In this document: in pieces, positions 1-35,748 of the stretch
Layout of the letters: every line of letters begins with the position of its first letter
How positions within the stretch are numbered: position 1 is the stretch's first letter
NCBI GenBank assembly: GCA_007695045.1
Contig: REEP01000076.1
Location: 1-35,748 of the forward strand
Length of the DNA stretch: 35,748 nucleotides
Source: Rhodospirillales bacterium
GTDB lineage: Bacteria; Pseudomonadota; Alphaproteobacteria; Rhodospirillales; Defluviicoccaceae
Reading direction: 5' to 3'
The notes under the pieces: model-generated
Told to the model about the DNA's origin: nothing
The model's input: the letters and a program-made list of their open reading frames with translations, nothing else
Database searches by the model: none
Position numbers and translations under genes: made by a program

Positions 1-320
1 TGGACACCGAGACCTTCGACCAGGTGACCCTGCCGGCGGACGCCATCGGCGAGGATCAGGTGCCGTTCCTCCAGGAAGGGATGGCGGTCACCATCGAATT
101 CCACGAGGAGACGCCGATCAGCGTACAGCTTCCCGACACCGTGGTGTTGGCCATCGTCGAAGCCGATGCCGTGGTGAAGGGGCAGACAGCATCGTCCTCC
201 TACAAGCCGGCGGTGCTCGAGAACGGACTCCGGGTGATGGTGCCGCCGCATGTGGAAGCCGGCACCCGCATCGTCGTCAACACCGCCGACGGCAGTTACG
301 TGGAGCGGGCCAAGGACTGA
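1..320 (+). CDS. efp: Elongation factor P, C-terminal part (5' truncated by window edge)
   Basis: This is the last ~105 codons of translation elongation factor P, which binds between the P and E sites of the ribosome and relieves stalling at polyproline stretches. The frame is open from base 3, so the real start lies upstream of the window. The visible part holds the end of OB domain II ([25 protein letters not shown]) and OB domain III, with the family-typical [19 protein letters not shown] and a C-terminal [14 protein letters not shown] segment. The N-terminal KOW-like domain with the modified lysine is not visible, so the type of modification cannot be judged. It lies 58 bp upstream of the suhB-like gene on the same strand; co-transcription is plausible. 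The identification is secure from the C-terminal motifs alone. Confidence 0.95.
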
Positions 321-378
321 CTTTCCCCCCTCTCCATCCCGCCCTCCCCGCCCCCGATGACCGCGTGCCGCGACTGCC

Positions 379-1182
379 ATGCTCTACCGCTCGCCCCTCT
401 TGAACGTCATGACCGCGGCCGCCCAGAAGGCGGCACGCGGCCTGATTCGCGATTTCGGGGAGCTTGAGCACCTGCAGGTGTCCCGCAAGGGGCCGGCGGA
501 TTTCGTCAGCAAGGCCGACCGCAAGGCCGAGCGGGTGATCAAGGCGGAGTTGAAGAAGGCCCGCCCGGCCTATGGCCTGCTGATGGAGGAAGGCGGGAGC
601 GAGCCCGGCACCGACATCTCCAACCGCTGGATCGTCGACCCGCTGGACGGCACCACCAACTTCCTGCACGGAATCCCCCACTTCGCCATCTCCATCGCGC
701 TGGAGCGGGACCGCGACCTGTTTGCGGGCGTGGTCTATTCACCCATCCAGGACGAAATGTACGTGGCGGAGAAGGGGCAGGGCGCCTACCTCAACGGCCG
801 GCGGCTCCGGGTTTCCGGCCGGCGGCGGGTGGACGACGCGCTGTTCGCCACCGGCATCCCGTTCCATGGCTTGCCCGACCACGACCGGTTCCAGCGCCAG
901 CTGGGCGCGGTCATGGCAGTTTCCGCCGGCGTGCGGCGGTTCGGGTCCGCCGCCCTCGACCTCGCCTACGTCGCCGCCGGGCGCTACGACGGCTACTGGG
1001 AAAACGGGCTCTGCCCCTGGGATGTCGCCGCCGGGATCGTGCTGGTGCGGGAGGCCGGCGGCTTTGTCTCTGACCTCACCGGCGGGCGCGGCATGCTGGA
1101 AGGGGCCGGCATCCTGGCCGCCAATGCCGAATTGTTCCAACCGCTGGCCAAGCTGATCAAAGGCGCAATGCCGGCGGCGTAG
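379..1182 (+). CDS. suhB: Inositol-1-monophosphatase family protein (SuhB type)
   Basis: A 267-residue Mg2+-dependent sugar/inositol phosphate phosphatase, cytosolic and of normal family length. The metal-site signature WIVDPLDGTTNFLHGIP is at residues 84-100 (D87, D90), preceded by the acidic MEEGG at 69-73 that supplies the Glu ligand. The second signature WDVAAG (D214) is at 213-218. The N-terminus (around LLNVMTAAAQKAARG) and the VSRKGPADFVSKAD segment match SuhB-like proteins of alphaproteobacteria and support the ATG at 379. Known members hydrolyse myo-inositol-1-phosphate; SuhB of E. coli also acts in rRNA antitermination. Which role applies here cannot be read from sequence. It follows efp on the same strand and converges with the Hsp70-like gene, whose stop lies 6 bp away; no hairpin terminator is visible in that gap. 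Confidence 0.92.
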   Translation: MLYRSPLLNVMTAAAQKAARGLIRDFGELEHLQVSRKGPADFVSKADRKAERVIKAELKKARPAYGLLMEEGGSEPGTDISNRWIVDPLDGTTNFLHGIPHFAISIALERDRDLFAGVVYSPIQDEMYVAEKGQGAYLNGRRLRVSGRRRVDDALFATGIPFHGLPDHDRFQRQLGAVMAVSAGVRRFGSAALDLAYVAAGRYDGYWENGLCPWDVAAGIVLVREAGGFVSDLTGGRGMLEGAGILAANAELFQPLAKLIKGAMPAA

Positions 1183-1187
1183 CGTGA

Positions 1188-4031
1188 TTATGCCGAGCCC
1201 AGGACCAGGCCCGGGGGCAACGCTTCGCCGAACAGGGCCGGGCGCTCGCTTTGCTCCACCGGGATGAAATCCCGAACCTTGGCCACCCGTTGCGGCCCCA
1301 TGCCTGCCTTCTCCAGCCGGGTCGCGATCCGCCCGCGCAGGCCCGACGGCAGGTCCAGGCTGCGGTTGCCGGTCACCCGGGCCGCGCGGAGGAACAGGGT
1401 CTGAATCTCGGCCAGGGCCGGATCGCTCCAGTCCAACGGCTGGAATGCCTTGAAGGTCCGCTCCACCAGCTCCGGGGACACCACCGCGTCCGGCCCGGCA
1501 TAGAGCGGGGTCCGGTTAAGCAGCAACCCCAGAGCGGCGAGATAAGGCGTGGCATGGCGCCCCTGGCTGATCAGGTCCAGGGCGCGGTCGGTGAAGCGGC
1601 TGATCAGCTCGGCCTTGGCGTCATGGCTGATCCGCTCCAGCGCCCCCAGCATCTGGACCAGTTCGGGCGGCGCATCGGTGCGCGTGCGCACGGCCTCGAT
1701 CTCGGCGCTCAGCAGCCGTTCCTGCCGTGCCTTGTCGAGCCCGCCGGCGACCCGCCGCCACAGGATGTGTTCCTGCAGGCGGATGCGCTTGCCGGGGAAA
1801 CGGAGCCCCTGTTCCCGCACCCGCCACAGGGTGTCGATGCGCGCCTCATCCCCCGGCGCCCCGAAGCCGGGCCGGAGCAGGAAGCCGGCCAGGATCAGCC
1901 AGGTCTCCTCGTGCTCCACTGAGATGGCGCGGGCGGGCATGACCGCCTCCAGCGCCGGCCACAGCCGCCGTACCACCACCCAGTTCCAATCCCCCTTGGG
2001 CCGACCGAGAGTGCTCTCCAGCATCTTGAAGGCGCGGGCGGCCGTCAACTTGTCCCCCTTGCGCCGGGGCCCAGTGAACAGCGCCTGCAGCCGGTCTGCC
2101 GCGGTGTCGAGGGCATCGGGCGCCACATTGGGTTCGGCCGGCGGGGGGGCCGGGGCCACAGCCGCCGTGGGCCCCAGGTCCTCTCGTTCGCTCGCACGAA
2201 GGTTGAAGTCCAGCGGCCAAGATCCTGGAATCGCCGGATCGGTGCTGTCGCACGAAAGCTGCAACAAGCCCAGCTCGTTGGTGCGCGCCGTCAGCTCGAT
2301 CGGGATGACGCGCTCCGTATCCGCGGCAGCGCCATCGGCGACCTTCGCTACCGTCTCCAGCGGCGGCAGCGGCATGAAGTCCCGAGGGTTCCAGTCCACC
2401 ACGTCACCGGCGCGAACCTTGCGTTGGCGGGTGGAGGTATAGGCCTGCCAGCGCACCGGTCGGTTGACCCGAAGCTTGAGGTCGAGTTCAGTGATCGCGA
2501 ACGTCTCATCCGGCTGGGCCCCCTCCGGCAGAACGCACACCAGCGCCGGGGCCGCCGGGCGACCTCCCTCCCCTTCCCTCTGGCGGTGCGCGGCGATGAA
2601 CACGGCCCGCGGCGCATCGGCCTCGATCCGCCGGCCACGGCGGTGCACCAGGCGGCCGAACCGCGCCGCGCCACGGGCCACGGCCAGGTCCGGTTCGGGA
2701 TTGTCCAGCACCAGAACCGGCGCCCCATCCTGCCAGCGACCGATCTGGTCGGCCAAGCGTGTCCGCAGGCTCGCCGGATACAAGGTGCCGCCGTTGAACA
2801 GCACTGCGTCCACACGCGGCCGGTCCCGCAGGAAGTCGGCCAGATGGCGGGTGACGGCGCTGTCGGCGGCGAACGGCAGGCCCCATTCCTTCAGCGCCGC
2901 GTGCGCCTTGCGCGGGCGATCGCCGGCCGGGCAGTCGGGGAAAAAGCCGTCGAACAGGATCTCTTCCAGTTCCTGGCGGGTGAGTTGGGCGGAGAGAGAA
3001 CCCGCCATCAGCCCGGCACCCCGGGATGGCAGCGCCACCGGGAACACCTCGTCGGCTGCACCCTCTTCGGCCAGAGCCCGTTCCTTCAGGTCCCGGGCAC
3101 GGGCGATCAGAAACTCCCACTGTGCCCCCGACAGGGTCTCGCCAAGCCCGGCGAGCTTCCGTTCCAAGCGGTGGGCGATGGCAAGATCGATGTTGTCGCC
3201 ACCGAGCAGGATGTGATCGCTGACCGCGACCCGGCGGATCGCAGGCAGGCCCCCGGCGGCGCCTCGGCGGATCTCGAACAGGCTGAAGTCCGAGGTGCCG
3301 CCGCCGATATCCACCACCAAAACGTGGTGGGCGTCACTCTCTGTCGCGGGCTCTGTCGCGGGCTCTGTCGCGGGCTCTGTCGCGGGCAGCCGCCGCCACA
3401 GGTCTTGCGTAGCGTCGTGGCGCTCCAGCCAGGCGTAGAACGCCGCCTGCGGCTCCTCCAGCAGCCGGACATGGTCGGGAAACCCGGCCTCTTCGGCGGC
3501 GCTGAGGGTGAGCTTCTGGGCGATGGCGTCAAATGAGGCCGGTACGGTTACCGTCACGTCCTGGGCATCGAAGCGGAATTCGGTGCCGGCGGCGGCGAAG
3601 CGGTCGTCCCAAACGCTCTTGAAATAGTTGAGGATCAGGCCGGCGGCGCGAATCGGGGAGATCTTGCGCTCGGCCGGGATGGCGTCCGACCCCCAGGGCA
3701 GGAACGGCGCGGTGCGATCGGCGCCGTGATGGCACAGCCAGGATTTTGCGGAGTGGGCAACCCGGCCGGTGGATTCGCCAGCCCGCCGCCGCGCCAGCCG
3801 CCCCACCACCCAGTCACCGCGTCCGGCCTCCCGCCCCTGGAGCTGATCGGCCACCGCATCCTCCGGGAGATAGAGGAAGGACGGCAGGCTCGACGCCTCG
3901 CAGAGATTGCCGAACGACTCCCACTGCGGAATCGGCAGTACGTCGGACGGGGCATCGCCCTCGATCGGCAGATAGGCCAAGGCGGAATTGGTGGTGCCGA
4001 GATCGATGCCGATGCTGAAACGGGCGTTCAT
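1188..4031 (-). CDS. Large Hsp70-family ATPase with long C-terminal extension (YegD/DUF3731-like)
   Basis: A 947-residue actin-fold Hsp70 homologue, far longer than DnaK (~640). The phosphate-1 motif IDLGTTNSA is at residues 9-17, SAKSWL at 94-99 carries the lysine equivalent to the catalytic Lys of DnaK, and phosphate-2 DIGGGTSDFS is at 241-250. LLGGDN follows as in other Hsp70s, and FNGGTLYP is the expected motif near the adenosine site. The last ~330 residues do not resemble the DnaK lid; they probably correspond to the DUF3731-type extension found on Hsp70-like proteins, which I infer from context and length. A (ATEP)n run precedes the phosphate-2 strand. No clear Shine-Dalgarno precedes the ATG, but the MNARFSIGIDLGTTNS N-terminus leaves little doubt about the start. 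It is the last gene of a three-gene minus-strand set, 40 bp after the second Hsp70. Clients and partners are unknown. Confidence 0.88.
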   Translation of the reverse strand: MNARFSIGIDLGTTNSALAYLPIEGDAPSDVLPIPQWESFGNLCEASSLPSFLYLPEDAVADQLQGREAGRGDWVVGRLARRRAGESTGRVAHSAKSWLCHHGADRTAPFLPWGSDAIPAERKISPIRAAGLILNYFKSVWDDRFAAAGTEFRFDAQDVTVTVPASFDAIAQKLTLSAAEEAGFPDHVRLLEEPQAAFYAWLERHDATQDLWRRLPATEPATEPATEPATESDAHHVLVVDIGGGTSDFSLFEIRRGAAGGLPAIRRVAVSDHILLGGDNIDLAIAHRLERKLAGLGETLSGAQWEFLIARARDLKERALAEEGAADEVFPVALPSRGAGLMAGSLSAQLTRQELEEILFDGFFPDCPAGDRPRKAHAALKEWGLPFAADSAVTRHLADFLRDRPRVDAVLFNGGTLYPASLRTRLADQIGRWQDGAPVLVLDNPEPDLAVARGAARFGRLVHRRGRRIEADAPRAVFIAAHRQREGEGGRPAAPALVCVLPEGAQPDETFAITELDLKLRVNRPVRWQAYTSTRQRKVRAGDVVDWNPRDFMPLPPLETVAKVADGAAADTERVIPIELTARTNELGLLQLSCDSTDPAIPGSWPLDFNLRASEREDLGPTAAVAPAPPPAEPNVAPDALDTAADRLQALFTGPRRKGDKLTAARAFKMLESTLGRPKGDWNWVVVRRLWPALEAVMPARAISVEHEETWLILAGFLLRPGFGAPGDEARIDTLWRVREQGLRFPGKRIRLQEHILWRRVAGGLDKARQERLLSAEIEAVRTRTDAPPELVQMLGALERISHDAKAELISRFTDRALDLISQGRHATPYLAALGLLLNRTPLYAGPDAVVSPELVERTFKAFQPLDWSDPALAEIQTLFLRAARVTGNRSLDLPSGLRGRIATRLEKAGMGPQRVAKVRDFIPVEQSERPALFGEALPPGLVLGSA
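3339..3386 (-). repeat. 12-bp in-frame tandem repeat, four exact units, coding ATEP
   Basis: The unit ctctgtcgcggg (plus strand) occurs four times without mismatch and encodes an Ala-Thr-Glu-Pro run at about residues 217-232 of the large Hsp70. Unit length is a multiple of three, so copy-number change would keep the frame. The run sits as a linker just before the phosphate-2 strand of the ATPase domain. Confidence 0.95.
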
Positions 4032-4071
4032 GATGCGGGGGCAGGGGCAGGCGCTGGCATTCGCTCGCCGA

Positions 4072-5937
4072 TCACTCGGTGCGGACCTGGAACTCGACCT
4101 TCCAGCGGCGTTCCGACTTGGTGTGTTGCATCCACAGCTCGAGCGTGCCGAGCTCGGTCACCACCGACTGGATACGCACCGGCACCGGCTGCCCGGCCGG
4201 CAATTCCTCCACCGGCGGCAGGGTCACCTCCAGAAGGCTGGTTTCCTCCAGTTCGCGCTCCGCATCGGGCAGGACGTCCCCCGGCGCATCGCCGCTTCGC
4301 ACCTCCGAAGAGAAGAACCGGAACTCCGCCGGCTGGCCGGTGACCAAACCGAGATCCGGCCCCTCGATTGTCAGCTCGGAGCCCTCCTCCATGCCTTGCG
4401 GCACCACGCACAGCGCCTTGACCGGCGGGGTGAAGCCCGGCACCGCCGGCATCGAGGTTTCCAGACCGATGTAATAGGAACGGGCGGCCCCGGCGCGGAT
4501 GCGGATGCCCCTGCCGGTGGCGCGGTTGCGTCCGTAGAACGCCGCGCCCTTGGCCACCGCCAGGTCCGGCTGGAAGCCCTCGAGCTGACGCACCGCAGCG
4601 CCTTCGCGCCACGATCCCAGCACCGCCAGTACACGATCGCGGATCGGCCGGGCCTTGAACACGCCGCCGTTGAACAGAACCGCGGTGGGCATCAGCACGT
4701 CGCCTTGCAGGGCGTCGTCGCCGACCAGGGCCGTGAGCGCCTCGCTCGCCCGGACATTGGCGAGGCTGCGGGTGAGAAACCGGGCAAGATGCTTGCTCAC
4801 CACCGGGTCCGAGGCATACGGCAGGCCGAATTCCTGCAGGCCGACGCTGCGGCCCGGCTTGGGCTGTTCGGTCACCGGGGTCAGCGGAAAGAACCCGTCC
4901 AGGATTACCTGCTCCAGGGTGGCGCGGTCCAGCGCGGTGGCGATGGTGCCGGCAAACAGGCCGGAACCCCGTGACGGCACCGCGATCGGCGCCTCGGCCA
5001 GGGACGGATCGTCGAACAGCACCACTTTGGCGTTGGCCGCGGCATGCACCAGAGCGAGGAATTGCCAAGCGTCGAGGCTCTTGCCCTCGCCCTCCAGCTT
5101 GGCGCGGAGGGTATAGGCGAGTGCCAAATCCATGTTGTCGCCGCCGAGCAGGATATGCTCGCCGACGCTGATCCGCTCCAGATCCAGGTCGCCGTCTTTC
5201 TCGTTGACGGCCACCAAGCTGAAATCGGCGGTGCCGCCGCCGACGTCGCACACCAGCACGATATCACCGGGCCCGACTTGGCTGCGCCAGTCCTTGCCGG
5301 CCTGATCGGTCCAGGCGTAGAAGGCGGCGAGCGGTTCCTCCAACAGCGTGACCTTGCCGAGCCCGGCCGCTTCCGCCGCTTCGGCGGTCAGGTTGCGCGC
5401 GACCTCGTCAAACGAGGCCGGGACGGTCAGCACGATCTGGCCGTCCGCGAGAGTCCATTCCCGGCCTTGCAGGCTTTCGGCGTAGAGAAAGCCCTCGCGC
5501 AGATGTTCGAGGTAGCGGCGGGAACAGTCGAACGGCGACAGCTTGTCGGTGACGCTCTCCGACTTCCAGGGCAGGGTGGCCTGGCGCGGATCGATGTGGG
5601 GATTGGACAGCCACGACTTGGCGGACGTCACCAGCCGGTCCGGCACCATGGCGCCGTGGTCGCGGGCGAAATGGCCAACGACTGCCCTAGTCTTTCCGGG
5701 AGTCTCGCCCGCAGTCCCACCGGCCCCGCTCCACGGCAGGGCCACGGCCTCGGCCGGAAACTCGTCGGGGTGCGGCAAGTAGAGAGCGGACGGCAGGGTG
5801 GGCTTTTCGCCGATGCGGTCGGGACCCAGGATCTGGGTCACGTCCACCACGTCGGTGCGCTCGCCCTCGATGTCCGTAACGGCGATGGCGCTGTTGGTGG
5901 TGCCGAGGTCGATGCCGAGGCTGAAACGCTGGGTCAT
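4072..5937 (-). CDS. Second Hsp70-family ATPase (DnaK-like, short C-terminus)
   Basis: A 621-residue Hsp70 homologue. The chosen ATG gives the classical N-terminus MTQRFSLGIDLGTTNSAIAV; the frame stays open upstream, but that part is arginine-rich and not protein-like. Phosphate-1 (IDLGTTNS) is at 9-16, the SAKSWL lysine motif at 105-110 is shared with the downstream Hsp70, phosphate-2 (DVGGGTADFS) is at 231-240, then LLGGDN and FNGGVFKARP. A beta-rich C-terminal part replaces the normal substrate domain and helical lid; no EEVD-like tail is present. It lies between the DUF2760 gene (61-bp gap) and the large Hsp70 (40-bp gap), all on one strand, so the three are likely co-transcribed. No DnaJ or GrpE gene is in the window. 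ATP binding and probably hydrolysis are expected from the motifs; the biological role is not established. Confidence 0.88.
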   Translation of the reverse strand: MTQRFSLGIDLGTTNSAIAVTDIEGERTDVVDVTQILGPDRIGEKPTLPSALYLPHPDEFPAEAVALPWSGAGGTAGETPGKTRAVVGHFARDHGAMVPDRLVTSAKSWLSNPHIDPRQATLPWKSESVTDKLSPFDCSRRYLEHLREGFLYAESLQGREWTLADGQIVLTVPASFDEVARNLTAEAAEAAGLGKVTLLEEPLAAFYAWTDQAGKDWRSQVGPGDIVLVCDVGGGTADFSLVAVNEKDGDLDLERISVGEHILLGGDNMDLALAYTLRAKLEGEGKSLDAWQFLALVHAAANAKVVLFDDPSLAEAPIAVPSRGSGLFAGTIATALDRATLEQVILDGFFPLTPVTEQPKPGRSVGLQEFGLPYASDPVVSKHLARFLTRSLANVRASEALTALVGDDALQGDVLMPTAVLFNGGVFKARPIRDRVLAVLGSWREGAAVRQLEGFQPDLAVAKGAAFYGRNRATGRGIRIRAGAARSYYIGLETSMPAVPGFTPPVKALCVVPQGMEEGSELTIEGPDLGLVTGQPAEFRFFSSEVRSGDAPGDVLPDAERELEETSLLEVTLPPVEELPAGQPVPVRIQSVVTELGTLELWMQHTKSERRWKVEFQVRTE

Positions 5938-5998
5938 GGCGGCTCGATGCGGTGGTTTGCGGACAGGGCCGAGGCGACGGCGACGGGGCCGACGCGCC

Positions 5999-6625
5999 TC
6001 AGGTGATCTCCACCTCGGCCGGAGCGATGGTGGGCAGGCGGTCGTCGGACGGGCGCAGCACCCGCGGCAACTTGACCGCGTCGGCCTTCCAGCCGCGATG
6101 GACGAGTCGACCGGTGAACGGCGCCGCCCCCTTGATGGTGCCGACCAAGCGATATTCATCGGCCGGATGGTCGGCCTCCACTGTGACGGTTTCTCCCTCT
6201 GCCTCAGGTCGCACCGGGCCGATCGTGAAGTGCTGCTTGAGCACGGACTTGCAGCCTTCGTGCACCACGCGCGCCGCCGCGCCCACCTGCACGTCGGTGT
6301 ACGGGGCGACATCGTCCATCAGGAAGTCCACCAGCCGCCCCTTCTCCTGCATCAGGGCGAGGAAAGCCACCACGTCGGCTTCGTGCGTGGTCGTGGGCGG
6401 CGGTGCGGCGGCGGGCTTCGCAGCTTCGGCTTTGGGCCGTTCCGGGGCCGCCTTGCGACCCCCGCCGGCCAGGATCACCAGCAGCAGCAGCACCGCGGCG
6501 GCGAGGGCGGCCACCGACAGTTCCTGCGCATAAGGGGTGAGTTTGGGCAGCACCTCCTCCGGCAGCAGCGGAAGGGCGACCAGAACCGTCACGACGACGG
6601 CGAGCAGAATGGCAAGGGCTCTCAT
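5999..6625 (-). CDS. DUF2760-family membrane protein
   Basis: A 208-residue protein with two predicted membrane segments (about residues 3-20 and 37-54), a short Ala/Pro/Lys linker (57-80) and a soluble C-terminal domain (82-208) that I recognise as DUF2760. Recognisable parts are FLALMQEKGRLVDFLMDDV, VGAAARVVHEGC and RLVHRGWKADAVKLP. The family has no known function. In other proteobacteria it occurs beside Hsp70-like genes, as here, where it is the first gene of the set. I infer that it may recruit one or both ATPases to the inner membrane, probably with its C-terminal domain in the cytoplasm; a domain placed outside would argue against this. A gap of 164 bp separates it from the upstream lipoprotein gene, so the module may have its own promoter, though I found no good match. 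Confidence 0.85.
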   Translation of the reverse strand: MRALAILLAVVVTVLVALPLLPEEVLPKLTPYAQELSVAALAAAVLLLLVILAGGGRKAAPERPKAEAAKPAAAPPPTTTHEADVVAFLALMQEKGRLVDFLMDDVAPYTDVQVGAAARVVHEGCKSVLKQHFTIGPVRPEAEGETVTVEADHPADEYRLVGTIKGAAPFTGRLVHRGWKADAVKLPRVLRPSDDRLPTIAPAEVEIT

Positions 6626-6789
6626 GGCGGGCGCTACGATCTCAGGATGAAGGGCGCTAAGGAACCAGTCAAATGCCGCAGCAGCCGTGGCGGCGGCCGG
6701 GAGGACAGGGGGATATTAGCGGACCCGAGGCACCACTGCCAAGGCCGGAGGGGCGGCGGGGTTTCCACGGGCACACGGCGGCCGGCAGG

Positions 6790-7353
6790 CTACCGCGTTC
6801 GGACGCCGTCTTGAGGGCGGGCGGGGCCGCGCTCGGGGGTGGCGTGGTCTTCGCGTTGCTGGCGCGCCACCCGCTCCAGGGCTCGGTCGATCCATGCCTT
6901 CTGGAACTCAAGGCCGCGGCGTTCGCGTTCCAGCTGGTCCTGCCGGCCGATCGGCCGGTCACGCCGGTGGGATGCCTCCGGCCGCAGCAAGCGGGAACGA
7001 GCTTCCGCCGTGCGCAATTCCCGCTCGATCATCTCGAGCCGGGCATCAATCAACTGACGCTCGGTCCGCAGCCGGGCCCGGGCGTCGTCCAGGGCCTGCG
7101 CCCGGTCGGGAGCCGGATCGCCGCGGCGCGCACGTGGCGACCGCTCAAGGTCGCGATCAATACCGCGAACGACATCCGGCCAATCCGACGGAACCATGGA
7201 TCCGGAGGGGCGCGCCGGAGCCTGCGGGCGCAGATCATGGACGGTCGGCGTCCGGGTGCAGCCGACCACCAGCAGACAGAGCGAAAGCGCGGCACCCACA
7301 GCCGCCATCGGGAAAACGCCGCGTGACTTTTCGATCCGCGGCAGGCCGGTCAC
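6790..7353 (-). CDS. Coiled-coil lipoprotein coupled to the lytic transglycosylase
   Basis: A 187-residue predicted lipoprotein. I chose the GTG at 7353 because it overlaps the upstream stop as GTGA and gives a complete signal: basic start (LPRIEKSRG), hydrophobic core, and lipobox LVVGC with the lipidated Cys at residue 32. The internal ATG at 7308 would leave a signal without basic residues. The mature part starts Pro-rich, then from about residue 65 to 175 it is full of Arg, Glu, Gln and Leu in a coiled-coil-like pattern (LIDARLEMIERELRTAEA, QDQLERERRGLEF). No family is recognised. Tight coupling to a lytic transglycosylase suggests an envelope role, perhaps as anchor or regulator of that enzyme; this is inference. 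The sorting residue after the Cys is Thr, which does not look like an inner-membrane retention signal. Confidence 0.72.
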   Translation of the reverse strand: MTGLPRIEKSRGVFPMAAVGAALSLCLLVVGCTRTPTVHDLRPQAPARPSGSMVPSDWPDVVRGIDRDLERSPRARRGDPAPDRAQALDDARARLRTERQLIDARLEMIERELRTAEARSRLLRPEASHRRDRPIGRQDQLERERRGLEFQKAWIDRALERVARQQREDHATPERGPARPQDGVRTR

Positions 7354-8252
7354 CGGCAGGCCGAGGCCGCGAAGCCGGCGGCCAGACGCCGGTCGGTCTG
7401 CCGATTGGGCAGGGCCGCGAACAGTTGGCAACGCGGGTCGGCGGTCCGGTCGACACTGGATGCGGCCGCGGACCAGACGTCGTAAGGGCTGGAGCCGTCC
7501 GCCCAGGCGTCGCCATCGGCACCGGCGACGAGAGTCGACGAAGGCCGGGGGCTCGGCGACTGCCGGCAACCGTACAGCGCATGCACACGCTTCACGTAAT
7601 CCTGCGTCTCCCGGTACGGGGGCACGCCCTTGTGCCGCTCCACCGCCCTTTCCCCGGCATTGTAGCCGGCCAGCGCCAGGGTCAGGTTGCCGTTGAAGTT
7701 GCCGATGAGCCAGCGCAGGTAGGTCATGCCGCCACGCACGTTCTGATGCGGATCGAACGGGTCGTTGACCCCGAAACGCGCCGCCGTCTCCGGGATCAGT
7801 TGCATCAGGCCCTGGGCATTCTTGGGCGATACCGCCTTCGTCTGGAAGTTGGATTCGACGGCGATCACCGCCAGGACCAAGCGTGGGTCCAGGTCGAACT
7901 TGGGCGCAAGGCCGACCACCAAGTCGCGCACCCATCCGGGGGCAGCCCGTTCCACATCGCGGCTCGGCTTGGTCCGGGCGCAGCCCTGGGTCGACCATTC
8001 CTGCAGCCAGGCATCACCCCGTGGTGCCACGCTGTCCAACCGTGCCCCGCTGCCCCGGCCGAGATGCATGGTGATCCGGCCGTCTTCACTCCGGCTCAGC
8101 ACGCCCCGCTTCCACTGCGGTTCGGCCGCCCGCGTCTGCACGGTGTGGTCGCCCGCCTTGGTCGCCGGCACAGCGCCCGTCATCGTGACAACGCTGGCCA
8201 AGGCTGCCAACATCAGAATTTGCCCCATGGTCGAACGGAGATTTCGTCGCAT
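7350..8252 (-). CDS. Periplasmic lytic transglycosylase (SLT family)
   Basis: A 300-residue murein lytic transglycosylase, which cleaves the MurNAc-GlcNAc bond to form 1,6-anhydro products. A signal peptide occupies about residues 1-30 (MRRNLRSTMGQ then a hydrophobic core). The SLT domain covers about 108-225: AVIAVESNFQ has the catalytic Glu at 133, followed by NAQGLMQLIP (146-155), LRWLIGNFNGN and ALAGYNAGE (193-201). A Pro/Ser-rich tail follows and the protein ends with several Cys. I preferred the ATG at 8252 over the in-frame ATG at 8276 because GAAGG sits 6 bases before it, whereas the upstream ATG lacks a good ribosome binding site. The stop overlaps the GTG of the lipoprotein gene by four bases, so the two are translationally coupled. 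Confidence 0.9.
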   Translation of the reverse strand: MRRNLRSTMGQILMLAALASVVTMTGAVPATKAGDHTVQTRAAEPQWKRGVLSRSEDGRITMHLGRGSGARLDSVAPRGDAWLQEWSTQGCARTKPSRDVERAAPGWVRDLVVGLAPKFDLDPRLVLAVIAVESNFQTKAVSPKNAQGLMQLIPETAARFGVNDPFDPHQNVRGGMTYLRWLIGNFNGNLTLALAGYNAGERAVERHKGVPPYRETQDYVKRVHALYGCRQSPSPRPSSTLVAGADGDAWADGSSPYDVWSAAASSVDRTADPRCQLFAALPNRQTDRRLAAGFAASACR

Positions 8253-8635
8253 CGTCGGCCTTCGATCTACCCCCATTGTCCCGGTCCGGCGTCAGAAAGC
8301 GCCCGGCATCCTCGGCCGATGGTGATCAGATTCTTGACCCGGCGCCCCCCGTAACGCGAGCGGACAGGCGGCCGCTTGTGCCGCCACCCGCGCAATACCA
8401 TGCGGGAGCGGGACGGACTCTTCAACGATTTTCGTTTGCCGGTCCCTCGTTACAGGCCTTTTCGCGTCAAAGGGGCTCGGCGAGCGGGCTATCGGCGGCA
8501 TGTCTTCCGGGACGGTGGGCCGGTTCCCATATGCCGCATACACCGGCCGTGCGACCGGCTTATGAACTCGCGTTCGGATCGGGCGCAAAGGCTTCGAAGG
8601 TCGTGATCGGAACGGATAGCCACAGCGGAGTCGCT
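8253..8635. other. Intergenic region between divergent genes
   Basis: This ~380-bp stretch separates the divergent transglycosylase and DUF482 genes and must hold both promoters. Frames cross it in both directions but look like read-through of the neighbours, without conserved motifs. I see no convincing sigma-70 match, strong hairpin or RNA gene. An SD (GGAG, 5 bases before the ATG at 8636) marks the start of the DUF482 gene. Confidence 0.5.
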
Positions 8636-9829
8636 ATGCCCGACGGCAGTCAGACCCTCACCCTCGTAACCGCGGCCAGCATTCATGACATCGGCGCCAC
8701 CGCCTGGGATGCCGTCGCCGGGACGGACGATCCCTTCGTCGGGTTCCCGTTTCTCTCGGCCCTGGAGGACAGTGGGGCGGTGACCCCGAAACGGGGCTGG
8801 CTGCCGCGGCATCTGGTGGCGCGGGACGCGGGCGGCGACGTGGTGGGCTGTGTTCCGCTCTACCTCAAGAGCCATTCCTACGGCGAGTACGTGTTCGACT
8901 GGGCCTGGGCCGACGCGTACGAACGGGGCGGCGGCCGCTACTATCCCAAGCTGCAGGCGGCGGTACCGTTCACGCCGGTCACCGGCCGGCGCCTCCTGGT
9001 TCGCCCCGATGCGCCCGCCGGGACCACCGAAGCGCTGGCCACCGGCCTCGCCCGCCTGCCGGACAGCCTCGGTGTGTCCTCGCTGCATGTAACCTTCACC
9101 AGCGAGGCCGAGTGGGCGCGTTTGGGCACACTCGGCTTTCTGCAACGCATTGGCCTTCAGTTCCACTGGCACAACCGCGGCTACGACGATTTCGAAAGCT
9201 TCCTCGGCGATCTGGCCGCCCGCAAGCGCAAGACCATCCGCAAGGAACGCCGTGCCGCGCTGGAGGATGGGATCGGGATCGAGACCCTCACCGGCGCGAC
9301 CATCGAGGAACACCACTGGGATGCCTTCTACAGCTTCTACCGCGACACCCATGACCGCAAATGGGGGCAGGCCTACCTGAACCGGCGGTTCTTTTCGCTG
9401 TTGGGGGAACGTCTTCGCCATCGGATCGTGCTGATCCTGGCGCGCTCAGCGGCCGGCCAGCCGGTGGCCGGGGCTCTCAACCTGTCAGGTCGCGACGCCC
9501 TGTTCGGGCGGTACTGGGGCTGCCTGGAAAGCCATCGCTTCCTGCATTTCGAAGCGTGTTATTACCGCGCCATCGACTATGCCATCACCCACGGCCTCGC
9601 CCGGGTGGAGGCGGGCGCGCAAGGGCCGCAGAAGGTACAGCGCGGCTACCGGCCGGTGCAGACCTTCAGTGCCCACTGGATTGCCGACGCCGGCTTCCGC
9701 GACGCCCTGGAGCGGTATCTGGCGCAGGAGCGCGCGGCGGTGCTGGCGGAAATCGACCACCATGCCGAAGCGTTGCCGTTTCGCAGCGATCTGGCCGAAC
9801 CGCTCAATCCTGGCGCCACGACCCGATAA
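8636..9829 (+). CDS. DUF482 / GNAT-superfamily protein (COG3146)
   Basis: A 397-residue protein of the DUF482 family, related to GNAT acyltransferases and FemABX-type enzymes. Family features seen: an N-terminal DPFVGFPFLSALEDSG, VPLYLKSHSYGEYVFDWAWA, the basic LAARKRKTIRKERR near the middle, and the C-terminal FEACYYRAIDYAI followed by EAGAQGPQKVQRGYRP. The open frame runs further upstream, but the ATG at 8636 is preceded by GGAG and gives the usual family N-terminus. The family is annotated as peptidoglycan biosynthesis/recognition related in some resources; the substrate is not known. The last 26 bp overlap the 3' end of the oppositely oriented CoA-transferase-family gene, so both termini are constrained by the same bases. 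Confidence 0.85.
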   Translation: MPDGSQTLTLVTAASIHDIGATAWDAVAGTDDPFVGFPFLSALEDSGAVTPKRGWLPRHLVARDAGGDVVGCVPLYLKSHSYGEYVFDWAWADAYERGGGRYYPKLQAAVPFTPVTGRRLLVRPDAPAGTTEALATGLARLPDSLGVSSLHVTFTSEAEWARLGTLGFLQRIGLQFHWHNRGYDDFESFLGDLAARKRKTIRKERRAALEDGIGIETLTGATIEEHHWDAFYSFYRDTHDRKWGQAYLNRRFFSLLGERLRHRIVLILARSAAGQPVAGALNLSGRDALFGRYWGCLESHRFLHFEACYYRAIDYAITHGLARVEAGAQGPQKVQRGYRPVQTFSAHWIADAGFRDALERYLAQERAAVLAEIDHHAEALPFRSDLAEPLNPGATTR

Positions 9830-10901
9830 CCGCGTCGGCATCACTGAACGCGATCTCGCGGCGAGGCTCCGGCGGCGCACCGTCCACGAAGACGGGAGCG
9901 CGAACCTCGGTATCCTTGCCCAGCCGGCCGACCAAATGCCGCGCCTGGATGTGCGGATGGGCCGCCACCTCGGCGTGCGTGACCACCGCCTGATAGCAGC
10001 AGTCCGCCTCGCCCAGCACCCGTTCCCACTGCGCCAGAGTCTGGGAGCCGATCAGCGACGCCACCTCGGCGATCAAGGCCCGCTGCGGCAGCGGCTCGAA
10101 CTGGCGCGGGATCCATTCGGGCCGACCCACCGCATTGCAGAAGTTGGCCCAGAACTTGGGCTCCAGCGGGCTCACGGTGATGAACCGGTCATCGGCGGTA
10201 CGATAGATCTGGTAGCAGGCGGAACCGCCGGTGAGCAGCCCCTGGCCGCGCCGGGCATCGAACGCGAACGCCAGTTCCTGCAAGAACAACAGGGATTCGC
10301 TGAGGCTGACATCGAGATGGGCGCCGCCCCGGCCGCGCGCCCGGGCCATCAGCGCGCCCAGGATCGACACCACCGCCATCAGGGCGCCGGCGTGATCGGA
10401 CATCGGCGGGAAGGGAATGACCGGAGTCTCCGGGGTGCCCGTGGCCTCCAGCGCCCCGGTCAAGGCCACATAGTTGAGATCATGGCCGGAAGCGAGGCGC
10501 AGTGGGCCGGTCTGCCCGTAGCCGGACAGCGCGCAGTGCACCAAGCTCGGGTTGAGCGCCTTCAGCCGGTGTTCCCCGAAGCCGAGCCGGTCGAGCACCC
10601 CGGGGCGGAACGATTCCAGCAACACGTCGGCCGATTCCACCAGCCCGGCGAAGGCCTCCTGCCCCGCCTCGGACCTGAGGTCCAGGTCGATCACGCGCTT
10701 GCCGGCGTTGACCACATGATAATAGGGCGAGACCGTCTCCCGCCCGCCGGCGTCCAGCCGCCGCCCGGGCTCGCCGCCCGGCGGCTCCACCTTGACAACG
10801 TCCGCGCCCATGTCTGCCAGCAGCCGGGAAGCGAACGGTCCCGGCAGGTATTGACTGAGGTCGAGGACGCGCACGCCCTCCAGAAAGGTGCTCAGCATCA
10901 T
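9804..10901 (-). CDS. CaiB/BaiF family III CoA-transferase or alpha-methylacyl-CoA racemase-like enzyme
   Basis: A 365-residue protein with the family III opening LEGVRVLDLSQYLPGPFA and ADMGADVVKVEPPGGEPGR. GHDLNY at 139-144 matches the racemase (AMACR/Mcr) signature with the catalytic His/Asp region (H140), and MSDHAGALM at 167-175 supplies the Asp (D169) expected for both racemase and transferase chemistry. The GHDxNY block favours alpha-methylacyl-CoA racemase over formyl-CoA transferase, and the length is typical of racemases. The likely substrate is a 2-methyl-branched acyl-CoA, but this is not provable here. The start at 10901 is preceded by a G-rich SD; the next codon is also ATG. It follows clpA on the same strand with a 78-bp gap containing a hairpin. 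Confidence 0.85.
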   Translation of the reverse strand: MMLSTFLEGVRVLDLSQYLPGPFASRLLADMGADVVKVEPPGGEPGRRLDAGGRETVSPYYHVVNAGKRVIDLDLRSEAGQEAFAGLVESADVLLESFRPGVLDRLGFGEHRLKALNPSLVHCALSGYGQTGPLRLASGHDLNYVALTGALEATGTPETPVIPFPPMSDHAGALMAVVSILGALMARARGRGGAHLDVSLSESLLFLQELAFAFDARRGQGLLTGGSACYQIYRTADDRFITVSPLEPKFWANFCNAVGRPEWIPRQFEPLPQRALIAEVASLIGSQTLAQWERVLGEADCCYQAVVTHAEVAAHPHIQARHLVGRLGKDTEVRAPVFVDGAPPEPRREIAFSDADAVIGSWRQD

Positions 10902-10909
10902 CCCCCCTT

Positions 10910-10934
10910 GGCGCCGTCGCCATGGCGAGGCGCC
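10910..10934. repeat. Inverted repeat between clpA and the CoA-transferase-family gene
   Basis: GGCGCC (10910-10915) pairs with GGCGCC (10929-10934) around the 12-bp perfect palindrome TCGCCATGGCGA (10917-10928). On the minus strand it lies between the clpA stop and the ribosome binding site of the next gene. No U-tract follows, so it is not a standard terminator. Confidence 0.6.
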
Positions 10935-10979
10935 GGCAGGCCGTCAATGGTCACCGCGCGACCGTCGGCGCACGGGCGA

Positions 10980-13298
10980 TCAGCGCGCTTCCGCCGGCTG
11001 CTTTGCCTTGCCCCGGCGCCCGGATGGCGGCGGCGTCGTCCCTTCCGGATAGTCGAAAGCCACCGCATCGTCCCGGATGAAGACGCGCACCACACCCCCT
11101 TTGGCAAGCCGGCCGAACAGCAGTTCCTCCGCCAGCGGCCGCTTGATGTGCTCCTGGATGACCCGGGCCAGAGGACGCGCGCCGAAGCGCTGATCGAAGC
11201 CTCGCTCACCCAGCCAGCGGCGGGCATCCTCACTGAGCTCGATGGTAACCTGGCGATCCGCCAGCTGCACTTCGAGCTGTATCACGAACTTCTCCACTAC
11301 CCGTTCGATGACCTCCAACGAGAGGCTCGCGAACGGGATCACCGCGTCGAGGCGGTTGCGGAACTCCGGGGTAAACGTCCGCTCGATCGCTTCGGTGTCG
11401 TCGCCCATGCGGGCCTCCCGCTCGAAACCGATGGCGGGCTTGGCCAGTTCCGACGCCCCGGCATTGGTGGTCATGATCAGGACGACGTTGCGGAAATCCA
11501 CCGACTTGCCATTGTGATCGGTGAGTTTGCCGTGATCCATGACCTGGAGAAGAATGTTGAACAGATCCGGATGGGCCTTCTCGATCTCGTCCAGCAGCAG
11601 CACCGCATGGGGCTGCTTGTCGATGGCATCGGTGAGCAGCCCGCCCTGATCAAAGCCTACGTAGCCAGGGGGCGCGCCGATCAGGCGGGATACGGTGTGC
11701 CGCTCCATGTATTCCGACATGTCGAAGCGCACGAGTTCGATCCCGAGAAGGTGGGCAAGCTGACGTGCCACCTCGGTCTTGCCGACGCCGGTGGGACCCG
11801 AGAACAGGTAGCACCCGATCGGCTTCTCCGCCTCGCGCAAGCCGGCCCGGGCCAGCTTGATGGCGCTGGAGAGGGCCTCGATCGCCCGGTCCTGGCCGAA
11901 AACCACCGTCTTGAGGTCCCGGTCCAGGGTCTGCAGCACCTTGCGGTCATCGGACGAAACGCTCTTCGGCGGGATGCGCGCGATCTTGGCGACGATCTCC
12001 TCCACGTCCTTCACCGTGACCGTGGTGCGCCGGCGGTGCGCCGGCTGGATCATCCGGGCTGCCCCGACCTCATCGATCACGTCGATGGCCTTGTCCGGCA
12101 ACTTGCGATCGTTGATGTAGCGGGACGCAAGATCCACCGCGGCGCGGATCGATTCGGCCGTGTAGCGGACATGGTGATGGGCTTCGAAGTAGGGCTTCAG
12201 GCCGCGCAGGATCTGCACCGTGTCCTCGATCGACGGCTCGTGCACGTCGATCTTCTGGAAGCGGCGGACCAGTGCCCGGTCCTTCTCGAAATGGTTGCGG
12301 TATTCCTTGTAGGTGGTCGAACCGATGCAGTGCAGGCTTCCGGCCGCCAGGGACGGCTTGAGAATGTTGGACGCGTCCATCGATCCGCCGCTGGTCGCAC
12401 CGGCACCAACCACGGTGTGGATCTCGTCGATGAACAGGATGGATCCCGGCGTCTGCTCGATTTCGGAGATGACATTCTTCAGCCGCTCCTCGAAGTCGCC
12501 GCGGTAGCGCGTGCCGGCCAGCAGCGCCCCCATGTCCAGCGCGAAAATGACCGACTCCTGGAGGACCTGCGGCACCTCACCCATGACGATGCGGCGCGCC
12601 AAGCCTTCGGCGATGGCGGTCTTGCCGACGCCGGGATCGCCCACGTAGAGCGGGTTATTCTTGCTGCGCCTGCACAACACCTGGATGGTGCGCTCGATCT
12701 CCGCGTCACGGCCGATCAGCGGGTCGATGCGGCCTTCCGCCGCCTTGCGGTTGAGGTCGACGCAGTAAGCTTCCAGAGCCTCGTGCCCCTTTCGTACCAC
12801 CTTCTCCGACGTTGTTTCCTCCTCGGCGCCATGAACACTGCGGCGACGTCCCTCCCCCGGCACCTTGGCGATACCGTGGGCGATAAAGTTGACGGCGTCC
12901 AGGCGCGACATCTCCTGAACCTGCAAAAAATAGACCGCGTGGGATTCCCGTTCGGAGAACAAAGCCACCAGCACGTTGGCACCGGTCACCTCTTCCCGGC
13001 CGGACGACTGCACGTGGATCACGGAGCGCTGGACCACCCGCTGAAACCCGGCCGTGGGCTTGGGATCGCCGCCGGTGGCGGCAGCCTTCAGGCTGTCCAG
13101 TTCGTTATTGACGAAGTCAGTCAGTTCCTGGCGAAGCTGGTCAAGATCGACGCCGCAAGCCCGCAATACCGGGACCGCTTCGCCATCTTCGGTCAAGGCC
13201 AGCAGCAGATGTTCCAGGGTCGCGTACTCGTGCCGGCGCTCGGTCGCAAGCGCCAGTGCGCGATGCAGGGTCTGTTCAAGGTTTCGCGACAGCATCAT
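10980..13298 (-). CDS. clpA: ATP-dependent Clp protease ATP-binding subunit ClpA
   Basis: A 772-residue AAA+ unfoldase that feeds substrates into ClpP. The N-domain (about 1-145) binds ClpS. AAA-1 has Walker [10 protein letters not shown] at 220-228 and Walker B LFIDEIH at 288-294; AAA-2 has Walker A GPTGVGKT at 501-508, Walker [13 protein letters not shown] and the C-terminal D2-small domain with the FGARPL sensor. The ClpP-docking IGF loop is present (AIGFERE, IGF at 623-625), and the ClpB middle coiled coil is absent. Length and domain order are those of alphaproteobacterial ClpA. The ATG directly abuts the clpS stop (TGA-ATG-ATG), indicating coupled translation; the second ATG is an alternative start. 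clpP is not in this window. Confidence 0.98.
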
Positions 13299-13646
13299 TC
13301 AGCCCTCGTCGTCCGTTCCGTCTTTTTCGATCGTGCACTGCAACGGGTGCTGATGTTGTCGTGCCAGCCCCATGACCTGATTGACTTTCGTCTCTGCGAT
13401 CTCGTAGGTGAAAACGCCGCAGATACCGACGCCGCGATGATGCACATGCAACATAATGCGCACGGCCTCCTCGTGACTTTTGCTGAAGAACCGCTCCAGA
13501 ACGTGTACGACGAATTCCATCGGCGTGTAGTCATCGTTCAGCATCAAGACCTTGTACATCGACGGCTTTTTGGTCTTGGGCCGTGCCTTGGTGACGACGC
13601 CGGTTGCCGGTGCTCCGGGGATTTTCGGTTGCTGCGAGTCGCTCAT
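13299..13646 (-). CDS. clpS: ClpS, adaptor of the ClpAP protease (N-degron recognition)
   Basis: A 115-residue adaptor that binds the ClpA N-domain and delivers proteins with bulky hydrophobic N-termini. A flexible Pro/Lys-rich N-terminal tail (1-30) is followed by the conserved core: [17 protein letters not shown] (31-47, substrate-binding NDDYTPMEF), VLERFF, and [18 protein letters not shown] (65-82) with the His pair of the N-degron pocket. The frame extends upstream, but the ATG at 13646 gives the expected length and N-terminus. Its stop is immediately followed by the clpA start. A candidate promoter with TATATT lies about 80 bp upstream. Confidence 0.97.
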
Positions 13647-13727
13647 GTTGCCGCCAGCCCGTCGTTCGCGATGATCCGCCAAAGCTGGTTGAGAAGCCGT
13701 AGAGGCCCAACCTGCCATCCCTCTCCG

Positions 13728-13755
13728 AATATATGCGATTTTCGGGTATGGAAAA
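13728..13755 (-). promoter_or_regulatory. Candidate clpSA promoter
   Basis: Read on the minus strand, TATATT (13728-13733) is a good -10 element, preceded after 16 bp by TTTTCC (13750-13755), a weak -35 match. The patch is AT-richer than its surroundings and lies in the gap upstream of clpS. An ATTGAAC further upstream resembles a heat-shock -35, but its spacing to a CCATAC box is too short to support a sigma-32 call. Confidence 0.28.
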
Positions 13756-13879
13756 GGGTTGCGTTCAATCGCGCGGTGCCGTCGGGCGGGGCTTGGGCCG
13801 GTTTGGGATGGCGCCACCCGTGCCGCGCGGGGACGCCGGGCGCCATCGGCGAGGCGTCCATGCCGGCCCTCAGGGCCTA

Positions 13880-13903
13880 ACTCGGGCAGGGACTCGGGCA
13901 GGG
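13880..13903. repeat. 12-bp tandem repeat, two exact units plus a degenerate third
   Basis: The unit actcgggcaggg occurs at 13880-13891 and 13892-13903, followed by a diverged copy that runs over the stop codon of the next minus-strand gene (13906). It lies in the clpS upstream gap. Confidence 0.85.
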
Positions 13904-13905
13904 AC

Positions 13906-14916
13906 TCAGGGGAGCAACTCGAGGATGGCCGCTGCCTCCGCGTCACCCTCGCCCGCCCGCATCACCAGCCAGCGCCGGAGCGCGCTCAGGCGGGAGTCCG
14001 CCTCGGTCACGCCCAGCGACTGGGCAGTCCGGTACCAGGTGACGGCGTCCCGGGGGTGCGGCCGGGTGCCGGTGATGCCGAGCCGGCTGAAGGTCACGGG
14101 ATCGTACGTGACCCCCATCAGCAACGCCCCCTGGCCACTGCCCGCATCGGCGGCGCGGCGGAAGAACAGTCGGGCCGAGGCGACGTCGCCGAGCTCCAGC
14201 ATCGCGTTGCCCCGGTCCAACAGCGCCGTCACGGCCAAGCCGCCGGCAGCCGGCTCGTCGGCAGAGGCGTCCTCCGGCAACGGCTCGGCCGCTTCAAGCT
14301 CCGGGACCGCCGGCTCCGGTTGGTGCGGAGTCTCGATGACGGGTGCTGTGGCCGGCTCACCCGCGGCCGTGGTTTGCGCGGCCGCACGCGCTGCTTCATA
14401 GGCGGCAGCCGTCGCGGCCTGCCACGGCCTCCCGATCGGGGAATCGCCGGGCGGGGCCGGCATCACGAACCGTTCGGGGCCGGTCGAGGCCGTGGGGCCT
14501 TCCGTCGCCCCGCGTTGGGCCGGCTCCTCCGTCCGGGATGGGCCGTCCGCCTGCGCCAGCACATCCACCACCGCAGCGCCGGGAGCACCCGCGCCACCTC
14601 CATCACCAGTGGCCACGGACACCGTCGTTGCGGTTGCGGAGGCCTCCGCCGCCGGCGCCTGGATCGCCGGCAACCCGGCAAGATACACGACAGCGACGAT
14701 GGCCAAGCCGGCAAACGTCAGCGCCGCCGATGACGGGCGGCCCCCCTGCAGTCTTTCGTCCGCGACCTCGCAAGGTGCCGCATCCAGGTGGTCCTCCGGT
14801 GCGAACAGGGTGCGATCCCGGGTGTGACGATGGTCTTGGCGCGCCGGACGCCACGATGACGCCGACCGCTCCGCCCCTCTGCGCGACACTCCGTGCCCGG
14901 TCCTCGGAGACAGCAC
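13906..14916 (-). CDS. Single-pass membrane protein with Sel1/TPR-like C-terminal repeats
   Basis: A 336-residue protein with a basic cytoplasmic N-terminus (Arg/His-rich, 1-60), one membrane segment at about 63-83 ([18 protein letters not shown]), a long Ala/Pro/Glu/Thr-rich low-complexity linker (85-230) and a helical C-terminal domain. That domain reads like two or three Sel1/TPR repeats: [58 protein letters not shown]. The layout suggests an envelope protein with a periplasmic protein-binding domain; similar proteins are common and uncharacterised in Rhodospirillales and Rhizobiales. The start is a GTG preceded by a purine-rich GAGAGGGGGG; a later start before the membrane segment is possible. 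Its partner is unknown and the adjacent genes give no specific clue. Confidence 0.68.
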
Positions 14917-15116
14917 CGTTACATCCCCCCTCTCCTCGGCTGAATCTTCACGCAGCCGTCACATTGATGAAACTGTAGCGAAATCCTCGCAGGCACGGAA
15001 GCGGCGCTTACCCCTACTTGCGGAGGACGGCAGAGCCGTGTGTGGAAGATAGCGGAAGTGCGATTGCCCGTGATGGGGCCGCCAGGCCGGTGGGGGCCGC
15101 CTTCTCGGGCCGGACG

Positions 15117-16151
15117 CTACCGCCCTCGGACAGCCGGCAGAAGGAAGACCGCGTCGGCGATACCGGCCTCAAGCGCATCCCGGTCGGTGGTGCGCCAGGG
15201 GATCAGCACGGCCGTTTCCCGTCGGCCGATATCCAGGTCGGCAAGCTGGTGCGGCACGCCCCAGCCATACTGCACGTGACCGAGGCCCACGATGCCAACC
15301 ACCAGCGGCCAGCTGCCGTCGGGCCGCACGCCTGCCGCCGCGGCCAGCGCTTCCGCCATCGCCCGGTCCCAGGTCAGTTGTGCCTGCACGAACCGCCCGA
15401 ATGCGGGATCCGCCGCCAGCGCGCCCGGATCAGGGGTGGCCGGCGCCTCCGGTGCAGCCCCGCCGACGTCATGCTGCCGCTTCATCGCGAACACTTCGCC
15501 CAGATAGCGGCCGTAGCCTTCCGGCGGATCGGCCGGCGTCCGAACGCCTTCCCGCAGGTCCTCGGGCACGGCGTCCCACCCCTCCCGCGCCACCCGGGCC
15601 ACCAGCGCGCGGTCCACGTTGAGCGCCAGCATGGGCACCCGGTGCAGCCGGGCGAATTGCAGCAGCGGCATGTAAAGGCCGGGGTCGAACCCCCAGATGG
15701 CGTCCCAGCCCACCTGATCGAGGAACTGTTCCTCGGTCAGTTCGCCCGCCACCCAGCGATCGAGAACCGGCTGCACCCGCCGCGGAAACATCTCGAAACC
15801 GAGGATCATGTCCGGCCGGCGGCCGTGCAGCGCGGCCAGGGTATGCAGCTGCCAGCGGTGATGATCGACGTCATCGTGGTGTTCGCCCAGCAGCACCACC
15901 CGGCGCCCGGCGACATCGGCGATCAACCGGTCCGGCGGAATCGGAGCGCCCGTGCCGGGGTTCACCCAGGTCGTGGCGACAGAAGGCCCCATCGCCGGAT
16001 CCGGCCGGTCACGCGGATCACATCCCGTGATCATAAGGACACCCAGAAGGATCAGGACACCGGGAAGCGGCACGAGGGCCCCCGCCGTCACGCCATAACG
16101 GCTTCGGTTCCGCGGGACCGTTGGTCCATCGCCGCCCCAGGCACGGCTCAC
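15117..16151 (-). CDS. ChaN-like lipoprotein (haem/iron-binding, DUF399)
   Basis: A 344-residue predicted lipoprotein of the ChaN family, whose studied members bind haem and belong to the Tiki/EreA-like fold. I chose the GTG at 16151, which overlaps the upstream stop as GTGA and gives a signal sequence with basic residues (RNRSRYG), a hydrophobic core and the lipobox LMITGC (Cys44). Family motifs: VVLLGEHHDDVDHHRWQL with the metal/haem-site histidines at 91-98, MILGFEMFPRRVQP and VGIVGLGHVQYGWGVPHQL. Studied ChaN proteins coordinate haem through conserved Tyr and His residues; I can only say that suitable His are present. It probably resides in the outer membrane or periplasm. It is coupled to the LOG-family gene with no obvious functional link. 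Confidence 0.85.
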   Translation of the reverse strand: MSRAWGGDGPTVPRNRSRYGVTAGALVPLPGVLILLGVLMITGCDPRDRPDPAMGPSVATTWVNPGTGAPIPPDRLIADVAGRRVVLLGEHHDDVDHHRWQLHTLAALHGRRPDMILGFEMFPRRVQPVLDRWVAGELTEEQFLDQVGWDAIWGFDPGLYMPLLQFARLHRVPMLALNVDRALVARVAREGWDAVPEDLREGVRTPADPPEGYGRYLGEVFAMKRQHDVGGAAPEAPATPDPGALAADPAFGRFVQAQLTWDRAMAEALAAAAGVRPDGSWPLVVGIVGLGHVQYGWGVPHQLADLDIGRRETAVLIPWRTTDRDALEAGIADAVFLLPAVRGR

Positions 16152-16732
16152 AGATGGCTCGTCAGGACCGGCCGCGCCGCCGCCGGTGCCGCGTCCAGCG
16201 CCGGGAACACGGCGTCGGCGCTCTCGACCACGGTCACCAGGTCGGCCGCGGAAGGGTTGGCGAAGCCGCCACCGATGACCCGTTCGATCAGGGCGATCAG
16301 CGGGTCCCAGTAGCCGTCCACGTTCAGCACCACGATCGGTGCGCCGTGCAGGCGGAGCTGCTTCCAAGTGATGATCTCGAACGCTTCGTCGAGGGTGCCG
16401 AGCCCGCCCGGCAGGATGACGAAGCCGTCCGACATCTCAAACATCCGGGTCTTGCGGTCCTGCATGCTGCCGGTGATAAGCAGGTCGCTGAGCCGGCGGT
16501 GGCCGACCTCCTTCTTCATCAGGAAGTCGGGAATCACCCCGATCACCCGGCCACCGGCGGCGATCACGCTGTCCGCCAGCACACCCATCAGTCCGACCGC
16601 CCCACCGCCGTAAACCAGCTGCATGTCGCGCGCGACCATCAGCATGCCAAGCCGGATGGTGGCTTCGCGGAAGGCGGGATCGATCCCTTCCCGCGACCCG
16701 CACAGGGCGCAGAGCGCACGGACCTCGGCCAT
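16148..16732 (-). CDS. LOG-family protein (TIGR00730), nucleotide 5'-monophosphate phosphoribohydrolase
   Basis: A 194-residue Rossmann-fold protein of the LOG family. The signature PGGLGTLDE is at 108-116 and the upstream Arg/Glu block (DRKTRMFEMSDGFVILPG) is intact, as in active phosphoribohydrolases that release adenine or cytokinin bases from nucleoside monophosphates. The N-terminal CGSREG and VYGGGAVGLMG loops form the nucleotide site. In bacteria these proteins act in nucleotide turnover or as PpnN/LOG-like enzymes; the old annotation lysine decarboxylase is not supported by the family. The ATG at 16732 has GAGAGGAA upstream. The stop overlaps the ChaN-like GTG by four bases. A 204-bp gap separates it from the divergent yceI gene. 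Confidence 0.9.
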   Translation of the reverse strand: MAEVRALCALCGSREGIDPAFREATIRLGMLMVARDMQLVYGGGAVGLMGVLADSVIAAGGRVIGVIPDFLMKKEVGHRRLSDLLITGSMQDRKTRMFEMSDGFVILPGGLGTLDEAFEIITWKQLRLHGAPIVVLNVDGYWDPLIALIERVIGGGFANPSAADLVTVVESADAVFPALDAAPAAARPVLTSHL

Positions 16733-16936
16733 GAACGTGTTTCCTCTCCGATGCTGACAACATAGGGGGATTTGTCCGACAAGGGTAGCGCTGAGCAGCG
16801 CTGTTTCGGGCTGTCCCGGGCTCTCGCGGTGGGCCGGCCTGGCGTTCACGAAATCGTGGCAGCGAGCGCCGCCGCTTGAATTGGTCATAAGCGGGCGGCA
16901 CATTCTTGCCGGTGTTCATGGATTGAGGAGGATTTC

Positions 16937-17518
16937 ATGCGGATGGTTCTGTCGGCCGCGGCGGCGGCTGTGGCGGCCTCGGCGATGCTGGCGTCTGCCG
17001 GTGCCGTCGCCGACACCTACCTTTTCGACAAGGCGCATACGCGCATTCTGTTCTTTGTCAACCACTTGGGCTTTTCGGACATGCCCGGACAGTTCCACGA
17101 GTTTGACGGTGGCTTCACCTTCGACCCGGACGATCCCGAATCCGCCACGGTCAACGTGGTGATCCAGACCGCGAGCGTGGACATGGATCACGACGGCCTC
17201 AACGAGCATCTGCGCACCGACGACTTCTTCGACGTGGCCAATCACCCGACCATGACGTTCCGCAGTACCGACGTCGAGGTGACCGGGGAAAATACCGGGC
17301 TGATCACGGGGGAACTGACCCTCCTTGGCGTCACCCGGCCGGTGGTCATGGACGTCACCTTCAACAAGGCGGGGGAACATCCGGTCAACGACAATTTCGT
17401 GGCCGGCTTCTCCGGCACCGCCAGTCTGTCGCGTTCCGATTTCGGCATGACCTATCTGGTGCCGGCCATCGGCGACACCGTGGATATCCGCCTCAGCGTG
17501 GAGGGGATCCGGCAATAG
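16937..17518 (+). CDS. YceI-family periplasmic lipid-binding protein (first copy)
   Basis: A 193-residue protein with a cleavable signal peptide (about 1-25, cut near AGAVADT) and a YceI lipocalin-like barrel. Motifs seen: FDKAHTRILFFVNHLGFSD, the FTFDPDDPESATVNVVI strand, SVDMDHDGLNEHLRTDDFFD, HPTMTFRST and the C-terminal SRSDFGMTYLVPAIGD. Known members bind polyprenyl chains, including ubiquinone-like molecules, in the barrel. An AGGAGG ribosome binding site lies 6 bases before the ATG. It is followed by cytochrome b561 and a second YceI gene, an arrangement suggesting quinone or isoprenoid handling linked to electron transfer at the inner membrane. It is divergent from the LOG gene. Confidence 0.93.
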   Translation: MRMVLSAAAAAVAASAMLASAGAVADTYLFDKAHTRILFFVNHLGFSDMPGQFHEFDGGFTFDPDDPESATVNVVIQTASVDMDHDGLNEHLRTDDFFDVANHPTMTFRSTDVEVTGENTGLITGELTLLGVTRPVVMDVTFNKAGEHPVNDNFVAGFSGTASLSRSDFGMTYLVPAIGDTVDIRLSVEGIRQ

Positions 17519-17547
17519 CGTCGAGCGCCGTTGACGGCGTCGTCGCC

Positions 17548-18105
17548 ATGACTCTCCGCAACACCCGCGACCGGTGGGGCGCCGTCGCCCAGGGACTTCA
17601 CTGGCTGCTGGCCATCCTCATCATCGCCATGGTGGGGCTCGGCCTCTATATGGTCGAGCTTCCGCTGGGCGTGCGGATGCTGGAGCTCTACGCCCTGCAC
17701 AAGTCCATCGGCGTGACGATCCTGTTGCTGATGGCGGTGCGGTTGGCGTGGCGGCTCACCAACCCCACACCGACGCCGGCCGGCCCCATGAAGGCGTACG
17801 AGCGGCGGCTGGCCACGGCGGTGCATACCCTGTTCTACGTCGTCCTGTTCGCCCTGCCGATCACCGGCTGGCTGATGTCGTCGGCCGCGAACTTTTCGGT
17901 GAGTGTGTTCGGCCTGTTCACCCTGCCGGATCTGGTTGCCCCGGACAAGGCGCTGGAGGAACGCTTCAAGGCCGCACATCGGTGGCTGGGATGGGTCTTG
18001 ATCGGCTTGTTCGTCTTGCATGTCGCGGGCGCCCTGAAACATCACGTCATGGACCGTGACGACACTCTGCGCCGAATGGTGCCGGGCTGGCGGCCGCGCG
18101 GATGA
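17548..18105 (+). CDS. Cytochrome b561 family protein
   Basis: A 185-residue, four-helix di-haem b membrane protein. Candidate haem-ligand histidines lie in the helices at H18 (QGLHWLLA), H51 (LHKSIGV), H144 (AHRWLGW) and H158 (LFVLHVAG), matching the bacterial CybB pattern; H93 is an additional His. Family members move electrons between quinol and a periplasmic acceptor, including superoxide in the E. coli CybB case. It lies 29 bp after the first yceI gene; that gap carries a small hairpin (cgccgt/acggcg) but no T-run. Its stop overlaps the next yceI start as ATGA. No clear SD precedes the ATG, so expression may rely on coupling. Confidence 0.92.
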   Translation: MTLRNTRDRWGAVAQGLHWLLAILIIAMVGLGLYMVELPLGVRMLELYALHKSIGVTILLLMAVRLAWRLTNPTPTPAGPMKAYERRLATAVHTLFYVVLFALPITGWLMSSAANFSVSVFGLFTLPDLVAPDKALEERFKAAHRWLGWVLIGLFVLHVAGALKHHVMDRDDTLRRMVPGWRPRG

Positions 18106-18710
18106 TTGAGAGAGCCATGATCAGGGACGTGGTCAGGAAACTGGGCCGAAGCGTCGCGCTCGCGGTTGTCGCCGTGATATTGGCGACGGCCGCCAGTGCG
18201 GCCGAGTGGATCGTTGACGTGGACGAGAGCCGCATTGGCTTTCGCGCCACGCAGATGGGGGCTCAGTTCGAGGGGCGATTCCATCGTTTCAGCGCGGATG
18301 TGCGGTTCGACCCTGACGACCCCGGGGCCGGTCGTGCCGCCCTCACGGTGGAGATCGCATCGGTTGATACCGGCAATGCCGAACGGGACGAGGCAATGCA
18401 GACCGCCGTCTGGATGGGTGCGGCGGAGCATCCCGCCGCCACGTTCGAGACCGATCGGATCGAGGGGGTTGGTGACGGCCGCTACCGGGCCGAGGGCCGT
18501 CTCAGCCTTCGCGGCACCAGCCGGGAGGTCGTCTTTCCGTTCACGTTCGCGCTCCGGAATGGTGATGGTGATTCGGATGTGGCCGTGGTCACCGGGGAGA
18601 TCCCGGTGAGCCGCACGGAATTCGGGATCGGCCGCGGCGAATTCGCCGGGGACGGAGTGATCGGCGACCGCGTCGTCATCGGGGTTGAACTGGTCGCAAC
18701 CCGCCCGTAA
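18102..18710 (+). CDS. YceI-family periplasmic protein (second copy)
   Basis: A 202-residue YceI protein with a signal peptide ending around ASAAEW. The barrel motifs are more diverged than in the first copy: VDVDESRIGFRATQMGAQFE, RFSADVRFDPDDPGAGRAAL, SVDTGNAERDEAMQTAVWM, EHPAATFETDRIEG and SRTEFGIGRGEF. The start at 18102 overlaps the cytochrome b561 stop (ATGA); an alternative ATG at 18117 also leaves a full signal peptide. It probably acts in the periplasm with the cytochrome; the ligand is likely a polyprenyl or quinone tail, inferred from the family. It ends 14 bp before the converging HpaB-like gene. Confidence 0.92.
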   Translation: MIERAMIRDVVRKLGRSVALAVVAVILATAASAAEWIVDVDESRIGFRATQMGAQFEGRFHRFSADVRFDPDDPGAGRAALTVEIASVDTGNAERDEAMQTAVWMGAAEHPAATFETDRIEGVGDGRYRAEGRLSLRGTSREVVFPFTFALRNGDGDSDVAVVTGEIPVSRTEFGIGRGEFAGDGVIGDRVVIGVELVATRP

Positions 18711-18724
18711 CCGAAGCCGGCACG

Positions 18725-20290
18725 TTATGTCGGCTCCTGGTCGGCGCCAGGACCGTCCATCGAGTTCGTTTGCTCCGAACCGGCCGTTTCGGGCGGCCGG
18801 CATCCCGTGGCGCAGCAGCGGCCCGGCTGGCCCGAGACCCGCAGGCCGTCCGAGGCAACGCCGCGGTCCAGCAACCGCTCGACCAGGGCAACCCGCTCCT
18901 CGAGAGGGTAGTGTCGCCAGATGTCGCGCTTCATCGCCTCCGGCGAGCCGCCACCGTGCAGCGAGATCACCGAGTACCAGCCGCCCTGGTGGGACACGGT
19001 GAGATCCTCGATCAGGCGGGAGACCTCGAGGCGCGCCGCCGCGGGAATGTCCGCCCTTCCGCCCAGGACCGCCATCAGCGATGCCCGGGTCTCGGGGTTG
19101 TGGTCTTCGTCGGGTCCGGGCAGAGCCACGATCAGGCCCCCGGATACCTCATGCGCGATCCGGTGCATGTCGTAGATCCGGGTGGCAAGCAGCAGCTTGC
19201 CGATGTTGGCGAACACCGTGTCCGGCATCATTGCGCCCGACGGATCCCGGCGGCCGTATACCGACGCCGCGACGCCGCACGCAAAGAAGCTTTCGGCGAT
19301 GGTGATGAGGTCCACCAGGGCGTCGCGCAGGTGGTGGTGCCGGCCGGGATCGAGCCCGTTGGCCTCCGTCATCAGCACCCCGGCCCCGATCAGCAGGTCG
19401 CCGAAGCCGGCCCGGGCCCCGATGCAGGAATGGCGGTGGTGGGTGGCATAGGCGGTGGTGAGGAAGCCGGCTTCCTCGTGCTCTCCCGCCATGAACACAC
19501 GATCGTGCGGCACGAACACGTCATCGAAGATGACCACACCGGTGGACTGGCCGTAGCGCCCGGAGAATTTCGCCGCCGCCTCGCCGGGGCGGCCGGCCGG
19601 GCGGGCGACAATGGTCACGCCCGGCGCATCCACCGGCACGGCGCAGCAGACCGCGCATGCGGCATCTTCGGGCGTATGGGTCCGGCACGGCATCACCAGG
19701 AACCCGTGCACGTAAGGCGCACCGGTGACGATGGCCTTGGTGCCGCGGATGACAATTCCGTCCGGACGCCGTTCCTTGATATGGACATAGACGTCCCGAT
19801 TGGCCTGCCCGCCCGGGCGCTTGGAGCGATCCCCTTTGGCGTCGGTCATGGCGATGCCAAGGGTCAGGTCCTGTTCCTGCACCGTATCGAGGTAGGCGAG
19901 AAAGCGCTGGTGATAGTCGGTGCCGCGGGCGGCGTCGGCGCGGTGGGTCGCCTGGAAGATGCCGTTGAACGCATCGTGAACGAGATAGCGCTGGGCGCAG
20001 CCGGCCTCCCGACACACCAGCCGCACCGCTTCGAGCTTGGTCAGCAGGTCGTTCGTCGTCTCGTTGACATGCAGCATCCGGTTGACCCGTCGCCCCGAAC
20101 GCCCCTGCATCGCAGTCATGACATCTTGGTGCGCTGGGTCGTGCGCGAAGTCGTAGGTGACCCCGATCGCGTTGAGACCCGGCGCAAGCCGGGGTTCGTC
20201 GGCAACACTGTCCACCCTCTGGCCGTCGACGAACACCCTCGGCCGGTAGGCGCGCAACGAGTCCCGGTAGTCGACAGCGGTCATCCGCAT
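18725..20290 (-). CDS. HpaB / 4-hydroxybutyryl-CoA dehydratase superfamily flavoprotein lacking full Fe-S ligand set
   Basis: A 521-residue acyl-CoA dehydrogenase-like flavoprotein. Segments such as AMTDAKGDRSKRPGG, DGIVIRGTKAIVTGA, VIFDDVFVPHDRVFMAGE, GARAGFGDLLIGAG and SLHGGGSPEAM resemble AbfD (4-hydroxybutyryl-CoA dehydratase/vinylacetyl-CoA isomerase) more than HpaB monooxygenases. Of the four AbfD cluster ligands as I recall them (C99, C103, H292, C299), only two seem kept: C98 and H285. The others align with Y102 and A292; a Cys at 289 is offset. A [4Fe-4S] cluster is therefore doubtful, and a flavin-only isomerase, dehydratase or monooxygenase is possible. No HpaC-type reductase or CoA ligase is nearby. 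I chose the ATG at 20290, preceded by GGGGAG; an ATG at 20284 is an alternative. The last ~45 residues are a Cys/Pro-rich tail unlike the family. Confidence 0.8.
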   Translation of the reverse strand: MRMTAVDYRDSLRAYRPRVFVDGQRVDSVADEPRLAPGLNAIGVTYDFAHDPAHQDVMTAMQGRSGRRVNRMLHVNETTNDLLTKLEAVRLVCREAGCAQRYLVHDAFNGIFQATHRADAARGTDYHQRFLAYLDTVQEQDLTLGIAMTDAKGDRSKRPGGQANRDVYVHIKERRPDGIVIRGTKAIVTGAPYVHGFLVMPCRTHTPEDAACAVCCAVPVDAPGVTIVARPAGRPGEAAAKFSGRYGQSTGVVIFDDVFVPHDRVFMAGEHEEAGFLTTAYATHHRHSCIGARAGFGDLLIGAGVLMTEANGLDPGRHHHLRDALVDLITIAESFFACGVAASVYGRRDPSGAMMPDTVFANIGKLLLATRIYDMHRIAHEVSGGLIVALPGPDEDHNPETRASLMAVLGGRADIPAAARLEVSRLIEDLTVSHQGGWYSVISLHGGGSPEAMKRDIWRHYPLEERVALVERLLDRGVASDGLRVSGQPGRCCATGCRPPETAGSEQTNSMDGPGADQEPT

Positions 20291-20421
20291 GACGCTTGCT
20301 CCCCGTTTGCTTCCGAGTCCCGCCCGTTGGGGACTGGGGATTTGGGACCGCGGCGACGGTCTACGCCCAACCATCTCCCTGCCGGCAGCCTTGGGCTTGG
20401 CAGCCTTGGCCCGACGCTGAT

Positions 20422-20688
20422 TCAGCGGCCGGAGACGGTAATGAACACCAGCGCCAGAATGGCGAAGAGCACAGTCAGCAAGATGATTCCCGATGCGCGC
20501 TGGCGCTGCGGGGACAGCGTCGGGCCAAACTCCTTCTCCCAGCGTCGCTGCATCTCCGCCCGCTGAAGTTCGTCTTCACTGGCCGGTTGTCCACTGGCCG
20601 GTTGTTCACTGGCCGGTTGTTCACTGGCCGATTCGTCGGTGGCGGGTGGGGCCGGAGGGATTGGTCGTTGGTCGTGCGGCATCAGCAT
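20422..20688 (-). CDS. Small tail-anchored-like membrane protein with SEQPA repeats
   Basis: An 88-residue protein of unknown function. A Pro/Ser/Glu-rich N-terminus contains SEQPA-type repeats (residues about 20-37), then a charged helix (DELQRAEMQRRWEKEF), a short basic patch (SPQRQRAS) and a single C-terminal membrane segment (about 66-84, IILLTVLFAILALVFI) ending SGR. This looks like a cytoplasmic protein anchored by its C-terminus. The ATG at 20688 has GAGA four bases upstream; the second ATG (20682) is also possible. Codon usage and the hydrophobic segment support a real gene, but I do not recognise a family. It is encoded upstream of the HpaB-like gene on the same strand, 131 bp away. 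Confidence 0.6.
   Translation of the reverse strand: MLMPHDQRPIPPAPPATDESASEQPASEQPASGQPASEDELQRAEMQRRWEKEFGPTLSPQRQRASGIILLTVLFAILALVFITVSGR
20577..20635 (-). repeat. 15-bp in-frame tandem repeat, about four units
   Basis: The unit cactggccggttgtt (first copy ending in c) starts at 20577, 20592 and 20607, with a diverged copy at 20622. It encodes the SEQPA/SGQPA run of the small membrane protein and keeps the frame when the copy number changes. Confidence 0.93.
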
Positions 20689-20834
20689 CGATTCTCGGGT
20701 CGGGTCGCGTCTGGCCTGATTTCGGCGGCGATGCAGGATACCGCACTCTGGCCGAAGCCGCCACCGTCCGCAAGGCGGCGTCGGCATCAGCATCGGCGCC
20801 GTGGGCTTGCGGGCAAACCAGGCGGGCACACCAG

Positions 20835-20862
20835 CCGGGCAGCACCGGCCGGGCAGCACCGG
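20835..20862. repeat. 14-bp tandem repeat, two exact units
   Basis: The unit ccgggcagcaccgg occurs at 20835-20848 and 20849-20862, flanked by imperfect copies on both sides. It lies in the non-coding region upstream of the small membrane protein. Confidence 0.85.
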
Positions 20863-21218
20863 CCGAGTGGCGCAGACAGGCCTCTTTTCCTTGAGGGGTC
20901 TTCTCGGATACTGGCATAACGTTAAGGTTGGCCCGAACGCGCCTTTCGCCACCTCCGCTGAAACCATCTACGCCATTGATTCTGATTTGTAAATTTCCAA
21001 AAAACGCAGACATTTGCGCCGGCCGATTTAATGGTCTTTTTTTCCCATCAAAGCTTGAGGCTGCAAGACCCGGTGCCAAACCAAACCGGATCGTACATTT
21101 CCGGGACAAAAAACACATTGCCCCATCGTCGGCTGCCACGCAGTGTGGCGCGCCATTGCAGGCTGGGCGTATGGACTGTTCGCGACAGGTCTTTGCCCTG
21201 GACGCCTTGGCGAAGGCT

Positions 21219-21247
21219 TTGCTGCACTGCAAAATGCGTGTTAAGCT
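21219..21247 (+). promoter_or_regulatory. Candidate glgA promoter
   Basis: TTGCTG (21219-21224) and TAAGCT (21242-21247) are separated by 17 bp; the -35 is fair and the -10 weak. The -35 is embedded in the inverted repeat TTTGC-N6-GCAAA (21218-21233), which could be an operator. The start of glgA is ~200 bp downstream. Confidence 0.27.
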
Positions 21248-21450
21248 ATGGGATCGTTGGGTTTCAAGTCGATGTCCGGATACCGCTTCCCGTCACGTTC
21301 CCGCCGCATCGCCTCCCGGTCGCCGATCGCGGATGCCTTCGACCGCCGTTTCCGGCGCCGCAGCCGCCAATGCCGGGTGGCAGGCATTGCACGCCGAGCC
21401 CCCGCAACCGGGCTGCCGCCTTTTGTCTCAGCAAAAAATGAAGGGCCCCC

Positions 21451-22923
21451 ATGTTCATCGTCATGATTTCGTCAGAATTGGCTCCAGTGGCTAAAGTGGG
21501 AGGACTTGGCGACGTCGTTTTCGGGCTGAGCCGCGAATTGGAGGTCCGGGGCAACTCGGTGGAAATCATTCTGCCCAAATATGACTGCATGTGGTATGAT
21601 GAGATTTGGGGTCTGCACAAAATATGGGATGAGCTATGGGTTCCATGGTATGGCGGTGCGGTCCCGTGTTCGATCTGGTTCGGCTTCGTCCACGGCCGCA
21701 AATGCTTCTTCATAGAGCCTCATTCATCTGATAATTTTTTCACTCGTGGCTGTTTTTATGGCAGTCACGACGATGCCCTTCGCTTTGCCTTCTTTTCCAA
21801 GGCGTCGATGGAATTTCTGCTCAAGTCGGGCAAGCGCCCCGATATCATACACTGCCACGATTGGCAGGCCGGTCTGGTGCCGGTGTTGTTGTTCGAGATC
21901 TATCAAAACCAAGGTATGGACCGACAGAGAGCGTGCTACACAATCCATAACTTCAAACACCAGGGCATAACCGGCGACGCGGTGCTATGGGCAACGGGGC
22001 TTAATCGCCCCGAATACTACAAACACCCGGATCGTTTGCGCGATAACAACCACCCCAACGCCATCAACTTGATGAAGGGTGGCGTTGTTTACGCCAACCA
22101 TATCACCACGGTGTCCCCGCACCATGCGTGGGAAGCCGGCCATACCGACCAGGGGCATGGCCTCGGCCACACCCTCGGCATTCACCAGGCCAAGTTCAGC
22201 GGCGTCCTCAACGGTGTCGACTACGATGTCTGGAATCCGGAGACCGACCGTTTCATCCCCTCTCATTTCAATGCCTGGAATGTGGAGGCCAAGTACCCCA
22301 ACAAGGAAGCGCTCCGCGACCGGCTTTGGCTGAGCAAGGAGTTCAAGCCGCTGGTGGCGTACGTCGGCCGCCTGGACGCACAGAAGGGCGTGCACCTGAT
22401 CCAGCACGCCATGTTCTACGCACTGGAAAAGGGCGCTCAGTTCGTGCTGCTGGGCGCCGCCGGCGATTCCGGCATCAACAATCACTTCTGGCATCTGAAG
22501 CACCAGCTCAACAACAACGCCGATTGCCACCTGGAGATCGGCTTCAACGAACAACTCGCCCACCTGATCTATGCCGGTGCCGACATCATCGTGGTGCCGA
22601 GCCTGTTCGAACCGTGTGGCCTCGCCCAGATGATCGCCATGCGTTACGGCGCAGTGCCGGTGGTGCGCGCCGTCGGCGGCTTGGTGGACACGGTGTTCGA
22701 TCGGGACCACTCGGACAAGCCGGTGGAGTTGCGCAACGGCTACGTGTTCCACGATTCGGACTTTCCTGCGATCGAATCAGCACTCAACCGGGCGATCGGG
22801 TTGTGGTATTCGTTTCCCAAGGAGTTCCGGCGCTTGGTCACCAACGGCATGGCTGCGGACTACTCGTGGGCACAGTCCGGCCATCACTACATGGGCATTT
22901 ACGAGCACGTTCGTGCCAAGTGA
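21451..22923 (+). CDS. glgA: Glycogen (starch) synthase, GT5, cyanobacterial GlgA2 / plant SSIII-IV-like
   Basis: A 490-residue ADP-glucose:1,4-alpha-glucan glucosyltransferase. The N-terminal K-V-G-G-L-G-D (15-21) binds ADP-glucose, HCHDW is at 134-138, VGRLDAQKG at 305-313 and FEPCG, with the catalytic Glu387, at 386-390. Blocks such as LPKYDCMWYD, FFIEPHSSDNFF, YTIHNFKHQG, WATGLNRPEYY, NAINLMKGGVVYAN and DYDVWNPETDRFIP match what I remember of the cyanobacterial GlgA2/plant SSIII-IV branch, not ordinary proteobacterial GlgA. Start: ATG at 21451 with AAGGG upstream. The first ~600 bp use more AT-rich codons than neighbouring genes, while the second half is GC-rich. It converges on a GH57 gene. 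No glgB, glgC or glgP is in the window. Confidence 0.95.
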   Translation: MFIVMISSELAPVAKVGGLGDVVFGLSRELEVRGNSVEIILPKYDCMWYDEIWGLHKIWDELWVPWYGGAVPCSIWFGFVHGRKCFFIEPHSSDNFFTRGCFYGSHDDALRFAFFSKASMEFLLKSGKRPDIIHCHDWQAGLVPVLLFEIYQNQGMDRQRACYTIHNFKHQGITGDAVLWATGLNRPEYYKHPDRLRDNNHPNAINLMKGGVVYANHITTVSPHHAWEAGHTDQGHGLGHTLGIHQAKFSGVLNGVDYDVWNPETDRFIPSHFNAWNVEAKYPNKEALRDRLWLSKEFKPLVAYVGRLDAQKGVHLIQHAMFYALEKGAQFVLLGAAGDSGINNHFWHLKHQLNNNADCHLEIGFNEQLAHLIYAGADIIVVPSLFEPCGLAQMIAMRYGAVPVVRAVGGLVDTVFDRDHSDKPVELRNGYVFHDSDFPAIESALNRAIGLWYSFPKEFRRLVTNGMAADYSWAQSGHHYMGIYEHVRAK

Positions 22924-22956
22924 GGCGCGCCAAGTGAGGCACGCCGAGTGAAGGGA
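22915..22956. repeat. 14-bp tandem repeat spanning the glgA stop codon
   Basis: The unit gccaagtgaggcgc (22915-22928) is followed by gccaagtgaggcac (22929-22942) and a diverged third copy (22943-22956). Each unit carries a TGA; the first is the glgA stop. The repeats fill most of the gap between glgA and the convergent GH57 gene. Confidence 0.9.
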
Positions 22957-22968
22957 GCCGTACCGCTT

Positions 22969-24207
22969 TCAACCGCCGACGGGCGCATCCACGTCCGGGT
23001 TCGAAGCGGCTCCGCCGCCGACCGCGGTCACGGTTGCCTCGGCATCACCCAAATGCTCGGCCACCCGGTCCAGGTCGCCGTGAGCCCGATGAACCCAGGC
23101 TTCCCCCCAGTAGAAATGGCAGCTGGTCTCGGCCCGGAGCAGGCGCCAGCGCGCCTCCGCCAGGTGATGCCCCAATTCCGGATGCTGCGGCGCGAGGCGG
23201 GCCGCCTGCCGTTCCAGGTCGTGAAGCTGCCGGCTCACCGCATGCACCCGCGTCATGGCATCGCGCTGGCTCTGGGACCCCTGCCACTGGTGAAAGTCCC
23301 AGCCATGGTGCTCATCGGTGTTCCAGGCGCCGCGCCGCACCGTCACCCGGCCGTGGGCGCCGAACCGGTCCAGGTATTCGGTGATGAACATCGGGCGCAG
23401 CGAAGAGTAGCCCTGGCGGATCTGCTCCAGCGCTTCGCGATAGAAGTAGGTCCAGAAATTGGCCTTCGGGTTGACGTTGCGGAACCAGCCGCCGTTGTCT
23501 CCGTCGGTGGCGGTGGTGACCAGGGGCGGGAAGTCGCACCACTTCGTCCGCTCGTGCAGTTCGTGGTAGAACCAGCCGTAGTCCATGCCCGACAGCTGCG
23601 CGTTGGACAAATCCCGGTCGCGCACCACGATCACGATGTCCTCGCCATCGTACTCGGCGATGTGCGGCCGATATCGTGTCTCCTGCCACGACATGCTGTC
23701 CACCGGGTCGACGTATTCGCTGTCGACCAACACGTAGCGATACCCCGCGCGCTTGAGGTGCGGAATCATCTCCATGCAGAAGCCCATCTCCGGCGGCCAG
23801 AATCCGGCGAAATGGCCGCGCCAGAAGACATGGCCGGCCAGGGCCTGCCAGCGGGCGATCTGCTCGTCCCAGTCGGCTTCGGGGATCAGCGGCAGCACCG
23901 GATGGTAGTACCCGGTTCCCAGGATCTCGAAGATCTTCTGGTTTTGCAGCGCCCACAACAGGGTGCCGCAATCCACCGTGCCGTACACCCGCCGCTGAAA
24001 CTCCGGCGACGACAGCGTCTCCAGCAGTGTGCCGGACATCGACAGGTGTACCCGGGCGAGATCCTCGTAGCCCCAAAGCGTCCGCGGCATGCGGTCGTAG
24101 GCGAACAGGATCTCCTTCACCTCCCAGGCGTTGGTCTCCAGCAGATCGTCCAGGTTGCTCGGCGGCTGATGCAGGTTCAGCACCAGGGCATGGTAGATCT
24201 CATTCAT
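22969..24207 (-). CDS. Glycoside hydrolase family 57 protein (alpha-glucan-active)
   Basis: A 412-residue GH57 enzyme. Conserved regions seen: NLHQPP (11-16, region 1), GFWPPEMGF (135-143) with the likely nucleophile Glu140 in the WPPE block, VLVDSEY, and TATDGDNGGW (232-241) with Asp235 as candidate acid/base. GH57 members are amylases, 4-alpha-glucanotransferases or branching enzymes; the short length, with no extra domains, fits a single-domain glucanotransferase- or amylase-like protein. The N-terminus (MNEIYHALVLNLHQPP) and GGAGGGG before the ATG at 24207 fix the start. It is convergent with glgA (45-bp gap), which supports a shared role in glycogen metabolism and maybe shared transfer. 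Activity and substrate are not shown by sequence alone. Confidence 0.88.
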   Translation of the reverse strand: MNEIYHALVLNLHQPPSNLDDLLETNAWEVKEILFAYDRMPRTLWGYEDLARVHLSMSGTLLETLSSPEFQRRVYGTVDCGTLLWALQNQKIFEILGTGYYHPVLPLIPEADWDEQIARWQALAGHVFWRGHFAGFWPPEMGFCMEMIPHLKRAGYRYVLVDSEYVDPVDSMSWQETRYRPHIAEYDGEDIVIVVRDRDLSNAQLSGMDYGWFYHELHERTKWCDFPPLVTTATDGDNGGWFRNVNPKANFWTYFYREALEQIRQGYSSLRPMFITEYLDRFGAHGRVTVRRGAWNTDEHHGWDFHQWQGSQSQRDAMTRVHAVSRQLHDLERQAARLAPQHPELGHHLAEARWRLLRAETSCHFYWGEAWVHRAHGDLDRVAEHLGDAEATVTAVGGGAASNPDVDAPVGG

Positions 24208-24441
24208 TGCGCCCCTCCCTCGGGCCATCCTCGGCCGCAGTGCCGAAGGCTATCCCGGGTGCCGGGCCGCGGCAACAGGCGAATGCCCACCGCCGCCCAC
24301 GCGCACGCCTGCTTGCCGGCGCCATTATCCCGGAGGCGCACGAACTCGAACGGCAGCGGAATGACCGTGGTGGGCTCCGGCGCAACCGGCCTCGCGCCGA
24401 CAAAGCTGTGACCCTACGCGGTCTCGTCATCAACGTTTCGC

Positions 24442-25641
24442 TTAATCCAGTTGTAGCACCAGGGTTTTGAGGTACGCGGTCTCGGGCAGGTGAGGATGGA
24501 TCGGGTGGTCCGGCCCGGCACCGGCGGCGCGCACGATCCGGCCGGTGCGGCCGGCCTTGGTCAGACCCGCGGCGCATTCGGCGGTGAATGCGCCCAGTTC
24601 CACATTGTGCGAACACGAGGCCAGGAACAGGAACCCGCCCGGCTCCACCACCCGCGCGGCCAGGCGGGCGAGCTTGCGATAGCCGCGAAGGCCCGCGGCA
24701 ACCTCCTTGCGGGACTTCACGAACGCGGGTGGATCGGCCACCACCAGGCGGAAGCGGGCCCCCTCCCCCACCAGGCCCTCCAGCGCCTGGAACACCTCGA
24801 CGCGCCGGAACGTGCAGCGCGTTTCCACGCCGTTGGCGGCGGCGGCCTTGCGCGCCAAGTCCAGCGCCGGCTCCGAGGTGTCGATGCCGACCACGGCTGA
24901 CGCTCCGCAGGCCGCGGCCCGGACGGCAAAGCCGCCGGTGTGGCAGAACAGGTCCAGCACCGGTCCGCCGGCGGCCAATGGCGCCACGAAGGCGCGATTG
25001 CGACGCTGGTCAAAGAACCAGCCGGTCTTCTGCCCGGCCACCACGTCCGCGAAGAAGCTCAGGTCATCCTCGATCACCGACACCGGCGCTTCGACCGAAC
25101 CTTTGGCGACGGTGACGCCAGTTTGCAGCCCCTCCAGCGCCCGCGCACGGGAATCGTTGCGAATGACGATCGCCACCGGCCGGATCACATCGTCCAGCGC
25201 TTCGATCACCGAAGCGAGGAGGCGATCCATGCCGGCGGTGTTGGCCTGCACCACCGCCACGTCGTCGAACCGGTCGACGACGAGGCCGGCGAGGCCGTCG
25301 GCCTCGGCATGCACCAGCCGGTACCAGGGCCGCGGGTACAGCCGGTCGCGCAGCGCCAGCGCGTGGCGAAGCCGGTCGGCCAGGAACGCCCTGTCCACCA
25401 CCGTCGCCGGATCGCGGTCCAACAGGCGGAAGGCGATCAGGGCATGCGGGTTGAACGTCCCGATGCCGAAGGGCTTGCCGTCCACGCGAACGAGCCGGAC
25501 CACCGTCCCCGGCTCAAGGGCCTTGGCAGCGGCATCCATCCGGATTTCGTTGGCATAGGCCCAGGGGTGCCCCTGGCTCAAGCGGCGGTCCCCTCCGGGG
25601 TTGAGGAACAGGGTCGGCTTCGCGTCGACTTGATCAAGCAT
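24442..25641 (-). CDS. rlmI: SAM-dependent rRNA cytosine-C5 methyltransferase, RlmI-like
   Basis: A 399-residue class I methyltransferase like RlmI, which makes m5C1962 in 23S rRNA. A PUA-like N-terminal domain (about 1-75; LFLNPGGDRRLSQGHPWAY, EPGTVVRLV) binds RNA. A central region with GLVVDRFDD follows. The SAM-binding motif VLDLFCHTGGF is at 228-238, ADPPAFVKSRKE at 302-313, and the catalytic Cys343 lies in ASCSHN. Length and order are typical. The ATG at 25641 begins MLDQVDAKPTLFLNPGG. It lies 234 bp upstream of the GH57 gene on the same strand and is divergent from the cco operon. I see no functional relation to either. Confidence 0.9.
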   Translation of the reverse strand: MLDQVDAKPTLFLNPGGDRRLSQGHPWAYANEIRMDAAAKALEPGTVVRLVRVDGKPFGIGTFNPHALIAFRLLDRDPATVVDRAFLADRLRHALALRDRLYPRPWYRLVHAEADGLAGLVVDRFDDVAVVQANTAGMDRLLASVIEALDDVIRPVAIVIRNDSRARALEGLQTGVTVAKGSVEAPVSVIEDDLSFFADVVAGQKTGWFFDQRRNRAFVAPLAAGGPVLDLFCHTGGFAVRAAACGASAVVGIDTSEPALDLARKAAAANGVETRCTFRRVEVFQALEGLVGEGARFRLVVADPPAFVKSRKEVAAGLRGYRKLARLAARVVEPGGFLFLASCSHNVELGAFTAECAAGLTKAGRTGRIVRAAGAGPDHPIHPHLPETAYLKTLVLQLD

Positions 25642-25761
25642 GCGGTGACCCTAACAGAAGCCGACGCCTTTGGCGCCCGGAACTCATGGTTTCCTGTGCG
25701 GCCGCCCGCCGACTCAAGCCTCTGTCCGCGCCTGAGCCTCAGACGCCAGCGGGCCTGCGCG

Positions 25762-25774
25762 ATTGATTATCAAT
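25762..25774. promoter_or_regulatory. 13-bp palindrome in the cco upstream region
   Basis: ATTGATTATCAAT is a perfect palindrome around a central T. Its arms equal the TTGAT/ATCAA half-sites of FNR/FixK-type boxes, but the spacing is 1 instead of 4, so it is not a standard box. It lies about 100 bp upstream of the cco promoter and about 120 bp from the rlmI start; it could regulate either. Confidence 0.4.
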
Positions 25775-25873
25775 ACCAGCGCCAATATCCGACAGCACTG
25801 GTCGGAAATTTTTCGGTCGACGCGCAGCGGCGGTCAATAAACCTGTAGACAAACCTTTGATATCGCCGCGGTG

Positions 25874-25902
25874 TTGACTTGGGATGCGAGTGGGCCTAAT
25901 AT
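25874..25902 (+). promoter_or_regulatory. Strong sigma-70-type promoter of the cco operon
   Basis: TTGACT (25874-25879) and TAATAT (25897-25902) are separated by exactly 17 bp, near consensus for both boxes. The predicted transcription start is ~25909, giving a ~195-nt leader before ccoN, with no other convincing gene between. The strong -35 differs from typical activator-dependent FNR/FixK promoters. Confidence 0.75.
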
Positions 25903-26102
25903 GCGCTCGTGCTAAAGTAACGGTGGGCAAGAGGCGTGTTTTCTCAAGATCAAGGCGTCGAAATCACGGCGCCGCCTGAATCGTGCATCGATTTGCGCGC
26001 AGGGACAAGCCGTGTCTTGGCAGAAATGACCGGGTTTTCCCAGCCGATCAGGCTTGCACACGGGGTCCGGTCTTTCGTTTTCGAGCGATGCGGGAGTACG
26101 GT

Positions 26103-27581
26103 ATGAGTGCAATGTCGGCCACGGCCGCCGCCTCCGAGGCGCCGCCAGACTACAATGAAGACGTCATCAAGAAATTCACGCTGGCGACGGTGTTCTGGGG
26201 CGTCGTCGGCTTCCTGGTCGGTGTCTATATCGCCTTTCAGCTGGCCTACCCGCAACTCAATCTGGGGCTGGAATGGACCTCCTTCGGAAGGCTTCGGCCG
26301 GTCCACACCTCAGCCGTGATCTTCGCGTTCGGCGGCAACGCGCTGATCGCCACGTCGCTCTATTGTGTGCAGCGGACCTGTCGCGCCTCGCTCTGGGGGG
26401 GGCCGGCGTTCGCCAACTTCCTGTTCTGGGGCTATCAGGCGTTCATCGTCATGGCCGCTACGGGATATGTCCTCGGAATCACGCAAAGCAAGGAGTACGC
26501 GGAACCCGAGTGGTACGTGGACCTGTGGCTCACGATCGTCTGGGTTTCCTACCTGGTGATCTTCGTCGGCACCCTGATGCGGCGCCGGGAGCCTCACATC
26601 TACGTCGCCAACTGGTTCTTCCTCGCCTTCATCGTCACCATCGCCATGTTGCACCTGGTCAACAACGCCGCGGTGCCGGTCTCGCTGTTCGGCACCAAGA
26701 GCTACGTGGTGTGGTCCGGCGTCCAGGACGCGATGACCCAGTGGTGGTACGGCCATAATGCCGTGGGCTTTTTCCTCACCGCCGGCTTTCTCGGGATCAT
26801 GTACTACTTCATCCCGAAGCAGGCCGAGCGCCCGATCTATTCGTACCGGCTCAGCATCGTCCACTTCTGGACCCTGATCTTCCTCTATATCTGGGCGGGA
26901 CCGCACCACCTGCATTACACCGCGCTGCCCGAATGGACCCAGACACTGGGCATGGTGTTCTCGATCATGCTGTGGATGCCGTCCTGGGGCGGGATGATCA
27001 ACGGCATCATGACCCTGTCGGGTGCCTGGGACAAACTGCGTACCGACCCGGTGTTGCGGTTCATGGTGGCGTCGGTGGCCTTCTACGGCATGGCGACATT
27101 CGAAGGGCCGATGATGTCCATCCGTGCCGTCAACTCGCTGAGCCATTACACCGACTGGACCGTCGGCCACGTGCATTCCGGTGCGCTGGGCTGGGTCGCC
27201 TTCATCAGCTTCGGCGCCATTTACTACCTGGTGCCGCGGTTGTGGGCGCGGCCGCGCCTGTATTCCGTGCGCCTGGTCAACTGGCACTTCTGGATCTCGA
27301 CCCTCGGCATCATCCTCTACATCACCGCGATGTGGATCTCCGGGATCATGCAGGGGCTGATGTGGCGGGCCTACGACTCGCTCGGCTTCCTCCAGTACTC
27401 GTTCATCGAGACGGTGGCGGCAATGCACCCGTACTACGTGATCCGGGCGCTCGGCGGCGTCCTGTTCCTCGCCGGTTCCCTGGTCATGGTCTACAACCTG
27501 TGGCGGACGATCCGGGGCGACCTCCGGACCGAAGCGACGATGCAGACGCCCGTCCGTGTCGCCGCGGCACCGGCCGAGTAG
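26103..27581 (+). CDS. ccoN: cbb3-type cytochrome c oxidase subunit I (CcoN/FixN)
   Basis: The 492-residue catalytic subunit of the high-affinity cbb3 oxidase, with about 12 membrane helices. Haem/copper ligands by position: H68 (RPVHTSA) and H358 for the low-spin haem b, H356 (VGHVHSG) for haem b3, and H218 (WWYGHN), H268 and H269 (GPHHLHY) for CuB. Helix features such as VNNAAVP, MYYFIPK and GMATFEGPM are typical. It reduces O2 to water at low oxygen. The frame extends upstream, but the ATG at 26103 is preceded by GGGAG and gives the common N-terminus ending in [12 protein letters not shown]. It is the first gene of ccoNOQP, 12 bp before ccoO. Confidence 0.98.
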
Positions 27582-27593
27582 CGGGAGGCGGCG

Positions 27594-28319
27594 ATGAAGT
27601 TCGGCCATCACATCTTCGAAAAGAATGTCATCATCCTCACCATCGCGGTTCTGATCACCGTGTCCATCGGTGGCCTGGTGCAGTTGATCCCGCTCTACAC
27701 CATGGAACAGACCATCGAGGAGGTGGACGGCATCCGCCCGTATTCGCCGCTGGAACTGGTCGGGCGCAACATCTACGTACGGGAGGGTTGCTATGCCTGC
27801 CACAGCCAGCAGATCCGCCCGTTCCGGGACGAGATCGAGCGCTACGGCCACTATAGCCTCGCGGCCGAGAGCCTGTATGATCACCCGTTCCAATGGGGGT
27901 CCAAGCGCACCGGGCCGGACCTGGCCCGGGTCGGCGGCAAGTATTCCAACGACTGGCACGTTGCCCACTTCGTGGATCCGCGCAGCATCGTGCCGGAAAC
28001 GATCATGCCGGCCTACCCGTTCCTGGCCACCAACGCGCTTCGCTTTCGTGACATCGCCGATCACCTGCGCACGCTGCGCATCGTCGGGGTGCCCTACACC
28101 GACGAGCAGATCGACAACGCGGTGCACGACCTGCAGGTCCAGGCCACCGGCGCCGGTGATGTGGACGCCGTTCTCGCCCGCTATCCCAAGGCCGTGATCG
28201 GCAGCTTCGACGGCGACCCGTCGCAGGTGACGGAGCTCGATGCCCTGATCGCCTACCTGCAGGTGCTGGGCACCCTGGTGGACTTCACCGTGTACGAACC
28301 GGAGCGGGACTTCCGGTGA
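27594..28319 (+). CDS. ccoO: cbb3-type cytochrome c oxidase subunit II, mono-haem c (CcoO/FixO)
   Basis: A 241-residue membrane-anchored cytochrome c. The N-terminal anchor is at about 10-33 ([18 protein letters not shown]). The haem c attachment motif CYACH is at 66-70, followed by [10 protein letters not shown], and the likely axial Met138 lies in TIMPAYP. It passes electrons from CcoP to CcoN. It is 12 bp after ccoN, with GGGAGG before the ATG; 21 bp separate it from ccoQ. All typical family features are present; length is normal. Confidence 0.97.
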
Positions 28320-28340
28320 CGGTGGAGGGAGGCAGAAGCC

Positions 28341-28499
28341 ATGGACTGGCAGCAGATCCTGGAAGTGGTGCGTTCGTTGTGGGTGGTGTGGCTGATGATC
28401 CTGTTCATCGGCATCGTCTTCTGGGCCTACCGACCCAAGAACAAGAAGCGGTTCGAGGAACATGGCCGGATCCCGTTCAAGGATGATACGGAGAAATAG
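28341..28499 (+). CDS. ccoQ: cbb3-type oxidase small subunit CcoQ (FixQ)
   Basis: A short gene of 52 codons that is easily missed. The protein has one membrane helix (about residues 11-29, RSLWVVWLMILFIGIVFWAY) followed by a basic PKNKKRFEE and an acidic IPFKDDTEK tail, which is the standard CcoQ layout. CcoQ stabilises the interaction of CcoP with the core complex. It lies exactly between ccoO and ccoP: 21 bp after ccoO, 3 bp before ccoP. GGAGG lies upstream (28324-28328), rather distant; translation may be coupled. Confidence 0.93.
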   Translation: MDWQQILEVVRSLWVVWLMILFIGIVFWAYRPKNKKRFEEHGRIPFKDDTEK

Positions 28500-28502
28500 G
28501 GC

Positions 28503-29366
28503 ATGGCAGAACAAAAAGAAGTCGACCGCCTGACCGGCACCGAGACCACCGGTCACGAATGGGACGGCATCAAGGAGCTGAACACACCGCTGCCACGCTG
28601 GTGGCTGTACGTGTTCTATGCCACCATCCTGTTCTCCGTGGTCTGGGTAATCCTGTATCCGGCCTGGCCGATCGGTCTCAGCGACTACACCAAAGGCGTG
28701 ATCGGCTATTCCGCTCGCGCCGACCTGATGCGCGATCTGGAGGCGCAGCGGGCTGAACGCGCCGTGTGGCGGGAACGGTTCGAGGCTCAGGAGGTAGCGG
28801 AGATCGCCCGCGATCCCGACCTGCTGCAGTTCGCCATGGCCGGCGGGCGGGTGTTGTTCGCCGACAACTGCGCCCCCTGCCATGGCTCCGGTGGCGCCGG
28901 CGCGCCCGGCTTCCCCAATCTGGTGGATGACAACTGGATGTGGGGCGGAACCCTGGAAGAGATCCACCACACGGTGGTCTACGGTGTGCGCAATGACCAC
29001 CCGGAAGCGCGCATGTCGGAAATGCCGGCCTACGGCACCCTCGGCATCCTGGAACGGGACGAGATCGCGGCGGTGGCCGATCATGTGCTCCATCTCGCCG
29101 GGCGCGGCGAGGACGACCCCCGCGGCCGGGAGATCTTCGCCGAGCAATGCGCCGCCTGCCACGGCGACGCGGGCAAGGGCTTGGCGGAGCTCGGCGCACC
29201 GGACCTCACCAACAACATCTGGCTGTTTGGCGGCACGCGCCAGGACATCATCGCCCAGATCCGCCAGCCGCGGCACGGCGTCATGCCCTACTGGTTTGAA
29301 CGCCTGGGCGAAGCCGAGTTGAAACAGGTGACGATTTACGTCCACGCGCTGGGTGGCGGGCAATAG
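28503..29366 (+). CDS. ccoP: cbb3-type cytochrome c oxidase subunit III, di-haem c (CcoP/FixP)
   Basis: A 287-residue di-haem cytochrome c with an N-terminal membrane anchor (about 34-54, LYVFYATILFSVVWVILYP) after a short cytoplasmic stretch. Haem motifs: CAPCH at 123-127 and CAACH at 216-220, each with an accompanying MSEMPAYG or GVMPYW segment. It takes electrons from soluble or membrane cytochrome c. The ATG follows the ccoQ stop by 3 bp. A 136-bp gap with GC-rich inverted repeats and no T-run separates it from ccoG; it may be processed or hold a weak internal promoter. Confidence 0.97.
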   Translation: MAEQKEVDRLTGTETTGHEWDGIKELNTPLPRWWLYVFYATILFSVVWVILYPAWPIGLSDYTKGVIGYSARADLMRDLEAQRAERAVWRERFEAQEVAEIARDPDLLQFAMAGGRVLFADNCAPCHGSGGAGAPGFPNLVDDNWMWGGTLEEIHHTVVYGVRNDHPEARMSEMPAYGTLGILERDEIAAVADHVLHLAGRGEDDPRGREIFAEQCAACHGDAGKGLAELGAPDLTNNIWLFGGTRQDIIAQIRQPRHGVMPYWFERLGEAELKQVTIYVHALGGGQ

Positions 29367-29502
29367 ACCGGGCCGTCCGGCGGCCGAGGCGCCGGCATCC
29401 GGCTGCCGTACAGAGGAGCCCTTCGACAGGGGGAAGCAACCCGGGGCCGGGGACTGAACCGGCTTAGGGCAATCCGGGCGAAGGCCGCCCGAAGGACGAC
29501 CG

Positions 29503-31038
29503 ATGACCATGGAGACCCAGCGTTCCGCTTCTCATCCTGCCACGCCACCCTCGGCGGCATCATCCGGCCCGGCGCCCGCCGATCCGGGCACGGCGGCGAC
29601 ACCGGCGCCACCGGCCGCTTCGCCCGAGAAGATCAAGTTCTTCGCCGACCGGGAAAAGATCTATCCGCGCAACATCCATGGTACCTGGCGGCAGATAAAA
29701 TGGGCGGTCCTGGGCGTGCTGCTGGCGCTCTATTACATCGGCCCCTGGATTCGCTGGGATCGGGGTCCCGGCGCGCCGGACCAGGCCTTGCTGATCGACA
29801 TGCCGGGACGGCGGGCTTATTTCTTCACCATCGAGATCTGGCCGCAGGAGGTCTACTACCTCACCGGCCTTCTGATCATCGCCGCCATCGGCCTGTTCCT
29901 GGTCACCGCCTGGTTCGGACGGGTCTGGTGCGGCTTCACGTGCCCGCAGACGGTGTGGACCGACCTGTTCATGTGGGTGGAGCGAAAGATCGAGGGCGAT
30001 CGCAATGCCCGCCTGCGCCTGGACAAGGCGCCCCTGTCATTTGGCAAGGCCGGCCGAAAGATCGGCAAGCACGCGGCCTGGCTGCTGATCGCACTGGCCA
30101 CCGGCGGCGCCTGGATCATGTATTTCAACGACGCGCCGACGGTCGTGCGGGCGTTCTTCACCGGTCAAGCCTCCACGGCGGTGTACGGCTTCACCGCCCT
30201 GTTCACCGCCACCACGTATCTGCTGGCGGGTTGGGCGCGGGAGCAGGTGTGCATCTACATGTGCCCGTGGCCGCGCTTCCAGAGCGCCATGTTCGACGAG
30301 GATTCGCTGATCGTCACCTACGAAGACTGGCGCGGCGAGCCGCGCGGTTCGGCCCGCAAGGGGCAGTCGTTCGAAGGCCGCGGTGACTGCGTCGATTGCG
30401 GCCTGTGCTGGCAGGTGTGCCCCACCGGGGTCGACATCCGCAAAGGGCAGCAGATGGCATGCATCGGCTGCGCGCTGTGCATTGACGCCTGCAACAACGT
30501 CATGGACCGGTTCGGGCGGCCACGCAACCTGATCACCTACGATTCCATCGCCAACCAGAACGCCCGGGCCGAAGGCCGGCCGGTCCGGATGCGCCTGGTG
30601 CGGCCACGCACGCTGATCTACATCGCGGTTCTGGCGATCGCCGCGACGGTGATGGCCTACACCCTGGTGACCCGGGACCGGGTGGACGTGGCGGTGCAGC
30701 CGGACCGGTCGCCGCTGTTCGTGCAGTTGTCCGACGGCTCCATCCGTAACGCCTACACGTTCAAGATCCTGAACATGGAACGGAACAACAAAAGCTACAC
30801 CCTCACCACCGCCGGCATCACCGGGGCGATGCTGACCGTCATCGGCTACCAGGCCGAACCCGCAACCAGCACCGTCCTGCCGGCCCGGCCCGACGACGTG
30901 GCGACCTTCCGGGTGCTGGTGACCGCACCGCCTGAGAGTGTCCCACTCGCGACCCATGATCTCTGGTTCGTGCTGACCGACCAGGCCACCGGCGAGGTGG
31001 TGGAGCACCGGACCGTGTTTGCAAGCTCGGGGAACTGA
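29503..31038 (+). CDS. ccoG: Cytochrome c oxidase accessory protein CcoG (FixG/RdxA)
   Basis: A 511-residue membrane protein needed for cbb3 maturation, proposed to act in Cu(II) reduction. An Ala/Pro-rich N-terminus (residues 12-40) precedes several membrane helices. Cys pairs CGFTC (143-147) and CIYMC (250-254) are conserved. Two ferredoxin-type clusters follow: CVDCGLC...CP (C296, 299, 302, 306) and CIGCALC...C (C320, 323, 326, 330). The C-terminal periplasmic immunoglobulin-like domain covers about 385-511 and is recognisable from its NAYTFKILNMERNNKSY segment. SD GAAGGA lies 6 bases before the ATG. The stop overlaps ccoH (TGATG). Confidence 0.96.
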   Translation: MTMETQRSASHPATPPSAASSGPAPADPGTAATPAPPAASPEKIKFFADREKIYPRNIHGTWRQIKWAVLGVLLALYYIGPWIRWDRGPGAPDQALLIDMPGRRAYFFTIEIWPQEVYYLTGLLIIAAIGLFLVTAWFGRVWCGFTCPQTVWTDLFMWVERKIEGDRNARLRLDKAPLSFGKAGRKIGKHAAWLLIALATGGAWIMYFNDAPTVVRAFFTGQASTAVYGFTALFTATTYLLAGWAREQVCIYMCPWPRFQSAMFDEDSLIVTYEDWRGEPRGSARKGQSFEGRGDCVDCGLCWQVCPTGVDIRKGQQMACIGCALCIDACNNVMDRFGRPRNLITYDSIANQNARAEGRPVRMRLVRPRTLIYIAVLAIAATVMAYTLVTRDRVDVAVQPDRSPLFVQLSDGSIRNAYTFKILNMERNNKSYTLTTAGITGAMLTVIGYQAEPATSTVLPARPDDVATFRVLVTAPPESVPLATHDLWFVLTDQATGEVVEHRTVFASSGN

Positions 31039-31535
31039 TGATCATGCCTGACAAGCAACGCCCACCCGGCTGGTGGTATCCCTGGATTTTCGTGGCCGGC
31101 ATGGCCGTGGTGATCGCCGTCAACGCGGTGATGGCCTATGCCGCGGTGACCACGTTCGCCGGGCTGCAAACCGAAAACCATTACCGCAAGGGCTTGGCCT
31201 ACAACGACGCGCTGGCGGCCCACACATTGCAAACAGAACGCGGCTGGCAGGTCGAACTGGCCTTTGCGCCGAGCCCGACGGGGGAGAATTGGGGCACCGT
31301 GGAGGCCCGTCTGAGCGATGCCGACGGCGCCGCGCTCGCCGATCTCCAGGTGACGGCACAATTCGTGCGTCCCACCCACAGGGGCTACGATCAGGAACTG
31401 GCGCTGGTGCATCAAGGCGACGGCCGATACACCGCGCGCGCCACGGTGCCGCTCAAAGGCCAATGGGATGTGCGCGTCGTCGCGGTGCGGGGCGATGACC
31501 GCCACCAGGACGTGACGCGCCTGTACATCCGGTGA
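31038..31535 (+). CDS. ccoH: cbb3 assembly protein FixH/CcoH
   Basis: A 165-residue protein with a single N-terminal membrane anchor (about 13-37, WYPWIFVAGMAVVIAVNAVM) and a periplasmic domain. FixH marks are ENHYRKGLAYNDALA and the beta-rich C-terminus (GQWDVRVVAV). It stabilises the oxidase during assembly. ATG overlaps the ccoG stop (TGATG) and the stop overlaps the ccoI GTG (GTGA). A second ATG at 31044 is an alternative. Length normal. Confidence 0.93.
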   Translation: MIMPDKQRPPGWWYPWIFVAGMAVVIAVNAVMAYAAVTTFAGLQTENHYRKGLAYNDALAAHTLQTERGWQVELAFAPSPTGENWGTVEARLSDADGAALADLQVTAQFVRPTHRGYDQELALVHQGDGRYTARATVPLKGQWDVRVVAVRGDDRHQDVTRLYIR

Positions 31536-34039
31536 GGATACCCCCGTCCGGGCCGACCCGGTTGGCACCGGCCGGGATGACTCCGGCCCTGACCCGGACG
31601 CGGATCGCCGCCCACCCCGATCCACCGCCCGCCGGCGATGCCGGCGCGGTTTTTCGCGCATGCCGCCATTGCGGCGAGCCGATCGGCGGCAATGGCACAC
31701 CACCGGAAACCCCCGGTTTCTGCTGCTCCGGCTGCGCCGCCGCCTATGACCTGGTCCGAGGCCTGGGGCTCGATGGCTATTACCGCCGCCGGGTGATCGA
31801 TCCCGACCAACGCCCGCTGAAGCCCGACGAAGAGCCGATGGCGATCGACTACGGCGCTTATGCCGAGGACGCCGGCGATGGCCGGCGGGCGCTCTCGCTT
31901 CTGATCGAAGGGTTGCACTGCGCCGCCTGCGTGTGGCTGATCGAATCGGTGCTGGCGCGAACGCCGGGCGTCGCCGGCGCCCGGGTCAACATGACCACCC
32001 GCCGGCTCGCGGTCAGCTGGCGCACGATGGAGACCGATGCGGCGGCCGTCACTGCCGCGGTCACCCGCCTCGGCTACCGCCTGGTCCCCTATGACCCGTC
32101 GCTCGCCGGACAGGCGGAACAGCAGCAGGAAACGGCGCTGCTGCGGGCGCTGGCGGTGGCCGGGTTCGCCTTCGGCAACGTGATGCTGCTGTCCGTCTCG
32201 GTGTGGGCCGGACACGGCCAGGGCATGGGGCCGGCCACCCGGGACTTGCTGCATTGGCTGTCGGCGCTCATCGCCCTGCCCGCCATCGCCTACGCGGTAC
32301 GGCCGTTCGCGGCCTCGGCGCTGGCGGTTCTCCGCCATGGCCGGACCAACATGGATGTGCCGATCACCCTCGCCGTGGTGCTCACCGCCGGCATGAGCCT
32401 GCAGCAGACCATGGTCGGCGCCGACCATGCCTACTTCGATTCGGCGGTCGCACTGCTGTTCTTTCTTCTGATCGGCCGCTACCTGGACCGGCGGGCGCGG
32501 GGCCGGGCCCGATCGGCGGCCGAAAACCTGTTGGGGCTGAACGCCCGACCGGTCACCGTGCTCGACGCCGACGGCAGCCGGCGCCTGGTGCCACCGCAAC
32601 AGGTGGCGCCGGGCATGACCGCATTCGCGGCAGCCGGCGACCGTATCGGCATCGACGGCACCGTGCTCATCGGCTTGAGCGATGTGGATACCGCCCTGAT
32701 CGACGGAGAGACGGTGCCGACCGCGGTGAAGCCCGGCAGCCGGGTTTTCGCCGGGACCATCAACCTGTCGGGTCCGCTCACCATTGGCGTGACCGCTGCC
32801 GCCGAGAACACCCTGCTCGCCGGCATCGCCCGGATGATGGAGGCGGCGGAACAGGGCCGCGGTCGCCATGTCGCCCGCGCCGACCGGGTGGCGCGCCTGT
32901 ATGCGCCGGTGGTGCACGCCCTGGCCGCCCTCGCCTTCGTCCTGTGGTTCTTCGTGTTGGGGGCGTCCTGGCAGACGGCGCTACTGATTGCCGTCGCGGT
33001 GCTGATCGTCACCTGCCCGTGCGCGCTGGCGCTGGCGGTACCGGCGGTGCAGGTCATCGCGTCCGGGCGCCTGTTCCGCGCCGGCGTGCTCATGAAATCG
33101 GCGACCGCGCTGGAGCGCTTGGCCGCCGTCGACACCGTGGTGTTCGACAAGACCGGCACCCTGACCGAGGGGCGGCCGGCCTTGCGGCCGGATCCGGACC
33201 GGGACCCGAAGGCACTGGCCCTGGCCGCGGCGATCGCCCGGGAGAGCCGGCATCCGCTGGCCCGAGCCTTGGTGCAGGCCGCCGAGCAGGCCGAGGGATT
33301 TGTCCCCGACGACGAACCGCCCGCCGGCATCCGGGAGTGTCCCGGCCAGGGCCTTGAAGCCACCACGACGGAGGGACCCGTGCGCCTGGGCAGCCGGCGT
33401 TTCTGCGGACCGCAACACGCGGATGGGGACAGCCGCGATGGTCCGCCGGGCCCGGAACTGTGGCTCAGCCGACCGGGCCGGGCACCGGTGCGGTTCGCCT
33501 TTTCCGATCGCGTCCGGCCCGATGCCGCCACCGTGGTCGCGGCACTGCGGGCCCGCGGCTACCACCTCGCGCTGCTGTCGGGCGATCGCATGCCGGTGGT
33601 CTCCGCGGTGGCGGCCGAACTGGGCATCGCGGACTGGCACGCCGCCTGCGATCCCGCCGAGAAATGCCGGCGGCTGGAAGCGATGGCGGCAGCCGGCCGG
33701 ACCGTGCTGATGGTGGGCGACGGGCTCAACGACGCCCCGGCCCTGGCTGCGGCCCACGCATCCATGTCGCCGTCCAGCGCGGTGGATCTGAGCCAGACCG
33801 CGGCCGACCTGGTGTTCCAGGGCCGGCATCTGAGGCCGGTGCAAGAGGCGTTGGCGGTGGCTGCGCGGGCCGAACGCTTGGTCCGTCAGAATCTTGCCCT
33901 GTCCTATCTTTACAACGTCATCACCGTCCCGATTGCCGTCGCCGGCCTGGTGACCCCGCTGGTGGCAGCCATCGCCATGTCGGCCTCCTCCCTCGTGGTC
34001 ATCCTCAACGCACTTCGCGCGGGTGGAGGCCGGGGCTGA
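31532..34039 (+). CDS. ccoI: Copper-transporting P1B-type ATPase for cbb3 maturation (CcoI/FixI)
   Basis: An 835-residue copper exporter that supplies CuB for CcoN. N-terminal metal-binding region: CRHC (44-47), CCSGC (64-68) and the HMA motif CAAC (130-133). Transmembrane metal site CPC at 495-497. Catalytic DKTGT at 539-543, HP motif in SRHPLARAL (~570), GDGLNDAP at 729-736. All are intact, so it should be active. The start is a GTG overlapping the ccoH stop; the N-terminal ~40 residues are Pro/Ala-rich and less conserved, and a later start is possible. Ends with TGATG overlap to ccoS. Confidence 0.96.
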   Translation: MRIPPSGPTRLAPAGMTPALTRTRIAAHPDPPPAGDAGAVFRACRHCGEPIGGNGTPPETPGFCCSGCAAAYDLVRGLGLDGYYRRRVIDPDQRPLKPDEEPMAIDYGAYAEDAGDGRRALSLLIEGLHCAACVWLIESVLARTPGVAGARVNMTTRRLAVSWRTMETDAAAVTAAVTRLGYRLVPYDPSLAGQAEQQQETALLRALAVAGFAFGNVMLLSVSVWAGHGQGMGPATRDLLHWLSALIALPAIAYAVRPFAASALAVLRHGRTNMDVPITLAVVLTAGMSLQQTMVGADHAYFDSAVALLFFLLIGRYLDRRARGRARSAAENLLGLNARPVTVLDADGSRRLVPPQQVAPGMTAFAAAGDRIGIDGTVLIGLSDVDTALIDGETVPTAVKPGSRVFAGTINLSGPLTIGVTAAAENTLLAGIARMMEAAEQGRGRHVARADRVARLYAPVVHALAALAFVLWFFVLGASWQTALLIAVAVLIVTCPCALALAVPAVQVIASGRLFRAGVLMKSATALERLAAVDTVVFDKTGTLTEGRPALRPDPDRDPKALALAAAIARESRHPLARALVQAAEQAEGFVPDDEPPAGIRECPGQGLEATTTEGPVRLGSRRFCGPQHADGDSRDGPPGPELWLSRPGRAPVRFAFSDRVRPDAATVVAALRARGYHLALLSGDRMPVVSAVAAELGIADWHAACDPAEKCRRLEAMAAAGRTVLMVGDGLNDAPALAAAHASMSPSSAVDLSQTAADLVFQGRHLRPVQEALAVAARAERLVRQNLALSYLYNVITVPIAVAGLVTPLVAAIAMSASSLVVILNALRAGGGRG

Positions 34040-34251
34040 TGGAGATTCTGCTCTACCTGATTCCGGCGGCGCTGGGGCTCGGTCTGATCGGCCTGATCGC
34101 GTTCCTGTGGGCGCTCAAATCGGGCCAGTTCGATGACCTGGATGGGGCCGCCCACCGCATCCTGTTCGATGACGATGACGGCTTGAGGCAACCCGCTCAA
34201 CCGGAACGTGAGGATCACCGGCCAACGGACCGGAATCGCGAAAGCTCTTGA
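34039..34251 (+). CDS. ccoS: cbb3-type oxidase assembly protein CcoS
   Basis: A 70-residue membrane protein with one N-terminal helix (about 3-27, ILLYLIPAALGLGLIGLIAF), then LWALKSGQFDDLDGAAHR, a strong CcoS signature, and an acidic ILFDDDDG. The tail is hydrophilic and longer than in many homologues. CcoS is needed for haem b and CuB insertion into CcoN. ATG overlaps the ccoI stop (TGATG). It closes the cco operon; a terminator follows ~260 bp downstream. Confidence 0.94.
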   Translation: MEILLYLIPAALGLGLIGLIAFLWALKSGQFDDLDGAAHRILFDDDDGLRQPAQPEREDHRPTDRNRESS

Positions 34252-34510
34252 CACGTTTTTCGTTCGTTCCCTGGTTGACGGTGCCGATTCGGACGACTTT
34301 CGTTTTCTCTCCGTCCCATCCGGCCATGCGCCGCGTGCGCCGGCCGCCATGCATGCTCCAGGATCCGGGCGGCTGATCCCGAGCGCTGTGCGCCGGCAGT
34401 CCCCGGATGGGGCCCCCAATCCATCGATAACGCGAAAACCGTTCGTCGTTAATCCCTCGTTCATCGACAGAGCTTACCCTGAAGCCATCACGTTCCTCCC
34501 CCTTCCACTC

Positions 34511-34538
34511 GGGCCGGCTCACGCCGGCCCTTTTTTTT
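34511..34538 (+). terminator. Rho-independent terminator
   Basis: Perfect 8-bp stem gggccggc (34511-34518) / gccggccc (34523-34530) with loop tcac, followed by eight T. It ends the cco operon and precedes the lipoprotein gene. The 34252-34510 stretch upstream contains no convincing gene and is probably the operon trailer. Confidence 0.93.
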
Positions 34539-34601
34539 CCCGGAACGGGCGTGACATCTCTCCGCTTGCCGCCCGGATCGCCCGGCGCTACTGTTCCGAC
34601 C

Positions 34602-35033
34602 ATGAAACGTCTGCTTGCCCTGGGTGTGGCGCTGGCCGCCGTACCGCTGGCAACCGCCTGCACCGAGCTGTATTCCGGCCCGCAGGTGGTGCGCTACAGC
34701 GATACGGCTTTTTATGTCCGCCACATTCCGTGGGTGGACGGCGAAGCCGGTGTGAACACGCTCGCCGCCGAGCTGTGCCGGGACGTGGACGGAGAGGTGG
34801 CACTCACCGATCAGCAGCAGGTTTACCCATTCGACATCCGCTACGCGACCTACCGTTGCATCCTGCCGCCGCCGGAGCCGGCCCCCACCCGGGCGCCGGG
34901 CCTCAAGCCGGAGCCGGAGCCGGACCCGACGACCCCGCTCTACATGCCGTTCGAGGCACCCGTAGACGCCCCCTTCGACCGCGACCCCATGCGTGACGCG
35001 CGTGGCCCCGCGGGAGACGACTCGCCGGCGTGA
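34602..35033 (+). CDS. Small predicted lipoprotein of unknown function
   Basis: A 143-residue protein starting MKRLLALGVALAAVPLATAC, a complete lipoprotein signal with Cys20. The mature part has a compact domain (about 25-90; QVVRYSDTAFYVRHIPWV, AAELCRDVDGEVALTDQQQ, FDIRYATYRCI) with two further Cys that may form a disulphide. A Pro/Glu-rich tail follows (PEPAPTRAPGLKPEPEPDP). Residue after Cys20 is Thr. Similar lipoproteins occur in alphaproteobacteria, but I do not recognise a named family. It is downstream of the cco terminator and likely has its own promoter, which I could not assign. Confidence 0.7.
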   Translation: MKRLLALGVALAAVPLATACTELYSGPQVVRYSDTAFYVRHIPWVDGEAGVNTLAAELCRDVDGEVALTDQQQVYPFDIRYATYRCILPPPEPAPTRAPGLKPEPEPDPTTPLYMPFEAPVDAPFDRDPMRDARGPAGDDSPA

Positions 35034-35251
35034 GAGGGTTTTGACAGACCCGGGCCGGCCGATTCGATCGGCATCGCCCAAATCGGGTCCCACGCCGAGA
35101 TGATGATCCAGTCCTCGCCATTTTGAGCGGTAGGTTTCGTCTGCGCGGATTCGGCTTCCAACTCCACGTAACACGTTTAATTGTTTCTAGTTACGGACCC
35201 CGGGCTGGTTGTCCCTTTATTTTTTGAGGTCATTGGCGGGTCCTTATCGGT

Positions 35252-35287
35252 TGCCGCCACGGCGGCAGCCCTGCCGGTCCGGCAGGG
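35252..35287. repeat. Two adjacent perfect hairpins
   Basis: Hairpin 1: tgccgcc / ggcggca with loop ac (35252-35267). Hairpin 2: ccctgccg / cggcaggg with loop gtc (35269-35287). No T-run follows on the plus strand. On the minus strand they lie just before AAGGA-N7-ATG (start at 35233). Confidence 0.85.
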
Positions 35288-35469
35288 TCTGCGTGCCGGC
35301 AAGAAGACCACCCTGTGACATCTTTCCCACACCCGTCCGCAAAGCGTGGGGGACGCGCCCGCCGGCCTCGGCACGGGCCGAAAACGGCCTCCCCCAGAGG
35401 CCGGCCGCGGACAGAGAGGAGCGCACAATCGATGCCGTTTTGTTGCGAAAAAATGCGGTCGGGATGCGA

Positions 35470-35485
35470 AAAAAACCGGTTTTTT
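35470..35485. repeat. AT-rich palindrome
   Basis: AAAAAACCGGTTTTTT is a perfect 16-bp palindrome. It could be a protein-binding site or a stem with A/T runs on both sides. Confidence 0.85.
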
Positions 35486-35700
35486 CGGCCTAACCGTTTG
35501 ATATAAAACAAAACTGCCGGTTCCGGCGCGGGATAATGTATGCATATGTATGCTTTTGTTATCATTTTGGCGATTTTCGTGTTTAGAATCAGTTGGTTAG
35601 CGTTTCGCCGCCGCGGCCGCCTTGGGCTTGTGCCACGGTAACCGGACATGATGACACGGAACCTGCGGCCCGTCAAGGTATTTTATCCTATGTGTGTCGC

Positions 35701-35744
35701 TAACATGTGATCTGTCCGGAGTAGGTAACACGTGATCTGTCCGG
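35701..35744. repeat. Direct repeats (19 bp, 25-bp period) at the right edge
   Basis: TAACATGTGATCTGTCCGG (35701-35719) and TAACACGTGATCTGTCCGG (35726-35744) differ at one base. The array may continue past the window. A short inverted match, aaccggaca, lies at 35640-35648. Multiple short repeats of this sort are found at ends of IS21-like elements and in iteron arrays; which applies cannot be told here. Confidence 0.8.
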
Positions 35745-35748
35745 TTTA

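Follow-up and report, generated by a model that had tools for sequence, protein, structure and literature searches.

The window that we analysed is a stretch of 35,748 nucleotides from a Rhodospirillales bacterium of the Defluviicoccaceae (contig REEP01000076.1). Close to its beginning, three genes stand in tandem on the minus strand: a DUF2760 gene and, behind it, the genes for two Hsp70-like proteins, which we call Hsp70 A and Hsp70 B. Their features are as follows.

5999..6625, minus strand: DUF2760 protein, 208 aa (Pfam PF10816, E 1.2e-42, 145.1 bits, cut-off 25).
6008..6376, minus strand: DUF2760 domain proper, residues 84-206, a helical hairpin with a small beta part (from Pfam and the model).
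4072..5937, minus strand: Hsp70 A, 621 aa (PF00012, E 1.5e-17), with NBD and SBD-beta (the latter via homology to B), without a lid.
1188..4031, minus strand: Hsp70 B, 947 aa (PF00012, E 1.1e-10, and PF12531), with NBD, SBD-beta and a helical C-terminal domain replacing the lid.
2205..2606, minus strand: residues 476-609 of B, at the place of the DnaK SBD-beta (strands in the model; alignment to DnaK 7kru_A).
1200..1922, minus strand: all-helical DUF3731 domain, residues 704-944 of B (PF12531, E 2.3e-48, 165.6 bits, cut-off 25).

The gaps between the genes are 61 bases (DUF2760 to A) and 40 bases (A to B). The longest open frame of A starts at 6312 and would give 746 aa, but the 621-aa start fits, since A trimmed in this way aligns with B from residue 1. 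The preliminary description had reported a head-to-tail pair of Hsp70 homologues (621 and 947 aa) behind a DUF2760 protein, with no DnaJ or GrpE nearby. All three genes are indeed there, and no DnaJ or GrpE Pfam family was found in the 23 scanned window frames outside the triplet, 8 of which match no Pfam family and may be non-coding. The window does contain a clpA gene (10980-13298), 4.4 kb away from the three genes.

Both Hsp70s keep the DnaK-like phosphate-1, phosphate-2 and catalytic Lys, as had been noted before. Across the relatives that we collected, the catalytic Lys, the catalytic Glu and the phosphate-2 motif DxGGGT are present in all 101 A and all 77 B proteins; judged by these residues, the ATPase sites of A and B are intact. 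The two proteins share 34% identity over 670 columns, in an alignment that spans the whole of A, and in a FastTree tree of the 178 proteins they form the two sides of one fully supported branch. Across 77 loci, the pairwise identities of A rise and fall with those of B (r 0.946), a correlation that shared ancestry also gives.

The AlphaFold2 model of B (mean pLDDT 85.3) aligns over residues 3-611 with residues 2-502 of DnaK (7kru_A; rmsd 4.1 Å over 465 residues, Z 34.9) and matches an integrative DnaK model with Z 37.5. B is therefore predicted to have the Hsp70 fold up to and including SBD-beta, and A, by its homology to B over that stretch, keeps SBD-beta as well. What follows the last SBD-beta strand differs: a median of 3 residues in A (101 proteins, of which three have more than 16, namely 27, 40 and 76) and a median of 332 residues in B (77 proteins), mostly DUF3731, with helices at 638-934 in the model. 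The earlier statement that both proteins lack the DnaK lid and tail thus stands for A, while for B it fails on the tail; the DUF3731 domain that ends B and the retained SBD-beta had been overlooked. A search of the PDB with the DUF3731 profile gave a best match of only E 0.21. In A, SBD-beta is as conserved as the ATPase domain (0.534 vs 0.523), so that A probably holds a single fixed partner or client; in B the corresponding values are 0.356 and 0.469.

Bacterial Hsp70s are usually described as DnaK, HscA or HscC. A and B resemble DnaK in the actin-fold ATPase, in phosphate-1, phosphate-2 and the catalytic Lys and Glu, and in the place of SBD-beta, but they depart from it in several respects: A has no lid, B has the helical DUF3731 domain instead, and the triplet has a dedicated DUF2760 partner. 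The interdomain linker VLLLDV is absent from all sequences inspected (13 of A, 10 of B), and at its place most of the A sequences have a stretch like (V/I)RI(R/K)xG. At the position of DnaK Arg167, which we take to be the J-protein docking residue, Arg is found in only 3 of 101 A proteins (Thr in 76) and in 33 of 77 B proteins, and in each of the 178 proteins a Glu takes the place of DnaK Asn170. The host genome's own DnaK has both the Arg and the VLLLDV linker. Neither protein belongs to the DnaK family by TIGR02350 (66.2 bits for A and 39 for B, against a cut-off of 822.55). The best NCBIfam scores came from the HscA models, again below the cut-offs of 620 and 708.55 (A, 75.0 and 74.5 bits; B, 50.9 and 52.8 bits). 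HscA and HscC/YegD of E. coli are comparable as specialised Hsp70 paralogues beside DnaK; to our knowledge, however, their systems have neither DUF3731 nor a paired second Hsp70.

The DUF2760 protein of the window has two hydrophobic segments, and its model has two N-terminal membrane helices (2-20 and 26-53), in agreement with the two-helix protein described previously. A proline/alanine-rich linker joins them to the conserved domain, where the model's pLDDT is 89-97 (residues 81-190), 77 (191-200) and 87 (201-208). From the charge around the helices, this domain would face the cytoplasm. Membrane segments were found in 28 of 59 DUF2760 proteins (two in 17, one in 11), and among the 31 others, 19 have an amphipathic helix scoring above 95% of shuffles. 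Since the remaining 12 have none beyond shuffles (L080 has nothing like one), membrane contact of DUF2760 is not universal as measured; these counts are blurred by the script-chosen starts of long frames. Foldseek found no match for the DUF2760 fold in the PDB at E<=0.001. VIA-align gave a best Z of 4.5; its matches were mostly helical hairpins, a BAG domain (Z 3.3) among them, and we took this to reflect a common arrangement. Our open-literature search found no paper naming DUF2760 or DUF3731 and no function for the triplet, in line with the earlier remark that no function of DUF2760 has been described.

The two domains keep close company. Of 299 Pseudomonadota genomes, 22 encode DUF2760; DUF3731 is encoded by 21, each of which also has DUF2760 (Fisher p 2e-31, uncorrected for kinship); in the odd one (G026), the contig ends before B. 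The other 277 genomes have neither. Of the 22, 20 were studied as long stretches, the window was the 21st, and G053 was seen last. We also searched genome contigs for relatives of A and kept the best 80 of at least 571 confirmed relatives. Among these 80, DUF2760 adjoins A in 66 of the 73 with upstream sequence (66 rather than 65, because in L136 the frame taken for A is too long and includes DUF2760), B lies downstream of A in 56 of the 69 with downstream sequence, and a script counted the complete triplet, in the same order and on the same strand, at 50 of the 64 loci with both flanks. DUF2760 mostly without Hsp70 neighbours, which had been named beforehand as speaking against the set, is thus not what these relatives show. 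For the comparisons, row set A1 comprised 19 of the 20 phylum-sample loci (L055 was left out), A2 47 of 54 B frames, A3 58 of 67 DUF2760 frames and A4 28 of 54 B frames, each with the window added; the rows dropped from A2 and A3 were near copies of our own choosing, with no computed threshold.

Genomes in which the genes are separated also tend to keep the missing partner. Among the same best 80 of at least 571 relatives, 13 genomes have no B downstream, and 11 of these carry it at another place; 7 have no DUF2760 upstream, and 5 of these carry it at another place. The unlinked DUF3731 stretches did not overlap loci of A at the 10 of 14 places examined. In two members of the window's own family, G348 and G364, DUF2760-A is on one contig and B on another, each flanked left and right by further frames, and in G053 of the Pseudomonadota sample B is on another contig than A. 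Six of the 17 exceptional genomes among the best 80 of at least 571 relatives have no copy of one DUF as far as searched; the missing DUFs may reflect assembly gaps, most of the 17 being MAGs. G402, also of the window's family and 99% complete, has neither DUF. The triplet itself occurs in about a dozen phyla, among them Pseudomonadota, Verrucomicrobiota, Planctomycetota, Myxococcota and Acidobacteriota.

That the triplet is one unit is well supported by our data; how it works is what we infer, and this includes that the proteins touch, which of A and B acts on the other, and what the client is. We tentatively favour, a little short of calling it probable, a single membrane-tethered ATPase machine of Hsp70 type with interdependent parts. 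The preliminary description had suggested a membrane-recruited ATPase pair, which our results support in part. The conserved order and strand, the co-occurrence when unlinked and the intact sites are consistent with that suggestion, and so are the membrane segments of 28 of the 59 DUF2760 proteins and the amphipathic helices of 19 others. In our proposed mechanism, DUF2760 would be embedded in the inner membrane or attached to it, its conserved domain facing the cytoplasm, and would recruit or regulate both Hsp70s. A, as a lidless Hsp70, would probably bind one constant partner or client and not a range of peptides, and would do without the usual J-protein docking. B would be the working partner of A and may drive or reset its ATP cycle, by analogy with one Hsp70 relative acting on another. 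The unit would probably remodel or assemble a particular membrane-associated protein. Such a scheme places two uncharacterised Pfam families, DUF2760 and DUF3731, in a shared context, can be tested directly, and provides a system in bacteria for studying how two Hsp70 relatives act on each other. Hsp70 is among the chaperones studied most; the triplet is a conserved set in which two Hsp70s have a partner of their own, in many cases a membrane-bound one.

The proposed action of one Hsp70 on another resembles the eukaryotic Hsp70-Hsp110 system, in which two distant Hsp70 relatives work together and one has an enlarged helical C-terminus; A and B are likewise distant relatives, with such a C-terminus in B. 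A wider proposal, which we consider doubtful, is that about a dozen phyla possess a second, J-independent Hsp70 machine at the inner membrane, in which A would hold the client, B would reset A as a bacterial answer to Hsp110, the DUF2760 anchor would replace the J-protein, and the whole would move from lineage to lineage as a cassette. We know of no bacterial Hsp110, and our open-literature search for one found no paper. The predicted fold of B lends an Hsp110-like role no specific support: Foldseek listed DnaK entries first, and yeast Sse1 (2qxl_A) came at rank 48, behind many DnaK and BiP entries.

Another possibility, unlikely in our judgement though it survives best among the alternatives, is that A and B form a regulatory nucleotide switch at the membrane, signalling by their ATP state as other Hsp70 and actin-fold proteins do, without an unfolded client. 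The equal constraint on SBD-beta and the ATPase domain of A would suit a fixed partner, and A has no lid to trap a peptide; however, the kept ATPase sites and SBD-beta position are chaperone-like. A possible parallel is StkA of Myxococcus xanthus, an Hsp70-like protein of 540 aa in a small operon with StkB (SCP2-like) and StkC downstream, which is reported to regulate exopolysaccharide (PMC4319316); from its description there, we judged StkA to be of another family. In Vibrio cholerae, VC1373-VC1375 form a three-gene unit in which VC1373 and VC1374 are called DnaK-related (PMC5816637, PMC9201469), and the VC1375 promoter is reported to be activated by HapR (PMC10328515). From the order, the names and a divergent GGDEF neighbour (at related loci a flank cluster, one member of which was Pfam-tested), VC1373-VC1375 are probably the orthologous triplet and VC1375 probably the DUF2760 gene, which would favour a regulatory role. 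Against this, when the stretches before the DUF2760 gene of 13 Vibrionaceae-group loci were searched with the HapR site given for VC1375 in PMC10328515 and with a HapR/LuxR consensus, neither gave a match beyond shuffles (lowest shuffle fraction 0.22).

Also unlikely, and ranking after the switch, is that A and B are duplicated general chaperones that use ordinary DnaJ and GrpE, with DUF2760 merely recruiting both to the membrane, where they would protect proteins. The Hsp70 layout up to SBD-beta would agree with this, as would the J-protein Arg in 33 of 77 B proteins, the clpA gene near the triplet in the window, and a conjugative Bradyrhizobium plasmid on which groES-groEL follow the triplet. 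But that neighbour is annotated on only 1 of the 3 inspected plasmids with an annotated triplet, the Arg is missing from 98 of 101 A proteins, Asn170 has become Glu throughout, and the DnaK lid and VLLLDV linker are gone. In addition, DUF2760, for which a general chaperone would have no use, is mostly retained along with the set.

A defence or conflict system on mobile elements is improbable. The spread is patchy, plasmids carry the triplet, and on Thiodictyon pTs485 the genes around DUF2760-A have anti-phage annotations; but PADLOC gave only weak, partial matches to one candidate model, around phosphate-2 only, A was not found in 50,697 phage records at E<=1e-20, and 7 of the 22 phylum-sample matches are on contigs longer than 2 Mb and are therefore chromosomal. 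Moreover, in the flank clusters, as judged from one sequence each, no family recurs beside the triplet beyond genus-level synteny. The idea that three unrelated genes are adjacent by chance in a few lineages, with which the absence of both DUFs from 277 of 299 genomes would agree, is very improbable and strongly disfavoured by the order conserved across about a dozen phyla and by the co-retention after separation.

Clustering of the flanking frames (the 25 largest clusters, one sequence each) revealed no fourth gene or client beyond such genus-level synteny, which was seen in the Vibrio group, Photobacterium and Myxococcus. A SIS/MurQ-like gene and a BadF-type ATPase follow A at two Isosphaeraceae loci, but two genomes are too few for these to be taken as partners. 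Of additional note, one flank cluster resembles ABC ATPases (14 loci) and another sensor kinases (8 loci); in both, distance and strand vary from locus to locus.

We regard the 208-aa DUF2760 protein (PF10816), the 621-aa Hsp70 A and the 947-aa Hsp70 B as a real and widely spread three-protein system, for which no description was found as far as our literature searches reach, and we consider it very probable that the three form one unit. In the window, the gene coordinates and Pfam agree with the layout given in the preliminary description, a DUF2760 protein with two Hsp70 homologues, in this order of transcription:

5999-6625, minus strand: DUF2760 gene, first; Pfam match
4072-5937, minus strand: Hsp70 A, second; Pfam Hsp70 match
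1188-4031, minus strand: Hsp70 B, third; Pfam Hsp70 and DUF3731 matches

The gaps are 61 bases (DUF2760/A) and 40 bases (A/B). DUF3731 (PF12531, “DNA-K related protein” in Pfam) covers B residues 704-944, and A and B share 34% identity across nearly all of A. NCBIfam gave none of the three a name above cut-off. In a sequence search of solved structures, the matches listed, 60 of 116 to A and 8 to B, were all Hsp70s, and DUF2760 had no significant match. The two remaining PF00012 matches in this genome are DnaK proper and an MreB.

The three genes travel together. Of 299 genomes surveyed in the phylum, 22 carry DUF2760; 21 of these, and no others, carry DUF3731 (Fisher p 2e-31, kinship uncorrected); the sole DUF2760 genome without DUF3731 is G026, whose A runs to the contig end. 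All 20 stretches fetched from this sample carry DUF2760 and A, and 19 carry B too, co-oriented and with the gene order unchanged; at one locus (L052), about 2.9 kb separates A from B. A wider survey of the genome_contigs collection, using a trimmed alignment of A, confirmed at least 571 relatives. The best 80 span 12 named phyla (28 Pseudomonadota, 14 Verrucomicrobiota, 11 Planctomycetota, 10 Myxococcota, 4 Acidobacteriota, 9 across seven further phyla and 4 without phylum), in a sample with many draft genomes and possibly some wrong titles: L088, a locus titled Comamonas, clusters inside Myxococcus in the tree. DUF2760 adjoins A upstream in 66 of the 73 loci with sequence there (65 by script plus locus L136). 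B follows A in 56/69 loci with downstream sequence, and by script both flank A in 50/64.

The exceptional loci support the unit, because the missing partner is mostly found elsewhere in the genome: for the 13 loci where B does not follow A, a DUF3731 protein in 11 genomes (that of L142 is divergent and adjoins DUF2760), and DUF2760 in 5 genomes for the 7 loci without it upstream. We inspected 10 of 14 such DUF3731 places, which hold B without A or DUF2760 (two of these stretches span just 3.2 and 6.4 kb), and all 5 DUF2760 places, which hold DUF2760 without A or B; none overlaps the same genome's A locus. Most exceptional loci are from Planctomycetota, where the three genes are thus often scattered yet still present. 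Of 11 genomes in the window's own family, 8 have DUF2760 and 7 have DUF3731. Two of these (G348, G364) have DUF2760-A and B on different contigs, with other frames flanking both; in genome G053, the contig with DUF2760-A measures 5.9 kb and has 3 kb past A that lack B, and B lies on another contig as two overlapping frames. Against the unit count a 99% complete family member (G402), in which neither DUF2760 nor DUF3731 was found, 6 of 17 exceptional genomes showing just one of the two, and the two-frame B genes (L173:7946-10861 in genome G421; L199:6011-8801 in G053), which reflect either sequencing error or a decaying gene. With DUF2760 in 11 of 248 genomes of the wider order, the module is patchy. 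Downstream of A, two Isosphaeraceae genomes have a SIS/MurQ-like gene and a BadF-type ATPase in place of B (L092:8425-10865; L094:7074-9013, the latter pair judged from the sequence start).

The triplet works on the Hsp70 principle, yet it is neither DnaK nor HscA, nor a proven Hsp110. Phosphate-1, phosphate-2 and the catalytic-type Lys (SAKSWL), noted earlier in both window proteins, hold across the families: this lysine, the glutamate of LLEEP and phosphate-2 DxGGGT are invariant in 101 A and 77 B sequences, and phosphate-1 is kept in all rows except one per family, where the alignment is blank. The preliminary description also held that both lack the DnaK lid and tail. This is right for A, which has a median of 3 residues at the lid position; B has DUF3731 helices there, which were overlooked. 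As modelled by AlphaFold2 (mean pLDDT 85.3, pTM 0.79), B has an ATPase domain and a domain rich in strands (476-609), then a link of low confidence and a series of helices (638-934); because residues 3-611 align with DnaK (e.g., 7kru_A: Z 34.9, rmsd 4.1 Å, 465 residues), the substrate-binding beta domain is retained and the lid replaced. None of the 13 A and 10 B sequences inspected contains VLLLDV, the DnaK linker that this genome's own DnaK has. DnaK R167 serves in J-protein docking; its position is Arg in 3/101 A and 33/77 B, and that of Asn170 is Glu in all 178 proteins.

The DUF2760 domain is confidently modelled as a hairpin of helices plus a small beta portion (block pLDDT 89-97 over 81-190). 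The searches run gave no significant relative among solved structures, a weak or absent match that does not show a new fold. The N-terminus is variable: by a hydropathy rule, 17/59 proteins have two membrane segments, 11/59 one and 31/59 none, although single cases may be off because a script picked the starts of long frames. Among the 31, a hydrophobic amphipathic helix beating 95% of shuffles was found in 19, and FxxRIxxAF or a similar pattern in 19. The window's protein belongs to the two-segment group, and we think it likely that the system is membrane-tethered in this genome. Since basic residues follow its second helix, the DUF2760 domain should lie on the cytoplasmic side, as expected for A and B.

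We tentatively propose a membrane-tethered Hsp70-type ATPase machine in which DUF2760 would recruit or regulate, A would hold a fixed partner and B would drive or reset A; we give this mechanism slightly less than an even chance. The role of A is suggested by mean pairwise identities: its beta domain (0.534) equals the ATPase domain (0.523) in conservation, whereas that of B has drifted (0.356 versus 0.469). In a FastTree of 178 rows, one fully supported branch splits A from B, which we read as one ancient duplication, although FastTree joins long branches readily and several are flagged in this tree. A and B identities correlate across 77 loci (0.946), as do those of DUF2760 with A (0.843) and B (0.855) across 45, as expected for jointly inherited genes; shared ancestry alone could suffice.

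No paper naming DUF2760, DUF3731, PF10816 or PF12531 was found among 5.39 million open papers, nor anything on the triplet in the available parts of work on bacterial Hsp110, YegD/HscC, Hsp70-like operons and Myxococcus DnaK homologues (including PMC4319316 and PMC11019930). The term “DnaK-related protein” leads to V. cholerae VC1373-VC1375. VC1374 is listed as part of a unit of three genes that is repressed in biofilms (PMC9201469) and also features in work on polymyxin B (PMC5636140); VC1373 is found in a transcriptome study of riboflavin (PMC5816637), and the VC1375 promoter is HapR-activated in vivo and in vitro (PMC10328515). One protein so named was carbonylated after UVB in Photobacterium angustum (PMC3706606), and another was differentially expressed in Thiodictyon (PMC6413534); the sections available propose no function for any of them. 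VC1375 would be the DUF2760 gene, judging from gene order, names and a divergent GGDEF gene beside related loci. A search of 13 Vibrionaceae-group loci did not recover the reported HapR site.

Among 72,556 plasmid records, A occurs in 11, and DUF2760 in the same 11; no phage record has A at E<=1e-20. On two conjugative Bradyrhizobium plasmids, the triplet lies among transfer genes (pCC829_3) or is followed by groES and groEL (pCB82_1, L187). Thiodictyon plasmid pTs485 (L188) has DUF2760-A, with no adjoining B, between genes annotated as anti-phage and a TIR-domain protein.

Elsewhere in the window, positions 25983-34039 (plus strand) hold an apparent cbb3-type oxidase and assembly cluster, whose members include:

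25983-27581, plus strand: COX1
29503-31038, plus strand: FixG
31038-31535, plus strand: FixH
31532-34039, plus strand: P-type metal ATPase

On the same strand as the DUF2760 gene, a lytic transglycosylase (SLT) gene lies about 0.7 kb upstream of it (7350-8276, minus), and a ClpA-type unfoldase (AAA_2, ClpB_D2-small, Clp_N) 4.4 kb upstream (10980-13298, minus).
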